From Gemmatimonadota bacterium (GTDB lineage: Bacteria; JBHIER01; G020348925): 64,000 bases of DNA. The position numbers and the translations under genes are program-made. A model generated the notes under the pieces. It searched no databases. It saw nothing but the letters and a program-made list of their open reading frames with translations, and had not been told where the DNA came from. The stretch lies in contig CP070758.1 of NCBI GenBank assembly GCA_020348925.1, positions 1,834,030-1,898,029 of the forward strand. Direction: 5' to 3'. Below, one piece after another: positions 1-64,000 of the stretch (positions within the stretch are counted from its first letter, which is position 1; each line of letters starts with the position of its first letter).

Positions 1-74
1 GGGATATCGCTGATATCCTTCAGATAATCCTCCAGCACTCTTCTGTCTTTACACACAGGAATGAAATCGGACAT
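1..74 (-). CDS. 5' end of an unidentified leftward gene (partial)
   Basis: On the minus strand an ATG at 74 opens a frame that stays open for 24 codons and runs off the window. It is preceded by a GGGAGG ribosome binding site five to six bases upstream, and a good promoter lies behind it (136-163). The first residues read MSDFIPVCKDRRVLEDYL. I do not recognise the family from so short a piece. The call rests on start, ribosome binding site and promoter occurring in the right order, not on homology. Confidence 0.5.
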   Translation of the reverse strand, partial: MSDFIPVCKDRRVLEDYLKDISDI

Positions 75-135
75 TGAGACCCTCCCAGTATTGTTCACCG
101 TACCTAAAAATCCGCTCGCAATCGTCAGACGTTAT

Positions 136-163
136 ATAATAAAGAAAAATGTGCTCATGTCAA
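136..163 (-). promoter_or_regulatory. Sigma-70-type promoter for the leftward partial gene
   Basis: Read on the minus strand this is TTGACA, a 16-base spacer, then TATTAT, running directly towards the ATG at 74. It is divergent from the promoter at 221-249. Confidence 0.55.
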
Positions 164-220
164 GATTAATGTTGTGTACCGCGGTGAAAAATTGGCAAAA
201 AGACCGACACTCAAAAAGTA

Positions 221-249
221 TTGAACAGTTCTTATGGTTTCCTTATATT
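221..249 (+). promoter_or_regulatory. Sigma-70-type promoter upstream of the N-acetyltransferase gene
   Basis: TTGAAC, a 17-base spacer and TATATT, about 60 bases before the ATG at 317. No clear operator is visible between this and the divergent promoter. Confidence 0.5.
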
Positions 250-316
250 CACACTGATGAAAAAAAGTGTTCAGGGAGAAGAGGTCCAATTGTGACCGCA
301 ATGTTATATTTACAAA

Positions 317-1222
317 ATGGATACGATAGAATCTTTTCATGGAGATCCTAAAATAATACTGGATCCTCAGCGCCACACCGATGGAGTTCGTGCCTTCATG
401 GACTATTTTGGCCTGCCACACAAGGAGCCGGGATTACGGTTCTTGGAGGAGATCCTTGTCCAATTTTCTAAAATCCCCTATGAAAACATCAGCAAAATAA
501 TAAAACTGAACAATCTCTGGGACGCTGAAACGAAAATACGATTTCCCGAGGAAATTATCGATGACCACATCTCGTATCGTCTCGGCGGAACGTGTTTTTC
601 TCTCACTTTTTTTCTCCAGACGATTCTTACCTTGAACGGCCTTTGTTGTTATCCTGTCATGGCGGACATGAGGGCCGGACGAAACATACACTGTTGCGTC
701 GTCGCAATGTTAGGGAACAGCAAGTATCTCATCGATCCTGGATACTTGCTTCACAAGCCGATGGAGATTCATTCTGAGAAACCCAGGTTCTACAGGACAG
801 AGTTTCACGGCATCGAACTCCGATTCGATTCTGATACGCAGTATTATAATCTTTTCACTTTTGACGAAAAAGAGACGAAATGGAGGTACCGTTTTCAGGA
901 CATGCCGACTCCTCCGGAGGAATTTTTGAAGCATTGGTATGCCTCCTTCTGGAAACCGACACTTCATGGCATCCTTTTGACCAAGGTCACTCAGGAAGGA
1001 CTCATTTACGTCCATAAAACCTTCATGCGGGAGACCACTTTTCAGGGAAAGCGGAACATAAATATAAAAAAGAACTACCACGCCGTCATCAATGATGTTT
1101 TCGGTATTGACCCTCGGGTTCTCGAACAGGGACAGGCTGCCCTTGAGGAGAATTTGACCAAGGAGCGAGCAATAGGCCTGTTTCCGAAAAAAGTCGGTGG
1201 ATTGAGAAACGAAACACAATAA
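317..1222 (+). CDS. Arylamine N-acetyltransferase (NAT) family protein
   Basis: NAT enzymes move an acyl group from CoA to an amine through a Cys-His-Asp triad in the cytoplasm. All three positions are visible: Cys93 in RLGGTCFS, His125 in RNIHCC and Asp140 in YLIDPGY. The segment SKIPYENISKI (about 52-62) matches the PFENL element of the family. At 301 residues the length is normal. No strong ribosome binding site precedes the ATG at 317, but the reading frame before the catalytic core would be too short from the next Met (residue 28). In some macrolactam pathways a NAT homologue releases the chain as an amide; here it sits about 1.1 kb before the NRPS locus under its own promoter, so a role in that pathway is only possible. 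Confidence 0.8.
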   Translation: MDTIESFHGDPKIILDPQRHTDGVRAFMDYFGLPHKEPGLRFLEEILVQFSKIPYENISKIIKLNNLWDAETKIRFPEEIIDDHISYRLGGTCFSLTFFLQTILTLNGLCCYPVMADMRAGRNIHCCVVAMLGNSKYLIDPGYLLHKPMEIHSEKPRFYRTEFHGIELRFDSDTQYYNLFTFDEKETKWRYRFQDMPTPPEEFLKHWYASFWKPTLHGILLTKVTQEGLIYVHKTFMRETTFQGKRNINIKKNYHAVINDVFGIDPRVLEQGQAALEENLTKERAIGLFPKKVGGLRNETQ

Positions 1223-1304
1223 CATTTTATGCCACAGTTCATACGGCCGATTCCTCAAGCGGCATACCGCCGTTCTCGAACCCCTGTCAACGCCGAAAAA
1301 AAGC

Positions 1305-1333
1305 TTGACATGGGATGAGTCGTTGTGTATTCT
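1305..1333 (+). promoter_or_regulatory. Strong sigma-70-type promoter before the DUF4416 gene
   Basis: A perfect TTGACA, a 17-base spacer and TATTCT. The leader to the ATG at 1502 would be about 160 bases, and I see no convincing structure in it. Confidence 0.6.
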
Positions 1334-1501
1334 ATGTCAAAACGGGATCTGTTTTGTGACGAAGGTGGCGCTGGGATGGTCTCAAAATGGATCCCGTCTT
1401 TCATTGGCTGAATTTTACCGAACGGCGCTTCGTCTCTTCGGAAACTCCAGTCCGGAAACGAACAATTTGGGATTTTGAAATTTGGATCTTGATTTTCAAA
1501 C

Positions 1502-2044
1502 ATGAAGCCCATCCTACCAGATCCGGTCAAGCTTTTCTTCGGTATTCTCTACAGCGATGACGAGAGGCTGAGGAGAGCGAAAGAACTCCTGCGGGAGAAA
1601 TACGGTCGGATCGACTACGAAAGCGAACCCTTTGAGTTCATCATAACGGATTACTACGCACCGGAGATGGGCTCCACCATCTCTCGTCTTTTCCTTTCCC
1701 ATGAACTCCTAATTCAGCCGGACGAGATTGCTCGAATCAAGCTCGAGTCGAACGAGATCGAGGATCTCCTCGCCCTTGCCGGAAAACGGAAGGTAAACCT
1801 CGATCCGGGATATATTGACACCTGCAAGGCGATTCTCGCTTCAGCCAAATATAATGGCCCGAAGGTTTACCTCGGTCACGGTATCTATGCCGACCTGACG
1901 CTCTATTACGAAAAGGGCACTTTTTACCCTTACCCGTGGAGTTTCCCCGACTTCAAGACCAGCCAGTACAATCATTCGTTTCTGCGTATTCGGGAACTGT
2001 ACAAAGTTCAGTTAAAAAAAGAGAGACGGGGGGGCAAGACATAG
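1502..2044 (+). CDS. DUF4416 family protein
   Basis: A 180-residue soluble protein. The opening PDPVKLFFGILYSDD, the central block NLDPGYID, and the closing YADLTLYYEKGTFYPYPWSFPDF fit the DUF4416 family, which is conserved in anaerobic and deep-branching bacteria and has no established function (it is sometimes labelled a GTP-binding protein without visible P-loop support; I see no P-loop here). It stands alone between the acetyltransferase and the NRPS locus, with its own promoter at 1305-1333. The start has no clear ribosome binding site but matches where the family begins. Confidence 0.75.
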   Translation: MKPILPDPVKLFFGILYSDDERLRRAKELLREKYGRIDYESEPFEFIITDYYAPEMGSTISRLFLSHELLIQPDEIARIKLESNEIEDLLALAGKRKVNLDPGYIDTCKAILASAKYNGPKVYLGHGIYADLTLYYEKGTFYPYPWSFPDFKTSQYNHSFLRIRELYKVQLKKERRGGKT

Positions 2045-2126
2045 TCGGTAGAGTGGGCGCCCTATTCTCCTCTCGATGATTCAAAATCGGTTTTCCCGGG
2101 CTTTTCAACGGCACAAGAGATACACC

Positions 2127-2155
2127 TTGACAAGGCATTAAAAACTTCGTAATAT
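2127..2155 (+). promoter_or_regulatory. Probable main promoter of the NRPS locus
   Basis: TTGACA, a 17-base spacer and TAATAT. It is the only good promoter between the DUF4416 stop and the first synthetase gene, and gives a leader of about 185 bases before the ATG at 2346. Confidence 0.6.
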
Positions 2156-2261
2156 AACGCTTGCATCTGCGAACACGTCTCAGGACTTCTCTGGTGATCT
2201 CGAAATATTTGGTGAGAATTTCTGATACGGTTCCATAATTTCAGCGTTGTTGCGGACGGTT

Positions 2262-2284
2262 CCTGTTCCCCTTAGGGAAACAGG
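2262..2284 (+). promoter_or_regulatory. Hairpin in the leader of the NRPS operon
   Basis: CCTGTTCCC and GGGAAACAGG form a nine-pair stem with one bulged A around a CTTA loop. No run of T follows, so it is not a simple terminator. It could stabilise or regulate the leader transcript. Confidence 0.35.
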
Positions 2285-2345
2285 AGTGGAGGTACCGATC
2301 CGAATTATCGTTAGGCGGACTGATAACCGACCCGGGTGATGTCTT

Positions 2346-4235
2346 ATGACTGGCGAGTATGAAATAAAAAACGGTTCTCGTGACGAATCAAAGAATGGTT
2401 GCAGGATGTCGAACGTCTTCAATCTGGTGAACGTCCGTGCTGATCAAAATCCCGAAGCCGTTGCCATTTCCGCCCCTGGACGCGGCCCGCTGACTTACGG
2501 TGGTCTGCGTAACCTCCTCGACCGTGTCGTCCGAAGGCTCAATGAAATGGGGGTGGGACGCAACGACCGGGTCGCTATTGTACTTCCCAATGGTCCTGAG
2601 ATGGCGACAGCCTTTCTGGCAGTATCCGCCGGGGCAACCAGTGCACCACTCAACCCAGTGTATGGTCCTGAAGAGTTCGACTTTTATCTGTCTGATCTCC
2701 AGGCCAAGGCACTCGTTATTCAAAGCGGGATGGATTCTCCGGCGAGAGGGGTGGCCGAAGAGCGCGGCATTGCTCTCATTGAGCTTTCGCCCGAGAAGGC
2801 GGCCGAGGCAGGTCTCTTCACCTTAGGGGGAGACCCAGCGATCCCTTCGGATCACGGTGGATGGGCACAGCCCGGGGATGTGGCTTTGATCCTGCACACC
2901 TCCGGGACAACGTCTCGACCGAAAATCGTTCCGCTCACAGGAGCCAATATCTGTACGTCCGCTCACAACACTCGATCCGCACTTGATCTGGCCGAGAGTG
3001 ATCGCTGTCTGAACGTCATGCCACTGTTTCATATTCACGGTCTCATCGGTGCGACGCTCTCGTCCCTGGCGGCAGGTGCAGAAATTGTATGTACACCGGG
3101 CTTTGATGCACTCAGGTTCTTTGAGTGGATGGAGGCCTTCCGACCGACCTGGTACACAGCAGTGCCCACCATGCATCAGGCCATCCTTGAGCAAGTCAAA
3201 AAAACCCAGGAAATTATCGAGCGCAGCCCGCTTCGATTTATTCGTTCCTGCTCCGCCTCTCTGCCGCCTCAGGTCATGATGGAGCTTGAACAGAAGTTCA
3301 ATGTGCCCGTCATTGAATCCTACGGCATGACCGAAGCATCGCATCAGATGGCCAGCAACCCCCTACCGCCGGGAAGGCGAAAACCCGGCTCGGTGGGTGT
3401 CGCGGCGGGCCCGGAGGTGGCCGTCTTCGACGAGGCCGGCCACTCGCTGCCCCAGGGCGAGACAGGTGAGGTTGTCATTCGCGGGCCGAACGTAACAGCG
3501 GGGTACGAGAACAATCCGGAGGCGAATAAAGCCGGGTTCACCAACGGTTGGTTTCGAACAGGCGATCAGGGCTATTTTGATACCGATGGCTACCTCTTCC
3601 TGACGGGCCGCATCAAGGAGATTATTAATCGGGGCGGCGAGAAAGTAGCCCCGAGGGAGGTTGATGAAGCCCTCCTGGCTCACCCAGCTGTGACCCAGGC
3701 CGTCACCTTCCCGGTTCCCCATTCCACACTCGGTGAGGATGTGGCCGTGGCTCTTGTGCTGCGAAAGAACACTTCGGCCACGGAGAAGGAGATGCGGCAG
3801 TTCGCTCTGACCCGTCTCGCCCATTTTAAAGTACCCAGCCAAATTGTTTTTGTGGATGAAATACCCAAAGGTCCGACGGGAAAGCTGCAGAGGATCGGCC
3901 TGGCTGAAAAGTTGGCTTCGAAACTCAGAGCAGAATATGTCGCACCCAGGGATCAAGCCGAAAAAACCCTGGCGAACATCTGGGCGGAGGTCCTCGGTCC
4001 CGAGCGAATCGGAGTGAATGATAACTTTTTCAGACTGGGTGGCAACTCCCTGCTGGCTGCACAGGTCGTTTCCCGGGTGCGCAAGGTGTTCCAGGTGGAG
4101 TTATCAGTGGAGACAGTCTTCAAGGATCCAACGTTGGGGGGGCAAGCCTCGCTTATTGCGGATTTGATCATGAAGGAGATAGAAGAGATGAGTGAAGAGG
4201 ATGCGCGGCGGCTCACCGAGGAATCGTCTGACTGA
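2346..4235 (+). CDS. Loading protein: acyl-CoA-synthetase-like adenylation domain plus carrier domain
   Basis: An ANL-family adenylation domain (about residues 20-530) activates an acid as acyl-AMP and loads it on the fused carrier domain (about 540-610, modified Ser in RLGGNSLLAA). The ATP motif is LHTSGTTSRPK. The core MPLFHIHGLI, then WYTAVPTMHQ, FIRSCSASLPP and GMTEASHQMASNPLPPG is the pattern of oxalyl-CoA synthetase/Pcs60-type enzymes, not of amino acid A domains, so the substrate is likely a small or dicarboxylic acid without an amino group. The C-terminal IEEMSEEDARRL resembles short docking tails of NRPS subunits. There is no condensation domain, as expected for a starter. An internal Met at 2406 is an alternative start. 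The next gene begins 45 bases on. Confidence 0.85.
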   Translation: MTGEYEIKNGSRDESKNGCRMSNVFNLVNVRADQNPEAVAISAPGRGPLTYGGLRNLLDRVVRRLNEMGVGRNDRVAIVLPNGPEMATAFLAVSAGATSAPLNPVYGPEEFDFYLSDLQAKALVIQSGMDSPARGVAEERGIALIELSPEKAAEAGLFTLGGDPAIPSDHGGWAQPGDVALILHTSGTTSRPKIVPLTGANICTSAHNTRSALDLAESDRCLNVMPLFHIHGLIGATLSSLAAGAEIVCTPGFDALRFFEWMEAFRPTWYTAVPTMHQAILEQVKKTQEIIERSPLRFIRSCSASLPPQVMMELEQKFNVPVIESYGMTEASHQMASNPLPPGRRKPGSVGVAAGPEVAVFDEAGHSLPQGETGEVVIRGPNVTAGYENNPEANKAGFTNGWFRTGDQGYFDTDGYLFLTGRIKEIINRGGEKVAPREVDEALLAHPAVTQAVTFPVPHSTLGEDVAVALVLRKNTSATEKEMRQFALTRLAHFKVPSQIVFVDEIPKGPTGKLQRIGLAEKLASKLRAEYVAPRDQAEKTLANIWAEVLGPERIGVNDNFFRLGGNSLLAAQVVSRVRKVFQVELSVETVFKDPTLGGQASLIADLIMKEIEEMSEEDARRLTEESSD

Positions 4236-4280
4236 TGGTAGGAGATTGATGCTCGAGAGCATCACAAAGTGGAAGAAGAG

Positions 4281-7200
4281 ATGAAAAGGGATCGACCAAG
4301 AGACTCCTCGCTGTCGGAGCATCGAAAAAACCGAGTCAGTAACCTCTCCCAGGCCAAACAGACCCTGCTCGAAAGACGACTCAAGGGTGAGACGGTGGAC
4401 ACTTCCGAATCCCGGTCCATTCAACGGCGTCCGGATCGGCAGACGTTCCCTCTCTCCTTCGCTCAGGAGCGTTTCTGGTTTCTGGACCAGTTGGAGCCCG
4501 GCAGCCCGGCCTATAACCGCCCTTTCGCTCTTCGTCTTACCGGTCCCCTCAATGTTGCAATGTTGACCCAGATTCTCAACGAGATTCTGAGACGACATGA
4601 GGTTTTGCGTGCCACCTATACAGCGGTTGAGGGGAGGCCGGTTCAAACCATTGCTCCGGCCGAACCCGTGAACGTGCCGGTGATCGATATCAGCGGTCTC
4701 CCTGCCGGTGAGCGGGAGTCTCGGGCGAAGGCACTGGCCGCTGAAGAGGCGCAAAGATCTCTTGATCTGGCCCGTGGAACTATTCTGCGGGCGACGCTGC
4801 TCCGTTTGGGGGAAGAGGAGCACGTGTTGCTGTTGGTGATCCACCACATCGGTTTTGATGCCTGGTCGGCTCACGTGCTTACGCGGGAGGTCGCAACCCT
4901 CTACGAGGCATTTGCCTCGGGGAGGGCATCACCACTTTCTGAATTGCCCATTCAGTACGCCGATTATGCCGACTGGCAGAGGCAGTGGATGCAGGGCGAC
5001 ATCTTAGAGAAACAACTTGCCTATTGGCAGCAGAGGCTCGCCGATGCCCCACCTTCATTGGACCTGCTCACGGATTACCCTCGACCTTCGACTCAGACTT
5101 ACAGGGGTGCACGCCTACTCCTGGCGTTGCCCTCTTTCTTGGTAGACTCACTCAAGGCTCTTGGCCTAAGGGAGGATGTCACCCTATTCATGACATTACT
5201 GGCAGCTTTTAAAGTCCTCCTGCACCGGTACACGGGTCAGGAGGACATTGTTCTGGGAACTCCTATTGCCGGTCGCACCCATGTGGAGACGGAGCAATTG
5301 ATCGGGTTCTTCATCAATACGCTGGTCCTTCGGTCCGATCTCTCGGGCAATCCCAGTTATCGAGAACTCCTGGGTCGAGTCCGCGAGATGGCATTAGGAG
5401 CGTATGCCCACCAGGACCTGCCCTTCGAGAAGCTGGTGGAGGAGTTGCAGCCGGAGCGGAATCTGAGGAGCACGCCATTTTTTCAGGTGATGTTCAATTT
5501 GGAGAATATCCCTGAGAGGGCGATCGAGGTACAAGAATTACGCATTGAAGAATTTGAGTTTGACTCTGGGATACAGCCTTTTGAAATAACTCTGGAGATT
5601 GTTGAAAAAGAGGGACATCTCTCCTGTTCATTCGGTTACAGGACCGATCTTTTTGATGCGTCCACCGTAAAACGGATGTCGGTCCATTATCGGACCCTGC
5701 TGGAGGGAATCATCGCTGATCCGAATCAACGTATCGGAATGTTGCCGCTGTTGTCAGCCGCTGAGCGGCATCAATTGCTGGTGGAGTGGAACGACACAGA
5801 GACGGACTATGCCCGGGAGGCCTGCATCCATCACTTGTTTGAGGCCCAGGTGGAGCGGACACCAGAGGCAGTTGCGGTTGTGTTTGAGGAGCAGCAAATG
5901 ACGTACGGCGAGCTCAACGCCCGGGCCAATCAGCTGGCTCATTATCTCATTAAGAGAGGCGTCGGCCCGGAGGTTGTAGTAGGCATCTGTGCGGAGCGCT
6001 CACTGGAGATGGTCGTAGGGCTGTGGGGTGTTCTCAAGGCAGGAGGAGCATATGTTCCCTTGGATCCCACCTATCCAAAGGAGCGGTTGGCCTTCATGCT
6101 GGAGGACAGCCGACCCCAGGTGGTGGTGTCCCAACAGCGGCTGCCTGAGCGTCTTCCTCAGAACAACATCCATACGCTGTGCCTGGATTCGGAGTGGGAA
6201 ACCATTGATCGAGAGAATAGGAACAATCCCAGGTGCGATGTCAAGGCCCATCATCTCGCCTACATCATCTACACCTCAGGATCAACCGGAAAGCCCAAAG
6301 GAGTCATGATCGAGCACCGGTCACTGGTCAACCACACCCAAGCCGCAGGCGGGGAATACGATCTCAATCCGGATGACCGCGTTCTGCAGTTTGCCTCAAT
6401 AAGTTTCGATTTCAGTGCGGATGAGATCTATCCGTGTCTCACCCGTGGGGCAACCCTGGTGCTGCGGACGAATGCAATGATCCATTCTATCAAAAATTTC
6501 CTTCAAAAATGCCAGGCGTGGGCCATAACCGTCTTGGACTTGCCCACAGCATACTGGCATGAATTGACCTCCGTCTGTTCTTCTGAAGAACTGAGGCTGC
6601 CATCCTCCGTTCGCCTGGTGATAACCGGGGGAGAGCGAGCCCTTCCAGAGAGGGTGAACCAATGGTTGCTCACCGCAGGCGGAAATGTACGCTTCCTGAA
6701 CGGCTACGGTCCGACGGAAACAACCGTTCATGCTTCTTTGTGGGAACTGCCCAGGGCTACCAAGAGAGAAGCGGAATGGACAGAGGTACCAATTGGGCGG
6801 CCCAAGAGTAATATTCAAATATACCTCCTTGATCCATATCTGCAGCCGGTTCCCATCGGCGTAACAGGGGAATTTTTCATCGGCGGCGTTGGTCTGGCCC
6901 GCGGGTATCTCAACAGACCGCGTCTGACTGAGGAGAAGTTCGTCCCGAATCCTTTCAGCCCTAAGCAGGGCTCGCGTCTTTACAGAACAGGGGACTTGGG
7001 CCGTTATCTGCCTGACGGCAACATCGAGTTTCTGGGCCGCACGGATCACCAGGTGAAGATCCGGGGATTCCGCATCGAACTCGGTGAAATCGAGTCGGTA
7101 CTGAGAAAACATCCGCTGGTGCGGGAGGTCGTCGTTTTGGCTGCCGAGCATGAACATGGTGACAGACGCCTGGTCGCTTATATAGTGCCGACTCAGGGTG

Positions 7201-7700
7201 CGACTCTCCCGGTCAGTGAGCTGCGGGATTTTGTGCATAAGAAGCTGCCCGAGTATATGATGCCTTCGATGTTTGTGACTCTGGACACTTTGCCTCTGAC
7301 GCCCAACGACAAAGTCGATCGGGGGGGGTTACCGAAACCTAATTGGACCAAACGCGATTCGGATGTCCCTTTTGAAAAACCTCGTACTAATGTTGAAGCA
7401 GCTGTGGCGGAGATCTGGAGCAAGATTCTGGGGGTCGAGCAGGTGAGTGTCCATGACAACTTTTTCAATCTGGGGGGTCATTCTCTGTTGGCAACACGCG
7501 TTGTCTCAAGGATAGTCGATGTCCTCCAGGTGGAATTACCCCTGCGATCCCTCTTTGAATCGCCCACAGTGGCTCAGCTTGGAGCCGTCATAGACAAGGT
7601 GAAGGGTACGAGTATCAAGCCCGCAACACCACCCATCGTGCCTGTCTCAAGAAAAAGATACAGAATGAGACGATCCCCTTCGGGGGAGCTGTTGAAATGA
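4281..7700 (+). CDS. NRPS elongation module, C-A-T
   Basis: One module: an N-terminal linker with the common LSQAKQTLLERRLKG helix, a condensation domain (about 55-490), an adenylation domain (about 515-1000) and a carrier domain (about 1030-1100, Ser near 1068 in NLGGHSLLAT). The condensation motif is HHIGFDA: catalytic His and Asp present, final Gly replaced by Ala. ATP motif IYTSGSTGKPK, core motif NGYGPTETT. By-eye alignment to GrsA gives pocket residues D-F-D-D-I-G-G-V-H plus the A10 Lys; I do not assign a substrate. The tail PPIVPVSRKR looks like half of a linker between modules. I chose ATG 4281, with GGAAG five bases before it, over GTG 4269. The stop overlaps the next start (ATGA). 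Confidence 0.9.
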   Translation: MKRDRPRDSSLSEHRKNRVSNLSQAKQTLLERRLKGETVDTSESRSIQRRPDRQTFPLSFAQERFWFLDQLEPGSPAYNRPFALRLTGPLNVAMLTQILNEILRRHEVLRATYTAVEGRPVQTIAPAEPVNVPVIDISGLPAGERESRAKALAAEEAQRSLDLARGTILRATLLRLGEEEHVLLLVIHHIGFDAWSAHVLTREVATLYEAFASGRASPLSELPIQYADYADWQRQWMQGDILEKQLAYWQQRLADAPPSLDLLTDYPRPSTQTYRGARLLLALPSFLVDSLKALGLREDVTLFMTLLAAFKVLLHRYTGQEDIVLGTPIAGRTHVETEQLIGFFINTLVLRSDLSGNPSYRELLGRVREMALGAYAHQDLPFEKLVEELQPERNLRSTPFFQVMFNLENIPERAIEVQELRIEEFEFDSGIQPFEITLEIVEKEGHLSCSFGYRTDLFDASTVKRMSVHYRTLLEGIIADPNQRIGMLPLLSAAERHQLLVEWNDTETDYAREACIHHLFEAQVERTPEAVAVVFEEQQMTYGELNARANQLAHYLIKRGVGPEVVVGICAERSLEMVVGLWGVLKAGGAYVPLDPTYPKERLAFMLEDSRPQVVVSQQRLPERLPQNNIHTLCLDSEWETIDRENRNNPRCDVKAHHLAYIIYTSGSTGKPKGVMIEHRSLVNHTQAAGGEYDLNPDDRVLQFASISFDFSADEIYPCLTRGATLVLRTNAMIHSIKNFLQKCQAWAITVLDLPTAYWHELTSVCSSEELRLPSSVRLVITGGERALPERVNQWLLTAGGNVRFLNGYGPTETTVHASLWELPRATKREAEWTEVPIGRPKSNIQIYLLDPYLQPVPIGVTGEFFIGGVGLARGYLNRPRLTEEKFVPNPFSPKQGSRLYRTGDLGRYLPDGNIEFLGRTDHQVKIRGFRIELGEIESVLRKHPLVREVVVLAAEHEHGDRRLVAYIVPTQGATLPVSELRDFVHKKLPEYMMPSMFVTLDTLPLTPNDKVDRGGLPKPNWTKRDSDVPFEKPRTNVEAAVAEIWSKILGVEQVSVHDNFFNLGGHSLLATRVVSRIVDVLQVELPLRSLFESPTVAQLGAVIDKVKGTSIKPATPPIVPVSRKRYRMRRSPSGELLK

Positions 7701-10700
7701 GCGGTGATCAACGAGCCGTCGGGAAGGTTCAATTTACACCCATAATGACTCCTGTTTCAAACAAGGAAGCTCACGAATATTCGGAGGAGGTGTTCGTCTT
7801 TCCCACCTCCTTCGCCCAGCAGCGGCTGTGGTTCCTTGACCGGTTGGAGCCCCAGAGTCCTGCCTATAATATCCCGATTGCCCTTCGTCTGAAGGGTCGG
7901 CTCAATGTGAGGGCACTGGAGCGCAGTTTCAATGAGATCGTGAGACGTCATGAAGTGCTGCGGACGACCTTTGCCGAGATGGACGGTCAACCCGTCCAAG
8001 TTATAGCTCCAAGCTTGCGTTGGAGACTGAAGCTGGTTGACGTGCAAGAGTTGCCCGAAGCAGACCGGGAGATCGAAACCCGCCGTCTGGCTGCCGAGGA
8101 GGCTCAAAGGCCCTTCGATTTGGCTCAAGGACCCCTCTTGAGGACGACCCTGGTACGGCTGAAAGAAAAAGAGCACGTTCTGCTCTTGACCGTGCACCAC
8201 ATCGTCTCGGACGGTTGGTCCACGGGGATCCTCTTCCGAGAGATTTCGGTCTTCTATGAATCTTTTTCCGCAGGGAAAACTTCGCCGCTCTCTGAGTTGC
8301 CTATCCAATACGCCGACTTCGCCGTGTGGCAGCGGGAATGGCTGCAGGGGGAGACTTTGGAGGCACAGCTCTCCTATTGGAGAGAGCAACTTGCCGGCGC
8401 ACCTCCATCGCTGGAGTTCCCCACTGATCGCCCCCGGCCTCTCATGCAGACGTATCGAGGTACACGCCAATTTCTGGTGCTGTCCGAGAAACTGACGGAG
8501 ACGATCAAGGCGCTGAGCCAGCGGGCGGAGGTTACCCCTTTCATGACGCTACTGGCGGCGTTTTCAGTTCTGCTCAAGCGCTATACCGGCCAGGACGACA
8601 TTGTCGTGGGTACCCCCATCGCGGGTCGGAACCGGCCTGAGATCGAGGGATTGATCGGATTCTTTGTGAACACCCTGGTGATGCGAACCGACCTTTCGGG
8701 AAACCCCGGTTTTCTGGAGGTGCTTGGTCGGGTCCGAGAGGTATGTTTGGGGGCATACGCCCACCAGGATGTGCCTTTCGAGAAGCTGGTTGAGGAACTT
8801 CGGCCAGAGCGAAATCTCACTCAGTCGCCCATGTTTCAGGTGATGTTCGTCCTCCAGAATGCGACGGATTCCGCACTGGAACTCAAGGACGTGACATTGA
8901 ATTCACTGGAAGTGGACACCGGGACAGCCAAATTTGATCTGGCCCTCTCGGTCATCGATGGTGCGGAGGGACTGAATGGAATATTGTATTACAACACCGA
9001 CCTATTCGATGCTCCCACTATCAACCGGATCCTGAAACATTATGAGAACTTGTTGGAAGGTATTGTTGCCGATCCCGAGCAGACGGTCTCGACATTGCCC
9101 CTCTTGACGGAAACCGAGCGGAACCGGATTCTGGTGGAGTGGAATGATACGGTTACTGACTATCCTTCCACATCCTGCATCCATCAACTGTTTGAGGCTC
9201 AGGTCGAGCGAACACCCGAGGCCATTGCGGTACAATGTGAGAAGAAGCAGTTGACGTATCGTGAGCTGAACGCGCGGGCCAATCAACTGGCCCACTACCT
9301 CCAGACACATGGGGTCGCTCCCGAAGTATTGGTAGGCATCTGCCTCGAGCCTTCGTTGGACATGGTGGTGGGGATGCTGGGTATTCTCAAGGCAGGGGGA
9401 GCCTATGTGCCCTTGGACCCGGCCTATCCAAAGGAGCGCTTAACCTTCATGCTATCGGACTCTGGAGCGTCCATACTCTTGACCCACAAAACACTTTCAG
9501 ATAACCTGCCAGAACACCATGCCAGGTCCATTTTCCTCGATTCCGACTTGATTCGTATATCTCAAGAAGAGATGGGCAATCCCGTCTGCGGGGCGACAGC
9601 CTGGAACCTGGCCTATCTCATCTATACTTCGGGTACGACAGGCCTACCCAAAGGGGTGTTGATCGAGCACAGGGGTTTGTGCAATCTTGTCGAATCCGTT
9701 AAACATTACATAGGGCTCAAGCCGGGAAGACGTGTCCTCCTGAGCTACTCCTTCGGCTTTGATGCATCAGCGAACCCCATATTTACGACCCTCTGTTCTG
9801 GGGCGACCATCTATCTGGCCCCCGCGAATTTCCTCCTGCGCGGAACCGGTATATTTCAAACCATGCGCCATCAGGCCATTACGGACGCATTCTTTCCACC
9901 GTCCTTTTTGGCCGCCCTCCCCTTTGAACCTCTGCCTCTCCTACAGACGCTCACCGTCGGCGCCGAAGCCTGTCCTGCCGTGGTCATATCCCGGTGGGCT
10001 CCAGGTCGGCGATTCTTCAATGCTTACGGACCGACGGAAGCAACGATCCGTGCCACCGTGGCTGAATGCACGGGAGACGATTGGAGGCCAACCATCGGTC
10101 GCCCAATCGCCAACACGCAGGTCTACATCCTGGATCGCCATCTCCAACCAGTGCCCATCGGGGTGCCCGGTGAGCTGCATATTGGGGGAGTGGGCTTGGC
10201 CCGGGGGTATCAGAACCAGCCGGAGCTGACGGCTGAAAAGTTCATCCCGAATCCCTTCGGCGACGAGCCAGGAGCACGCCTCTACAAAACCGGTGATCTG
10301 GCGCGCTCTATGCCGGACGGCACCATTGATTTCCTGGGGCGCTTCGACCATCAAGTGAAAATCCGCGGGTCCCGCATAGAGTTAGGGGAAATTGAGACGA
10401 CGCTGGGCCAGCATCCAGCGGTGCGGGAGGTGGTTGTCACAGTTCAGGCGCATGAGTCCGGTGACAATCGCCTGGTAGCATATGTGGTTGCAGATCAGCA
10501 CACGGCTCCCACAGTACGTGAATTACGGAGTTTTCTGCAGGAGAAGTTGCCCGAATATATGGTGCCCTCAACATTTGTGATGCTGGCTGGATTACCCCTG
10601 ACACCCCACGGTAAAGTGGACCGCCAGGCGCTTCCAGCACCTGATCGGATTACATCCGACCTGGAGAGAACATTCATTCGTGCTCGGGATGCGCTGGAAT

Positions 10701-11707
10701 CCCAGCTCACAAAGATCTGGGAGAAGGTTCTGGAGATTCAGCCCATCGGAGTTAGAGACAATTTCTTTGAACTGGGTGGGCACTCTCTGCTCGCAGTTCG
10801 CCTATTCTCGGAGATCAAGAAGGTCTTGGGAGTAAACTTCCCCCTATCCACCCTGTTTCAGGATTCAACTGTTGAAGATCTGGCCCATGTTATTCGCCAG
10901 GAGGCGTGCTCAGAGCCCTGGTCCTGTCTGGTACCGGTTCAGCCCGGCGGGACCAAGGTTCCATTCTTCTGTGCTGCACCGGCGGCCGGGGAGGCAATCG
11001 GCTTCGCCAACTTAGCCAGGTGTTTGGGATCTGAACAACCCTTCTACGGCCTGGAGCTTCCCACACCGGTTGGAGCACTTTCTGACCCACGAATTGAGGA
11101 TATGGCTGCTGAATGTATCCGGGAAATAAAAACGCTCCAGCCCGAAGGCCCCTATCTGTTGGGGGGAGCATGCATGGGAGGCCTGGTCGCTTTCGAGATG
11201 GCCTGCCAGCTTCACCAGCAAGGGAATGAAATCGCCGTGCTGGTTCTGTTGGATTCGAGCCAACCGGCTCCTCTGATAACGCTGCGGGATTATATCTCCC
11301 TTTTATTATTCCACCATTTGCCGCGTGGACATATGGCCTACTGTCTGATGAACGATTTGAGGGAGAAAGGAAGAAAATTGAAGCGGAAGTTCCTCTTGAG
11401 CCGTGAGGGTCGACGTTTCAAAAGTGTCTGGAAAGCTCATGAAAGAGCCCGGAGAACCTACGTGCCACGCCCTTATCCGGGGCGGATCACGCTCTTTGAG
11501 AGCCGGGAGTTCCATATTCGTTTTCCCGATTACGTGAATCGGTGGTCGGCCCTGGCTGAGGGAGGATTGGATCGCCACATCATACCCTGTGGCCATCGCG
11601 AAACCCTGAGAGAACCCCATGTCCGCATCGTCGCCGAGGAACTGAAAGCGCGCCTCAATGGAAAACTAATGAACGATGAAGGACATGGTAGCGCGATTAC
11701 CACATAA
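7697..11707 (+). CDS. NRPS terminal module of line 1, C-A-T-TE
   Basis: Condensation domain (about 35-470) with intact HHIVSDG, adenylation domain (about 490-960; IYTSGTTGLPK, NAYGPTEAT), carrier domain (about 1000-1070, ELGGHSLLAV) and type I thioesterase (about 1085-1325). By-eye pocket residues are D-A-N-F-T-G-A-I-R plus Lys. The thioesterase nucleophile position is Cys1159 in GGACMGG, where Ser is usual; the Asp of LLDSSQ and the His of CGHRETLREPHV complete the triad. The gene is translationally coupled to the preceding module (four-base overlap) and followed by a 446-base gap, so it closes an acyl-aa-aa line. Its A domain is close to that of the protein at 31634, and its TE is close to those at 15575 and 39515. 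Confidence 0.9.
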   Translation: MSGDQRAVGKVQFTPIMTPVSNKEAHEYSEEVFVFPTSFAQQRLWFLDRLEPQSPAYNIPIALRLKGRLNVRALERSFNEIVRRHEVLRTTFAEMDGQPVQVIAPSLRWRLKLVDVQELPEADREIETRRLAAEEAQRPFDLAQGPLLRTTLVRLKEKEHVLLLTVHHIVSDGWSTGILFREISVFYESFSAGKTSPLSELPIQYADFAVWQREWLQGETLEAQLSYWREQLAGAPPSLEFPTDRPRPLMQTYRGTRQFLVLSEKLTETIKALSQRAEVTPFMTLLAAFSVLLKRYTGQDDIVVGTPIAGRNRPEIEGLIGFFVNTLVMRTDLSGNPGFLEVLGRVREVCLGAYAHQDVPFEKLVEELRPERNLTQSPMFQVMFVLQNATDSALELKDVTLNSLEVDTGTAKFDLALSVIDGAEGLNGILYYNTDLFDAPTINRILKHYENLLEGIVADPEQTVSTLPLLTETERNRILVEWNDTVTDYPSTSCIHQLFEAQVERTPEAIAVQCEKKQLTYRELNARANQLAHYLQTHGVAPEVLVGICLEPSLDMVVGMLGILKAGGAYVPLDPAYPKERLTFMLSDSGASILLTHKTLSDNLPEHHARSIFLDSDLIRISQEEMGNPVCGATAWNLAYLIYTSGTTGLPKGVLIEHRGLCNLVESVKHYIGLKPGRRVLLSYSFGFDASANPIFTTLCSGATIYLAPANFLLRGTGIFQTMRHQAITDAFFPPSFLAALPFEPLPLLQTLTVGAEACPAVVISRWAPGRRFFNAYGPTEATIRATVAECTGDDWRPTIGRPIANTQVYILDRHLQPVPIGVPGELHIGGVGLARGYQNQPELTAEKFIPNPFGDEPGARLYKTGDLARSMPDGTIDFLGRFDHQVKIRGSRIELGEIETTLGQHPAVREVVVTVQAHESGDNRLVAYVVADQHTAPTVRELRSFLQEKLPEYMVPSTFVMLAGLPLTPHGKVDRQALPAPDRITSDLERTFIRARDALESQLTKIWEKVLEIQPIGVRDNFFELGGHSLLAVRLFSEIKKVLGVNFPLSTLFQDSTVEDLAHVIRQEACSEPWSCLVPVQPGGTKVPFFCAAPAAGEAIGFANLARCLGSEQPFYGLELPTPVGALSDPRIEDMAAECIREIKTLQPEGPYLLGGACMGGLVAFEMACQLHQQGNEIAVLVLLDSSQPAPLITLRDYISLLLFHHLPRGHMAYCLMNDLREKGRKLKRKFLLSREGRRFKSVWKAHERARRTYVPRPYPGRITLFESREFHIRFPDYVNRWSALAEGGLDRHIIPCGHRETLREPHVRIVAEELKARLNGKLMNDEGHGSAITT

Positions 11708-12153
11708 TATACCTGATCAGCACTGTTTGCGGATGGTTGGTGGCAGATGATGGGCAAAGCCTTTCGCGGCGGAACTGAACTTCTCTGGTCGGTTTCCGAA
11801 CGTTGTCCAGTGAGCCGGAGGTTGTGCAGAACTCGTACCAGACATGCCCAAGAGGATATCCCTTTTGGTTTTCTCTATAAGAAAAGAGAGAAAAATGACA
11901 GAGAATTATTGTCTGTCGTTTAAAGAATGATTTTATTATGGATATTGGTTTTAGAATAGTCTTGATCTGACTTTGACATACTCTCGATTTCGATGAAGAG
12001 CACCATGAAGCTCGAATCCAGATTTATGATGAATATGAACGATCGAGCGGCGCTGAGACCGATATCGATATCAATGGCGACACGTGCAATGCTCGCATTC
12101 AGTTTCACGCGATACATCCAGTGGTCCGAAATTCAGAAAAGAAAGGTGAGGTG
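11708..12153 (+). other. 446-base gap between NRPS lines 1 and 2
   Basis: No gene is supported here. A weak hairpin, TTTTCTCT and AGAGAAAA around a ten-base loop, lies at 11869-11894 but is AT-rich and lacks a clear terminator run. The second half is AT-rich and could hold the promoter of the 12154 operon; I found no good -35/-10 pair. Confidence 0.4.
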
Positions 12154-12879
12154 ATGTATATCAATCAGGGTGTTTGCACTCAATGCACATTATGTGTTCC
12201 GTATTGTCCCATGAGAGCCATTGCCAGCGATGAAACAACAGGACACGTTGAGATCGACCAGGAAGAATGCGTGGAATGCGAGAGCTGCTTGAGGGCGGAT
12301 GTCTGCTCCAAGGGTGCATTGACCATGCCAGTGCTTGGTTGGCCCAGGATTCTGCGAAATCGGTTCTCAAACCCTTTGACAACTCATCCGGACACCGGAA
12401 TTCCGGGAAGAGGCACCGAAGAAATGAAAACCAATGAAGTTACCGGCAGGTTCACCCGGGATCGAGTGGGAATATCCGTAGAGTTAGGCCGCCCTGGAAC
12501 CGGAACACGATTCTATGACGTTGAAAAAGTCGCCATGGCCGTTGCCCGGCTTGGTGTTCGGTTTGATCCCCATAATCCTGTGACGTGCCTGATGGAGGAT
12601 ACGACCACAGGTAAGATGAGGGAAGACGTTCGGGGTGAAAAAGTTCTATCGGCCATCATAGGATTCGATCTGCCCCGAGAGAAGATTGTACCGGTGTTGG
12701 ACAAACTGAAGGAAGTGACATTCGATATTGACACCGTCTTCAGCCTGGATCTGGTCTGCAGGATGGAGGAAGACGAGAGCAATGCAACCATTACGTTGTC
12801 AAAGGAGAGGGGCTTCATTCCGTCGATAAACGGGAAAGTGAACGTGGGTCTGGGGAAACCTCGAGCGAGGGAGGATTGA
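12154..12879 (+). CDS. Two-cluster 4Fe-4S ferredoxin-type protein with conserved unknown C-terminal domain
   Basis: Residues 1-55 hold two ferredoxin motifs, CTQCTLCVPYCP and CVECESCLRADVC, the second with an unusual extra residue before the last Cys. Residues about 75-241 form a separate conserved domain beginning PGRGTEEMKTNEVTGRF and containing GRPGTGTRF, whose family I recall only as an unnamed companion of ferredoxin domains. It is likely a cytoplasmic electron carrier or subunit for the neighbouring protein at 12881, one base downstream. ATG 12154 is chosen over GTG 12121 because AAAGGTGA precedes it and the ferredoxin starts immediately. The two genes are coupled to the A-T and C-A-T-TE genes that follow, so they probably make or modify a building block. 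Confidence 0.75.
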   Translation: MYINQGVCTQCTLCVPYCPMRAIASDETTGHVEIDQEECVECESCLRADVCSKGALTMPVLGWPRILRNRFSNPLTTHPDTGIPGRGTEEMKTNEVTGRFTRDRVGISVELGRPGTGTRFYDVEKVAMAVARLGVRFDPHNPVTCLMEDTTTGKMREDVRGEKVLSAIIGFDLPREKIVPVLDKLKEVTFDIDTVFSLDLVCRMEEDESNATITLSKERGFIPSINGKVNVGLGKPRARED

Positions 12880-12880
12880 A

Positions 12881-13564
12881 ATGACACACACCCTGCACCG
12901 TTTGGGAAACCCTCAGAGTTTGAGAAAGGATTTTATTGTCCTTGCCATTGCCTCGCAGATCGCTGGCCCCGTGGGGAGTGCCTACAAGTTCAGGGAATTT
13001 GCAGACATAGTATTAAAATACAATCCGTTGAATTTCGGAGACATGATATCCGGAAACATGTTTCAGATGGACTTAGATACGATCCACGCTGGTTACTGCG
13101 ACAATTCTATCGTTCATGCCGTCTTTACCGACGAACATATTGTGGCAAACGTATTGAAGGAATTGAAAGACGCCGATCTGGGACTCTCCATCGTCGTATC
13201 CGGTTTATTGGAACAGACGGCAACATGCTGCAGCACTGCAGGTTTGAAACCACACACTGTTCAATACTCGCTGGGGATCTTGGGGCGAACCGATCTCTTG
13301 CCACAGCCCTGGGTTTTGGAGATGAGTACGATGTGCGGCCACGGCATGGTAGCCTTCTCGCTCATTATAGAACTGGCAGATCGGGTAAAAGATCAGCGGA
13401 TTACGGCAGAAGAGGCGGCGCAAGGATTGGCAAGACAATGTCATTGCGGAGTCTTTAATCCTGACCGAGCAACCGGGATTCTGAAAAGGATAGTGACGAA
13501 AAAAAGCGGGAAAACCCAAGCTTCGAAGGCGTTCGAGAATGAACATGATGAAGCTCTTCGATGA
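12881..13564 (+). CDS. Unknown cysteine-rich protein coupled to the 4Fe-4S protein
   Basis: A 227-residue soluble protein I cannot assign. Its cysteines and histidines cluster in motif-like blocks: TATCCSTAG, STMCGHGMV and RQCHCGVFNPDRA, the pattern of a metal- or cluster-binding enzyme. There is no signal peptide and no membrane segment. The start has GGGAGG about six bases upstream and lies one base past the stop of the 4Fe-4S gene; its own stop overlaps the start of the A-T synthetase gene. The likely role is a redox enzyme fed by the 4Fe-4S partner and acting on an NRPS precursor or carrier-bound unit. That role is inferred from gene order alone. Confidence 0.65.
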   Translation: MTHTLHRLGNPQSLRKDFIVLAIASQIAGPVGSAYKFREFADIVLKYNPLNFGDMISGNMFQMDLDTIHAGYCDNSIVHAVFTDEHIVANVLKELKDADLGLSIVVSGLLEQTATCCSTAGLKPHTVQYSLGILGRTDLLPQPWVLEMSTMCGHGMVAFSLIIELADRVKDQRITAEEAAQGLARQCHCGVFNPDRATGILKRIVTKKSGKTQASKAFENEHDEALR

Positions 13565-15585
13565 GGATCCTGTCACATGGTGAAAGGCGAATGAATCGTA
13601 TGATCAATCATAAAACCGATACTCCCTCGTCACAAAAATCTGTTGGGAGCGGCCGCATCCGACCGACAAATCCTTTCATTCAATTTAAGAAAGAAGAAGT
13701 CGAGCAATCGATTCCTACCCGATTTGAGCAACAGGTGCGACAATACCCCGATCGGATGGCCATTAAGAGCAGGGACCACACGTTCACTTACGAGTCGCTC
13801 AACCAAGCAGCCAATCGAGTGGCGTGGGCAATTTGCGATCGTCACTCCCATGGCCATGATCCGATCGCTCTGTTGCTCGAACACGATGCACCAGCTCTCA
13901 TTGCAATGTTGGGTGTGCTGAAGGCCGGCAGGATATACGTGCCATTGGATCCGGGGTACCCTCCTGAACGACTCAGCTATATACTGGAGAATTGTCAGGT
14001 AGGACTCATCGTGACCAACAGCAAAAATCTCTCCCTGGCGAAAAAACTGACTCAAGATGCACTTACACTGCTCAATATTGATGATTTCAGTACCAGTCTC
14101 TCCACTGAGAACCTTGACCTCAAAATCTCACCGGACTCAGTCACCCACATCCTTTATACATCAGGCTCAACAGGAAAACCGAAAGGGGTTCCTCAGCTTC
14201 ATCGCAATGTTCTTCACGAAATTATGAACTATACAAACGCTGCTCATCTTTCCACGGAAGACCGAATGCTTCTTGTCTCCAGCTTCAGTTTTGGTGACTC
14301 AGTGAGGACTATTTACGGTGCTCTGCTCAATGGCGCTTCCCTCTTTCCACTGAACATCAAAGAGGAAGGATTCGTCTCTCTTTCCGACTGGATGATTGAG
14401 CAAGAGATCACTATTTACCGCTCGGTCCCGACAGTATTCCGGCATTTCGCCCGTACCCTGAGTAGAAAGATGGACTTCCCCGTAATTCGTTTGATCTACT
14501 TGGCGGGTGAACCCGTGTACAGAAGAGACGTGATGCTCTATCGAGATCATTTCTCGTCAGACTGTATTCTTGTCAATGGGCTGGGGAGCATCGAATCCCT
14601 CACATACCGATGGTATTTTCTCGACAAGAACGTCCACATCACGGGTACCAACGTGCCGGTTGGCTTTGCCATTGACGACATGGAGGTCCAATTGCTCGGA
14701 GACAACGGAAAGGAGGTTGGCGTCAACGAAATCGGTGAGATTGCAGTCAAGAGTCGCTATCTTTCCCCTGGTTACGGGCAAAACCCTGATCTCACGCGGC
14801 AGAAATTCCGGCCGGATCCAAAGGGGGGAGACGAACCCATTTATCTCACCGGAGATCTCGGTCTCTTGCTGCCCGACGAATGCCTCGTTCACATGGGTCG
14901 AAAGGACTTTCAGGTTAAGATCAGGGGCTACAGGGTGGAGACTGCTGAGATCGAGATGTTGTTGATGGAGTTAGACACTGTCAAAGAAACGGTTGTTGTG
15001 GCCCGGACGGATGCGTCTGGAGATAAATATCTGTCAGCGTATGTTGTTCCCATCGGAGACCCGGGGCCTGCAGTCGGCGAACTTCGGTCTTTTCTGGAGG
15101 GTCAGCTCCCCGAATACATGATGCCCTCGACCTTCGTCCTGTTGGATGCCATACCGCTGACTCCGAATGGTAAGGTCGATCGTCAGGCTCTGCCCGCGCC
15201 AGACGGCACGAGACCGTTATCGGATAATGCTTTCGCAGCTCCTGGCACGCCGCTTGAAGAAAGGATTGCAGATATCTGGGTCAAGGTTCTGGGATTAGAC
15301 CAAGTCGGAGTTCAGGACAACTTCTTCGAGCTGGGGGGGCACTCGCTGTCAGCAATACAAGCTGTGTCCAGGATGAGCGAAGCGTTCCAAGTGGCGTTGT
15401 CCCTCAGCAGCTTCTTCGAGACACCAACGATTGCTCAACTATCCAGGAAAATTGAGAGCATCAGGAGCGAAGGTGCTGGACCTCGGCCGCCTGCACTATC
15501 GCGGGTCCGCCGAGATTCGCACCATGCGAAGCTGTCCTCACAGGGAGTACCTGTGTCTATTGAGGATACACAGAATGAGGAATAA
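13561..15585 (+). CDS. NRPS A-T protein with non-canonical adenylation domain
   Basis: Adenylation domain (about 45-540; ATP motif LYTSGSTGKPK) and carrier domain (about 565-635, ELGGHSLSAI). The position equal to GrsA Asp235, which binds the alpha-amino group, is Gly245 (SFSFGDSV), and the usual YGPTE motif reads GLGSIES. This places it in a divergent A-domain group, together with the protein at 24846, and argues against an ordinary alpha-amino acid. The Lys of NGKVDR is present. No condensation domain: a starter for line 2. The tail resembles a linker to a C domain and the next gene starts inside this one. The start at 13561 overlaps the previous stop (ATGA); Met codons at 13591 and 13600 are alternatives and would fit the N-terminus of the 24846 protein better. 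Confidence 0.85.
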   Translation: MRILSHGERRMNRMINHKTDTPSSQKSVGSGRIRPTNPFIQFKKEEVEQSIPTRFEQQVRQYPDRMAIKSRDHTFTYESLNQAANRVAWAICDRHSHGHDPIALLLEHDAPALIAMLGVLKAGRIYVPLDPGYPPERLSYILENCQVGLIVTNSKNLSLAKKLTQDALTLLNIDDFSTSLSTENLDLKISPDSVTHILYTSGSTGKPKGVPQLHRNVLHEIMNYTNAAHLSTEDRMLLVSSFSFGDSVRTIYGALLNGASLFPLNIKEEGFVSLSDWMIEQEITIYRSVPTVFRHFARTLSRKMDFPVIRLIYLAGEPVYRRDVMLYRDHFSSDCILVNGLGSIESLTYRWYFLDKNVHITGTNVPVGFAIDDMEVQLLGDNGKEVGVNEIGEIAVKSRYLSPGYGQNPDLTRQKFRPDPKGGDEPIYLTGDLGLLLPDECLVHMGRKDFQVKIRGYRVETAEIEMLLMELDTVKETVVVARTDASGDKYLSAYVVPIGDPGPAVGELRSFLEGQLPEYMMPSTFVLLDAIPLTPNGKVDRQALPAPDGTRPLSDNAFAAPGTPLEERIADIWVKVLGLDQVGVQDNFFELGGHSLSAIQAVSRMSEAFQVALSLSSFFETPTIAQLSRKIESIRSEGAGPRPPALSRVRRDSHHAKLSSQGVPVSIEDTQNEE

Positions 15586-18500
15586 AGACAACTCAATGGG
15601 AAAACAAGTTTTTGTCTTTCCAACATCCTTTGCCCAGCAGCGTCTGTGGTTTCTCAATCAGTTGGATCCCGAAAATCCTGTCTATAATATACCGAGAGCT
15701 TTTCGGGTGACAGGTCCACTCGACGTTGAGGCCCTGGAGCACGGTCTCAACGAGATTATCAGACGTCACGAGATCTTACGGACGACGTTTTCTCATGTTG
15801 ACGGTGAACCGGTGCAGATTATTGCCGAAGCCATGCCCCTGAAGGTGTCGGTGATAGATATGGGTGACATTGAAACCATACCGGAAAGGAAGACCAAGCA
15901 GTTGATCATCGATGAGATACAGCGACCCTTCAACTTGTCACAGGGTCCACTCTTACGGGCGAACCTGCTCCGTCTGGCAGAGGAGGAACACATCCTGCTT
16001 CTTACGATACACCACATCGTGGCTGATGGCTGGTCGATGGGAATTCTTTATCAGGAGCTTTCTACACTCTATAAAGCCTTTGTTTCAAAGAGTCCGTTTT
16101 CCATGCCCGAGCTTCCGATTCAGTATGTCGACTTTGCCGTTTGGCAACGAGAATGGTTACAGGGAGAGATTTTGGAGACACAGCTTGCCTATTGGAGAGC
16201 ACAACTCAAAAGTGCGCCTCCCGTGTTGGAATTTCCGACCGACCACCCACGATCTCCAACGTCGACCTTCAGAGGCGCGAGGCAGTCCCTGGTACTGTCA
16301 AAAACGTTGGGAGAAGCACTCGATGCATTGAGCCAACGGGAAGGAGTCACCTTGTTTATGACACTGTTGGCAGCATTTACAGTTCTCCTCCATCGTTACA
16401 CAGGGCAGGACATCATTGTGGTGGGCACTCCTATTGCAGGTCGGAATCGACCCGAAATCGAAGGGCTGATTGGATTTTTTGTCAACACGCTGGTGATGAG
16501 CACCGACCTTTCAGGAAATCCCAGTTTTCGGGAAGTGCTTGTCCGGGTACGCGAGGTATGCCTGGGAGCTTACGACCATCAGGATCTCCCCTTCGAGACG
16601 CTGGTCGAGGAGTTGCGGCCGGAGCGAAACCTCAATCAATCACCGTTGTTTCAAATGATGTTCGCCCTCCAAAATGCTCCTGAATCCGATCTGATCCTCT
16701 CTGACGTAACAGTCCACTCTTTGGAAGTAAGCAACGGAAGAGCAAAATTTGACCTGGCGCTATCCATGGTGAAGGGGGCAGAAGGATTGACGGGAACAGT
16801 AGAGTACAGTACCGACCTGTTCGAGGCAGCCACCATAAAGCGGTTCCTGACGCATTATCAGAACGTGCTGGAAGCCATCGCGTCCGATCCCGAACAGTTG
16901 ATCTCAACGGTACCGCTCTTGACCCAAAAAGAACGCCATCAGATGCTGGTGGAGTGGAATGATGCGAAAGTGGACTATCCTCAGAATACGTGCATTCATC
17001 AATTGTTTGAAGAGTATGCCCTGCGGACACCTGAAGAAGTAGCCGTTGTTTTTGAGGGTCAGCAGATGACATATGAAGAACTCAACACACGATCAAACCG
17101 GCTGGCCCACTGTCTCATCAAGAACGGTGTGGGTCCCGAGACACTGGTTGGCATCTGTGTGGATCGATCCCTGGAGATGATGGTCGGACTTCTGGGTATC
17201 CTCAAAGCTGGAGGAGCGTACGTCCCCCTCAACCCTGACGATCCGGAGGAACGTCGAGCATTTATGTTGAAAAACGCCCGGGTTAGAGTGGTTCTAACGT
17301 TGGAGAGGCTGGTTCCTGAATTGCCGGAGTCGATGGCATCCGTTATTTGCCTGGATACGGAATGGTCGGCTCTGTCTCAGTACGGCGAAAAAAACCCGTC
17401 CAGTGGTGTTCAGGCTTCCAATCTGGCTTATGTGATGTACACTTCAGGTTCAACCGGCAAACCCAAAGGTGTGATGATTACTCACCGCAATGTGGTGGGA
17501 TTCCTATACTCGTACAAGCAGGTCACCTTAGATGGTGAGACGCGCGTCGGGACCTCAGTCGCTCCCTTCAGCTTCGACACGTCTGTGGAGGAATTCTTTT
17601 CGACGCTCTGTTTTGGCGGGACACTCCACCTTATTCGACCCGAACGCAGTGTCGATGGTGAGTACTTCGCACATTACCTGATTGATCACGGCATTACTAC
17701 CACTTACATTGTCCCCGCTCTCCTCCCTGAGATCGCATCCCACCTGGAGAGGATGAAAGACCGAATGAAGCTGGAGTGTGTGATAACTGGACTTCAACCC
17801 AAGACGGAAGAGGTCTTGCAGCATTTTCGAAACCTATCCGAAAATTTACGAATACTCAATGCCTACGGACCGACAGAGACCACGTATGGTGCGACCGCCT
17901 TCAACTTCAGACAAGCAACCTCGCCGGATAGGGATGTCCCGATTGGGGTCCCGTTCCCCAACTACCAAACCTACATTGTGGATTCAAATCTGAAACCGGT
18001 CCCCATAGGAGCACGGGGGGAGATCTTGATCGGCGGAATTGGCCTGGCCCGAGGGTATCTCCATCAGCCCGAGCTAACCGATGAGAAGTTCATACCCAAT
18101 CCGTTCAGTGACGAACCGGACGCGCGCCTGTACAGAACAGGGGATGTGGGCCGTTATCTGCCGGACGGTACTATCGAGTTCCTGGGACGCACGGATCATC
18201 AAGTGAAAATTCGGGGGTTTCGCATTGAACTTGGTGAGGTCGAGGTGCTGCTTGGACAGCATCCTGCTGTCCAGGAGACCGTGGTCTTGGCTCGAGAGGA
18301 TACACCCGGCGACAAGCGCCTCGTGGCATATCTGGTTATAAATCAGGAGTCCGCTCCTTCCACCAGTGAGCTCCGTCGTTTCTTGGGGAGAAAACTACCC
18401 GAGCACATGGTGCCGTCCGCTTTCGTGGTGTTGGACGCGCTCCCACTGACATCCAGTGGGAAAGTAGATCGTCAGGCACTGCCACCGCCCGACCAAGACC

Positions 18501-19552
18501 GACCCGAGCTGGAGGGTGCGTTCAAGGCCCCCCAAGATACCCTCGAACTCCACCTCACCAAGATTTGGGAAAAGGTTCTGGGCGTTCAGCCCATTGGTGT
18601 CAGGGACAATTTCTTTGAATTGGGCGGACATTCTCTGCTTGCGGTGCGCCTGTTCGAGCAGATCAAGAAGGTCTTGGGGAAAAGTCTGCCCCTGTCCACG
18701 TTATTCAAGGGTTCAACCGTTGAAGAATTGGCCCACGTTATTCGTCAGGAGGAGTGGTCGGACCCCTGGTCCTGTCTGGTGCCGATTCAACCCAGTGGTA
18801 CCAAGATTCCTCTTCTCTGTGTTGCACCGGCGGCCGGAGAGGTGATCAGTTTTGCCGGAATCTCTCGTTGTTTGGGACATGAGCAGCCCTTTTACGGGCT
18901 GCGTCTCCCCAGGGAGGATGGAGCATCCTTTTCTCTGCGAGTTGAGGATATGGCTGCTCAGTGCATTCGAGAGATAGAGACACTCCAGCCCGAAGGCCCC
19001 TATCTGCTGGGAGGGGCATGCATGGGAGGCTTGGTCGCTTTCGAAATGGCCTGCCAACTTCACGAGCAGGGGAAGGAAGTAGCCGTGTTGTTTCTGTTGG
19101 ATTCGAGTCAACCTCCGCCGTTGATATCACTTCGGAATTACATTCCGCAGTTGCTCTTCCACCACCTTCCGCGCGGACAATTGACGTACTGTCTCCTCAG
19201 GGACTTGAGGGAGAAGGGAAGGAAATTGAAACGGAAATTCCCCTTAAACCGTGAGGGTCGAAATTTGAGTAGCGTCTGGAAAGCTCACGAAAAAGCCCGA
19301 AGAGCCTACGTGCCTCGCGTATATCCGGGTCGCATCACCCTGTTTCAGAGCCGTGAGTTTCACATTCGTTTTCCCGATTGCGAGAATCGGTGGTCGGCTC
19401 TGGCTGAGGGAGGATTGGATTGCCACATCTTACCCTGTGGTCATGGTGAAAGCCTAAGAGAACCCCATGTCCGGATCTTGGCCGAGGAACTGAAAGCGCA
19501 CCTCACCGAGGTACAAGCGCGAAAGGGAACAGGGAGAACTAAACGGATTTGA
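15575..19552 (+). CDS. NRPS terminal module of line 2, C-A-T-TE
   Basis: Condensation domain (about 10-450) with intact HHIVADG, adenylation domain (about 475-960; MYTSGSTGKPK, NAYGPTETT), carrier domain (about 985-1055, ELGGHSLLAV) and thioesterase (about 1070-1315). By-eye pocket residues D-T-E-Y-I-G-A-Y-G plus Lys are nearly those of the module at 28374 (SFDTSVEE core in both). The thioesterase has Cys1149 in GGACMGG instead of Ser, with LLDSSQ and CGHGESLREPHV as the other triad parts. ATG 15575 is chosen because GAGGA sits eight bases upstream; the frame is open from 15431, and ATG 15596 is an alternative. It overlaps the end of the A-T gene, so the two proteins should be made together and give a two-unit product. 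Confidence 0.9.
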   Translation: MRNKDNSMGKQVFVFPTSFAQQRLWFLNQLDPENPVYNIPRAFRVTGPLDVEALEHGLNEIIRRHEILRTTFSHVDGEPVQIIAEAMPLKVSVIDMGDIETIPERKTKQLIIDEIQRPFNLSQGPLLRANLLRLAEEEHILLLTIHHIVADGWSMGILYQELSTLYKAFVSKSPFSMPELPIQYVDFAVWQREWLQGEILETQLAYWRAQLKSAPPVLEFPTDHPRSPTSTFRGARQSLVLSKTLGEALDALSQREGVTLFMTLLAAFTVLLHRYTGQDIIVVGTPIAGRNRPEIEGLIGFFVNTLVMSTDLSGNPSFREVLVRVREVCLGAYDHQDLPFETLVEELRPERNLNQSPLFQMMFALQNAPESDLILSDVTVHSLEVSNGRAKFDLALSMVKGAEGLTGTVEYSTDLFEAATIKRFLTHYQNVLEAIASDPEQLISTVPLLTQKERHQMLVEWNDAKVDYPQNTCIHQLFEEYALRTPEEVAVVFEGQQMTYEELNTRSNRLAHCLIKNGVGPETLVGICVDRSLEMMVGLLGILKAGGAYVPLNPDDPEERRAFMLKNARVRVVLTLERLVPELPESMASVICLDTEWSALSQYGEKNPSSGVQASNLAYVMYTSGSTGKPKGVMITHRNVVGFLYSYKQVTLDGETRVGTSVAPFSFDTSVEEFFSTLCFGGTLHLIRPERSVDGEYFAHYLIDHGITTTYIVPALLPEIASHLERMKDRMKLECVITGLQPKTEEVLQHFRNLSENLRILNAYGPTETTYGATAFNFRQATSPDRDVPIGVPFPNYQTYIVDSNLKPVPIGARGEILIGGIGLARGYLHQPELTDEKFIPNPFSDEPDARLYRTGDVGRYLPDGTIEFLGRTDHQVKIRGFRIELGEVEVLLGQHPAVQETVVLAREDTPGDKRLVAYLVINQESAPSTSELRRFLGRKLPEHMVPSAFVVLDALPLTSSGKVDRQALPPPDQDRPELEGAFKAPQDTLELHLTKIWEKVLGVQPIGVRDNFFELGGHSLLAVRLFEQIKKVLGKSLPLSTLFKGSTVEELAHVIRQEEWSDPWSCLVPIQPSGTKIPLLCVAPAAGEVISFAGISRCLGHEQPFYGLRLPREDGASFSLRVEDMAAQCIREIETLQPEGPYLLGGACMGGLVAFEMACQLHEQGKEVAVLFLLDSSQPPPLISLRNYIPQLLFHHLPRGQLTYCLLRDLREKGRKLKRKFPLNREGRNLSSVWKAHEKARRAYVPRVYPGRITLFQSREFHIRFPDCENRWSALAEGGLDCHILPCGHGESLREPHVRILAEELKAHLTEVQARKGTGRTKRI

Positions 19553-19964
19553 GTCAACCAAGGATTCCAGCAGGCGCGGGGAGTCGTTGATTGAAGATGG
19601 TCTTGTTTCATTCTGAAAAATGAACGTTCTATAAGTGCGCAGCCGAACCATTTCCAACCTCGTATGATAGTCTTGTGATTGTTGGAAACTTTTGCAATAT
19701 CGTGGCAATAATCGTGCTCTGAGTTTTTGAGATCACTTTATTATTGCTCCTTGCACTTTTCATAAGGAGATATATATATTATCAAATCTTTGATCAAGAA
19801 GCTGTGGTGAAGTGTTCTCGCGTCAGGAGTGTAATCCTGTGCAATTTTCGGACAAGGTCAAAACGACTAAGAACTTATCAATAGCATATAGCTTTCAGCA
19901 TTTTACTCAGTTTCATGCCTTTGGGCCTCTATTGAATTCTGAGATTGAGAGGAGGAATCTATCC
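19553..19964 (+). other. Gap before the TonB receptor
   Basis: No gene is supported before the ATG at 19965. It contains the promoter and palindrome annotated at 19751-19794; the rest shows nothing I can name. The frame upstream of 19965 is open from 19812 but reads as a non-secreted, low-quality extension before the signal peptide. Confidence 0.45.
19751..19794 (+). promoter_or_regulatory. Promoter with adjacent palindrome before the TonB receptor
   Basis: TTGCAC, an 18-base spacer and TATATT (19775-19780), directly followed by the perfect palindrome ATCAAATCTTTGAT (19781-19794), which would cover the transcription start. It does not look like a Fur box. The position suits a repressor controlling the receptor/importer operon. 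Confidence 0.4.
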
Positions 19965-22187
19965 ATGAGATCACTCTTGTTTTTTAGTCTACTCCTGTTC
20001 GCCGCTGCATCTTATGTTTTCTCACAAGAAATGCAATCACAAAACCAAGACTCCTTACAGGCATCAGAAGAGGTGAAAGTCGAGTTCGAACCCATTGTTG
20101 TCACTGCCACACGTTCTGAACGTCCAATTCTTAGGGTTCCGTATGCGATTGACGTTATTGGGGAGGAAGAAATACAACGAGCCGAGACCGGTCTTTCCCT
20201 CGATGAAGCAGTGCGTGCTGTACCGGGTATTGTTGTGAATAGCCGACACAACCGGGATCGAGGTGACCGGATTATTATACGGGGGATAGGCAGCCGTGCC
20301 CAGTATGGTGTGCGCGGTATCAAAGTCATTCTCGATGGAATACCACTCACCTTGCCCGATGGTCAATCGCTGTTACATAATCTCGATCTCGGTTCGGTGG
20401 GCAAAATTGAGATTCTCCGCGGTCCCAGCTCGTCCCTGTATGGCAATGCAGCCGGTGGACTCATCGACATTCAGACTCAGTCCGCACCATCTACACCATA
20501 TCTGTTTCAACCTCGATTTGTCGTCGGCAGTGATGGCCTTCTGAAATGGCAGGGCAAACTCTCAGGTACTGTTGGAAGACATGACTATCTCATCAATGCA
20601 AACAAGTTGACGCTTGATGGATACCGTGAACATTCCTCTGCCAGTTCTTATTCCGTCAATGCAGTGGGCCGTCACAGGATCTCGGATCAAGTCAGAATGA
20701 CGACTGTACTGAACTACATCTATGCACCATATCTATTAAATCCCGGATCCGTATCAAAGACGGATGCCATCAATGTTCCATCCAAAACGAGTTTTTTTAA
20801 CAAACAAAGGGCCTACGGACGCAGCAATGAACGACAAGGTCAGGGCGGAATATCCATGATATATGATGATGGCCATGCCAACCAATTTGCCGTAAGTATC
20901 TATGCCTCATCGTATTCCTACATCGTTGCCATTCCTATAGAAATCATCGACCTTGATTGGATTTCCGGTGGTATGCGCACTGTCTTCAGCAAACGGTTTC
21001 AAATTGGAAACACAAACCTTCTCTGGACGATCGGGACTGACATCGAGGCGTACGATGGAAGGAGAGTGGAGTTCGAGAATCAGGGGATACCAAGCGATCA
21101 AGTTGGAGTGGCGGAAGGAAGCGAAATTTACGATTTGTTGAAATACGGCCAACGCCTTTCGGATCAGGATGAAAGGGTGTTTGGTGTAGGCTCCTTCACT
21201 CAGTGTGAGATTTCACTCCATCCTCAATGGGACCTCATCCTTGGAGGACGATACGACTATTACAAATTCAAGGCAAGCGATCACTTTATGGAGGATGGTG
21301 TGAACCATTCCGGAACGAGAAACATGGACAGGTTCAGTCCCAGGGTTGGGATCATCTACCAGCCATACGAACTCGTCAAGGTATATGGAAACTATTCCAC
21401 TGCTTTTCAGACTCCCACGACCACCGAATTGGGCAATCAAGTGACAGGGGTAGGCGGATTCAATCCCGATCTGAAACCGGAGAGTATGCGAAGCTTTGAG
21501 ATAGGAATACAAGGCATGCAACCCTTTGGTCAAAAGAAATTTCCGGGAAGACGATTCGAGTACGACCTCTCTTTTTACATGCTCAATATTGAGGACATGT
21601 TGATCCCATTTCAAATACAAGGGACATCGGAAGAGTTTTATCGTAATGCCGGGAAAACACAAAATAAAGGTGCGGAGATACAATTGAACTGGTCTCCGAT
21701 CAACGGACTGCGAACGTCCCTCGCCTACACGTTCATGGACTTCGTGTTTAAGGATTATACGATCGAGACCTCAGTGGATGATACCACCGTTCAGCTCTTT
21801 CAGTTGAAAGGGAAGGAAGTCCCGGGAGTTCCACCGCAGCAAATTTTCGCTGGCATTGCCTATCGGCTTCCGGTTGGAGCGTACTCGGAAATCAAGCTCA
21901 ATTGGGTGGATCGATACTTTGCCAATGATTATAACGGACCTCCTCCAGACAACACCAAATCCTCAACTAATTTTTTCAATGATACCTACTTCGTTGTTGA
22001 TCTCCGTTTAGGAATCCAACAAACATTCACCAAAATTGGAATCGAAATCTTTTCCGGGATCAATAACCTCTTTGATGAACGCTACAACAGTTCGGTCGTT
22101 CCCAACGCCTTTGGCGATCTGTTTTTCGAGCCCGCGCCCGGGCGGAGCTGGTACTCCGGAATTCACATCTCATTTTCTGGAGGATAA
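19965..22187 (+). CDS. TonB-dependent outer membrane receptor
   Basis: A 740-residue receptor with a signal peptide (MRSLLFFSLLLFAAASYVFS), a TonB-box-like segment EPIVVTATRSE, and a plug domain (about 50-165: SLDEAVRAVPGIVV, RIIIRGIGSRAQYGVRG, LDGIPLTLPDG, KIEILRGPSSSLYGNAAGGLIDI). The rest is a beta-barrel that includes the usual late block GVEL-like NLFDERYNSSVV and ends in PGRSWYSGIHISF plus SGG. It transports a ligand across the outer membrane using TonB energy. ATG 19965 is used because GGAGGA lies eight bases upstream and the signal peptide starts there. It is followed 79 bases later by the periplasmic binding protein and ABC importer genes, giving a complete two-membrane uptake route inside an NRPS locus. 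Confidence 0.9.
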   Translation: MRSLLFFSLLLFAAASYVFSQEMQSQNQDSLQASEEVKVEFEPIVVTATRSERPILRVPYAIDVIGEEEIQRAETGLSLDEAVRAVPGIVVNSRHNRDRGDRIIIRGIGSRAQYGVRGIKVILDGIPLTLPDGQSLLHNLDLGSVGKIEILRGPSSSLYGNAAGGLIDIQTQSAPSTPYLFQPRFVVGSDGLLKWQGKLSGTVGRHDYLINANKLTLDGYREHSSASSYSVNAVGRHRISDQVRMTTVLNYIYAPYLLNPGSVSKTDAINVPSKTSFFNKQRAYGRSNERQGQGGISMIYDDGHANQFAVSIYASSYSYIVAIPIEIIDLDWISGGMRTVFSKRFQIGNTNLLWTIGTDIEAYDGRRVEFENQGIPSDQVGVAEGSEIYDLLKYGQRLSDQDERVFGVGSFTQCEISLHPQWDLILGGRYDYYKFKASDHFMEDGVNHSGTRNMDRFSPRVGIIYQPYELVKVYGNYSTAFQTPTTTELGNQVTGVGGFNPDLKPESMRSFEIGIQGMQPFGQKKFPGRRFEYDLSFYMLNIEDMLIPFQIQGTSEEFYRNAGKTQNKGAEIQLNWSPINGLRTSLAYTFMDFVFKDYTIETSVDDTTVQLFQLKGKEVPGVPPQQIFAGIAYRLPVGAYSEIKLNWVDRYFANDYNGPPPDNTKSSTNFFNDTYFVVDLRLGIQQTFTKIGIEIFSGINNLFDERYNSSVVPNAFGDLFFEPAPGRSWYSGIHISFSGG

Positions 22188-22266
22188 TTTAATTTTTTGT
22201 TCACTGACGGAAAGACTGTCGAATCACTTGAAGTACAATCCGCTTATTACGAAAAGGAACTCATGA

Positions 22267-23295
22267 ATGATCCTACTTTTATGCAGGGATCGGGTATCGA
22301 TCTTCTCCATTTTTATGTTACTACTGCCAGTCGTTCTCTCTTATGGAGGTGAGCGACAACCATCAGAGCCTGTACCGTTAAAGGTTGTGACCATGCCGTA
22401 TCTCGGATACGCACCCTTCTTCATCGCCGATGCGGAGGGGTATTTCGCGGAGCAGGGACTTGATGTCCAGTTCATCAGGATGAATAGAACAGCAACCCTT
22501 ATTCCGGCTCTTATTCAAGGCGACATCGATGTCCTTTCCGGGACCATTTGGCCGAGCCATTTCAACGCCATTGCTCGTGGTGCCAGAATACGGTTCGTTG
22601 CCAACAGAAGCTATGTTGATACCTCAGGCTGTATCTATTCGGCGGTCGTCGCCAGGCGGGATTTGATTGAACATGGGGATCTGCAAAATCCGGCCCAACT
22701 GCGAAACCTGCGGATCAGCGTACCTCCATCGTCCCACATGGGGTATTTCATCGAGAAGCTCCTCAGTCGGGCAAACATGACGCTCCATGATGTGGAAATC
22801 GTGGACCATCTTCCTGCGGTAGAACTTGAAGCTTTTCGAAAGAACACCATAGACTTGGCTTTTATGACAGAGCCTTGGCTGACTCGAATAGTGAATACCG
22901 GCCATGGCGTCATCTGGTTGCCGGATAGAAAAGTTGTTCCCGGTTTTCAGTGGGGATTCATTCTCTATGGCCCCTCCCTTTTGGATAAGAATCCGGATGC
23001 GGGGAGACGTTTTCTGGTCGCGTATTTCAAGGCGGTCCGACAGTACAATCGAGGAAAAACAGAACGTAATGTGGATATCCTGAGTCAATATACCGAATTG
23101 GATCGAGATCTCTTGGAAAAAGCGTGTTGGCCGTCTTTACGCGAGGATGGATACATAAACTTTGAACACCTCATTGACTTCCAGGACTGGGCAGTGAGAA
23201 AAGGGTTGCTTGACAGAAAGCTCGCGGAGGATGAGTTTTGGGATCACGCCTTCGTTGACTACGCAACCAAAATGCTACATATACAGAAGCAATAA
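22267..23295 (+). CDS. ABC transporter periplasmic substrate-binding protein, NitT/TauT (SsuA/NMT1) type
   Basis: A 342-residue exported protein: signal peptide over residues about 10-28, then the family start LKVVTMPYLGYAPFFIADAEGYFAEQGLDV, the ligand loop ALIQGDIDVLSGTI and the second-lobe motif IDLAFMTEPWLTR. Relatives bind sulfonates, taurine, nitrate, aromatic acids or thiamine-precursor pyrimidines; the ligand cannot be told by eye. Genes for the ATPase (14 bases on) and the permease follow. The ATG at 22263 is out of frame; 22267 is used. Confidence 0.85.
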   Translation: MILLLCRDRVSIFSIFMLLLPVVLSYGGERQPSEPVPLKVVTMPYLGYAPFFIADAEGYFAEQGLDVQFIRMNRTATLIPALIQGDIDVLSGTIWPSHFNAIARGARIRFVANRSYVDTSGCIYSAVVARRDLIEHGDLQNPAQLRNLRISVPPSSHMGYFIEKLLSRANMTLHDVEIVDHLPAVELEAFRKNTIDLAFMTEPWLTRIVNTGHGVIWLPDRKVVPGFQWGFILYGPSLLDKNPDAGRRFLVAYFKAVRQYNRGKTERNVDILSQYTELDRDLLEKACWPSLREDGYINFEHLIDFQDWAVRKGLLDRKLAEDEFWDHAFVDYATKMLHIQKQ

Positions 23296-23309
23296 ACCTG
23301 AAGACGCTT

Positions 23310-24086
23310 ATGTTATTAATGTGTCGCAGTTTGGGCAAGATATATCGAACTCGCAATGGTGTTACCACTGCTCTCAAAGACGTGAGTCTCAGTGTCGGTG
23401 AACAGGAATTCGTTTGCATTGTCGGACCCAGTGGATGTGGGAAAACAACGCTTCTCAAACTCATTGCTGGATTATTAGAACCGACTTCAGGAAGAATCAT
23501 CTTCGGGGCGGGGGAAAAAAACGGGAGACTTCGGAGTGCGATGGTGTTTCAGGAACATGGCCTTTTCCCCTGGATGACCGTGTTGGGCAATGTCGCCTTC
23601 GGACTGGAGATGCAGGGTATCTCGCAGCATGAATGTCGAGATCGAGCGCACGATTTCATCGAAAAGGTAGGTCTGGGATTTTTCACGCACAGTTATCCGC
23701 ATGAACTATCCGTCGGAATGTGCCAGCGAGTCGGCATCGCCAGGGCTTTTGTGGCTGATTCTCAAATATTACTTATGGACGAGCCCGTTGGCTCCCTCGA
23801 CACCCAAACACGGCTCGTGCTTCAAGAGGAGCTGTTGAGGATCTGGGTGGAACACCGGAAATCAATCATCTACGTGACACATGATATCGAGGAAGCGATT
23901 TGGTTGGGGGATCAGGTACTGGTGATGACCGGACGGCCAGGTCAAATCCGAGAGGAGATCCAGATCCCTCTTAGACGCCCTCGAAACCCATTAAACAGTA
24001 ATCGACAGGAAATCTCGGAGATCAAATGGCATATCTGGAAGATACTCGAAGAGGAAGTACGAAAGAGCCTCTGCATACCGACTTGA
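23310..24086 (+). CDS. ABC transporter ATP-binding protein, SsuB/TauB type
   Basis: A 258-residue ATPase that powers the importer. Walker A is GPSGCGKTT (39-47), the Q-loop is Gln81, Walker B is ILLMDEP (153-159) and the switch His is His191. The signature motif reads LSVGM (133-137) where the family almost always has LSGGM: the first signature Gly is Val. The rest of the motif context (QRVGIARAF) is intact, so the protein is probably functional but unusual. The gene follows the binding protein by 14 bases and overlaps the permease by 61. Confidence 0.85.
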   Translation: MLLMCRSLGKIYRTRNGVTTALKDVSLSVGEQEFVCIVGPSGCGKTTLLKLIAGLLEPTSGRIIFGAGEKNGRLRSAMVFQEHGLFPWMTVLGNVAFGLEMQGISQHECRDRAHDFIEKVGLGFFTHSYPHELSVGMCQRVGIARAFVADSQILLMDEPVGSLDTQTRLVLQEELLRIWVEHRKSIIYVTHDIEEAIWLGDQVLVMTGRPGQIREEIQIPLRRPRNPLNSNRQEISEIKWHIWKILEEEVRKSLCIPT

Positions 24087-24853
24087 AAGAGAGATTACTC
24101 CTTGGGTGGTGGCTGCCAACTATGACGGTCGTTGTAATATTGATTGTATGGGAATGGTTGGTCCGCTCGGGCGAACTTTCAGCTCTTTTTTTCCCGGCAC
24201 CTTCAATGATCGTCCAAGCTTTTGTCCGTTTGCTTACCAGCGGCAAGTTGATTACCGAGGTTCGCATCACTTTAATGCGAGCCCTGTTGGGATTGGTACT
24301 CGGCGGTATAAGTGGCATGGTCTTAGGTTTGCTCATGGGCTGGTCTCAGAAGTTGCGCATTCTCGTCGATCCCTTCATTGCAGCTGCTCACCCAATCCCC
24401 AAAATTGCTATTTTGCCGTTGATTCTGATCATCTTTGGCATCGGTGAAACGTCCAAAGTGATCGTAATCGCTGTGGCTGCATTCTTTCCCATGTTAATCA
24501 ACACAATGGCCGGTGTGCGGAACATTCATCCCATCCATTTTGATGTGGCAAAAAACTATGGTGCCTCTTTGAGAAAAACTTTTTCTCGCGTCATCGTGCC
24601 GGGCAGTTTACCGCTTGTGCTAACAGGACTACGCTTGGCCTTTAATGCCGTGTTGTTGCTCACGATTGCCGTCGAATTAGTCGTTGCTCAGAAGGGATTA
24701 GGAAGAATGATCTGGTTTGCCTGGGAGACCATGCGAACCGAAGAACTTTACGTCGGTCTGATTGTCACAGCAGCATTAGGGATCGGTTTTAACTTCGTAT
24801 TACACTCTATAGCAAAACGTCTCATCCCCTGGCGGAGAACTCAAATTGAATAA
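24026..24853 (+). CDS. ABC transporter permease, SsuC/TauC type
   Basis: A 275-residue inner membrane protein of the binding-protein-dependent transport family. About six hydrophobic helices are visible, the first near WWLPTMTVVVILIVWEWLV. The coupling loop AAKNYGASLRKTFSRVIVPGSLPLVLTGLRLA (family EAA motif, starting DVAKNYGAS) lies in the second half. The start at 24026 has GGAG five bases upstream and overlaps the ATPase gene; a TTG at 24083 is a possible shorter start. Its stop overlaps the start of the A-T-TE synthetase, so transport and activation genes are translationally coupled. Confidence 0.85.
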   Translation: MAYLEDTRRGSTKEPLHTDLKERLLLGWWLPTMTVVVILIVWEWLVRSGELSALFFPAPSMIVQAFVRLLTSGKLITEVRITLMRALLGLVLGGISGMVLGLLMGWSQKLRILVDPFIAAAHPIPKIAILPLILIIFGIGETSKVIVIAVAAFFPMLINTMAGVRNIHPIHFDVAKNYGASLRKTFSRVIVPGSLPLVLTGLRLAFNAVLLLTIAVELVVAQKGLGRMIWFAWETMRTEELYVGLIVTAALGIGFNFVLHSIAKRLIPWRRTQIE

Positions 24854-27467
24854 CGTACCAAAGCGCATTACTCCAACAAATTCTTTTATTCCATTTCGCG
24901 ATGAAGAGGTCGAACAGTCGGTTCCCGAACGTTTCGCGCAAATCGTGAGACGGTATCCTGATCGCGTTGCAGTCGGATCAGGCAGTCAATCTTTCACGTA
25001 TCGTGACCTGGATAAGGCATCCGATCAAGTAGCGCAAGCTGTTTTCGGTATGGGTGGGACCGGAGCAGAACCTGTAGCCCTGTTGCTCGATCACGGCCCA
25101 ATGCCAATTATTGCAATGTTGGGGATCTTAAAAGCGGGCAAATGTTACGTGGCATTGGATGCCACAAGCACTCGTTCAAGATTGGAGTACATCCTGAATG
25201 AGACCCAGACACGTACGATTGTCACGAACCAGAGACGGTATTCTCTTGCAGCCGAGCTGTCGCCCCACGGATGTCAATTGCTCAATATTGATGATCTCGA
25301 ACCATACAATTCGAGTCAAAAGCTCGACATTTCTATTTCACCGGATGCGTTGGCGGCTATTTACTACACCTCAGGTTCGACGGGACAGCCCAAGGGTGTT
25401 ATCAATGCGCATCGCAACATGCTTCATTCCGCCAAGTTAAAAACCAATGATTGCCACATTTGTTCGGATGATCGGGTGGCCCTTCTTTTCTCTTACAGCG
25501 TCGCTTGGTCCAAAGCGCTTATCTTTGCTCCACTCTTCAGTGGAGGAGCCATCCTCCCCTTCGACATCGGGTCAGAGGGGTTGAAACGTCTCTCCCGCTG
25601 GCTCATTCGCGAAGAAGTCACAATTTTTACAACGGTTACAACACTCTTTCGGAATTTCATTGAGACCTTGACCGGGGATGAAAAATTTTCGAAACTCCGT
25701 TTGGTCTCAATAGGCGGTGAAACGGTTCACAGACAAGATGCGGAATTATACAGGAAGCATTTTTCTCAAAATTGCCTGCTGCACATTGGCATGGGAATAA
25801 CGGAAGCTTGCAGCCCCATGACTTCCATCTTTCTCGATAAATCCACCGAGATCAACGGGGACGTCGTTCCGATAGGGTATCCTCTTGAGAATACCGAAAT
25901 ACTCCTGTTCGATGAGGACGGGGAAGAGGTCGAACACGATCATATTGGTGAAATTGCAGTTAAGAGTCGGTATCTTACCCCTGGCTATTGGCGAAAGCCG
26001 GAGTTGACGGCCCAATCCTTTCAATCCTGTCCTGGGGAAGAACCTGTCCGTATTTATCGGACAGGTGACCAGGGCCGCATGGCATCCGACGGTTGTCTCT
26101 ACCATCTGGGCCGGAAAGACTTTCAGGTGAAAGTGAGAGGGCATAGGGTCGAGACTGCCGAGGTCGAGAGAGCTCTGCTCAACATAGGGATCATCTCTCA
26201 GGCGGCAGTAGTGACACATCCTGATGCCCAAAGCGAAAACCGACTCGTAGCTTACATTGTATGTAACCAGACACCCAAACCGACGGTTACTCAGTTGCGG
26301 TTGCTATTAAACGAAACTCTCCCTGCATACATGATGCCGTCGAATTTTGTATTCGTGGACGTGCTGCCGATGACAATAAGTGGGAAAGTAGATTTTCAGG
26401 AACTATCAATCCCGGATGTATCACGGCCTGAACTCGACTCCCCTTTCGTTCCGCCGCGTTCGTCGATCGAGAGACGCCTCATCGAGATATGGAGTGAAAT
26501 CCTGAACGTCTCACCCATTGGTGTTTGCGACGACTTCTTCGACCTCGGCGGACATTCCATATCTGCGATGCGTCTCTTCACGCTCATTGAGAAGAGATTC
26601 GGCAAAAAACTTCCCGTATCGATTTTATTCGAAGCCCCAACGATAGAGATGTTAAGTGCTGTTCTCGACAAAGAACATGAGTCCGGGCGCTGGTCCTCTC
26701 TCGTGCCTATTCAAAGGGGGGGATCGAAACCGCCGTTTTTTTGTGTCCACAACCTCAGTGGGGATGTCCTATCATATGGTGAACTGGCGCGGAACCTTGG
26801 TCCGGATCAACCCTTTTACGGATTACGAGCGCAGGGCTTGGATGGAAAACAGAAACCGTACACCAAGATTGAAGCGATGGCTTCTCATTACATCAGGGAG
26901 ATGCGTGCCGTTCAGCCGGAAGGACCGTACCTCCTTGGGGGTATGTGCTTTGGGGGCGTGGTGGCCTTCGAGATGGCTCAGCAGCTTCACGCTCTGGGCC
27001 AGGAGGTTGGACAGTTGTTTCTTCTGGATACATCCTGTCCCCCCTTCAATTTAAAACAACGTCTCAATTTCATATTTGAACGTTACACCCGGATTTTCAG
27101 AGAAGGTATCCTTGACGCGTTGAGTCGCTCATCGCCTACTTCGTGCACCTCCAAACAGCACGGGTTCCTAAAGCGCCATCGCTCAATCTCTGACATATTT
27201 CAGATACTTCGGGTCGATCGGGCGAACAACCGGGCTCTACGAAAATACAGACCTCAATGTTATTCCGGCCGTCTTGTCCATTTCCTGGTAAGTCAACCGT
27301 TAGTGTCTGTTTCACCGGATTCACGAAAGAAATGGGAGACATATGCGAGAGGAGGTCTCGAAGTCCACACCATTCCCGGGGATCACCACACTGTCCTCAG
27401 AGAGCCACACGTTCACTTACTCGCCAAAAAGTTGAAAGAATACCTTAACACAGAACCATCCGGATAA
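24846..27467 (+). CDS. Stand-alone NRPS A-T-TE protein with non-canonical adenylation domain
   Basis: Adenylation domain (about 15-510), carrier domain (about 540-605, DLGGHSISAM) and thioesterase (about 620-865). ATP motif YYTSGSTGQPK. The GrsA Asp235 position is Ala220 (YSVAWSKA) and the YGPTE motif is GMGITEA, so an ordinary alpha-amino acid is unlikely. The domain belongs to the same divergent group as the A-T protein at 13561. The thioesterase has Cys701 in GGMCFGG as nucleophile, with LLDTSC and GDHHTVLREPHV. With no condensation domain it could release, dimerise or cyclise a single activated acid, or hand it over. It starts at TTG 24846 with GGAG eight bases upstream and overlaps the permease stop. 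Confidence 0.85.
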   Translation: MNNVPKRITPTNSFIPFRDEEVEQSVPERFAQIVRRYPDRVAVGSGSQSFTYRDLDKASDQVAQAVFGMGGTGAEPVALLLDHGPMPIIAMLGILKAGKCYVALDATSTRSRLEYILNETQTRTIVTNQRRYSLAAELSPHGCQLLNIDDLEPYNSSQKLDISISPDALAAIYYTSGSTGQPKGVINAHRNMLHSAKLKTNDCHICSDDRVALLFSYSVAWSKALIFAPLFSGGAILPFDIGSEGLKRLSRWLIREEVTIFTTVTTLFRNFIETLTGDEKFSKLRLVSIGGETVHRQDAELYRKHFSQNCLLHIGMGITEACSPMTSIFLDKSTEINGDVVPIGYPLENTEILLFDEDGEEVEHDHIGEIAVKSRYLTPGYWRKPELTAQSFQSCPGEEPVRIYRTGDQGRMASDGCLYHLGRKDFQVKVRGHRVETAEVERALLNIGIISQAAVVTHPDAQSENRLVAYIVCNQTPKPTVTQLRLLLNETLPAYMMPSNFVFVDVLPMTISGKVDFQELSIPDVSRPELDSPFVPPRSSIERRLIEIWSEILNVSPIGVCDDFFDLGGHSISAMRLFTLIEKRFGKKLPVSILFEAPTIEMLSAVLDKEHESGRWSSLVPIQRGGSKPPFFCVHNLSGDVLSYGELARNLGPDQPFYGLRAQGLDGKQKPYTKIEAMASHYIREMRAVQPEGPYLLGGMCFGGVVAFEMAQQLHALGQEVGQLFLLDTSCPPFNLKQRLNFIFERYTRIFREGILDALSRSSPTSCTSKQHGFLKRHRSISDIFQILRVDRANNRALRKYRPQCYSGRLVHFLVSQPLVSVSPDSRKKWETYARGGLEVHTIPGDHHTVLREPHVHLLAKKLKEYLNTEPSG

Positions 27468-27527
27468 TTGGGCGGTGCGATTATGGGTGTGAGCGAAATA
27501 GTCCTCACAAAGGAGTACATTCTGTGA

Positions 27528-27556
27528 TTGTGTAACGCACGTCATTTCAATATATT
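27528..27556 (+). promoter_or_regulatory. Probable promoter of NRPS line 4
   Basis: TTGTGT, a 17-base spacer and TATATT, about 65 bases before the MbtH-fusion gene and after the last line 3 gene. Confidence 0.4.
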
Positions 27557-27619
27557 CTATAAACAATCGAAGATACAGGTACACACCAACGTTACCATCG
27601 ATTAGGTAAGGAGATTATT

Positions 27620-28207
27620 ATGTCCGGAGAGGAAAAGGAAGACACCACGATCTATGAGGTGGTTGTGAATCACGAAGAACAATACTCCATCTGGCCGCAA
27701 TATAAAGGCGATCCGCCAAAAGGTTGGAAAAAAGTTGGAAAAAACGGACTGAAAGAGGACTGCTTGGCCTATGTCAAGGAAGTATGGACCGACATGCGGC
27801 CACTGAGCCTGAGAAAACAAATGGAGGAGGCCGCCCGGAAGCCCGGGGACCGGAAAACTTCGAAGAAAGAAGAGCCTGGCGGAGAAACTCTGGTACAACG
27901 TCTGTCCAAAGGGGATCATCCTGTGGAAGCGAGCTTGCGACCGGAAAAGACCGTGCACGCTTTCAAAGAGAGTATCGACCGTGGCTACGTGCATATCAAG
28001 TTTACGGGTACCAGAGGAGGCACAGAGCTGGGCTTCAGGCTTGATGCGGAGGCTACCGATTTGGGCCAGGCCGATTTCGACACACACACAGGAAGCGTCC
28101 ACCTTGTTGGCAGCTTGACCCTCGATTATGTCAAAGTACGGTGCGTCGCCGATGTCGACCTGAGCACCCTGGCCGGGAAAGGACATCTCGAAATTGAAGA
28201 GTCCTGA
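27620..28207 (+). CDS. MbtH-like protein fused to an uncharacterised C-terminal domain
   Basis: Residues about 8-68 are a complete MbtH domain ([40 protein letters not shown]), the small partner that many NRPS adenylation domains need for folding and activity; its conserved tryptophans are present. MbtH proteins are usually 60-75 residues, but this one has 195. After a charged linker (70-95), residues about 96-195 form a separate domain with [18 protein letters not shown], then [21 protein letters not shown] and GHLEI, predicted soluble beta-rich. I have no name for it. The gene sits between line 3 and line 4 with its own promoter. GGAG lies ten bases before the ATG. Confidence 0.85.
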
Positions 28208-28373
28208 ACCTTCGCATTCTGTCCCATGAGACAATCAAAACAAATGAAGGGACATCAGAGGACACGAAAAAAAGACAGGAAGGGACTCTCACTGATTCAT
28301 TGCTCTAATAGTCTCCACTGCAACATCCCAGTCCGGCATACGCGACTTCTTATTTCATCGGTAAAAAATACAC

Positions 28374-31300
28374 ATGGAAAACCTTGAAGATTCATATCCT
28401 CTCTCACCCATGCAACAGGGCATGCTCTTTCATAGCCTGTGTGCTCCCCATTCGGGGGTGTATGTTCAGCAATTGGTCTGCGCCTTCCGCGAGGATCTGC
28501 ATGTTTCGGCATTCAAGCAAGCGTGGGGGCGAATCGTGGAGCGGCATGCTATCCTGAGAACGAGTTTTCTTGTGGAGGACCTCAAGGCTCCCCTGCAGAG
28601 GGTCCATCGAAACGTCCCCCTTCCCATCAAAGAGCAAGACTGGCGCGGTATTTCCGGAACAGATCAGGAGAACCGACTGGAAGCCTATCTTCGGCAGGAT
28701 CGAGAGCGCGGCTTTGTGATCACCGAGGCGCCACTCCTGCGCCTGGCCCTTTTCCGATTGGCGGAGGAGAACTACCGGTTTCTCTGGACCTCTCACCACG
28801 CGTTGTTGGACGGTCGCGCTCGTCTCATAATTCTGAAGGAGCTGTTCGCCCTTTATGACGCATTCTGTCAGGATCAGGACCTGTCACTTGAGCCCACCCC
28901 TCTCTATCGGCACTACATTGATTGGCTCGGGAAGCAAGATTTTGCCAAGGCGGAGCGCTTCTGGCGGGACCGGCTCCGCGCCTTCACCGCCCCCACACCT
29001 TTGCCGAGAGACCGCTCTACTCAGGTGCCCACCAGCGATGAGGAGGACTACGGAAAACAGGAAATCCGGATTTCGGGAACGCTGCTGTCCGCCCTGCAGT
29101 CCCTGGCTCAATCGCACCAACTGACGCTCAACACCTCGGTTCAGGGGGCCTGGGCAATACTCCTGAGCCGCTATAGCGGTGAACAGGACGTGGTCTTCGG
29201 AGCCACACGAGCATGTCGGCGCTCGGCACTGGATGGGGCTGAGTCCATGGTGGGCCTTTTCATCAATACGCTCCCGGTAAGGATCCGGGTGACTCCCGGA
29301 GAGCCTCTGTTGTCATGGTTGAAGACGTTGCGTCAACAGTGGATCACCCTGCGGGACTACGAGCATACCCCCCTGTTAAAAGTACAGGAATGGAGCGAGA
29401 TACCTCCTGGGGAACCTCTATTTGAGAGCTTCCTGGTTTTTGAGAACTATCGATTGAATTCCCTCCTGCGATCGCATGGGGGAAGCTGGGCCAACCGGGA
29501 GTTTCGGCTCATGGAGAGAACGAACTACCCCCTGGCGGTGGGCGCGAGCGTCGATCAGGAGCTCTTCCTGAAGATTATCTATGACCGACGGCGCTTCGAC
29601 GAGACGGACATAATCCGGATGCTGGGACATATGAAAACCATACTTGAAGGTATGGTGGCTCATCCCCACCAGCCCCTCTCGGAATTGCCGCTCATGGGGG
29701 AGGCCGAACGACATCAGGTGCTCATTGAGTGGAATGACAGGGAGGCAGCGTATCCTCAAGACAGGTGTATCCATCAACTGTTTGAAGAATGGGCAGACCG
29801 CACACCTGACGAGATAGCCGTTGTTTTTGAAGGTCAATACATATCATATGGGGAACTCAACACCCAGGCAAACCGACTGGCCCGTTGTCTCAGACAACAC
29901 GGTGTCGGTCCTGAGACACCAGTCGGCATCTGCATGAATCGCTCATTGGATATGATTGTGGGTATCATGGCAATTCTTAAGGCCGGTGGGGCTTACGTCC
30001 CTTTGGATCCCACGTACCCGAAAGAGCGTCTGACGTTTATGTTGACAGATTCTCAGGCACTGATGGTATTGACCGAGAGAACATTGAAACAGGTATTCCC
30101 GGACCTGCACATACCGGTGCTCTATTTTGACGCCGCCACGATTCAGGAGGTCTATACGAATCCAGAGAGTGCGGTGTCGAGCGAAAACCTGGCCTATGTC
30201 ATGTATACATCAGGATCCACAGGCACACCAAAGGGGGTGATGATCTCCCATCACAATATCGTGGGTTTCCTGTACGGATACAAGCAGGTCACGTTAGATG
30301 GACCGAGACGTGTCGGCACATCAGTGGCTCCGTTCAGCTTCGACACTTCCGTGGAGGAAATTTTCTCCAATCTCTGTTTCGGCGGCACCCTTCACATCAT
30401 TCGACCGGAAAACAGCACGAATGTTGAATATTTCGCCAGGTACCTGGTTGACCACCGGATCACCACCAGCTATATCCTTCCGGATTTTCTTTCCGGGGTT
30501 GCCCATCATCTCAAGAACCTGCGGGACCGGATGAATCTCAAATGTATCACAACCGGCCTTGTGCCCAAGAAAGAGCGTGTCCTCCAAAGCATGCGCGATG
30601 TGTCCGACCTCATTCGAGTCTTGAACACCTATGGTCCCACAGAAGTGACGTACGGCGCCACGGCCTTTGAGTTCCTGTCCGCCACCGATCCTGACCACGA
30701 TGTCCCCATCGGTGTTCCATTTCCCAACTATGAAGTCTACCTGCTGGATTCCAATGGGCAACCGATTCCTGTTGGCCTGACAGGGCAACTCCTTATTGGT
30801 GGGGTCGGCCTTGCCCGGGGGTACCATAACCGCCCGGGACTGACGGCCGAAATGTTTATTCCCGATCCTTTCAGTGATGAGCCCGGCACTCGTCTCTACC
30901 GGACCGGAGATGTGGGCCGGTATCTGCCCGATGGAAACATAGAATTTCTGGGCCGCAGGGATGACCAGGTCAAGATCCGGGGATTCCGCATCGAAACAGG
31001 TGAGGTAAAGTCGGTACTTGGACAACATCCGGCAGTTGAGAAAGCCATTGTTGTGGCCAGAGAGGATCAACCCGGCGACAAGCGGTTGGTGGCCTATGTG
31101 GTTCCGAAGCGAGGGATGAATCCTACAATCAGCACAATCCGCGGTTTCCTGAAAGAAAAGATTCCACATTACATGGTGCCTTCGATTTTCATGTTTTTAG
31201 ACTCCCTGCCGCTGACGCCAAGTGGTAAACTGGACCGTCGCAGATTGCCGGCACCGGATCAAAGCCGACCGGAGCTGGGTGAGGCCTATGTGCCCCCGCG

Positions 31301-31637
31301 CACGCCCATCGAGAAGGCTGTGGCCGGGATCTGGGCTGACGTGCTTGGACTGGAGCACATCGGCGTTTATGATGATTTCTTCGAGCTGGGAGGACACTCC
31401 CTGCTGGCCATCCAGGTCGTCTCTCGACTTGGAAAAGCCTTCCAGATTCATCTCCCTTTGCGCCGTCTCTTTGAGGCTCCAACTGTGGAAAAGCTGTCAG
31501 GCTTTATCATGACCCTTGAACGCAAGTCCGGTCAAACAGAGAGGATTGCTCGCATACTGAGCAAGGTCGAGGCCATGTCCGCCGAGGATGTGAGAAGGAT
31601 GCTCCGAGAAAAGAGAAGGAAAATAGAGAACCCATGA
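28374..31637 (+). CDS. NRPS module opening line 4, C-A-T
   Basis: Condensation domain (about 5-440) of a different subtype from the others in the locus: it opens YPLSPMQQGMLFHSL and has HHALLDG intact. Adenylation domain (about 465-945; MYTSGSTGTPK, NTYGPTEVT) with by-eye pocket residues D-T-E-Y-T-G-T-Y-G plus Lys, nearly those of the module at 15575. Carrier domain (about 975-1045, ELGGHSLLAI). The C-terminal ILSKVEAMSAEDVRRMLREKR is the kind of tail that docks to the next NRPS subunit. As no carrier precedes it in line 4, its C domain must take an acyl or peptidyl group from another line or from a free donor. It overlaps the next gene by four bases. Confidence 0.9.
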   Translation: MENLEDSYPLSPMQQGMLFHSLCAPHSGVYVQQLVCAFREDLHVSAFKQAWGRIVERHAILRTSFLVEDLKAPLQRVHRNVPLPIKEQDWRGISGTDQENRLEAYLRQDRERGFVITEAPLLRLALFRLAEENYRFLWTSHHALLDGRARLIILKELFALYDAFCQDQDLSLEPTPLYRHYIDWLGKQDFAKAERFWRDRLRAFTAPTPLPRDRSTQVPTSDEEDYGKQEIRISGTLLSALQSLAQSHQLTLNTSVQGAWAILLSRYSGEQDVVFGATRACRRSALDGAESMVGLFINTLPVRIRVTPGEPLLSWLKTLRQQWITLRDYEHTPLLKVQEWSEIPPGEPLFESFLVFENYRLNSLLRSHGGSWANREFRLMERTNYPLAVGASVDQELFLKIIYDRRRFDETDIIRMLGHMKTILEGMVAHPHQPLSELPLMGEAERHQVLIEWNDREAAYPQDRCIHQLFEEWADRTPDEIAVVFEGQYISYGELNTQANRLARCLRQHGVGPETPVGICMNRSLDMIVGIMAILKAGGAYVPLDPTYPKERLTFMLTDSQALMVLTERTLKQVFPDLHIPVLYFDAATIQEVYTNPESAVSSENLAYVMYTSGSTGTPKGVMISHHNIVGFLYGYKQVTLDGPRRVGTSVAPFSFDTSVEEIFSNLCFGGTLHIIRPENSTNVEYFARYLVDHRITTSYILPDFLSGVAHHLKNLRDRMNLKCITTGLVPKKERVLQSMRDVSDLIRVLNTYGPTEVTYGATAFEFLSATDPDHDVPIGVPFPNYEVYLLDSNGQPIPVGLTGQLLIGGVGLARGYHNRPGLTAEMFIPDPFSDEPGTRLYRTGDVGRYLPDGNIEFLGRRDDQVKIRGFRIETGEVKSVLGQHPAVEKAIVVAREDQPGDKRLVAYVVPKRGMNPTISTIRGFLKEKIPHYMVPSIFMFLDSLPLTPSGKLDRRRLPAPDQSRPELGEAYVPPRTPIEKAVAGIWADVLGLEHIGVYDDFFELGGHSLLAIQVVSRLGKAFQIHLPLRRLFEAPTVEKLSGFIMTLERKSGQTERIARILSKVEAMSAEDVRRMLREKRRKIENP

Positions 31638-34600
31638 TGTTTGACAAAGACGCCTCTGAGGAAACTGAAAAGCTCGAGCTCCTTGCCTTTCTCCTAAAAG
31701 AGGAGGGCATTGAATCCCCTCAGGAGCACCCTCTTATCCGGCGAGGAGATCGGGATCGGTTGCCCCTTTCCTTTGCCCAGCAGCGGCTGTGGTTTCTCGA
31801 CCAATGGGTGCCCGGCAGTTCCTTTTACAATATTCCGGCCGCCGTTCATCTCACCGGCCCCCTCGATGTGACCGCGCTGGAGCAGAGCCTCAATGAGATT
31901 GTGCGACGCCACGAAGTTCTGCGGACGACCTTTTCCCTGGTGGAGGGAAAACCGGTTCAGGTCATCGCGAAATCTATGCCTTTGCAAGTATCGATGATAG
32001 ACTTGAGGGAAATCCCAGAGGAATCACGAGAGACAGAGATCGAGCACGCAATTACCGAAGAGATACAGCGGCCCTTTGACCTGTCTCAGGGTCCACTCTT
32101 ACGAGCACGTCTGCTTCGCCTGGCTGAGAAGGAGCACATTCTGTCCCTGACGATGCACCACATCGTTTCCGATGCCTGGTCCATGGGGATATTCTATCGG
32201 GAGCTTTCCACACTGTACCGAGCTTTTACCACCGGGATGCCGTCAACGCTGCCTGAGCTTCCCATCCAGTACGCTGACTTTGCGCTTTGGCAGCGGGAAT
32301 GGCTGCAGGGGGAGAATTTGGAGGCACAGCTCTCCTATTGGAGAGAGCGGCTTGCCGTCGCACCTCCATCGCTGGAGTTACCCACAGATCGCCCCCGCCC
32401 TCCCGCGCAGACGTATCGGGGGGCACGCCAATCTCTGGTGCTGTCCAAAACATTGACGGAGGCGATCAAGGTGCTGAGCCAGCGGGAAGGGGTCACTCTG
32501 TTCATGACGTTACTGGCGGCGTTCAAAATTCTGCTCCATCGCTACACCGGGCAGGACGACATCGTCTTAGGCGGCCCCATCGCGGGTCGGAGCCGGCCAG
32601 AAATCGAAGGACTGATTGGATTCTTTGTCAACACACTCGTAATGCACACAAACATTTCGGGAAATCCCAGTTTTCGGGAGGTACTTGGTCGGGTATGCGA
32701 GGTATGTTTGGGGGCTTACGATCACCAGGATCTCCCTTTCGAGAAACTGGTCGAGGAATTGCGCCCGGAGCGAAATCTCAATCAGTCGCCATTGTTCCAG
32801 GTGATGTTCGCGTATCAGAATACTCCGAGGCAGGGCCTCGAGCTTTCAGGACTGACCGTGAATCCGTTGGAAGTCGATAGCGGAACGGCTAAGTTTGATG
32901 TAGCGCTATCCGTCGTGGAAGAACGGGAAGGACTGAAGGGGACATTCGAGTTCAATACCGATCTGTTCAACAGGGATACTATCGCCCGGATGCTGGGGCA
33001 TTTTCAAACCCTGCTGGAGGGCATCGTGACCAATCCCGAGGAACACATCTCGACATTGCCCCTGTTGACGGAAGCCCAGCAGCGTCAGGTGCTGGTAGAG
33101 TGGAACGAGACTTCGGCGGATTTCCCCAACGACAAATGCATCAATGAGTTGTTCGAAACCCAGGTGGAGCAAATCCCTGAAGTCGTGGCAATCGTTTTTG
33201 AGAACCAAAGGTTAACCTATCAACAGTTAAACCGAGAGTCCAATCGACTGGCGCACTACTTGCAAAAGTTAGGTGTTGGTCCAGATGTATTCGTAGGCAT
33301 CTGTGTGGAGCGCTCGTTGGAGATGGTTGTAGGAATCCTGGGTATCCTCAAGGCCGGTGGAGCGTATGTGCCCTTAGATCCGGCGTATCCAAAAGAACGG
33401 GTGTCCTTTATGCTGAAGGATACCCAGGCGCCGATCCTGCTGACCCGGGAGAATCTGGTCGAGGAACTCCCCGATCATGAAGCACACGTCATCTGTCTGG
33501 ATAGGGACCGGGAAACGATCGGGCGAGAGAGCGAGGAGAATCCGGGCAGCAGGGCCACAGCCGACAGCCTGGCCTATGCTATTTATACCTCGGGCTCAAC
33601 GGGTATTCCCAAGGGGGTGCTTGTGGAGCACAGGGGATTATGCAACGTCGTTGAAGCATTTATTCAAATTCACACTTTGCATCAGGGCAACCGTCTTCTC
33701 CACACCGTTTCTTTCAATTTTGATGCTGCGACGTTGCACATGTTTATGGCTTTTTGTTCGGGCGCGACTCTGTGTTTGACCGCAGGTAATTTACTTTTAT
33801 CTGGTCCCAGTCTCATTCAGACATTGTGCGAACAGGCTATTACACTTCTACCGATCCCGGCATCCGTTTTATCTGCTCTTCCCTTCAAGAAGCTTCCCTC
33901 GTTGCGAACGATCTCTGTTGGGGCGGAAGTCTGTCCACCTGAGGTGGTAGCGCGGTGGGCTCCTGGCCGGCGATTTCTCAATGTTTACGGACCGACTGAA
34001 GCGACCATCGTTGCTACCACGGCTGTATGCACCGGTGGGGACCGCAGACCACCAATCGGTCGCCCCATCGCCAACACGCAGGTCTATATTCTGGACCGCC
34101 ATCTCCAAGCAGTGCCTATCGGAGTAGCCGGTGAACTGCACATCGGTGGTGTAGGTCTTGCCGGAGGTTATCTCAATCAGCCGGACGTAACCGGGGAGAA
34201 ATTCATTCCCAATCCCTTTCGTGATGAGGCGGGTGCACGCCTTTATAAGACCGGGGACCTGGGCCGCTACCTGCCGGATGGCAATATTGAGTTTCTCGGT
34301 CGTATGGACCACCAGGTGAAGATTCGCGGTTTCCGCATCGAACTTGGAGAGATCGAGGCGGTGCTGGGACAACACCCCGCTGTTCGAGGGGTCGTTGTTC
34401 TGGCCAGAGAGGATGCGCCTGGCGACAAACGCTTAGTGGCTTATATCGTTGCTGACCAAGAGCATCGTCCCACAATCAGGGAACTGCGTGACTTCTTGAA
34501 ACAGAAGTTTCCTGACTACATGGCGCCCTCGGTCTTTGTGACGCTGGATTCCTTACCACTGACACCCAATGACAAAGTAGATCGTCGGGCACTGCCCGTG

Positions 34601-34951
34601 CCCGATCAGAAGCGCCCCGAGTTGGAGAAAGCTTTTGTTGCTCCCAGGACACCCCTGGAAAAGACAGTGGCTGGGATCTGGTCCGACATACTGGGATTGG
34701 AGAAAATTGGCGTCCACGATAATTTCTTCGAGCTGGGTGGACACTCCCTGCTGGCCACCCAGCTCGTTTCTCGCGTGCGCGATGTCTGTCAGGTCGAGCT
34801 GCCGCTACGGAGCATCTTTGAGGCGACGACCATAGCCGATCAGGCCCTGGTGGTTGAGAAACTTCTTATTACGTATGTTCGTGGATTATCCGATGAGGAA
34901 GTTATCGAACGCCTGGGTCAGCACCCATATTCGATGAATGAGAAACGATGA
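31634..34951 (+). CDS. NRPS elongation module, C-A-T
   Basis: N-terminal docking-like helix (LELLAFLLKEEGIE), condensation domain (about 45-480) with HHIVSDA (final Gly replaced by Ala), adenylation domain (about 500-985; IYTSGSTGIPK, NVYGPTEAT) and carrier domain (about 1005-1075, ELGGHSLLAT). By-eye pocket residues are D-A-L-P-S-G-V-I-V plus Lys. Outside the pocket the A domain is very close to that at 7697 (shared PIGRPIANTQVYILDRHLQ). Start and stop each overlap the neighbouring synthetase genes by four bases. Confidence 0.9.
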   Translation: MMFDKDASEETEKLELLAFLLKEEGIESPQEHPLIRRGDRDRLPLSFAQQRLWFLDQWVPGSSFYNIPAAVHLTGPLDVTALEQSLNEIVRRHEVLRTTFSLVEGKPVQVIAKSMPLQVSMIDLREIPEESRETEIEHAITEEIQRPFDLSQGPLLRARLLRLAEKEHILSLTMHHIVSDAWSMGIFYRELSTLYRAFTTGMPSTLPELPIQYADFALWQREWLQGENLEAQLSYWRERLAVAPPSLELPTDRPRPPAQTYRGARQSLVLSKTLTEAIKVLSQREGVTLFMTLLAAFKILLHRYTGQDDIVLGGPIAGRSRPEIEGLIGFFVNTLVMHTNISGNPSFREVLGRVCEVCLGAYDHQDLPFEKLVEELRPERNLNQSPLFQVMFAYQNTPRQGLELSGLTVNPLEVDSGTAKFDVALSVVEEREGLKGTFEFNTDLFNRDTIARMLGHFQTLLEGIVTNPEEHISTLPLLTEAQQRQVLVEWNETSADFPNDKCINELFETQVEQIPEVVAIVFENQRLTYQQLNRESNRLAHYLQKLGVGPDVFVGICVERSLEMVVGILGILKAGGAYVPLDPAYPKERVSFMLKDTQAPILLTRENLVEELPDHEAHVICLDRDRETIGRESEENPGSRATADSLAYAIYTSGSTGIPKGVLVEHRGLCNVVEAFIQIHTLHQGNRLLHTVSFNFDAATLHMFMAFCSGATLCLTAGNLLLSGPSLIQTLCEQAITLLPIPASVLSALPFKKLPSLRTISVGAEVCPPEVVARWAPGRRFLNVYGPTEATIVATTAVCTGGDRRPPIGRPIANTQVYILDRHLQAVPIGVAGELHIGGVGLAGGYLNQPDVTGEKFIPNPFRDEAGARLYKTGDLGRYLPDGNIEFLGRMDHQVKIRGFRIELGEIEAVLGQHPAVRGVVVLAREDAPGDKRLVAYIVADQEHRPTIRELRDFLKQKFPDYMAPSVFVTLDSLPLTPNDKVDRRALPVPDQKRPELEKAFVAPRTPLEKTVAGIWSDILGLEKIGVHDNFFELGGHSLLATQLVSRVRDVCQVELPLRSIFEATTIADQALVVEKLLITYVRGLSDEEVIERLGQHPYSMNEKR

Positions 34952-37900
34952 AGAACATAGATAATCATATTGAAGGACAGCGCCTCGAGCTGTCACCGGC
35001 AAAGCGAGTTTTTCTCGAAAGGCTCATGCGGGGTGAAGGGAGGAGAGAAGACCCATCGAGCCTCATACCCAAACGGACGGAGCAGAGCCCCGCCCCCCTC
35101 TCCTTTGCTCAGCAGCGGCTGTGGTTCCTGGATCAACTGGAGCCTCATAATCCCGCGTATACTGTCCCTATTGCCATGCGTCTGAAAGGCCGGCTGAATG
35201 TGGCAGCCCTGGAGCAAAGTCTCAATGAAATTGTGAGGCGCCACGAAGTCTTGCGGACGACCTTCTCCATGGTGGCTGGACAACCGGTTCAGGTTATCGC
35301 AGCAAGTCTAAATCTACATGTAACGGTGGTGGACGTCAGGGAGTTTCCTGAAGCTGCACGAGAAACAGAAGCTGGAAAGATAATCGCTGAAGAGGTGCAG
35401 CGACGGTTCGATCTATCCCAGGATCCACTCGTACGAGTTCATCTGCTGCGTCTGGAAGAGGAGGTGCACATCCTGCTGATCATAATGCACCACATCGTCT
35501 CTGATGAGTGGTCGATGAGGATATTCTTTCAGGAGCTTTCTATACTCTATAAGGCTTTGGTTAGAGGGGAGCCGTGGTCACTTCCGGAGCTTCCGATTCA
35601 ATATGCTGACTTTGCGGTTTGGCAGCGGAAGTGGTTGCGGGGGGATTTCTTGGACACACAGCGTTCCTATTGGAGGGAGCACGTTGCTGGTATGCCGCGG
35701 GTGTTGGAGCTCCCCACCGATCGTCCACGACCAGTAGTACAGACGTATCGTGGTGGACATCACTCACTGGTGCTGTCCAGAAATGCGACGCATTTGCTGA
35801 AGAGATTGAGCCAGCAAGAAGGGGCCACGCTGTTCATGACGTTGCTCTCTGTCTTCAAGACATTGCTCTTCCACTACACGGGTCAGGAAGATATCTTTGT
35901 GGGAACTCCTGTAGCCAATCGCAGCCGGACCGAGATCGAGGGATTGATCGGATTTTTCACCAACACATTGGTCTTGCGTACCGATCTTTCCGGCAATCCC
36001 ACCTTTCGAGAATTGATGAGACGTGCACGCGAAGTATGTTTGGGAGCCTACACGCATCAGGATGTGCCTTTTGAGAAACTGGTGGAGGAGTTGAAGCCCG
36101 AACGGAATCTCAATTATTCTCCTCTGTTTCAGGTGATGTTTGTTTTCCAGGATGAGACTGCTTTTGTTCCGGAACTCCCGGGCGTGCGTGTCAGTATGAT
36201 GCAGGTTGACAGCGGGACGTCGAAGTTCGATCTGACGTTGTTCATGCAGGAGGAGGAGGGTGGGCTTCGGGCCACGGTGGAGTATTCTTCGGATCTGTTT
36301 GATGCAGCGACAATCCGAAGGATGTTGAGACATCTGGAGGTGTTGGTGGAGGGGATTGTGACTGATCCTGATCGGCGTCTTACAGAGTTGCCGTTGTTGA
36401 CGGAGGTTGAGCGGCATCGGTTGCTGGTGGAATGGAACAAGACCCAATCGGATTACCCGGCAGATGTATGCGTTCATCAGCTCTTTGAGGTACAGGCAGA
36501 GCAGAGGCCTGATGGGATTGCCGTGGTCTTTGAAGATCAGCACCTCACCTACCGGGAACTCAATGCACGGGCCAACCAACTGGCTCACTACCTCAAAGAG
36601 CGCGGCGTGGGACCCGACGTTCCAGTAGGCATTTTCGCGGGGCGTTCGTTGGACATAGTCATAGGTTTATTAGGTATCCTCAAGGCCGGTGGGGTGTATG
36701 TTCCCCTGGACCCATGCTATCCCAAAGATCGTCTGGCCTTTCAGTTACAGGATACTTGTGTACCGCATCTGTTGACTCAAAAGCGGCTGATGCCAGAGCT
36801 TCCCGAACATAATGTGAATGTAATCTGTTTGGACTCGCACTGGGACATCATTGCTCAAGAGGGTATAGATAATACTGTCAGCGGGGCCCAGCCCGAGAAT
36901 TTGATTTACATACTCTATACCTCAGGATCGACAGGACGACCCAAGGGTGTTGCCATCCCCCATGGTTCCATAGTCAACCTGATAACGTGGCAACTCCATC
37001 AGACTGACCTGCCCCAAGGTGCCAAGACGCTGCAGTACAATTCATTCAGCTTTGACGCCTGTTTCATGGATATCTTTATGAGTTGGTGCTCAGGCGACAC
37101 ATTGTTCATCGTGCCGGAACCCGTACGGCAGGACATCACTGGATTGGCGCGATTCATTGCAGATCATGGCATCGAACGACTCAATCTCCCCTTTATCGTA
37201 CTTGAGCATTTGGCTACCATGTGGGATGCTGGGGAGAAGCCGCCACAGTGCATGAGGGAGATCATCAGCACGGCTGAACAATTGCACGTAAGTCAGCCTC
37301 TCAGGAGACTATTCGCTCAATTACCCCATTGTCTCCTGTTCAATCACTACGGTCCCTCCGAGACTCACGTCGTCACCGCCTTCGCACTGACGGGACCACC
37401 GGGTAACTGGCCAGAATTTCCTGCCATAGGACGGCCCATAGCCAACACACGTACCTATATCTTGGATATAAGTTTTTGCCCTGTCCCGGTGGGGCTGCCC
37501 GGTGACCTGTACATTGGGGGTGTCAGCTTGGCTCGCGGCTATCTGGATCGGCCGGAATTGACGGCGGAGCGTTTTGTTCCGAATCCCTTCGGTGACGAGT
37601 CGGAGGCACGGATATATAAGACCGGAGACGTGGCCCGTTACTCACCGGATGGAAATATCGAGTACCTGGGCCGCATGGATCACCAGGTGAAACTCCGCGG
37701 TTTCCGCATCGAGTTGGGGGAGATCGAGGCCGTTTTGAACCAGCACTCTGGGGTGAAGGAGGCCGTGGTACTGGCCAGGGAGGGATGGGCTCAGGAGAAG
37801 CGCTTGGTCGCCTATGTTGTCCCGAATCAGACGGGAGCGCTTCTCAGCAGCGAACTGCGCGGTTTCCTGAAACAGAAGCTTCCGGAGTACATGGTGCCCT

Positions 37901-39522
37901 CGGTTTTTGTGACGCTGGAAGCCCTGCCGTTGACGTCGAGCGGCAAGGTGGACCGCGGGGCGCTTCCTGTACCTGGTCAGAGACGACCTGAGCTGGAAGT
38001 GACCTTTGCCCCTCCCAGGACGTCTGTTGAAGAAATGCTGAGGGGGATCTGGACCGAGGTCCTCGGTCTTGAGCAGGTCGGTATCCGCGACAACTTCTTT
38101 GAGCTGGGAGGACATTCTCTGCTGGCTGTGAAACTGGTGTCGAGGATGTCGCTGGCGCTGAATCGCGAAATATCGGTCAGGTTTCTCTTTCAACACCCCA
38201 CCATTGCCGACTGCAGCGAAGCGATAGAGAATCTTCACCAGGCTGGTGAATCCCCGCAGGCTCAGGAGTATAGTGGTGTCTCCTCCCTCCCTCACGGTGG
38301 ACCCTCTGAACTCTCCCTGTCACCCTTCCTGCAGATCGAGCACCGCCCACTCTTACCATTGTTTACAGAGGGGAAGATTCCTCCTGTTGATGCGGCGGCT
38401 CTGGGATATTTTCCCGACAGTCTTCTGAGGCGCACTGATGTGACCCGCGATGAAATAATTGATAGGTGGTGTGACGGCCACCCGTCCTTGAAAGTTCACA
38501 TCGAGACCTCTTTAGGCCGAATTGCCCTCATACTGCTGCCTCGATTTCATTCCGAGCTGTACAAAGATGAGGACGACCTCGTGCGGGTCATTCTCGAAGC
38601 GCTGGAACTGGCTGTTCGGACTGGGGCAAGCACTGTCTCTCTTTCAGGACTGATCCCTTCGGCCACGGACTACGGTCGCTCCATCGAGGCAGCACGCTCC
38701 AAGCGGGTGGATGTGCCGATGATTACCACCGGACACGCTACAACCGCCGCCACAGTCGTGTTGGCTGTAAAAAAGATTTTACATGAAGGCGGGCGGGACC
38801 TGGCCCGGGAGCGGGTTGGGTTCCTGGGTTTGGGATCCATCGGGCAGGCGACCCTTCGTCTGATGCTGAACTGTCTGCCCCATCCACTGGAGATCACACT
38901 GTGTGATGTCTACAGCAAGCTCGATTTCCTGGAAAGAATCCGGCGGGAGCTCATCGATGATTTGGGATTTCAAGGTCCCGTCCGGCTCAGTCAATCACGG
39001 CTGGACGTACCACCGGAGTTTGATGAGGCCAGCCTGATCGTCGGGGCCACCAATGTACCCGACATTCTGGATATCCGGCGCGTCAATCCCGGAACAATGA
39101 TGGTTGATGATTCCGGACCTCATTGTTTCGTTGTCAGGAATGCTATCAGACGTCTTCAGGAGCAGGAAGATATTCTCTTTACCGAAGGCGGAGTGCTCCG
39201 ATCGCCGCATCCCATCCGTCAGCTCAGATACGTACCGCGTTCGGAGGAAAAAATGATGGATCCTGCCCAGAGGGAAGCCCTTATGAATTTCAATCCCTTT
39301 CACATAACGGGTTGTGTTCTCTCCGGCCTCCTTTCCTCACGCTTTGAGGACCTCCCGCCGACGGTGGGACTCGTCGACGATCAATCATGCAATGCGCACT
39401 ACGATCGGCTCAGTCGATTAGGATTTCAAGGCGCCGACCTAACTTGTGAGAGCTACGTGCTTCCCGAAAAATCGATTCACAGCTTCCGGAACCGTTTCGG
39501 GGGAGTGGACCAGGATGAGTGA
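34948..39522 (+). CDS. NRPS C-A-T module fused to an acyl-ACP-reductase-like (AAR) domain
   Basis: Condensation domain (about 45-480; HHIVSDE, with Glu for the final Gly), adenylation domain (about 505-990; LYTSGSTGRPK, NHYGPSETH; by-eye pocket D-A-M-N-I-T-H-V-V plus Lys) and carrier domain (Ser1057 in ELGGHSLLAV). After it come about 400 further residues unlike any usual NRPS release domain. They match the layout of cyanobacterial fatty acyl-ACP reductase: GASTVSLSGLIPS, TTGHATTAATVV, a Rossmann loop GLGSIG (1294-1299), TMMVDDSGP and ITGCVLSGLLSSRFE. The residue equal to the catalytic Cys of that enzyme is Thr1383; Cys1393 lies nearby. Likely acts on the carrier-bound chain with a nicotinamide cofactor. 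Overlaps the next gene by eight bases. Confidence 0.85.
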   Translation: MKNIDNHIEGQRLELSPAKRVFLERLMRGEGRREDPSSLIPKRTEQSPAPLSFAQQRLWFLDQLEPHNPAYTVPIAMRLKGRLNVAALEQSLNEIVRRHEVLRTTFSMVAGQPVQVIAASLNLHVTVVDVREFPEAARETEAGKIIAEEVQRRFDLSQDPLVRVHLLRLEEEVHILLIIMHHIVSDEWSMRIFFQELSILYKALVRGEPWSLPELPIQYADFAVWQRKWLRGDFLDTQRSYWREHVAGMPRVLELPTDRPRPVVQTYRGGHHSLVLSRNATHLLKRLSQQEGATLFMTLLSVFKTLLFHYTGQEDIFVGTPVANRSRTEIEGLIGFFTNTLVLRTDLSGNPTFRELMRRAREVCLGAYTHQDVPFEKLVEELKPERNLNYSPLFQVMFVFQDETAFVPELPGVRVSMMQVDSGTSKFDLTLFMQEEEGGLRATVEYSSDLFDAATIRRMLRHLEVLVEGIVTDPDRRLTELPLLTEVERHRLLVEWNKTQSDYPADVCVHQLFEVQAEQRPDGIAVVFEDQHLTYRELNARANQLAHYLKERGVGPDVPVGIFAGRSLDIVIGLLGILKAGGVYVPLDPCYPKDRLAFQLQDTCVPHLLTQKRLMPELPEHNVNVICLDSHWDIIAQEGIDNTVSGAQPENLIYILYTSGSTGRPKGVAIPHGSIVNLITWQLHQTDLPQGAKTLQYNSFSFDACFMDIFMSWCSGDTLFIVPEPVRQDITGLARFIADHGIERLNLPFIVLEHLATMWDAGEKPPQCMREIISTAEQLHVSQPLRRLFAQLPHCLLFNHYGPSETHVVTAFALTGPPGNWPEFPAIGRPIANTRTYILDISFCPVPVGLPGDLYIGGVSLARGYLDRPELTAERFVPNPFGDESEARIYKTGDVARYSPDGNIEYLGRMDHQVKLRGFRIELGEIEAVLNQHSGVKEAVVLAREGWAQEKRLVAYVVPNQTGALLSSELRGFLKQKLPEYMVPSVFVTLEALPLTSSGKVDRGALPVPGQRRPELEVTFAPPRTSVEEMLRGIWTEVLGLEQVGIRDNFFELGGHSLLAVKLVSRMSLALNREISVRFLFQHPTIADCSEAIENLHQAGESPQAQEYSGVSSLPHGGPSELSLSPFLQIEHRPLLPLFTEGKIPPVDAAALGYFPDSLLRRTDVTRDEIIDRWCDGHPSLKVHIETSLGRIALILLPRFHSELYKDEDDLVRVILEALELAVRTGASTVSLSGLIPSATDYGRSIEAARSKRVDVPMITTGHATTAATVVLAVKKILHEGGRDLARERVGFLGLGSIGQATLRLMLNCLPHPLEITLCDVYSKLDFLERIRRELIDDLGFQGPVRLSQSRLDVPPEFDEASLIVGATNVPDILDIRRVNPGTMMVDDSGPHCFVVRNAIRRLQEQEDILFTEGGVLRSPHPIRQLRYVPRSEEKMMDPAQREALMNFNPFHITGCVLSGLLSSRFEDLPPTVGLVDDQSCNAHYDRLSRLGFQGADLTCESYVLPEKSIHSFRNRFGGVDQDE

Positions 39523-42500
39523 ACGATCACCCCTCTACCCCACGTCCTGTGCTCAGCAGCAACTGTGGTTTCAGGCCCAGTTGGATCCGGAGAGTCACGT
39601 TTCTAATATTGCCTCCGCGGTGCGCTTGCATGGTTCCCTCCGTGTACCGGCGTTGGAGCGGAGTCTCGATGAGATTGCTCGACGCCACAAAGCCTTGCGG
39701 ACGACTTTCCTGACCAGAGCGGGACAACTCAAACAGGTTGTGGCACAATCCTCAATACCGCGGTTACCGGTACACGACCTGACGGTGTTCCCTGAGAGTG
39801 AGCGGGAGGATGAAGCCAGACGACTGCTCACAGAGAAAGCGCGTCGCCCTTTTGATCTGGCCACAGGTCCACTTTTTTTGGCAGGCATACTCCGGCTGGG
39901 GGTGGATGATCATATCCTTTTTACAGTAATGCACCGAATCATCGCGGATAATTGGTCCTTGGGTATATTTTTTCAGGAATTCTTTATTCTTTACGAGGCT
40001 TACTCCACCGGAAAATCCTCGCCCCTTCCGGAGCTCACTACGCAGTATCACAAGTTTGCTCAGTGGCAATGTAAGTGGATGAAGAGCAAATCAGCCGAGG
40101 AACAGCTCTCATATTGGAAACAGCGACTCGCTCATGTTCCGTTCACGGTGAATCTCCCTACCGACGGCTCACGTCACGGCTCGCGACGAATCCACCAGGG
40201 TGCAACGCAGTCACTGATGCTGCCTGAATCACTGTCTCACTCCCTCAGAGCCCTGAGCCATCAGGAGGAGGTTACCTTACCCACTATTTTACTGGCCGCC
40301 TGGCACGTGCTGCTGTATCGCTACACGAATCAGGGTGAGATTGTCGTCGGATTTACCACTGAAGGCCGCAGGCGCTCGGGGATGGAGGAACCGATTGGAT
40401 TATGTAGCAATATCCTGGCCCTGCGAATGCCGCCAGTGCGAGACAATCCTGCTTTCAGGGAGCTGCTGAAGCGGATGCGCGGAGTGATCCTGGAAGCGTA
40501 TGCCAACCAGGATGTACCCTTTGAGAATGTGATGGAGGAACTGCAATCGCAAGGGGACTTGGACCGCACGCCTCAGTTTCAGGTCGCCTTCCAATTCGAT
40601 CATCGCCCTGATGTGGCTTCAAAGCCGCACGGCTTGGACGTGAAAGACTTCGAGTTTGAAAAAGGAATTTCAAGGCATGATGTAACCCTGAAGATTGTAG
40701 AGAAGGTGGAAGAACTCTCCTGCTCTTTCGAGTACAACACCGACCTGTTTGAGGCGACGACCATCGCCCGGATGGGATGGCATTTCAAGAGATTGTTGGA
40801 AGGCATTGTAGATCAGCCGGATGAGGTCATCTCGGATTTGCCGCTGTTGACGGAAGGCGAATGGCATCAACTCCTTGTGGAGTGGAATACGGTTCGAGTC
40901 GAGAACTTTAAGGAGGAATTTTATCATCGGAGTTTTGAGTTTCAAGCCGAACGATTGTCAGACGCGGTGGCGGTCGTGTTTGAGGGTGAGCACTTGACAT
41001 ATCAGGAGTTGAATGTGCGAGCAAACCAATTGGCGCACTATTTACAAGCTCTGGGTGTAGGACCTGACGTACTTGTAGGGATGTGTATGGAGCGTTCTCC
41101 GGAGTTGGTCGTTGGAGTGCTCGCAACTCTCAAGGCAGGCGGGGCTTGCGTGCCTCTGGATCCGACATTTCCAGAGGACTGGTTTGCTTTTGTCTTGGAA
41201 GACACGGATGTTCAGGTCGTATTAACGCAAGACCGTTTGCTCAAGAAGCTTGCCGGGCACACAGGTCATGTGATCTGTTTGGATTCGGCCCAGGAGAACT
41301 GGGATCGAGAAAGCACAGAAAATCCGGTTCGTGATATAACGAGCGAAAATTTATCATTTGTGTACTACACCTCCGGCTCAACAGGTATTCCCAAAGCCGT
41401 GATGCAGCCGTACCGCAAAGTTGACACAACCGAGTCACTTGTTTCATTTACAGAAGAGGATCGACATCTGTTCAAAGCATCCATCGGCTTTACTCCCTTC
41501 GGTGCTGAGATTCTCACGCCTTTGATGACGGGTGGAAAAATGATTATTGCTGAGCCGGGACGGAGTCAGGACAGCACCTATCTCGTTCCATTGATTACCA
41601 AGCATACGGTGACGTATATCAGTGTTGTGCCTGCGATGCTACGAATGCTTCTGGAGCAGGATGAAATTGAAACATGTCGTAGCCTGAAACATGTCCTTTC
41701 CTTCGGTGAACCATTGCCCCATGACCTCCGAGAGCGCTTTTTCACTCGGACGGCTGCGAACCTGTACGTCTTATACGGCACCACCGAAGCACCCAGCGCG
41801 ACCTTCAAGATGTGCCAGCGCGGGGATGATGCATCGAGTAGTGGCGGTTTCTCCATAGGTCGGCGCCTGTCCGGAAACCGGATCCATATTATGTCTCTCA
41901 TGGGCGGGATGCAACCGGTTCCCATTGGCGTGCCGGGAGAGCTCTGTTGCAGCGGTTTTAACCTGGCTCGAGGGTATCTCAACCGTCCAGACTTGACTGC
42001 GGAGAGGTTCGTTCCAGATCCCGTCGGTGATGAGCCGGGAGCGCGCCTATATAAAACCGGAGACTTGGCTCGCTACCTGCCTGATGGGAACATCGAGTTC
42101 CTCGGCCGTATCGATCACCAGGTGAAACTCCGCGGCCTCCGTATCGAGCTTGCAGAGATCGAGGCAATACTGAGGCAGCACGTGACTGTCTTCGAGGTCG
42201 CCGTCGTGATGAGGGAAGACGAACCCGGGAATAACCGACTTGCAGCCTACGTGGTTCCCAATCAAGGGTCTACAATTTCCATCAGCGAACTCCGAAGTTT
42301 CCTAAGGGTGAAGCTTCCCGAGTACATGGTGCCTTCCGCTTTTGTTGAGCTGGATGCACTGTCCCTGACACGCAACGGGAAAATTGATCGTCAGGCTCTG
42401 CCAGCACCCGACAGGGTCAGACCCGAACAGGGAAGAGCTTTCATTGCACCTCGGGATGCGCTGGAAAATCACCTGGTAAAGATATGGGAAAAGCTTCTGG

Positions 42501-43516
42501 GCATCAAACCCATCGGTGTCAGGGACAGCTTCTTCGATCTGGGCGGACATTCACTTCTCGCAGTGCGCTTGTTCGCACAGATCGAAAAGATGCTTGATAA
42601 AAAACTTTCCCTGGCAAATCTCCTCGAGGCACCGACGGTTGAGCAGCTCGCTGGCCTTCTTCGCCAGGAAGGCGAGCCAGCACACTGGTCTTCATTAGTG
42701 GCCATTCAATCCGAAGGCACCAAACTGCCCTTCTTCTGGGTACCTCCGGCCGCGGCTGATGTCATCAGCTTGGCAGATCTCGCCAGGCATCTGGGACCGG
42801 ATCGACCCTTCTATGGACTCCAACCTCTGGGATTGGAGGGGAATCAATCTCCCCATGCCCACGTTGAGGAGATGGCCGCCCATTATATAAAAGAAATACG
42901 CAACATTCAGTCTGAAGGTCCTTATCTTTTGGGAGGAATCTGTTTCGGAGGCATTGTGGCGTTCGAGATGGCTTGCCGGCTTCATGAGCAAAATGACTCT
43001 GTGGCTTTCCTTGCTCTCTTGGATTCCAGTCAGCCACCCCCCCTGATATCGCTGCGGGATTATGTTCCCCGTTTACTCCTCCACCATTTACCGAGGGGAC
43101 AATTGACCTACTGTCTCAAGAAAGACCTGAGAGAGAAGGGAACAAAGTGGAAATGGAAGCTGTCCCGGAGTCATGGAGGCCGCCGTTTCTACAGGGTGTG
43201 GAATGTTCATGAAACGGCACGGAGAGCATACGTACCCCGTCCTTATCCGGGTCGGATCACCCTCTTTGAGAGCCGCGAATTTCGCATTCGTTTTCCCGAT
43301 TACGAGGCCCGGTGGTCCGCGCTGACCGAGGAGGGTTTGGATTGTCACACCATAGCGTGCGATCATGGCGATTTCCTGCATGAACCCTATGTCCGGATCG
43401 TCGCCGAGAAATTGAAAAACTGCCTCGAGGGTGTACCCTCTCAGAACGATGCTGGGAGAAATAAAAAGACTGCGTTGTCAAGAGCCCCCATTATAAACAG
43501 GGAGTTGTTAGGTTGA
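39515..43516 (+). CDS. NRPS terminal module of line 4, degenerate C, A, T, TE
   Basis: Condensation domain (about 5-440) with the motif changed to H140-R-I-I-A-D-N146: the second, catalytic His is Arg141 and the Gly is Asn, so condensation is probably lost or altered. Adenylation domain (about 465-950): YYTSGSTGIPK present, Asp235 position is Thr660 (GFTPFGAE), core motif YGTTEAP. Carrier domain (about 980-1045, DLGGHSLLAV). Thioesterase (about 1060-1310) with Cys1143 in GGICFGG, LLDSSQ and CDHGDFLHEPYV. ATG 39515 has GGGAG nine bases upstream and overlaps the previous stop; the open frame reaches back to 39446. The TE is a close relative of those at 7697 and 15575. Confidence 0.88.
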   Translation: MSERSPLYPTSCAQQQLWFQAQLDPESHVSNIASAVRLHGSLRVPALERSLDEIARRHKALRTTFLTRAGQLKQVVAQSSIPRLPVHDLTVFPESEREDEARRLLTEKARRPFDLATGPLFLAGILRLGVDDHILFTVMHRIIADNWSLGIFFQEFFILYEAYSTGKSSPLPELTTQYHKFAQWQCKWMKSKSAEEQLSYWKQRLAHVPFTVNLPTDGSRHGSRRIHQGATQSLMLPESLSHSLRALSHQEEVTLPTILLAAWHVLLYRYTNQGEIVVGFTTEGRRRSGMEEPIGLCSNILALRMPPVRDNPAFRELLKRMRGVILEAYANQDVPFENVMEELQSQGDLDRTPQFQVAFQFDHRPDVASKPHGLDVKDFEFEKGISRHDVTLKIVEKVEELSCSFEYNTDLFEATTIARMGWHFKRLLEGIVDQPDEVISDLPLLTEGEWHQLLVEWNTVRVENFKEEFYHRSFEFQAERLSDAVAVVFEGEHLTYQELNVRANQLAHYLQALGVGPDVLVGMCMERSPELVVGVLATLKAGGACVPLDPTFPEDWFAFVLEDTDVQVVLTQDRLLKKLAGHTGHVICLDSAQENWDRESTENPVRDITSENLSFVYYTSGSTGIPKAVMQPYRKVDTTESLVSFTEEDRHLFKASIGFTPFGAEILTPLMTGGKMIIAEPGRSQDSTYLVPLITKHTVTYISVVPAMLRMLLEQDEIETCRSLKHVLSFGEPLPHDLRERFFTRTAANLYVLYGTTEAPSATFKMCQRGDDASSSGGFSIGRRLSGNRIHIMSLMGGMQPVPIGVPGELCCSGFNLARGYLNRPDLTAERFVPDPVGDEPGARLYKTGDLARYLPDGNIEFLGRIDHQVKLRGLRIELAEIEAILRQHVTVFEVAVVMREDEPGNNRLAAYVVPNQGSTISISELRSFLRVKLPEYMVPSAFVELDALSLTRNGKIDRQALPAPDRVRPEQGRAFIAPRDALENHLVKIWEKLLGIKPIGVRDSFFDLGGHSLLAVRLFAQIEKMLDKKLSLANLLEAPTVEQLAGLLRQEGEPAHWSSLVAIQSEGTKLPFFWVPPAAADVISLADLARHLGPDRPFYGLQPLGLEGNQSPHAHVEEMAAHYIKEIRNIQSEGPYLLGGICFGGIVAFEMACRLHEQNDSVAFLALLDSSQPPPLISLRDYVPRLLLHHLPRGQLTYCLKKDLREKGTKWKWKLSRSHGGRRFYRVWNVHETARRAYVPRPYPGRITLFESREFRIRFPDYEARWSALTEEGLDCHTIACDHGDFLHEPYVRIVAEKLKNCLEGVPSQNDAGRNKKTALSRAPIINRELLG

Positions 43517-45030
43517 AGAGAGATTCCGTTCGGCCCGAGAGTCGAGGTTCAGCGTTCACGCAACAGAACTATTCCCCTGGGGGTGCGATGATTGGGGGAA
43601 CGCTGGTACTCACGGGATCCCGGATGGTCTTTTTTGTGTGTGGTTACATTGTCCACGTTTTCCTGGCGAGATATTTACAGCCACAGTTGTTTGGCGTCTG
43701 GGGAGTCATTCTCGGAATCCTGACCGTCTATCAGATGATCGTAATGTCAGGACCTTCGAAGGCCATTTCAAAATTTACAGCGGAAAGAGCAGATCAAGCT
43801 CGATCGATTCAAAATCAGGGGTTGAAGATCCAGATCATTTTATCCGGCATACTGTGCGTATTCATGGGCATCGCAGCACACTGGATTGCGCGGCTACTCA
43901 AAGATTTGACACTGACTCCATATATTCGCGCCACAGTCTTTTTCTTTCCTGTCTATGCCTTGTATGCGGTCTATCTGGGTACGCTCAATGGGCTGCGTGC
44001 CTTTGATCGACAAGCACTGGTCATGACAGCTTACTCCTTGCTGCGAATGATAGGAATCGTGGCTCTCGTTCTGTTGGGCTACCGGGTGTACGGGGTACTG
44101 GGTGGCAGTTGGCTGGCCATGTTCGTAGCAATCTTCATCGCTCGTCGTTTCTGCACGTGTCCGGTAGCAGATCATACCTTTGAAGGGCAGCGAATTATTC
44201 GGTTCGCTCTTCCCGTGAGCTTCTTCGCCCTGGCCTTGGCCGCTTTTTCAAATCTCGACATTTTCCTTCTCAAAGCTCTCCTGGGAAGTAATGAGGATGT
44301 GGGGTTCTACACGGCCGCCGTCGTTCTTGTCAAAGTACCGTATCTGTTGCTCTTCGGGCTCAATACGACGCTGTTTCCGGTGGTGGCGCAATCCTTGTGG
44401 GACCCTACGTACTCCAAAGCGAAATTCTATATCAGCCGCTCACTGCGCTATGCTCTCCTCATCGTAACACCCACTGCGTTTGTAACAGCGGCCACTTCGA
44501 GAGAATTGATCCTCCTTATATACACATCACAATACATCTCCGCCTCGGAACCGCTCCGGATCCTCATTTTCGGGTATGTTTTTGCTTCGATCTTTATGAT
44601 CGCGTCAACAGTAATTATGGCCGTGGGGAAACCGAGGATCGCCATGGGTATCGTGTTCCTGATGGTTGGTTTGGACTTTGTACTCAATTATGCATTGATC
44701 CCCCAGTTCGGATTGACCGGTGCCGCGCTGGCGACATCTGCGGCCGCATTCATCGGCGTTTTCGGAGGACTGGCGTATATCTTTCGAAGATTCGGTCAAC
44801 TCTTGAATCCCATATCACTTGTAAAAATCACCGGTGTCTCAATTGGACTCTGTGTGCCTTGTGTTTTTTTCGATATGAGGGGCATGTGGTTATTGATATA
44901 TTACGCGGTTGCGATCGTTCTCTATATTGGTTTCCTGGCTCTTCTCAAGGAGCTCGGAGAAGAGGAATGGTCGATTTTCAAACGCGCCTTTGTTCCACAG
45001 ACAGTCCGGAAGCGCCACAACGGATCATGA
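43513..45030 (+). CDS. Oligosaccharide/lipid flippase (Wzx/MATE-like polysaccharide biosynthesis protein)
   Basis: A 505-residue integral membrane protein with 12-14 hydrophobic helices spread evenly and an opening GGAMIGGTLVLTGSRMVFFVCGYIVHVFLARYLQPQLFG typical of the MOP flippase superfamily. Relatives move lipid-linked sugars or lipopeptides across the inner membrane. It starts at TTG 43513, overlapping the stop of the last synthetase (TTGA), so it is co-translated with the terminal module and probably exports the product or its lipid-linked precursor. A glycosyltransferase gene follows six bases later. Confidence 0.8.
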   Translation: MKRDSVRPESRGSAFTQQNYSPGGAMIGGTLVLTGSRMVFFVCGYIVHVFLARYLQPQLFGVWGVILGILTVYQMIVMSGPSKAISKFTAERADQARSIQNQGLKIQIILSGILCVFMGIAAHWIARLLKDLTLTPYIRATVFFFPVYALYAVYLGTLNGLRAFDRQALVMTAYSLLRMIGIVALVLLGYRVYGVLGGSWLAMFVAIFIARRFCTCPVADHTFEGQRIIRFALPVSFFALALAAFSNLDIFLLKALLGSNEDVGFYTAAVVLVKVPYLLLFGLNTTLFPVVAQSLWDPTYSKAKFYISRSLRYALLIVTPTAFVTAATSRELILLIYTSQYISASEPLRILIFGYVFASIFMIASTVIMAVGKPRIAMGIVFLMVGLDFVLNYALIPQFGLTGAALATSAAAFIGVFGGLAYIFRRFGQLLNPISLVKITGVSIGLCVPCVFFDMRGMWLLIYYAVAIVLYIGFLALLKELGEEEWSIFKRAFVPQTVRKRHNGS

Positions 45031-45036
45031 TGACCT

Positions 45037-46227
45037 ATGCAAAAAACGACGAATGAGAATAACCGAGCATTGGACACATCTGAAATTGACTCTCTCATCA
45101 TAGTCACCAGCTCTTATGTCTATGTGCCTGAGGATGTTCTTATCAACTCAGGTGTGTTTGTCCGGGACTTTGCGCGGGCGCTTACGGAGCGTGGTGTACG
45201 AGTGACCGTTGTGACGCAGCACAGGAGCGCAGCCGTGCTGGTGGATCCAGGCATTGAGGTGATCGCATATCCATGGTCCGGAATGGATCGACAGCCGGTG
45301 GAATTGAGTTTCCACAGGTTGTCGGATTACGGTCACATCTGGTCACTGCTGCATGGCGGGATCAATGCGCTGCGCGGAATCTCGGTTTCGGATCAGAAGG
45401 TGCGCTGTCTGTGCATGTGGGCTGTGCCAGCCGGGTATATGGCCATGAAGGCCCTCCGTGGAACGGGCGTTCCGTACGACGTGTGGTGCCTGGGATCGGA
45501 CATTTGGCATTACGGAGGCAAGCGGTTTTCGCGGTGGCTCATAAAAAAAATCTTGCGAAACGCCCAGCATCTTTTTGCGGATGGCTATGTTTTACGAGAT
45601 GATGTGCAGAGCCTTTCTCGGCGAAACTGCACATTTTTAGCCAGCTCTCGAATGTTATCGGGAGAGACGGAGATTGTACCCCGTCTCGTACCAGGCAAAC
45701 CCAATCTGCTTTTCATCGGTCGATGGCATCCGAACAAAGGTGTCGATCTCCTTCCGGAGACGATGCGCTTCTTGAAAAATATGGGAGTGGACGCCCATCT
45801 TCATCTCTTCGGTGGCGGAACGCTTCAAGAAGAGTTGAAGACATTGATCTCAAAACATGGAGTGGAGAACGATATCACCCTCCATGGGTATGCGGATTCC
45901 GGCGTGGCTGTCGCCTATCTCAAAGCCTGTGATGTCTTAATTATTCCCTCACGTATCGAGAGTATCCCTATTATATTTTCTGACGCGGTCAAATGCAGAA
46001 TTCCGGTGGTCGCGACTGACGTCGGTGATTTGGGAATGTTGATTCGGGAGCATCAAATCGGTGAAGTCGTTCGGCCGAATTCGCCATTGATGCTGGCCGA
46101 GGGTGTTCAACTCGTGTTGAAGAAAGATCGATCCTTTTTTTCTCAGCAAGCCCTGAGAGTAGCGCGGCGTTTCGATGTGAGGGCTGCTGCGATGACATAT
46201 CTTCAAATTATAAAAACAGGAGCATAA
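45037..46227 (+). CDS. Glycosyltransferase, GT4-like (GT-B fold)
   Basis: A 396-residue cytoplasmic or membrane-associated enzyme. The N-terminal acceptor half begins SLIIVTSSYVYVPEDVLINSGVFVRDFARAL. The donor half has NLLFIGRWHPNKGVDLL, LHLFGGG and the nucleotide-sugar motif IPSRIESIPIIFSDAV, a variant of the GT4 E-x7-E region with Asp at the second acidic position. It would transfer a sugar from a nucleotide donor to a lipid or peptide acceptor. It lies between the flippase and a sugar-type aminotransferase, suggesting that the product is glycosylated or made on a sugar-lipid. Confidence 0.8.
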   Translation: MQKTTNENNRALDTSEIDSLIIVTSSYVYVPEDVLINSGVFVRDFARALTERGVRVTVVTQHRSAAVLVDPGIEVIAYPWSGMDRQPVELSFHRLSDYGHIWSLLHGGINALRGISVSDQKVRCLCMWAVPAGYMAMKALRGTGVPYDVWCLGSDIWHYGGKRFSRWLIKKILRNAQHLFADGYVLRDDVQSLSRRNCTFLASSRMLSGETEIVPRLVPGKPNLLFIGRWHPNKGVDLLPETMRFLKNMGVDAHLHLFGGGTLQEELKTLISKHGVENDITLHGYADSGVAVAYLKACDVLIIPSRIESIPIIFSDAVKCRIPVVATDVGDLGMLIREHQIGEVVRPNSPLMLAEGVQLVLKKDRSFFSQQALRVARRFDVRAAAMTYLQIIKTGA

Positions 46228-46328
46228 CCATCCGAAAAACTGTCTCCCGGATGGTTACACTGATCAACGCGGAGAGAGACGGAACGTCAAAAGAGTGGAA
46301 AAATAGCCAGAACAAGGAAGTACTGTGT

Positions 46329-47477
46329 ATGGAAAAATACATCATTTTTGGTAGTCCTCACATTGAGGAGCAAGACATTCGAGAAGTTGTTGACTCGCTG
46401 CATTCGGGGTGGCTCTCCACCGGACCGAAAGTAGCGAAGTTCGAGAAAATGTTTGCGGACTATATCGGTGCGTCCCATGCCTGCGCTTTGGGTTCATGCA
46501 CCGCCGGTCTGCATCTGGCCCTGCTCGTCGTGGGAGTGAAGCCTGGAGATGAAATCATAACATCCCCGATGACCTTTGCTGCGACGGCCAATGTCATCGA
46601 ACACCTCGGTGCACAGCCTGTATTTATTGATATCGAGCGGGATTCTATGAACATTGATGTGAGTCAGATATCATCAAAGGTCACCAAAAGAACGAAGGCC
46701 ATTCTCCCCGTTCACTTTGCCGGAAGGCCGTGCGACATGGAAGCCGTAATCGAATTGGCGAAGAAGCATGATCTGCACGTGATCGAAGATGCTGCCCATT
46801 GTACAGAGGGAGAGTACCGAGGGCGAAAAATAGGGACAATCGGGGATCTGACCGCATTCAGTTTTTATGCTACGAAGAGCCTGAGCACCGGTGAGGGTGG
46901 CATGGTGACGACCCACAATGAACACTGGGCCGAAAAGATTAAAGTCTTAAGCTCCCATGGTCTGAGCAGAGATGCCTGGAAACGGTATTCTTCTGAAGGG
47001 AATTCGCATTACCAGGTCGTCGTACCGGGATATCCGTATAACATGATGGACCTTCAGGCGGCCATTGGAATACACCAACTGCTGCGACTCTCGAAATCTC
47101 TGCAGCGGCGTGATGAAATCTGGCGGATGTACGATGAAGCATTCGAGGATCTTCCGGTTGAAACGCCTGCCTCGGCTGAAACCGGGACAGTCCACGCCAG
47201 ACATCTCTATACGGTGCTGGTCGATTCCGAAAATGCCGGCAGATCGCGCGACGGCGTGCGTCGAATATTATACGAGCAAAAAGTCGGCAGCGGGGTCCAT
47301 TTCATATCACTGCACATGCATCCGTACTACGCCAACAAATACGGATATGCTCCCGAGGATTTCCCGAATGCGATGTACGTTTCGGAGCGCACAATGTCAC
47401 TGCCCTTGTCGTCGAAGCTGAGCGATGACGACGTTGCCCGGGTCATCGTGGCGGTCAAGAAGGCTCTGAGAAAATGA
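46329..47477 (+). CDS. DegT/DnrJ/EryC1/StrS-family PLP aminotransferase
   Basis: A 382-residue pyridoxal-phosphate enzyme. It opens IIFGSPHIEEQDIREVVDSLHSGWLSTGPKV. The cofactor Asp is in VIEDAAHCTEG and the Schiff-base Lys in FSFYATKSLSTGEGGMV. Members usually add an amino group to a nucleotide-linked keto sugar. ATG 46329 is used: AAGGA lies ten bases upstream and the conserved fold begins there, while the frame upstream to 46251 looks non-coding. The stop overlaps the next gene (ATGATGA), so it forms a set with the glycosyltransferase and the phosphopantetheinyl transferase. Confidence 0.88.
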   Translation: MEKYIIFGSPHIEEQDIREVVDSLHSGWLSTGPKVAKFEKMFADYIGASHACALGSCTAGLHLALLVVGVKPGDEIITSPMTFAATANVIEHLGAQPVFIDIERDSMNIDVSQISSKVTKRTKAILPVHFAGRPCDMEAVIELAKKHDLHVIEDAAHCTEGEYRGRKIGTIGDLTAFSFYATKSLSTGEGGMVTTHNEHWAEKIKVLSSHGLSRDAWKRYSSEGNSHYQVVVPGYPYNMMDLQAAIGIHQLLRLSKSLQRRDEIWRMYDEAFEDLPVETPASAETGTVHARHLYTVLVDSENAGRSRDGVRRILYEQKVGSGVHFISLHMHPYYANKYGYAPEDFPNAMYVSERTMSLPLSSKLSDDDVARVIVAVKKALRK

Positions 47478-48250
47478 TGAGTAACACAGAAGGCACCACG
47501 ACACCATCGCTAGTTACGTCGAACTCCGCTCCTGAGAGGCTCACAATAAATTCCAGCCAAGTGCATGTATGGTGTGCCGATCTGAATATACATTCAGATC
47601 GATTGCACAAGTATTATCACACACTTTCTGCCGACGAACGGGATCGAAGCGCGCGGTTCAAATTTCAAAAAGATCGTGACGGTTATATTGCCGCGCACGG
47701 TATACTTCGAGCCGTTTTAAGTCGATACGTGAATACAAAACCGTGTCAACTTCGTTTTTATGCGAACAATTTTGGCAAACCGTCACTGGACACATCGACC
47801 GGACCAGGGATGCCCCGTTTCAATATGGCGCACTCGAGTGGATTGGCCCTCTTCTGCATCTCCCGGGATCGTGAAGTAGGCATTGACCTCGAAACTATTC
47901 GTCCCCTTGATGAGATAAAGGAGATTGCCGCACAATCGTTCTCCCCGAAGGAGGTCGAGACGCTTCTGGCGCTCCCCGATAAGGAACAGGTTGAAGCCTT
48001 TTATACATGCTGGACCCGAAAGGAGGCGTATGTCAAGGCCAGAGGGATGGGATTGTCTCTGCCTCTCGATCGGTTTGACGTCTCTCTTTCGCCGGACGAA
48101 CCGGCCAGACTGTTGGCGTCCAGAGAAGATCCGCAGGAAACATTTCGATGGACCCTGATGGGATTCAACCCTCGTCCAAACTTTGTGGCAGCCCTTGCTG
48201 TAGCGGGCCATGGCTGGCAAGTGAAATTCTGGCACTGGTCTGATGAGTAG
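47474..48250 (+). CDS. 4'-phosphopantetheinyl transferase, Sfp type
   Basis: A 258-residue enzyme that attaches phosphopantetheine from CoA to the serine of carrier domains, switching on the synthetases of this locus. The two signature blocks are present: REVGIDLETIRP (Mg-binding GIDLE) and YTCWTRKEAYVKARGMGLSLPL (WxxKEAxxK). The sequence between the first 50 residues and RFNMAHSSGLALF is as in Sfp. Translationally coupled to the aminotransferase. It marks the right end of the locus; no good terminator follows, only a small hairpin at 48264-48286. Confidence 0.9.
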   Translation: MMSNTEGTTTPSLVTSNSAPERLTINSSQVHVWCADLNIHSDRLHKYYHTLSADERDRSARFKFQKDRDGYIAAHGILRAVLSRYVNTKPCQLRFYANNFGKPSLDTSTGPGMPRFNMAHSSGLALFCISRDREVGIDLETIRPLDEIKEIAAQSFSPKEVETLLALPDKEQVEAFYTCWTRKEAYVKARGMGLSLPLDRFDVSLSPDEPARLLASREDPQETFRWTLMGFNPRPNFVAALAVAGHGWQVKFWHWSDE

Positions 48251-48263
48251 AAGAGGTATGATG

Positions 48264-48286
48264 CATATCCTTTAGGTGAGGATGTG
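48264..48286 (+). other. Small hairpin after the phosphopantetheinyl transferase gene
   Basis: CATATCCT and AGGATGTG pair (with one G-T pair) around a seven-base loop, 14 bases past the stop. No T run follows, so a terminator function is doubtful. Confidence 0.25.
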
Positions 48287-48311
48287 TAAGAATTCGGATC
48301 GAAGAAAATCC

Positions 48312-48340
48312 TTGACATCACCTCAAGAAGTCGCTATTCT
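48312..48340 (+). promoter_or_regulatory. Consensus-like promoter of a long leader or ncRNA
   Basis: TTGACA, a 17-base spacer and TATTCT, the same layout as the promoter at 1305-1333. The next gene starts only at 49008, so the transcript would carry about 660 untranslated bases. Confidence 0.6.
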
Positions 48341-49007
48341 TCGACTGTTGTAAACACATGAGAACCCGGATTGAAACTGAAGACATTCCTTTATTGAAAA
48401 ATGTCACGAACCCATCTTTCTCGAAGGAGAGACCGTTTTGCCTTGTGTAAGGAATAATAATCCTTACCTTACAAAATTCCGCAATGTCTCGTGTGAAAAA
48501 TAGCATAATCTTACAGACTGGTGAAAATCCCCGATCGCAAAGGATATATATTCTGCGTGGGAGATGGGAAAGGACACGAGTCCCAGCCAAAAGGTCACAG
48601 CCTATCACAATCCGAAGAGATGATCGCAGGGTTAAGAGTGGAAGCGTATTGAAGAGTAAGACATGATAAATATCCCGATGTAACTTTCTCCCCGCATACG
48701 GTACTCCGCGATCAAGACGGAAAGTAAAGAGAGTTGGGAACTATGAAGGGTTTTGATTTTTGGATTCCTCCCCTCAAGTGGGGAAATGACATTGTGGAAT
48801 TGAGAGGTCATTGTGTCAACACAATTCTTGATCAACGCATTCGGAATTTCTGAGTATAGTGAGACTATTTATTTCTTTGAAATCATGCAGTTCGGTTAAA
48901 GTGGGAGGCAAAAACGAAGTTTCGCAACCGGTCTCCCAGAACTCGGATTTGGAATTGAGGTGAAATCGGAACACACTGTAACACTTTAAAAACAGGAGGA
49001 GTGGAAC
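48341..49007 (+). other. Long non-coding leader with hairpins and a riboswitch-like core
   Basis: No frame of useful length. It holds a strong hairpin at 48443-48474 (GTAAGGA/TCCTTAC, extended by TTGT/ACAA), then elements resembling parts of a cobalamin riboswitch: GGTGAAAATCC (48520-48530), GGGAAAGG (48566-48573) and AGCCAAAAGGTCACAGCC (48585-48602). It also holds a 16-base palindrome at 48810-48825. It may be the leader of the secreted-protein gene at 49008 or a separate RNA. Confidence 0.35.
48810..48825 (+). promoter_or_regulatory. Perfect palindrome, candidate operator before 49008
   Basis: ATTGTGTCAACACAAT, seven pairs around CA. A partial copy (ATTGTGGAAT) begins about 20 bases upstream. 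A TATAGT lies at 48855-48860 but without a well-placed -35. Confidence 0.4.
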
Positions 49008-51170
49008 ATGGTACGCACAATCCTTTTTTCTGCTTTGGTGTGTATGATCCTGGCTGGGCTCGCTTCAGCACAGATCCCGCAAACCATGAGCTATCAGGGT
49101 ATGCTCAAAGATGATGCCGGCAATCCTGTGGCGGATGGTACAGAGACCATGACTTTCAAGCTCTACGATGCGGAGGAGGAAGGCACAGCCCTCTGGCAAG
49201 AAATCCGGGAGGTCGAGATAACGGATGGTCTCTTTCATGTGATTCTTGGTGAAGAAAATCCCTTGAGCCTGCCCTTTGACAAGCCCTATTGGCTGGGCAT
49301 AACAGTCGGAACGGAAGAGGAACTCGCGCCCCGTTACGCTCTGACTTCATCCCCCTATAGTTTAAATGCAGTGTCGACCATTGTCGAACCGGAGGCTGGC
49401 CAGAGTCTCGCTATTCGTAATGAAGAGGGTGAGCAGACACATATTCTGAGCCAGGATGGAAATGTGGTTCACAAGGGAAGAGGAACATTCGAAGGGGGAC
49501 TGGAGGTGATAATGGGAGACACCACAGAAATATCCCCCTCAGTCAAGCCTGAACGTAAAGAAAAAATTGACTCAGATACTGCAATAACTGTTCTCATTAA
49601 TGAAGGGGCGGGGGTATATGCTTCGAATAATGATCCTACTCTTCCTGCAATATTTGGTTATAATATTTCAGAAACAGGAACTGCAGTTGGCATTAAAGGT
49701 TTGACATCCCGCGGGACAGGTGTTTTGGGTTCTTCTGATTACGGTACCGGTGTAAAGGCTGAAGGCGACATTGGCTTACTCGCCCGTGGCACTGGATATG
49801 CTGCTCGTTTTGATGGTGATGTGTCTCTAGACTACTCAGGCAAATTGAGAATAGATAACGTAACGAATGATCCGCAGGCGGAAAAGATCCTCGTCTGGTC
49901 AGATGATAAGTTTGTGAGGTACCGAGCTCTGCCCTCAGATACTGGGGATGGCCACGAGTGCGGCTGGGATTTTGACGAGGAAAGTGGTATTATATCCACC
50001 GATCATGAGGTCATTTTAAAAAATGAACAGGGAGAGGTCACCGCCCATTTCAATACCGATGTCGATGAACACCTCATTAGAGGACGTTTGGAAGTAGATG
50101 ATTGGCTCATCATCGAAAATGATGAAAGTAAAGGTGGCATCACCATGGACCCAGAGGAATTTATACTTTTCGATTCGGAGGGAGTGGGTGCGTATGTTTT
50201 TAACGAAGATTCATCCGACCACTTCAAGCCCGCGTACTATTACGAGGACGTCATTTTAAAGGGACAGGACGGCAAAGGCATCAAACTGGTCAATGACAAT
50301 GATGAAACCATCGCCGGATTCGGCAGAAAGGACCTGGATACAGGACAAATACTTGCAGTCTATGGTACAGCGGAAACGGAAAACGATCTGGCGGGAAGAT
50401 TTGACGGTGATGTGAAAGTGAACGGTGAAATCTACGCCAGCAGTTTGCATATTGTCACCGAGCAGGGTGATACACTTACGGATTTCAATAGAGATGGAAC
50501 GTCAACCCACAGAGGTCTGGAGAAGTTTGAGGAAGGTCTTATAGTGCCTATTAAGGAAGCTGACAAAGCGATTGTGCTCTATCCTGACTTAGGTATTGCG
50601 ATTATGGGCTTCCCTGGTGGGGAGTTTTACTTCCATGCCGATCCCGAGGGAAATGCCATAGTCAAGGAACATCTGTTTGTCAAGAATTGTACGGTGTCCG
50701 ACGTTCTCCAAGTTCAGGGTACCCTCAGCAAACCTGCCGGTTCATTCAAAATCGACCATCCGTTGGATCCTGAAGGTAAGTTTCTGTATCATTCATTTGT
50801 AGAGAGTCCGGACATGATGAACATATACAATGGCAATGTGGTTCTCGATGAAGCCGGTCAAGCCTGGGTGGAGCTGCCGCAATGGTTTGATGCCCTAAAC
50901 AGGGATTTCCGCTACCAGCTTGCTCCTATTGGAGCACCAGGACCAAACCTCTATATCTCAGAAGAAATTCATAATAACCGCTTCAAAATTGCAGGTGGAA
51001 GCCCAGGGATGAAAGTCTCATGGCAGGTGACGGGAATTCGTCAGGATGCCTACGCAGAAGCCAACCGTATTCAGGTCGAAGAGGACAAACCCCCGGAGCA
51101 GAGAGGCACCTACCTCCACCCGGAGTGTTTTGGCAAGTCCGAGTCGTATCGTCTGAGTTCTCAAAAATGA
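49008..51170 (+). CDS. Large secreted protein with SYQG-type N-terminal and conserved C-terminal domains
   Basis: A 720-residue exported protein with a signal peptide (about 1-21, cut before QIPQTM). Residues 22-120 match a domain common in secreted proteins of FCB bacteria and relatives (IPQTMSYQGMLKDDAGNPV, ALWQE, FDKPYWLGI, RYALTSSPYSLNA). The middle has imperfect repeats of about 40 residues, for example EEGEQTHILSQDGNVVHKG and EQGDTLTDFNRDGTSTHRG, each followed by F-E-x-GL-x-V. The last 150 residues (GSFKIDHPLDPEGKFLYHSF, ESPDMMNIYNGNV, RYQLAPIGAPGPNLYI, PGMKVSWQVTGIR) are a strongly conserved module of unknown function known from the ends of many bacterial surface proteins. A good AGGAGG precedes the ATG. 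Likely surface-exposed or released. Confidence 0.8.
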   Translation: MVRTILFSALVCMILAGLASAQIPQTMSYQGMLKDDAGNPVADGTETMTFKLYDAEEEGTALWQEIREVEITDGLFHVILGEENPLSLPFDKPYWLGITVGTEEELAPRYALTSSPYSLNAVSTIVEPEAGQSLAIRNEEGEQTHILSQDGNVVHKGRGTFEGGLEVIMGDTTEISPSVKPERKEKIDSDTAITVLINEGAGVYASNNDPTLPAIFGYNISETGTAVGIKGLTSRGTGVLGSSDYGTGVKAEGDIGLLARGTGYAARFDGDVSLDYSGKLRIDNVTNDPQAEKILVWSDDKFVRYRALPSDTGDGHECGWDFDEESGIISTDHEVILKNEQGEVTAHFNTDVDEHLIRGRLEVDDWLIIENDESKGGITMDPEEFILFDSEGVGAYVFNEDSSDHFKPAYYYEDVILKGQDGKGIKLVNDNDETIAGFGRKDLDTGQILAVYGTAETENDLAGRFDGDVKVNGEIYASSLHIVTEQGDTLTDFNRDGTSTHRGLEKFEEGLIVPIKEADKAIVLYPDLGIAIMGFPGGEFYFHADPEGNAIVKEHLFVKNCTVSDVLQVQGTLSKPAGSFKIDHPLDPEGKFLYHSFVESPDMMNIYNGNVVLDEAGQAWVELPQWFDALNRDFRYQLAPIGAPGPNLYISEEIHNNRFKIAGGSPGMKVSWQVTGIRQDAYAEANRIQVEEDKPPEQRGTYLHPECFGKSESYRLSSQK

Positions 51171-51564
51171 ACACGCCCAGCTCGGCGCTTGGGGTGAGGA
51201 ATTTCAGTAATCCTGGGAACATTCATGTTTCAAAGCTGAAGTTTCAAGATGTCGGTTATTTTTGATATTGAACAGTTTGGTGGGCAGAAGGTGCTCGAAA
51301 CCAAGTTTTGCTGCGCGAAAATGTAAAATAGTAATCATAATTTCCAGAATGGATTCAATATTTCTGGGGAAATTCCTCCTTTTTTCCATTCAAGCTTCCG
51401 AGTTTCTCCCTACTTTTCAAATATACGGCTTGATCAATCTTGAGTGCCGACGTCTTCAAATATGGTTTTGATCAAGTTCTCGATGACCTGTCGAATCTAT
51501 TTTTGAGAGTCATTTCATATTTTCCTACTAATCATCCTCAAATCCAAGAGTCATAAAATATTTT
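51171..51564 (+). other. AT-rich gap after the secreted protein
   Basis: No gene, terminator or repeat that I can support. Confidence 0.4.
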
Positions 51565-51578
51565 TTGACTTAAGTCAA
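51565..51578 (+). promoter_or_regulatory. HcpR-like CRP/FNR-family operator
   Basis: TTGACTTAAGTCAA is a perfect palindrome that fits the HcpR consensus (TTGAC, four bases, GTCAA). The same element with one base changed lies before hcp at 59464. A possible -10, TATACT, is at 51584-51589, and an AT-rich stretch suited to a class II site is near 51601. Confidence 0.6.
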
Positions 51579-51731
51579 TGAATTATACTTCCAGTCTCTG
51601 CATTTTTGAATATGTTTTATTGGGAAGTACACAAAAAGATTTTTGACTAGAAATGTTGGATAGAAGTAACGATAATCTTTTCATAGTCTTCACCTAAGAA
51701 AGGAGGTGATTGTAGGAGTTTCGGATTTTTT

Positions 51732-51889
51732 ATGTATATGGCCGAAAGAGGGATGATATTCCTTGATCTGTTATGTCGCTTTTTATGGAGCACAGACGTC
51801 AATGGTCTTCAACTGGACTATGATAAGTTTAAGACGAGGCTTTAAAGGCTTGTGAACAGGTGCGTCAAATGCAGAAAGACAATGAATAA
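51732..51889 (+). pseudogene. Short frame-broken coding remnant
   Basis: An ATG at 51732 gives 37 codons ending LQLDYDKFKTRL and a stop at 51845. In the next frame the sequence continues as EALKACEQVRQMQKDNE and stops at 51889. The two halves read smoothly as one protein if one base is restored near 51833-51836. I do not recognise the family. The strong ribosome-binding-like AAAGGAGGTGA at 51699-51709 is badly placed for this ATG. It could be a decayed small gene of the HcpR-type operon or a base-call error. Confidence 0.35.
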
Positions 51890-52104
51890 CCACCTCCATC
51901 AAAGTATTCCAAACTAAGCTGAATCTTTGAAGCTTAAAAGAGATGAACTACTTTTGTGTTTAGGTAAAAAGGAAAAGATGAGTTTTCCTGGCAATTGCAT
52001 TGAGAGCGATAACTGGCAATAAGCAGAACGAACTGCCAATCGCTTCTCGTGCGTTAGGTTCATTAGTTAAATTCACCTTAATCCTTCTTCAAAGGAGTAA
52101 GAAA

Positions 52105-52410
52105 ATGCGCATGCTTTTACACGTTAGAATTCCTCACGAACCGTTCAACACTGCCGTCAAGGAAGGTACTGTGGGACAAAAGATGCAACGTATTTTAAAC
52201 GACACGAAACCAGAAGCAGTTTACTTCACTGAACACGAGGGTCACCGTGGAGCGATCATGATTATCAACCTCGATGATCCATCGCAGGTTCCAGTTTTTG
52301 CGGAACCCTGGTTTCTTCAGTTCAACGCTGATGTTGAATTTCGCATTGCCATGACACCGGAGGATTTAGGGCAAGCCGGACTTGAGGAACTTGGAAAAAA
52401 GTGGTCCTAA
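52105..52410 (+). CDS. Small conserved hypothetical protein (about 101 aa)
   Basis: A 101-residue soluble protein (MRMLLHVRIPHEPFNTAV, GAIMIINLDDPSQVP, AEPWFLQFNADVEFRIAMTPEDL). It resembles a small family sometimes labelled DUF3303-like or, without good reason, panthothenate synthetase; ferredoxin-like alpha/beta dimers are likely from the pattern, but no function is known to me. ATG 52105 has AAGGAG seven bases upstream and is preferred to the frame start at 52000. It lies about 530 bases after the HcpR-like site and is followed by the secreted DsrE protein gene. Confidence 0.65.
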   Translation: MRMLLHVRIPHEPFNTAVKEGTVGQKMQRILNDTKPEAVYFTEHEGHRGAIMIINLDDPSQVPVFAEPWFLQFNADVEFRIAMTPEDLGQAGLEELGKKWS

Positions 52411-52433
52411 AGTTGGAAACCTATTCCAGTGGC

Positions 52434-52460
52434 CCTGTTCCGTCGCAAATAATGAACAGG
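52434..52460 (+). other. Hairpin between 52105 and 52547 genes
   Basis: CCTGTTC and GAACAGG pair perfectly around a 13-base loop. No T run follows, so it is more likely a processing or attenuation element than a terminator. Confidence 0.3.
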
Positions 52461-52546
52461 ACGATTGATGATGGTTGGAGGATAGACGATTATCCCCAGC
52501 AGTTTTCTCAATTCCATTTTTAACTCGAAGAAAAGGAGTGATACAA

Positions 52547-53053
52547 ATGAAACGGCAATTAAAAACTTCACTCAACAGTCTATTTCTTTTAGCCTGTGTG
52601 ATACTTCTCACTGGTGTCTATGTTTACGGAGAAGAGTATGAAATTCTAAAAGGAATGGATTCTGCCCGAGCGATATTTGACATGAGGTCAGGGGATCCCA
52701 AAAGTGCTGCCGTGCTACTTGGTATGATACAGCAGACGTTTCAAGATGAGAACTTGAGAACAGCAGCAGAGAAACCTGAATTCGTAGTCGTCTTTATCGG
52801 TCCGTCGGTCAAGCTTATCTCAACCAATACAGAAGGCTTTTCTTCTGATGATAAAGAGAAAATAAGAGTAATTGCAAATACCATATCAGAAATGTCAAAA
52901 GCTGGTATCAGATTAGAAATATGCCTCGCAGCAGCTCACCTGTTTGGTGTGGATCCCGCAACAGTATTGCCAGAAATCAAACAGGTTCGCAATGGTTGGG
53001 TAACCTTAATTGGACACCAGGCGAAAGGTTACGCTTTAGTCCCTGTTTATTAA
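52547..53053 (+). CDS. Exported DsrE-family protein
   Basis: A 168-residue protein with an N-terminal signal or anchor (FLLACVILLTGVYVYGEEY) and a DsrE/DsrF-type fold: PEFVVVFIGPSVKLIS, then IANTISEMSKAGIRLEICLAAAHLFGVDPATVLPEI and NGWVTLIGHQAKGYALVPV. The Cys in ICLAAA is the position where relatives carry sulfur in persulfide relay. Exported members have no firm function. ATG 52547 has AAGGAG eight bases before it. It is followed by a good terminator, so with the 52105 gene it forms a short operon under the HcpR-like site. Confidence 0.75.
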   Translation: MKRQLKTSLNSLFLLACVILLTGVYVYGEEYEILKGMDSARAIFDMRSGDPKSAAVLLGMIQQTFQDENLRTAAEKPEFVVVFIGPSVKLISTNTEGFSSDDKEKIRVIANTISEMSKAGIRLEICLAAAHLFGVDPATVLPEIKQVRNGWVTLIGHQAKGYALVPVY

Positions 53054-53096
53054 TCCTCAGTATGCGACTCTATTCAGTGAAGTCGGTGGAAACAGA

Positions 53097-53128
53097 AAAG
53101 CCCGGGTTGATCATTCCCGGGTTTTTTT
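53097..53128 (+). terminator. Rho-independent terminator
   Basis: AAGCCCGGG and CCCGGGTTT form a stem around a nine-base loop, followed by seven T. It lies 44 bases past the DsrE-family stop. Confidence 0.85.
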
Positions 53129-53625
53129 GTTTGATTTCTGTGACGCTCTGAAAGTAATGTTATCAAGATAACACTCATTTTTCAGCCCACCACAGATAGT
53201 ATATGTTTCTGTCAAAAGTGATAGAATTCAACCATAAATAGCCACTCCCATCAAAATTCAATATGGAGGATTATAAAGAAAATCTCCCTGTTATTCAATT
53301 GTAATATTTCAAAATACAAATTCGCTTCTCATTGGATTAACAAACACTCTCTTCCCTTTATTAGCTTTTCCCATTGCCTGCTAAAAAGAAACTGTATAAA
53401 TTAAGATAATTTACTTTATTTCTTGATCTATTAAAGGAATTTATTTACATTCAAATGTAATATTGAAACTGAGTATTATACGAAGATTAATCGTCATCCA
53501 CAAGTTTAATATTTGTGATAACTAACTAATATTGTGAACGTTGTAACAGTTCTGTCAATGCAACTATCCATACAACATCCGTGTAATGTAATATACAACC
53601 TTGTTTTCCAAAACGGAAGAAAGCT
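53129..53625 (+). other. AT-rich gap with a palindrome
   Basis: No gene. It contains the perfect 16-base palindrome TGTTATCAAGATAACA at 53158-53173, a likely protein-binding site, and otherwise AT-rich sequence before the 53626 gene. Confidence 0.4.
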
Positions 53626-54642
53626 ATGAGAATTACCATTGTCTTGTGTTTCTTTATTTTATTTTTACAGCTGAATTACTGCAAAGCGCAGGAGAACGAC
53701 ACAGCTCAGATCCAGAATAATGCGAGCGCTGCAAAAAAGGCTTTCGATCAGATTCTGTCGTTGTATACAGAATACGACATAGTTCACATTGGGGAACGGC
53801 ACTGGAATCTGACCGACTACAATTTCCGTGTCGCATTGATCGGATATCCTAGATTCGCTGAGGTTGTCAATGATATTGTCATTGAAAGCGGAAATTATTT
53901 GTATCAGAAAATGCTTGACGAATATATCTTGGAGTTACGTGATGTTCTTGATGAGGAGCTGTGCAAGGTCTGGCGTAACACGGTTGTGACGAGTGGTGTG
54001 TGGGATGCACCGATCTACAAAGAGTTTGTTCTAGCTGTGAGAAAAGTGAATGAGAAACTTCCCCGCAAGAAACGTCTTCGCCTCATAGCGGCTGAACCTC
54101 CCATAGATTGGTCCAAGGTGAATACGTGGGAGGAGATGGCTCCTTTTTTTGGTGCTCGCAGTATACATACCCCTGAGATCATCAAATCAGAGGTGTTGAA
54201 TAAGGGAAGGAAAGCGCTTATTATTTATGGAGGTGCGCATTTTTATCCATCCAGCAATGATTTCGCCGGGTGCGGGAGACTTCGCACCTATCTCGAAAAT
54301 ATTATACAGGATAAGGTGTTCTCTATTCTTCCATTAAGCGGTGAAGATATATTTTCCATAAATTTTCACAGACAGATCGGTGTGGATCAATTTCCTTTCT
54401 TCCTCCGCGTTGATGAATCAAAACTGGCTTCCTTTCCAGGGAAGTTGTTTTTCGTAGAGGCGTACGGAACGTTGAGTGAATTCACGGATGGTGTCCTCTA
54501 TTTTGGCCCATATCCTGACAAATATGCTGAATACGATTCGGTGGCAACCAATGATTCAACTTACCAGGAGGAACTCGAACGTCGAAAAAGCATTATGGAA
54601 AATGTCACCCCAAATTGCGTAGAGCCGAAAACGTCTCATTAA
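53626..54642 (+). CDS. Exported Tiki/ChaN-like (EreA-related) protein
   Basis: A 338-residue protein with a signal peptide (MRITIVLCFFILFLQLNYCKA). Two Gly-x-x-His blocks typical of the Tiki/TraB/ChaN/erythromycin-esterase fold are visible: IVHIGERHW (53-60) and ALIIYGGAHFYPS, with VIESGN between them. Members bind metal or haem or act as hydrolases outside the cytoplasm; which applies here cannot be told. The match is by pattern and the assignment is moderate. The next short reading frame begins 11 bases after its stop. Confidence 0.55.
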   Translation: MRITIVLCFFILFLQLNYCKAQENDTAQIQNNASAAKKAFDQILSLYTEYDIVHIGERHWNLTDYNFRVALIGYPRFAEVVNDIVIESGNYLYQKMLDEYILELRDVLDEELCKVWRNTVVTSGVWDAPIYKEFVLAVRKVNEKLPRKKRLRLIAAEPPIDWSKVNTWEEMAPFFGARSIHTPEIIKSEVLNKGRKALIIYGGAHFYPSSNDFAGCGRLRTYLENIIQDKVFSILPLSGEDIFSINFHRQIGVDQFPFFLRVDESKLASFPGKLFFVEAYGTLSEFTDGVLYFGPYPDKYAEYDSVATNDSTYQEELERRKSIMENVTPNCVEPKTSH

Positions 54643-54653
54643 GGGTGGGGGAC

Positions 54654-54826
54654 GTGACGGTTGATGAAGAACAAAATACAGGCTTTTATGCGGTCATATT
54701 GGATAACTCTGATGCATCCAGCGTAGTAAACTACTACCGGATTGAGATGAACAATTGTATTACAATGAAGCGGATAAAGCGAATGAAATGATTTGTGAGA
54801 TTCTTGAAAGCATCATTCAATTCTGA
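54654..54826 (+). pseudogene. Frame-broken small gene after the Tiki-like gene
   Basis: A GTG at 54654 behind a GGTGGGGG stretch opens VTVDEEQNTGFYAVILDNSD and SSVVNYYRIEMN, then loses sense. In another frame the sequence continues as QLYYNEADKANEMICEILESIIQF with a stop at 54824-54826. One base change near 54747-54752 joins the halves into a plausible protein of about 56 residues. I do not know the family. It is either a recent pseudogene or a base-call error. Confidence 0.45.
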
Positions 54827-55100
54827 ATGATATTAGAAAGTACTATTTCTCTTTGAAAATACAGTGTATGGAAATCCCGAAAAATTGCCGCTGGAGGTGG
54901 TTGGAATCGTTGCACTCCGGGCTATGAGACTTCATAGGAACTCAGCAATCTTTCTTCTTTCCCAATGAGAATATCCCACTACCGGATCGACCCCTGCTCC
55001 TACCCTTTCCCAGGACGGATATGAATCTTTCTACAATCTATAAGTCTCTGAAATTATTGTACAAAACTATAAAGATACGTCCCCTTACGAGGAAATACAT
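54827..55100 (+). other. Gap with possible coding remnant
   Basis: A short frame (about 54869-54967) reading VYGNPEKLPLEVVGIVALRA is the only protein-like stretch. It has no convincing start and I do not call it a gene. Confidence 0.3.
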
Positions 55101-55283
55101 TTGAAGATGATTCATCGAAATAGAAAGGGAGAGATCTTCCTGTGTACAGAAAATCTCTTGACTTTGTACGACGAATATCTTAAACTTTCAGACTCTTTTC
55201 GAGAGAGAGGAGGAATTTTTCAACGAGAAGGATACGTCGAGCTGAACGTACCCTGCGTTCGAATTGTACTGCATCGGGGGTGA
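55101..55283 (+). CDS. Small hypothetical protein (60 aa)
   Basis: An unrecognised, charged 60-residue frame (TTG 55101 or ATG 55107) with GAGG upstream. Its stop shares bases with the ATG of the next small frame (TGATG at 55281-55285). Composition is protein-like (NLLTLYDEYLKLSDSF), but I have no family match. Confidence 0.35.
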   Translation: MKMIHRNRKGEIFLCTENLLTLYDEYLKLSDSFRERGGIFQREGYVELNVPCVRIVLHRG

Positions 55284-55456
55284 TGGATGTTCAAAGCATC
55301 CTGCAAATGAAACGTTATGTTCTCTTGAAGGGGTACGTGTTCGTGAGAAGAAAGACTAAAGTCAGCCAGACAATTGATAATACTCAGCAGAGTCCTTCTT
55401 TTGGGATGGAGAATATTGAAATTTCGAAGACAATGAATTGGAGATTTTTTCGATGA
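55283..55456 (+). CDS. Small hypothetical protein (57 aa) overlapping the sensor gene
   Basis: An ATG overlapping the stop of the preceding frame opens 57 codons (MDVQSILQMKRYVLLKGYVF and on) ending in a TGA that overlaps the ATG of the sensor gene at 55453 (ATGA). The double overlap is what a translationally coupled small gene would show. The sequence is not recognised and chance is possible. Confidence 0.3.
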   Translation: MDVQSILQMKRYVLLKGYVFVRRKTKVSQTIDNTQQSPSFGMENIEISKTMNWRFFR

Positions 55457-58400
55457 TAAAAGTGTATGGGGGGATGTTGAATTTCCTGAAATTCGAAATG
55501 TGCAAAAAGAAACCGTTGATTCTCAGACATCTATATATATGCCTTTCTCTTTTGACATTGTTCTCACTGGGCTTCTCACACAGAACTTTCGCCCTGAGGC
55601 AGGATATCTCCTTCCAAGTGATCTCACTGGAGCAAGGGCTCTCACAGAGTATCGTAGAGAGTATCGTTCAGGACAAGAGAGGGTTTATGTGGTTCGGCAC
55701 TGAAGACGGGCTGAACATCTACGATGGATACAGATTTCTTGTACTGCGCAACGTTCCGGGGGATCTCAATAGTCTGAGCTACAATCACATCACGGCAATC
55801 TACGAGGACAAATTAGGACAGCTGTGGATTGGCACATTCAACGGCGGACTGAACACCTATAATATAGAAAAGGATCAATTCACTCGCTATCAACATGACC
55901 CCAGCGATTCCCACAGTCTAAGCAACAACGTTATCAGGGCAATTTACCAGGACAGAGCTGGGACACTCTGGATCGGTACTGATGATGGATTGAACATGTT
56001 GGTCATACATTCCGGTGCAGAAGATACGGCGGAACAGAACCGAAGCTTTGTGTGCTACAAACACGATCCCCAGGACCCGAACAGTCTCAGCAACAGTGTC
56101 GTAAGATCCGTATATCAGGAGAAAGACGGAGCGCTCTGGATCGGTACTGACGGCGGATTGAACAAGCTCGTTCAAACACCCTCGGGTGCCGTCAAATTTA
56201 TACGGTTTCAATATAACCCCCTTGATCCCGGCAGCATCAGCAACAATATTATCAGAGTAATATATCAGGATGAAGACGGAACGCTCTGGATAGGAACCGA
56301 TGGGGGCTTGAACAAACGTATTGAAACCTCACCGGATGCGGTCAAGTTTCTACGGTATCAGAACGACCCCCGCGATCCTCGTAGCCTGAGTCACAATCAA
56401 GTCTATACAATTTTTGAAGACCGTTTTAAAACACTCTGGATTGGTACAAACGGGGGTGGCTTGTGTCAATTCGATCGTGAGGAGGGTATCTTCACTCCAT
56501 ACGTAAATGATCCGAGGGATCCGAATAGTCTCAGCTATAACGAGATTCGAAGTATTTACGAGGACAGATCGGGTAACCTGTGGATAGGGACGTATGGTGT
56601 CGGAATCAGTAAGCTTGATAGAAGTCGAAAAAAATTCGTCCATTACAGGCCAGTTCCGAGGAACCCGAATAGCGTAAGTGCGGAAATCATCTGGTGCATT
56701 CACGAGGACAAAGAGGGTATACTCTGGATCGGAACCCATGGTGGTGGACTGAACAGGTTCGATCGACAAAAGAATGAGTATACCCATTATCTCTCTGATC
56801 CCAACGATCACAATAGCCTGAGCAGTAATATTGTGCGCCTCATTCTCGAGGACGACACAGGCGCGCTATGGATCGGAACCCATGGTGGGGGTATTACCAA
56901 AATGAACAAAACCACTGGAAAATGTATTCGATATCTCCATGATCCGAATGATCCCTTCAGTTTGAGTCATAATGACATCAGGGGGATGTTATTCGATCGC
57001 ACCGGAACTTTATGGGTAGGCACCAGAGGAGGAGGTCTGAATAAATTAGAAATAGAGAAGAATACGAACACGCCTCTCAAATGTATTCATTATCGTCATG
57101 ATCCCGATAATCCGAAGAGCATTAGCAGTGATTTCATAAGGACAATCTATGAGGATAAAGAGGGCGTACTTTGGATTGGGACTCTTGGAGGAGGATTGAA
57201 CAGGTTTGAAAAAGAAACAGAGACGTTTACTCATTTCAAGTCAGATCCCGGCGATTCATTCAGCCTGAGTAACGATTATGTTTTTGCCATTCACGAGGAT
57301 CCCGCAGGTATGTTCTGGCTGGGAACCTGGGGTGGCGGCCTGAACAGATTTGACCGAAAAAAGAAAGTGTTTCATCACTACACTCAAGAGGATGGACTTC
57401 CAAGCCTTGGGGTGTATGGAATACTGGAAGATCATCATGGAAACCTGTGGTTAAGTACGAATAACGGATTATCCCGGTTTCATCCGAAGACCGAAACCTT
57501 CAGGAATTTTAACGTCAGGGACGGGCTCCAGAGCAATGAATTCAATGGGGGCTCCTACTTTATGAGCCACAGCGGTGAGATGTTTTTCGGCGGCATAAAT
57601 GGATTGAATGCCTTCTTTCCGGATGAAATAGTGGACAATACGTACATACCTCCGATTGCGGTAACTTCATTTCGAAAATTTAACCGAGAAGTGGATTTTG
57701 ATACACCGCTGTCGGAAATAGACGAGATGAAACTTTCTCACAGAGATTATGTTTTTTCCTTTGAATTCGCTGCACTGGATTACACGGCACCTGAGAAAAA
57801 CATGTATGCCTATAAGATGGAAGGTTTGGATAAAGACTGGATTTATACTGATGCAGAGAGACGCTTTGCCACCTTCACTACACTCTCACCGGGTACATAC
57901 ACATTCAGAGTCAAGGGCTCAAATAACGACGGTGTATGGAATGAAGAGGGCGCTTCAATACGAATTATCATCACACCCCCTTGGTGGAAGACGTTGTGGG
58001 CATATATTGGATACGTCATGCTCTGTGCAGTTGGGATCTTATATGCGAGGGCACTTTCGAATAAAAGGGCACGGATAAAAGCCGACAACGAGCGCAAGAC
58101 GAAAGAACTTGAGGAGGCTCGACAACTCCAGCTTTCAATGCTGCCGGAATCCGTTCCGAATCTCTCCAATGTTGAGATGGCTGTGTACATGAGGACAGCG
58201 ACCGAAGTTGGCGGTGATTATTATGATTTTCATGTGGCCAAAGATGGAGCTTTAACCGTAACTATCGGAGATGCCACTGGGCACGGCATGACAGCGGGAA
58301 ACATGGTTGTTTCGATGAAGAGCCTCTTCAATGCGCTCACTGAGGAAACGAACATACCTGCCTTCTTCAGCAGAAGTAACGAGATTTTAGAGAGAATGCA

Positions 58401-58824
58401 CATGAAGCAGCTCTATATGTGTATGGCTATGCTCCGCATCAACAAAGAGACCATGATTGCTTCTACAGCGGGCATACCTCCAATTTTGATTTATAGACAG
58501 GCGACGGGTGCTGTTGAAGAAATAAATACCGGTGGAGTGCCTCTTGGTTGGATCGTTGATTATTCGTACCAACAGATCGAGACATCCCTTTCCGCTGGAG
58601 ACACGATACTCCTCATGACAGACGGTTTTGCCGAGCTATTCAATGAAGAAGACGAGCTCTTGGGCCATTCCCAAGCGAAAGAGATTTTTAAGCGGGTTGC
58701 TCAATATTCATCGGATAAAGTGATCTCGAAGTTGGTCGAAGCTGGCGAGAAATGGCGCGGGGGGAGAGTCCAACAGGATGACATTACCTTTGTAGTTCTT
58801 AAGGTGAGAAATGGCAGGAATTGA
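55453..58824 (+). CDS. Periplasmic-propeller sensor with cytoplasmic SpoIIE-type PP2C phosphatase
   Basis: A sensor phosphatase of 1123 residues. A signal/anchor segment (about 25-48) is followed by about 14 propeller repeats (about 70-720) of the type LWIGTDGGLN, enough for two seven-blade propellers, then a Y_Y_Y domain (about 765-840), one membrane helix (about 843-865, LWAYIGYVMLCAVGILYA), a short coiled coil (ERKTKELEEARQLQLSMLP) and a SpoIIE phosphatase (about 895-1120) with GGDYYDF, GDATGHGMTAG, TDGFAELFNE and QQDDITFVVLKV. It should sense an outside ligand, perhaps a glycan as in propeller hybrid sensors, and dephosphorylate an antagonist such as the STAS protein encoded 32 bases on. 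ATG 55453 has GGAG nine bases upstream; 55501 is an alternative. Confidence 0.9.
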   Translation: MIKVYGGMLNFLKFEMCKKKPLILRHLYICLSLLTLFSLGFSHRTFALRQDISFQVISLEQGLSQSIVESIVQDKRGFMWFGTEDGLNIYDGYRFLVLRNVPGDLNSLSYNHITAIYEDKLGQLWIGTFNGGLNTYNIEKDQFTRYQHDPSDSHSLSNNVIRAIYQDRAGTLWIGTDDGLNMLVIHSGAEDTAEQNRSFVCYKHDPQDPNSLSNSVVRSVYQEKDGALWIGTDGGLNKLVQTPSGAVKFIRFQYNPLDPGSISNNIIRVIYQDEDGTLWIGTDGGLNKRIETSPDAVKFLRYQNDPRDPRSLSHNQVYTIFEDRFKTLWIGTNGGGLCQFDREEGIFTPYVNDPRDPNSLSYNEIRSIYEDRSGNLWIGTYGVGISKLDRSRKKFVHYRPVPRNPNSVSAEIIWCIHEDKEGILWIGTHGGGLNRFDRQKNEYTHYLSDPNDHNSLSSNIVRLILEDDTGALWIGTHGGGITKMNKTTGKCIRYLHDPNDPFSLSHNDIRGMLFDRTGTLWVGTRGGGLNKLEIEKNTNTPLKCIHYRHDPDNPKSISSDFIRTIYEDKEGVLWIGTLGGGLNRFEKETETFTHFKSDPGDSFSLSNDYVFAIHEDPAGMFWLGTWGGGLNRFDRKKKVFHHYTQEDGLPSLGVYGILEDHHGNLWLSTNNGLSRFHPKTETFRNFNVRDGLQSNEFNGGSYFMSHSGEMFFGGINGLNAFFPDEIVDNTYIPPIAVTSFRKFNREVDFDTPLSEIDEMKLSHRDYVFSFEFAALDYTAPEKNMYAYKMEGLDKDWIYTDAERRFATFTTLSPGTYTFRVKGSNNDGVWNEEGASIRIIITPPWWKTLWAYIGYVMLCAVGILYARALSNKRARIKADNERKTKELEEARQLQLSMLPESVPNLSNVEMAVYMRTATEVGGDYYDFHVAKDGALTVTIGDATGHGMTAGNMVVSMKSLFNALTEETNIPAFFSRSNEILERMHMKQLYMCMAMLRINKETMIASTAGIPPILIYRQATGAVEEINTGGVPLGWIVDYSYQQIETSLSAGDTILLMTDGFAELFNEEDELLGHSQAKEIFKRVAQYSSDKVISKLVEAGEKWRGGRVQQDDITFVVLKVRNGRN

Positions 58825-58856
58825 GAACAACCTGGGAAGCTTTCCAAGGAGGCGGA

Positions 58857-59201
58857 ATGAAATTTGAAGAAGAAACCTTCGGCGATGTTCAGATCCTTCA
58901 CCTCCAGGGTAAAATAATGGGTGGGCCGGAGACGCAAGTGCTACGCCATCGTCTCGAAGAGTTGGTTGCTTTCGACACACGGTTCTTAGTGATAGACTTT
59001 CAAAATGTGAAGTGGATTAACAGCACAGGTATTGGTGCAATCATCCATTGTCTCTCTATCCTTCGCAGTCGCGGCGGGGATATTCGTTTCGCCAATCTCC
59101 ATGGTGAAACGCTGCTTTACATTCAAGTCATGAACCTGGGAAAAATAATAAGAACCTTCAATAGCATCGACGAAGCAGTGGCAAGTTTTTCAAAGGATTG
59201 A
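58857..59201 (+). CDS. STAS-domain anti-anti-sigma factor
   Basis: A 114-residue protein made of one STAS domain: FGDVQILHLQGKIMGGPETQVL at the start, and the phosphorylation site region VIDFQNVKWINSTGIGAI, with Ser then Thr where SpoIIAA has its regulated Ser. In partner-switch systems the unphosphorylated form binds an anti-sigma kinase and frees the sigma factor. The SpoIIE-type phosphatase encoded just upstream is the obvious enzyme to dephosphorylate it. No anti-sigma kinase gene lies in the window. ATG 58857 has AGGAGG four bases upstream and is preferred to TTG 58821. Confidence 0.9.
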   Translation: MKFEEETFGDVQILHLQGKIMGGPETQVLRHRLEELVAFDTRFLVIDFQNVKWINSTGIGAIIHCLSILRSRGGDIRFANLHGETLLYIQVMNLGKIIRTFNSIDEAVASFSKD

Positions 59202-59463
59202 CACCGGTAGAGTATAGTGCATTTCTAAAAGAAGGGGAGAATCCTGATTGATTCATAAACAATTATGGTGCACTGCTTACAGAGAGACATATATCACGCT
59301 TACGTCTTTGAACGGATCTGAAACATTTCGGGTATATAATTTTAACACACCGTATTTCTTGTTTCTCTGTGTCTCAGGGCTTCTGTGGCGAATGATCCAA
59401 TTTTATCTCCTTTCTAAACAAACTTACAATTTTCCCCAGGCTCAAGTACAAATTCGGCCCTTT
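59202..59463 (+). other. Gap before the hcp operator
   Basis: AT-rich and without a gene that I can support. Confidence 0.4.
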
Positions 59464-59477
59464 TTGACTTAGGTCAA
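59464..59477 (+). promoter_or_regulatory. HcpR-like operator of hcp
   Basis: TTGACTTAGGTCAA fits the HcpR consensus (TTGAC, four bases, GTCAA). A -10-like TACATT at 59499-59504 puts the start of transcription about 41 bases from the centre of the site, the classic class II activator position. HcpR is known to control hcp in response to nitric oxide or nitrite in anaerobes. Confidence 0.75.
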
Positions 59478-59691
59478 AGAATCGTATTGTCGTATTTTTA
59501 CATTTTCGAATCAGCACTGAGATAGCCGGCTCATAGAGAGAAACCATTTTGTTCTTGGGTACGCGCCAGGGGTGAGATAAATTTAAAAACATGAGGAGGT
59601 GAGCGACTGATACGAATTATTCGATCGCAAGGAGTGATATCCAACACATCCGTAAGAGGTGAAAACTTACAATTAAAGACGGAGGAATACA

Positions 59692-61317
59692 ATGCCTATG
59701 TTTTGTTTTCAATGCCAGGAGACCTTGGCCAATGAGGGTTGTACGGCAAACGGAATCTGCGGCAAAAAAGAAGATACGGCAAACCTTCAGGATCTTTTGA
59801 TCTATGTCATAAAAGGGATTTCTGTTGTTCTTGAAGAGACAGGAAAAGTTGACAAAGAAGCAAGTCGTTACATCATAAAGGCTCTTTTCACAACAGTGAC
59901 GAATGTGAATTTTGATAATGAGAGGATTGTTGAGCTCATAAAACAGGGATTATCGATTCGAGAAGAACTTAAACAAAAATACAACGTCGATGGTGATTTG
60001 CACGATTCCGCCCAGTGGTTTCCCGTAAACGAAGGTGACTTCATTTCAAAGGCTTTAAGCACAGGGATTCTTGCCACAGAAGATGAAGATGTGCGTTCTC
60101 TTCGCGAATTGCTCGTCTATGCTTTGAAGGGTATTGCTGCTTATGCCGATCATGCCGCTGTTTTGGGGTACGAAGACGAGGCTCTCTATCGGAATATGGT
60201 TGGATTGTTGGCGTCCACGACCAAAGATCACAGCCTCGATGAGATGGTTGCAAACGTGTTGAAAGCCGGTGAACTGGCCGTCACAACCATGGCACTTCTG
60301 GACAAGGCCAATACCGAAACGTACGGTCATCCTGAACTCACGAAAGTACAAACCGGGGTTGGCCGTAATCCCGGTATTCTGATCTCAGGTCATGATCTGA
60401 AAGATATGGACGAGCTTCTGAAACAGACCGAGGGGACCGGTGTTGATGTGTACACCCACGGAGAGATGTTGCCGGCGAACTATTATCCTGTTTTTAAGAA
60501 ATACGATCACTTTATCGGGAACTACGGAAACTCATGGTGGCAGCAGAAGGAGGAATTTGAAGCATTCAACGGTCCGATACTGATGACGACCAACTGTCTG
60601 GTTCCGCCGAAAGAGACGTACAAAGAGAGGGTATTCACAACCGGGAATGCCGGGTTCCCCGGTTTACGCCACATACCGGATCGGGAAAACGGAGGAACGA
60701 AAGATTTCTCTGAAGTCGTCGAACTCGCGAAAAAATGTGAACCGCCGGTTGAAATTGAAAAGGGGACCATCGTGGGCGGTTTTGCTCACAATCAAGTGCT
60801 TGCCTTGGCGGATAAGGTCGTCGAGGCCGTCAAATCCGGTGCAATAAAAAGGTTTGTCGTCATGGCCGGTTGTGACGGGCGCCAAAAATCGAGAAGCTAT
60901 TTTACAGCAGTGGCTGAAAATCTCCCTCAGGATACGGTCATTTTGACGGCTGGTTGTGCGAAATTCCGGTACAACAAACTGAATCTCGGTGATATCGGTG
61001 GAATACCAAGGGTTCTGGATGCCGGACAGTGCAACGATTCTTACTCGCTGGCGGTAGTCGCGCTGAAGCTGAAAGAAGTGTTTGAGCTGGAGGATATCAA
61101 TGAGCTGCCCATCTCCTTCGATATCGGCTGGTATGAACAAAAAGCTGTGGCTGTCTTGCTTGCTTTGCTTCATCTTGGAGTGAAGGGGATTCGATTGGGA
61201 CCGACCCTGCCGGCATTTCTCTCCCCAAACGTGGTGAAAGTTTTGGTCGAGAACTTTGACATAAAACCCGTTGGCGATGTCAAAGGTGATGTGGAAGCGA
61301 TGATGCTGGGCATGTAA
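59692..61317 (+). CDS. hcp: Hybrid cluster protein (hydroxylamine reductase family), class I type
   Basis: A 541-residue cytoplasmic iron-sulfur enzyme that reduces NO or hydroxylamine under nitrosative stress. The N-terminal cysteines are Cys5, Cys8, Cys17 and Cys23 (CFQC, then eight residues, C, five, C), the spacing of strict-anaerobe class I proteins with a 4Fe-4S cluster. Ligands of the hybrid cluster are visible in [36 protein letters not shown] and [10 protein letters not shown]. The ATG has GGAGG seven to eight bases upstream. The gene is alone between an HcpR-like operator and a terminator. Confidence 0.95.
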
Positions 61318-61371
61318 ACGATTCAATCCGAAATCGGTTCTTGTTGATTCTCTAATTAAGCAGACTATTGA

Positions 61372-61413
61372 AGCTGACCGCGTAACCCACATTCGCATGC
61401 TCGGTCGGCTTTT
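61372..61413 (+). terminator. Terminator after hcp
   Basis: AAGCTGACCG pairs with CGGTCGGCTT (one G-T pair) around a 21-base loop, followed by four T in total. It lies between the convergent hcp and GAF genes. The rest of the gap to 61630 shows nothing else. Confidence 0.55.
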
Positions 61414-61630
61414 CTATTCGAACGATAACTCTCGATCGACCGGTATATAGATGCTGTTCGAAAAATCAGAATTGGGATGCATGCCCCGGTATACGGCACA
61501 GTACTTCTTCGATAGACACTGATCGATATTCACTTTGTATTTGGACATGCAATGAAATGCTCATTCGGACAAATTTCCTTTTCCTACCGCACAGGACACA
61601 TGACTTGTGCAATCAAGAAGTTTTCTCCTC

Positions 61631-62113
61631 TCACGTATGCGACTCAAAGAGATTGGAAACCATTTGGGAAACTTCCTCAAGAAATTTTCTCTCTTCCTCA
61701 GTGAACGGTGAAATCGTGTGGGAATCGATGTCGAGCTCACCGACAACCTTCCCGTCCCTGAAAAACGGAACAACAATCTCCGCTTGCACTTTTGAACTGC
61801 ACGACAGATAGTTCGCTTCTCCCGAGGTATCCTGAACGACGAAGGTCTCTCCCCTCTCCGCCGCCTGACCGCAGATGCCTCTGCCGAATGGTATTCTCTC
61901 GTGTTCGGTCGGTTCTCCGACATATGGACCGAGAACAAGCTCCTTCTCGCTCTTTGGATCAACAAGGTAAAACCCGACCCAATCGTAATGGGATACGCGC
62001 TCCTCGAGCAACGTACAAATCGCCAAGAGGTTATCTTCCCTGCCGGAAGAACTATCGGTAATGTCTCTAACTTTTTCGAGGAGAGGATCATACAATTCTT
62101 TGGCATCGTTCAT
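61631..62113 (-). CDS. GAF-domain protein, free methionine-R-sulfoxide reductase-like
   Basis: A 160-residue cytoplasmic GAF protein. The pattern WVGFYLVDPKSEKELVLGPYVGEP, ERIPFGRGICGQAA, NYLSCSSKVQAEIVVPFF, GKVVGELDIDSH is that of the free methionine-(R)-sulfoxide reductase group. Two of the three redox cysteines can be matched (GICG and LSCSS); the third, expected in the GPYVGEP region, is missing. It may therefore be a weaker enzyme or a sensor. ATG 62113 follows AAAGGAAG and is chosen over the upstream TTG at 62140. Confidence 0.8.
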   Translation of the reverse strand: MNDAKELYDPLLEKVRDITDSSSGREDNLLAICTLLEERVSHYDWVGFYLVDPKSEKELVLGPYVGEPTEHERIPFGRGICGQAAERGETFVVQDTSGEANYLSCSSKVQAEIVVPFFRDGKVVGELDIDSHTISPFTEEERKFLEEVSQMVSNLFESHT

Positions 62114-62299
62114 TTCGTCGCTTCCTTTCGGAATGCTCAACTTTATACTCTCAATAAAGTTCTTTGTCTTGTCTGCCTACTCTGTCGTGTCCTTCGGTGA
62201 TTGCAACGCGGAGCCCTTCCCGGGCATGGTCGCAAGGCTCGCAAAGACAGGGAAAGGCAATCCCTGCAGAGATCAGTGAAGTACAGTCGCCATTGTGAA

Positions 62300-62650
62300 C
62301 TATTGTGTTTGCTTCAATTCATCCCACGCTTCGAAGGCTCGTCTGAGATGGGGAATTGTTATAGAGCCACCGACGACGAGCCCGATCTCAAGCGCTTCCT
62401 CAAACTCGCCATCATTCACACCCTCACCATAACACCGCATAATATGATACTTGATACACTCGTCACATCTCAACACAAGCGAGGCAACGAGTCCCAATAA
62501 CTCCTTTGTCTTTGCAGAAAGCGCTCCGTCATGGTAGACCTGGGAATCGAGGCTATAGAACCTTTTGATCGGAGCTCCTGCGTATTTCATGACAATGTCA
62601 TCTGATTTTTGCCGTTCTTTTTTATACTTTTCAACTGTGCTGTTACTCAT
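62300..62650 (-). CDS. Carboxymuconolactone decarboxylase/AhpD-like protein
   Basis: A 116-residue helical protein of the AhpD-like superfamily: GALSAKTKELLGLVASLVLRCDECIKYHI holds the CxxC pair and following His that act as peroxidase or disulfide redox centre, and FEEALEIGLVVGGSITIPHLRRAFEA is the conserved second half. The ATG is preceded by AAGGAG. Part of a leftward group with the permease upstream and the GAF gene downstream. Confidence 0.88.
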   Translation of the reverse strand: MSNSTVEKYKKERQKSDDIVMKYAGAPIKRFYSLDSQVYHDGALSAKTKELLGLVASLVLRCDECIKYHIMRCYGEGVNDGEFEEALEIGLVVGGSITIPHLRRAFEAWDELKQTQ

Positions 62651-62678
62651 AAGTCTATCTCCTTAAGTATGGTTTCAA

Positions 62679-62807
62679 AGGATTCAAGAACTCCAGGGTT
62701 CAAGGTTTCAAGTGATGAGAGACTCAGCGATTTATCCTAACACGCTTCAGGTGTCTGTTTCAGTTCAATTTTACCTGAATCCTCGGTTCCTTGACCCCTT
62801 GAATCCT
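62679..62807. repeat. Intergenic inverted repeat with TTCAAG-rich arms
   Basis: AGGATTCAAG at 62679-62688 is the exact reverse complement of CTTGAATCCT at 62798-62807. The sequence between them is rich in related short words (GGTTCAAGG, TTTCAAG, CCTTGACCCCTTG). It looks like a small dispersed intergenic repeat of a kind often seen in bacterial genomes. It reaches into the stop codon of the permease gene. Confidence 0.5.
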
Positions 62808-63330
62808 AAAATCGTGATCCCGTAAATATCGCTTGTGCCAATAACCCTGCAATAGGCGGGAAGAAGAAGGAACAGGCGAATCGAATGAGCGTAAATTTCC
62901 AACCCAGTATTCCAAACTCCATCGGCAATCGGCTCACCGCCCACAGTGACCATCCTGTCAGAAACGCAACCATAGTCCCCACACTGGCTCCGGCACGCAG
63001 AAAACCGGCGACGACGGGCAAGCTAACATACGGGCCTCCGGGGGTCAAGCCTCCGGCAACAGTCCCGATGAGTATCCCTCGCAAACCGGACTCAACGCCC
63101 ACCCATTTCGATATGAGATCTCGAGGTAAGAGGACCTGTACCATGCCAGCAACAATGAAAGCGAAAAACAATAAGGGTAAGATTTCAATCAGCATTTTCC
63201 AGGTTGATTTCATACCGACAATGTGTTGTCCTTCTCCTTTCGAGTATCCTATAAATAGCAGGGCAATGGCAAGGATCCCCATTATGATCGTTGGAATTAC
63301 CATAGTTGAACCTCTTTTCTTTTTCGCCAT
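62806..63330 (-). CDS. Predicted permease (ArsP/DUF318-like), short form
   Basis: A 174-residue inner membrane protein with about four to five helices. The block GILIGTVAGGLTPGGPYVSLPVVAGFLRAGASVGTMVAFLTGW carries the Gly/Pro-rich core of the DUF318 permease family, whose full-length members (about 300-350 residues) export organoarsenicals or are uncharacterised. This is about half the usual length and has one core copy, so it may act as a dimer. GGAG precedes the ATG. Confidence 0.75.
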   Translation of the reverse strand: MAKKKRGSTMVIPTIIMGILAIALLFIGYSKGEGQHIVGMKSTWKMLIEILPLLFFAFIVAGMVQVLLPRDLISKWVGVESGLRGILIGTVAGGLTPGGPYVSLPVVAGFLRAGASVGTMVAFLTGWSLWAVSRLPMEFGILGWKFTLIRFACSFFFPPIAGLLAQAIFTGSRF

Positions 63331-63377
63331 TATATTTCTCCACCTCTATACTCTTTGGACGCAATACGCATCACGGA

Positions 63378-63965
63378 CTATTTTATGAAATATCTCATAA
63401 TCGGTCGGGTCTCTGAACGACGCGCTACTTCTTTGAATCCCGCCTTGCGAAATGCTGAGGCCAAGCCCGTGTATGCAAAAACGTCGGCTGTTTTCTCCTG
63501 CCTGGGCTCAACCGGATATCCCTCCACAATCTTCGCCCCCTGCTCTTTGGCATACTGTACTGCGGCTTCGAGAATCTTCACGGTGACGCCGCTACGTCTG
63601 AATGGTTTGGCAACGAAGAAACAGACGATCGACCATACGGGTTTATCGTCAACCCGTTTTAAAATCCGTGACCTCTCAAGAACTGAAAACTCTTCCCTCG
63701 GAGCAACTGAGCACCATGCGATAGGCTGACCATCCTTGTAAGCCAACAAGCCAGGAATTTCACCGGCTTTGATAATCTTTCTCATGGCTCTCTTATTGCC
63801 ATCCCCCTTTTGATCCTCGAAGTCGGATCTCTTCAAACGCCACCACATGCACCAGCACCCCCCACACGCCCCACGTTCTCCAAACAACGCTTCGAAATCT
63901 TTCCACTGTTCAGGGGTCACTGGATGGTACCTTAAATCTGAAATAGCAGATGATTTGAAAGCCAT
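63378..63965 (-). CDS. GNAT-family N-acetyltransferase
   Basis: A 195-residue enzyme. The acetyl-CoA fold is visible in PGLLAYKDGQPIAWCSVAPREEF, VWSIVCFFVAKPFRRSGVTVKILEAAVQYAKEQGA (acetyl-CoA loop RRSGV) and AYTGLASAFRKAGFKEVARR. A Cys-rich segment GACGGCWCMWWRL lies near residues 32-45, as in several uncharacterised relatives. The acceptor is unknown. It is the first gene of the leftward group, 47 bases before the permease gene, with GGGAG upstream of the ATG. Confidence 0.85.
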   Translation of the reverse strand: MAFKSSAISDLRYHPVTPEQWKDFEALFGERGACGGCWCMWWRLKRSDFEDQKGDGNKRAMRKIIKAGEIPGLLAYKDGQPIAWCSVAPREEFSVLERSRILKRVDDKPVWSIVCFFVAKPFRRSGVTVKILEAAVQYAKEQGAKIVEGYPVEPRQEKTADVFAYTGLASAFRKAGFKEVARRSETRPIMRYFIK

Positions 63966-64000
63966 ATTTTTTCTCCCTCTCGTTGGAACGATATTATACG

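Follow-up and report, generated by a model that had tools for sequence, protein, structure and literature searches.

A clade of NitT/TauT-type binding proteins whose genes lie beside acid-activating enzymes in several bacterial phyla

Our analysis of the window, a stretch of 64,000 nucleotides from a Gemmatimonadota bacterium, and of related loci in other genomes shows that genes of an ABC importer lie directly beside a gene for an acid-activating enzyme in at least four phyla. The linkage is specific to one clade of periplasmic binding proteins (SBP) and is conserved across phyla. We consider it somewhat probable that these genes import a carboxylic acid lacking an amino group and load it onto a carrier, from which it is transferred to lipid, glycan or peptide.

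The five-gene run of the window

Five intact genes form one co-directional run on the + strand, from 19965 to 27467, and the Pfam matches of all five exceed the curated cut-offs. The first encodes a TonB-dependent receptor for the outer-membrane step (TBDR; 19965..22187, +; PF00593, 163 bits; PF07715, 70 bits). Its start is most likely the ATG at 19965, which is preceded by an AGGAGG site. Next come a NitT/TauT-type (NMT1_2) SBP belonging to a distinct clade (22267..23295, +; PF13379/PF09084), the importer ATPase (23310..24086, +; PF00005, 113.9 bits) and the importer permease (24026..24853, +; PF00528, BPD_transp_1, 86.3 bits). The reading frames of ATPase and permease overlap by 61 bases (24026-24086). 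The last gene (24846..27467, +) encodes a predicted acid-loading protein of the A-T-TE type with AMP-binding, AMP-binding_C, PP-binding and Thioesterase matches in Pfam: the A core lies at 24936-25991, the A C-terminal subdomain at 26160-26387, T at 26472-26663 and TE at 26733-27413 (+). The permease stop codon (TAA, 24851-24853) falls just inside the A-T-TE gene, which starts with TTG at 24846, so that the two genes overlap by 8 bases; a GGAG Shine-Dalgarno sequence stands 8 nt upstream of this TTG (CGGAGAACTCAAATTG). Coordinates and Pfam matches thus agree with the earlier note on this DNA, which had described both this run of five genes and an overlap of the permease stop with the synthetase start.

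An NMT1-type SBP, an ABC_tran ATPase and a BPD_transp_1 permease in one operon define a NitT/TauT (NMT1-type) ABC importer, and we infer the direction of transport from this family. The AlphaFold model of the SBP (mean pLDDT 91.9) is nearest to 3un6, TauA, SsuA and the CmpBCD regulatory domain among solved folds, with PqqT lower in the list. Families of the TauA/SsuA/CmpBCD/PqqT type bind small anions and organic acids; the ligand of PqqT is PQQ. In SBP fold and in ATPase and permease families, the importer resembles TauABC, SsuABC, ThiXYZ and CmpABC. Unlike these, it scores far below the cut-offs of all the curated equivalog models, and its SBP belongs to a clade linked with ANL enzymes. Assignment as a taurine or sulfonate importer was rejected on such scores (SsuA_fam 50.6 against a cut-off of 163.5, TauA 26.1 against 304, TauB 217 against 357, and TauC 137 against 342).

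PqqU, for PQQ uptake, is the nearest NCBIfam model of the TBDR, but the match scores 292 bits, below the cut-off of 1200, and the receptor is therefore not PqqU. The PqqU/PqqT system still resembles the window genes: it handles an organic acid with a TBDR and a binding protein that shares this general fold. Besides the receptor score, it differs in that PqqT ranks below the top fold matches of the SBP and in that, within the part of the source consulted, PqqU/PqqT is described without linkage to a synthetase (PMC12124388). A siderophore uptake operon was also discarded, as the FecB/FepB-type SBP (PF01497) and the FecCD permease are absent and NMT1_2 and BPD_transp_1 proteins are found here.

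Binding-protein-linked loci in other genomes

The window genome (G000) is one contig of 5.04 Mb, and searches by genus and phylum returned this genome alone. Since it has no placed relatives in the genome set, we sought relatives through SBP similarity and collected loci by this similarity only, without regard to their neighbours. SBP similarity led to Eisenbacteria-like genomes. A single-sequence search of genome contigs with the SBP gave no matches; an alignment-based search gave matches in Anaerolineae and Acidobacteria genomes. The SBP profile was found in 13 of 396 Anaerolineae-class genomes and in 6 of 347 Acidobacteria-phylum genomes.

The SBP clade is present in 24 genomes (Chloroflexota, Eisenbacteria-like, Acidobacteriota and the window genome). 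In 22 of them, the window genome and 21 others, the SBP gene is accompanied by a gene for an A-T protein or for a second enzyme, here called X. The two exceptions are G542 (L152) and G979 (L183, on a 7-kb contig). The SBPs of L178 and L180 also stand without an A-T or X neighbour, though linked copies exist elsewhere in the same genomes; a contig end truncates L184. For comparison, 56 loci of weaker, ordinary NMT1-type SBPs served as controls: within 4 kb, an A or X gene is found in none of them, a similar ATPase in 45 and a similar permease in 39. Profile matches with E values of about 1e-54 to 1e-72 (G048, G218, G315 and G348) fall outside the SBP clade, and those inspected are unlinked; L185 is a weaker profile match (1.5e-62), yet linked. 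Recurrence in 21 other genomes against 0/56 controls makes the linkage more than a chance association. The earlier note had made its proposal depend on conserved linkage elsewhere, which is what we found across phyla. It had also called for a genome search for the order TBDR-SBP-ATPase-permease-A-T-TE: the association of SBP and acid-activating enzyme is conserved, but this exact order occurs in the window only.

The closest arrangement is that of Anaerolineae bacterium UTCFX2, SBP-ATPase-permease-A-T-TE, which corresponds to the window run minus the TBDR. Its permease stop overlaps the A-T-TE start (ATGA), and its ATPase and permease are 67% and 54% identical to those of the window. No other NRPS or biosynthetic genes were recognised near this run, and we therefore rejected the idea that the linkage arose by accident in the single NRPS cluster of the window. 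Other Anaerolineae loci carry SBP-A-T-TE (L060 and L143) or an SBP and A-T followed by C-A-T modules, A-T being the first module (L148, L149 and L150). In L153, L154 and L156 the A-T protein has a C-terminal LpxL-like acyltransferase domain above the Pfam cut-off; in L155 this domain was recognised by similarity only.

In L147 and L149 the SBP and A-T genes are repeated together, 2:2, with one ATPase-permease pair seen in L149, and L153 retains a remnant of a second SBP/A-T copy. In L155 a single A-T goes with two SBPs, in L060 two A-T go with three SBPs, and the window has one SBP for two A domains of the SBP-linked clade. TBDRs of different families are found in the window and in the Eisenbacteria-like and Acidobacteria loci, whereas every Chloroflexota locus lacks them; this would follow if the TBDR were an addition made in cells that possess an outer membrane. 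In the TBDR-bearing loci other than the window, the PaaK-like enzyme X takes the place of A-T-TE.

Distances between SBPs and distances between A domains are correlated (r=0.78, p=1e-4, n=15). In the 12 complete loci, the correlation is 0.83 for SBP-A, 0.75 for SBP-ATPase, 0.76 for A-ATPase and 0.49 for SBP-permease. Swapping partners within L147 or L149 hardly altered the SBP-A correlation. Because the ATPase correlates almost as well, we dropped SBP-A co-divergence as proof of matched specificity. With SBP-A not clearly above SBP-ATPase or A-ATPase, the distances speak for inheritance of the unit as a whole and do not prove matched specificity.

Acid-activating enzymes and the predicted import and loading of an acid

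In an alignment with GrsA and LgrA, the position equivalent to GrsA Asp235 is residue 220 of the A-T-TE protein and is an alanine (codon 25503..25505, +; LLFSYSVAWSKALIF), as the earlier note had claimed. The A-domain code reads A-W-A-T-S-G-G-S-M, and the A5 motif is GITE where GPTE is usual, so that the A5 proline is absent. The TE motif is GGMCFGG, with a cysteine at the nucleophile position. No close characterised homologue of the A-T-TE protein was found among solved structures. The same losses are seen throughout the relatives: in all 15 readable SBP-linked A domains of the tree set, position 235 is Ala, Glu, Ser, Gly or Val and never Asp, and the A5 proline is absent from all 15. Asp235 is kept by the C-A-T modules of the same loci. 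The SBP-linked A domains group with the A domain of a second window A-T gene at 13561 in a single clade, which is separated from the C-A-T modules with 100/99 support. In A domains for alpha-hydroxy and alpha-keto acids, Asp235 is replaced with small or hydrophobic residues, and in StsA the A5 proline is replaced and activity is abolished once it is restored (reviewed in PMC11253843). The loss of both residues predicts that the substrates of SBP-linked A domains are acids lacking an alpha-amino group. Within the L149/L151/L153-L156 group, six of seven A domains carry Arg322, which could, speculatively, mean a second acidic group on their substrate.

RalA is a non-reducing NRPS-like A-T-TE synthetase, and in furanone/quinone synthetases the TE joins two aromatic alpha-keto acids. 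The window protein resembles AtrA/RalA-type synthetases in its stand-alone A-T-TE order and in its A domain without Asp235. Unlike them, it belongs to a group in which A-T is operon-linked to an importer, its A domain lies in a clade apart from other A domains in these loci, its relatives have an LpxL-like acyltransferase or NRPS modules where the TE would be, and the nucleophile position of its own TE is Cys. For AtrA-type non-reducing NRPS-like A-T-TE proteins (furanone/quinone synthetases), which lack Asp235, a non-amino acid substrate is predicted in the part of the source consulted (PMC9047271).

X is a protein of 530-565 aa encoded at the SBP in the Eisenbacteria-like and Acidobacteria loci and in one Anaerolineae genome. 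It has no match in Pfam, NCBIfam or PDB. Profile-profile comparison (hhalign) aligned it with PaaK/CapK-like AMP-forming enzymes with a probability of 94% and an E value of 1.4e-7, over a region that includes the T-G-G-S-T-G loop (A3-like) and the block F-S-E-V-G-A-V-G-x-x-C. The A3-like loop and an A5-like Y/F-x-x-x-E motif place X in the ANL superfamily. Its AlphaFold model (pLDDT 51.5) was too poor and was set aside. Because of the profile alignment, X is very probably an acid-adenylating enzyme too. A Polysacc_synt flippase gene lies beside nearly all X loci (L047, L048, L049, L050, L059, L144, L179, L182 and L185), and flippase homologues occur in 10 of 30 test loci against 1 of 63 controls. 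Together with the glycan genes found near several X loci, this suggests that the acid is attached to a lipid-linked glycan there.

In the predicted pathway, an acid from outside would enter the window cell via the TBDR and the periplasm; in Chloroflexota, it would be captured by an SBP bearing a lipoprotein signal. From the SBP it would go on to the NitT/TauT-type ABC importer. Once inside the cytoplasm, it would be converted to the acyl-AMP by the adjacent A domain, which has neither Asp235 nor the A5 proline, and loading of the acyl group on the enzyme's own T domain would trap the imported acid. The fate of the thioester may differ between loci: release or transfer by the TE in the window, transfer by the acyltransferase, probably to a membrane acceptor, in the A-T-LpxL-like fusions, and use as the starter unit of an NRPS line where C-A-T modules follow. 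In a parallel form, PaaK-like X would replace A-T, with flippase and glycan genes. Gene content, overlaps, conserved linkage, loss of Asp235 and the A5 proline, domain fusions, co-divergence and clade structure are read from the sequences; we infer that one compound is both ligand of the importer and substrate of the A domain, and what acceptor follows downstream.

E. coli Aas is an acyl-ACP synthetase fused to an acyltransferase, and FadL/FadD carry out vectorial acylation. In L153, L154 and L156 the A-T-LpxL fusions would follow the same course: uptake of an external acid, its activation on a carrier or CoA, and transfer to lipid. Unlike Aas and FadL/FadD, the present loci involve different protein families and an SBP-dependent ABC importer for uptake.

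The earlier note had weighed take-up and loading of an acid against recovery of the released product. The former is better supported because Asp235 is always lost, SBP and A-T genes are duplicated together and three downstream fates are seen, though the exact gene order that had suggested it is confined to the window. The presence of an unrelated ANL enzyme, X, in the place of A-T and the addition of TBDRs of different families in non-Chloroflexota loci also count for import and loading. Unequal numbers of SBP and A-T (window, L155 and L060) and SBPs without an enzyme (L152, L178 and L180) count against it.

Product recovery, the main rival, is, in our estimate, rather unlikely. A-T-TE or X would make a small secreted molecule (metallophore, signal or furanone-like dimer) from an internal acid, an exporter would release it, and TBDR, SBP and ABC importer would retrieve it, with metal. 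TBDR, SBP, ABC importer, synthetase and exporter-like flippase together follow the logic of a siderophore operon, and a flippase beside nearly all X loci fits export and re-import. There is also a precedent in PqqT, a periplasmic binding protein of this general fold that, according to the part of the source consulted, helps cells to retain and recapture the cofactor PQQ that they make themselves (PMC12124388). However, the paired SBP/A-T duplication in L147 and L149 would be needless for one product, the A-T-LpxL-like fusion suggests a membrane-anchored product unable to return through this importer, the SBP is of the NMT1 type, and the four genes of UTCFX2 stand without another recognised biosynthetic gene nearby.

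Salvage or catabolism, in which a scarce acid is imported to supply carbon or a cofactor and is activated by the ANL enzyme only to be trapped, as by CoA-ligases, with no dedicated product, is still less probable. X does resemble PaaK-type ligases, and fatty acids are known to be trapped by activation (FadL/FadD), but degradation genes were not recognised in the locus flanks, and the T, TE and LpxL-like domains and NRPS modules point to biosynthesis. That the genes are neighbours without shared chemistry, the importer having entered NRPS loci accidentally or for the sake of co-regulation, is very improbable, as it is contradicted by linkage conserved across phyla with two unrelated ANL types and by the overlapping reading frames in the window and UTCFX2.

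Import and loading might also, more tentatively, represent a general and undescribed class, importer-coupled acyl-loading, in which each loading A domain has its own SBP, the acids are made by neighbours and several phyla take part. We found no prior description of such an arrangement in the open-access literature that we searched. The component families are known, as is the coupling of uptake to activation; what we did not find there is a binding protein paired, across phyla, with a loading A domain. The usual view is that a cell makes its NRPS starter acids itself. A conserved pairing of an SBP with an acid-activating enzyme would imply that cells need imported building blocks for some natural products and membrane decorations, and substrate predictions could then be tested on two independent proteins. 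If the general class is real, SBP and A-domain sequences would jointly predict the exogenous building block for NRPS starters or for lipid/glycan acyltransferases. The pairing would also give a function to an orphan NitT/TauT SBP clade and to the unannotated 545-aa family X.

Additional genes in the window and in related loci

The second A-T gene of the window (13561..15585, +) belongs to the same A-domain clade, has Gly at position 235 and is 46% identical to the A domain of the A-T-TE protein. It lies upstream of a C-A-T-TE gene and has no SBP of its own. Directly before it, at 12121-13564, are genes for a 252-aa ferredoxin-like protein (4Fe-4S) and for a 227-aa protein without a family; the latter overlaps the A-T start by 4 bases. 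The C-A-T-TE protein at 39446-43516 also has an A domain without Asp235 (Thr), with GTTE as its A5 motif, and falls outside the SBP-linked clade. The NRPS cluster ends with a polysaccharide-type flippase (43513..45030, +; PF01943/PF13440) and a glycosyltransferase at 45037. At 27620-28207, an MbtH-like protein carries an extra C-terminal part of about 140 aa with a weak CBF_beta match (28.2 bits, cut-off 25).

In one Anaerolineae genome, three PaaK/CapK-like ligases surround the X importer locus (L144:2678-4039, 4199-5476 and 9871-11217), one of them between SBP and ATPase. Sulfotransferase and methyltransferase genes were observed inside or beside several importer/A-T or X loci (L148:6729-7574, L154:4916-5671, L148:6019-6726, L154:11172-11888 and L179:8576-9256).
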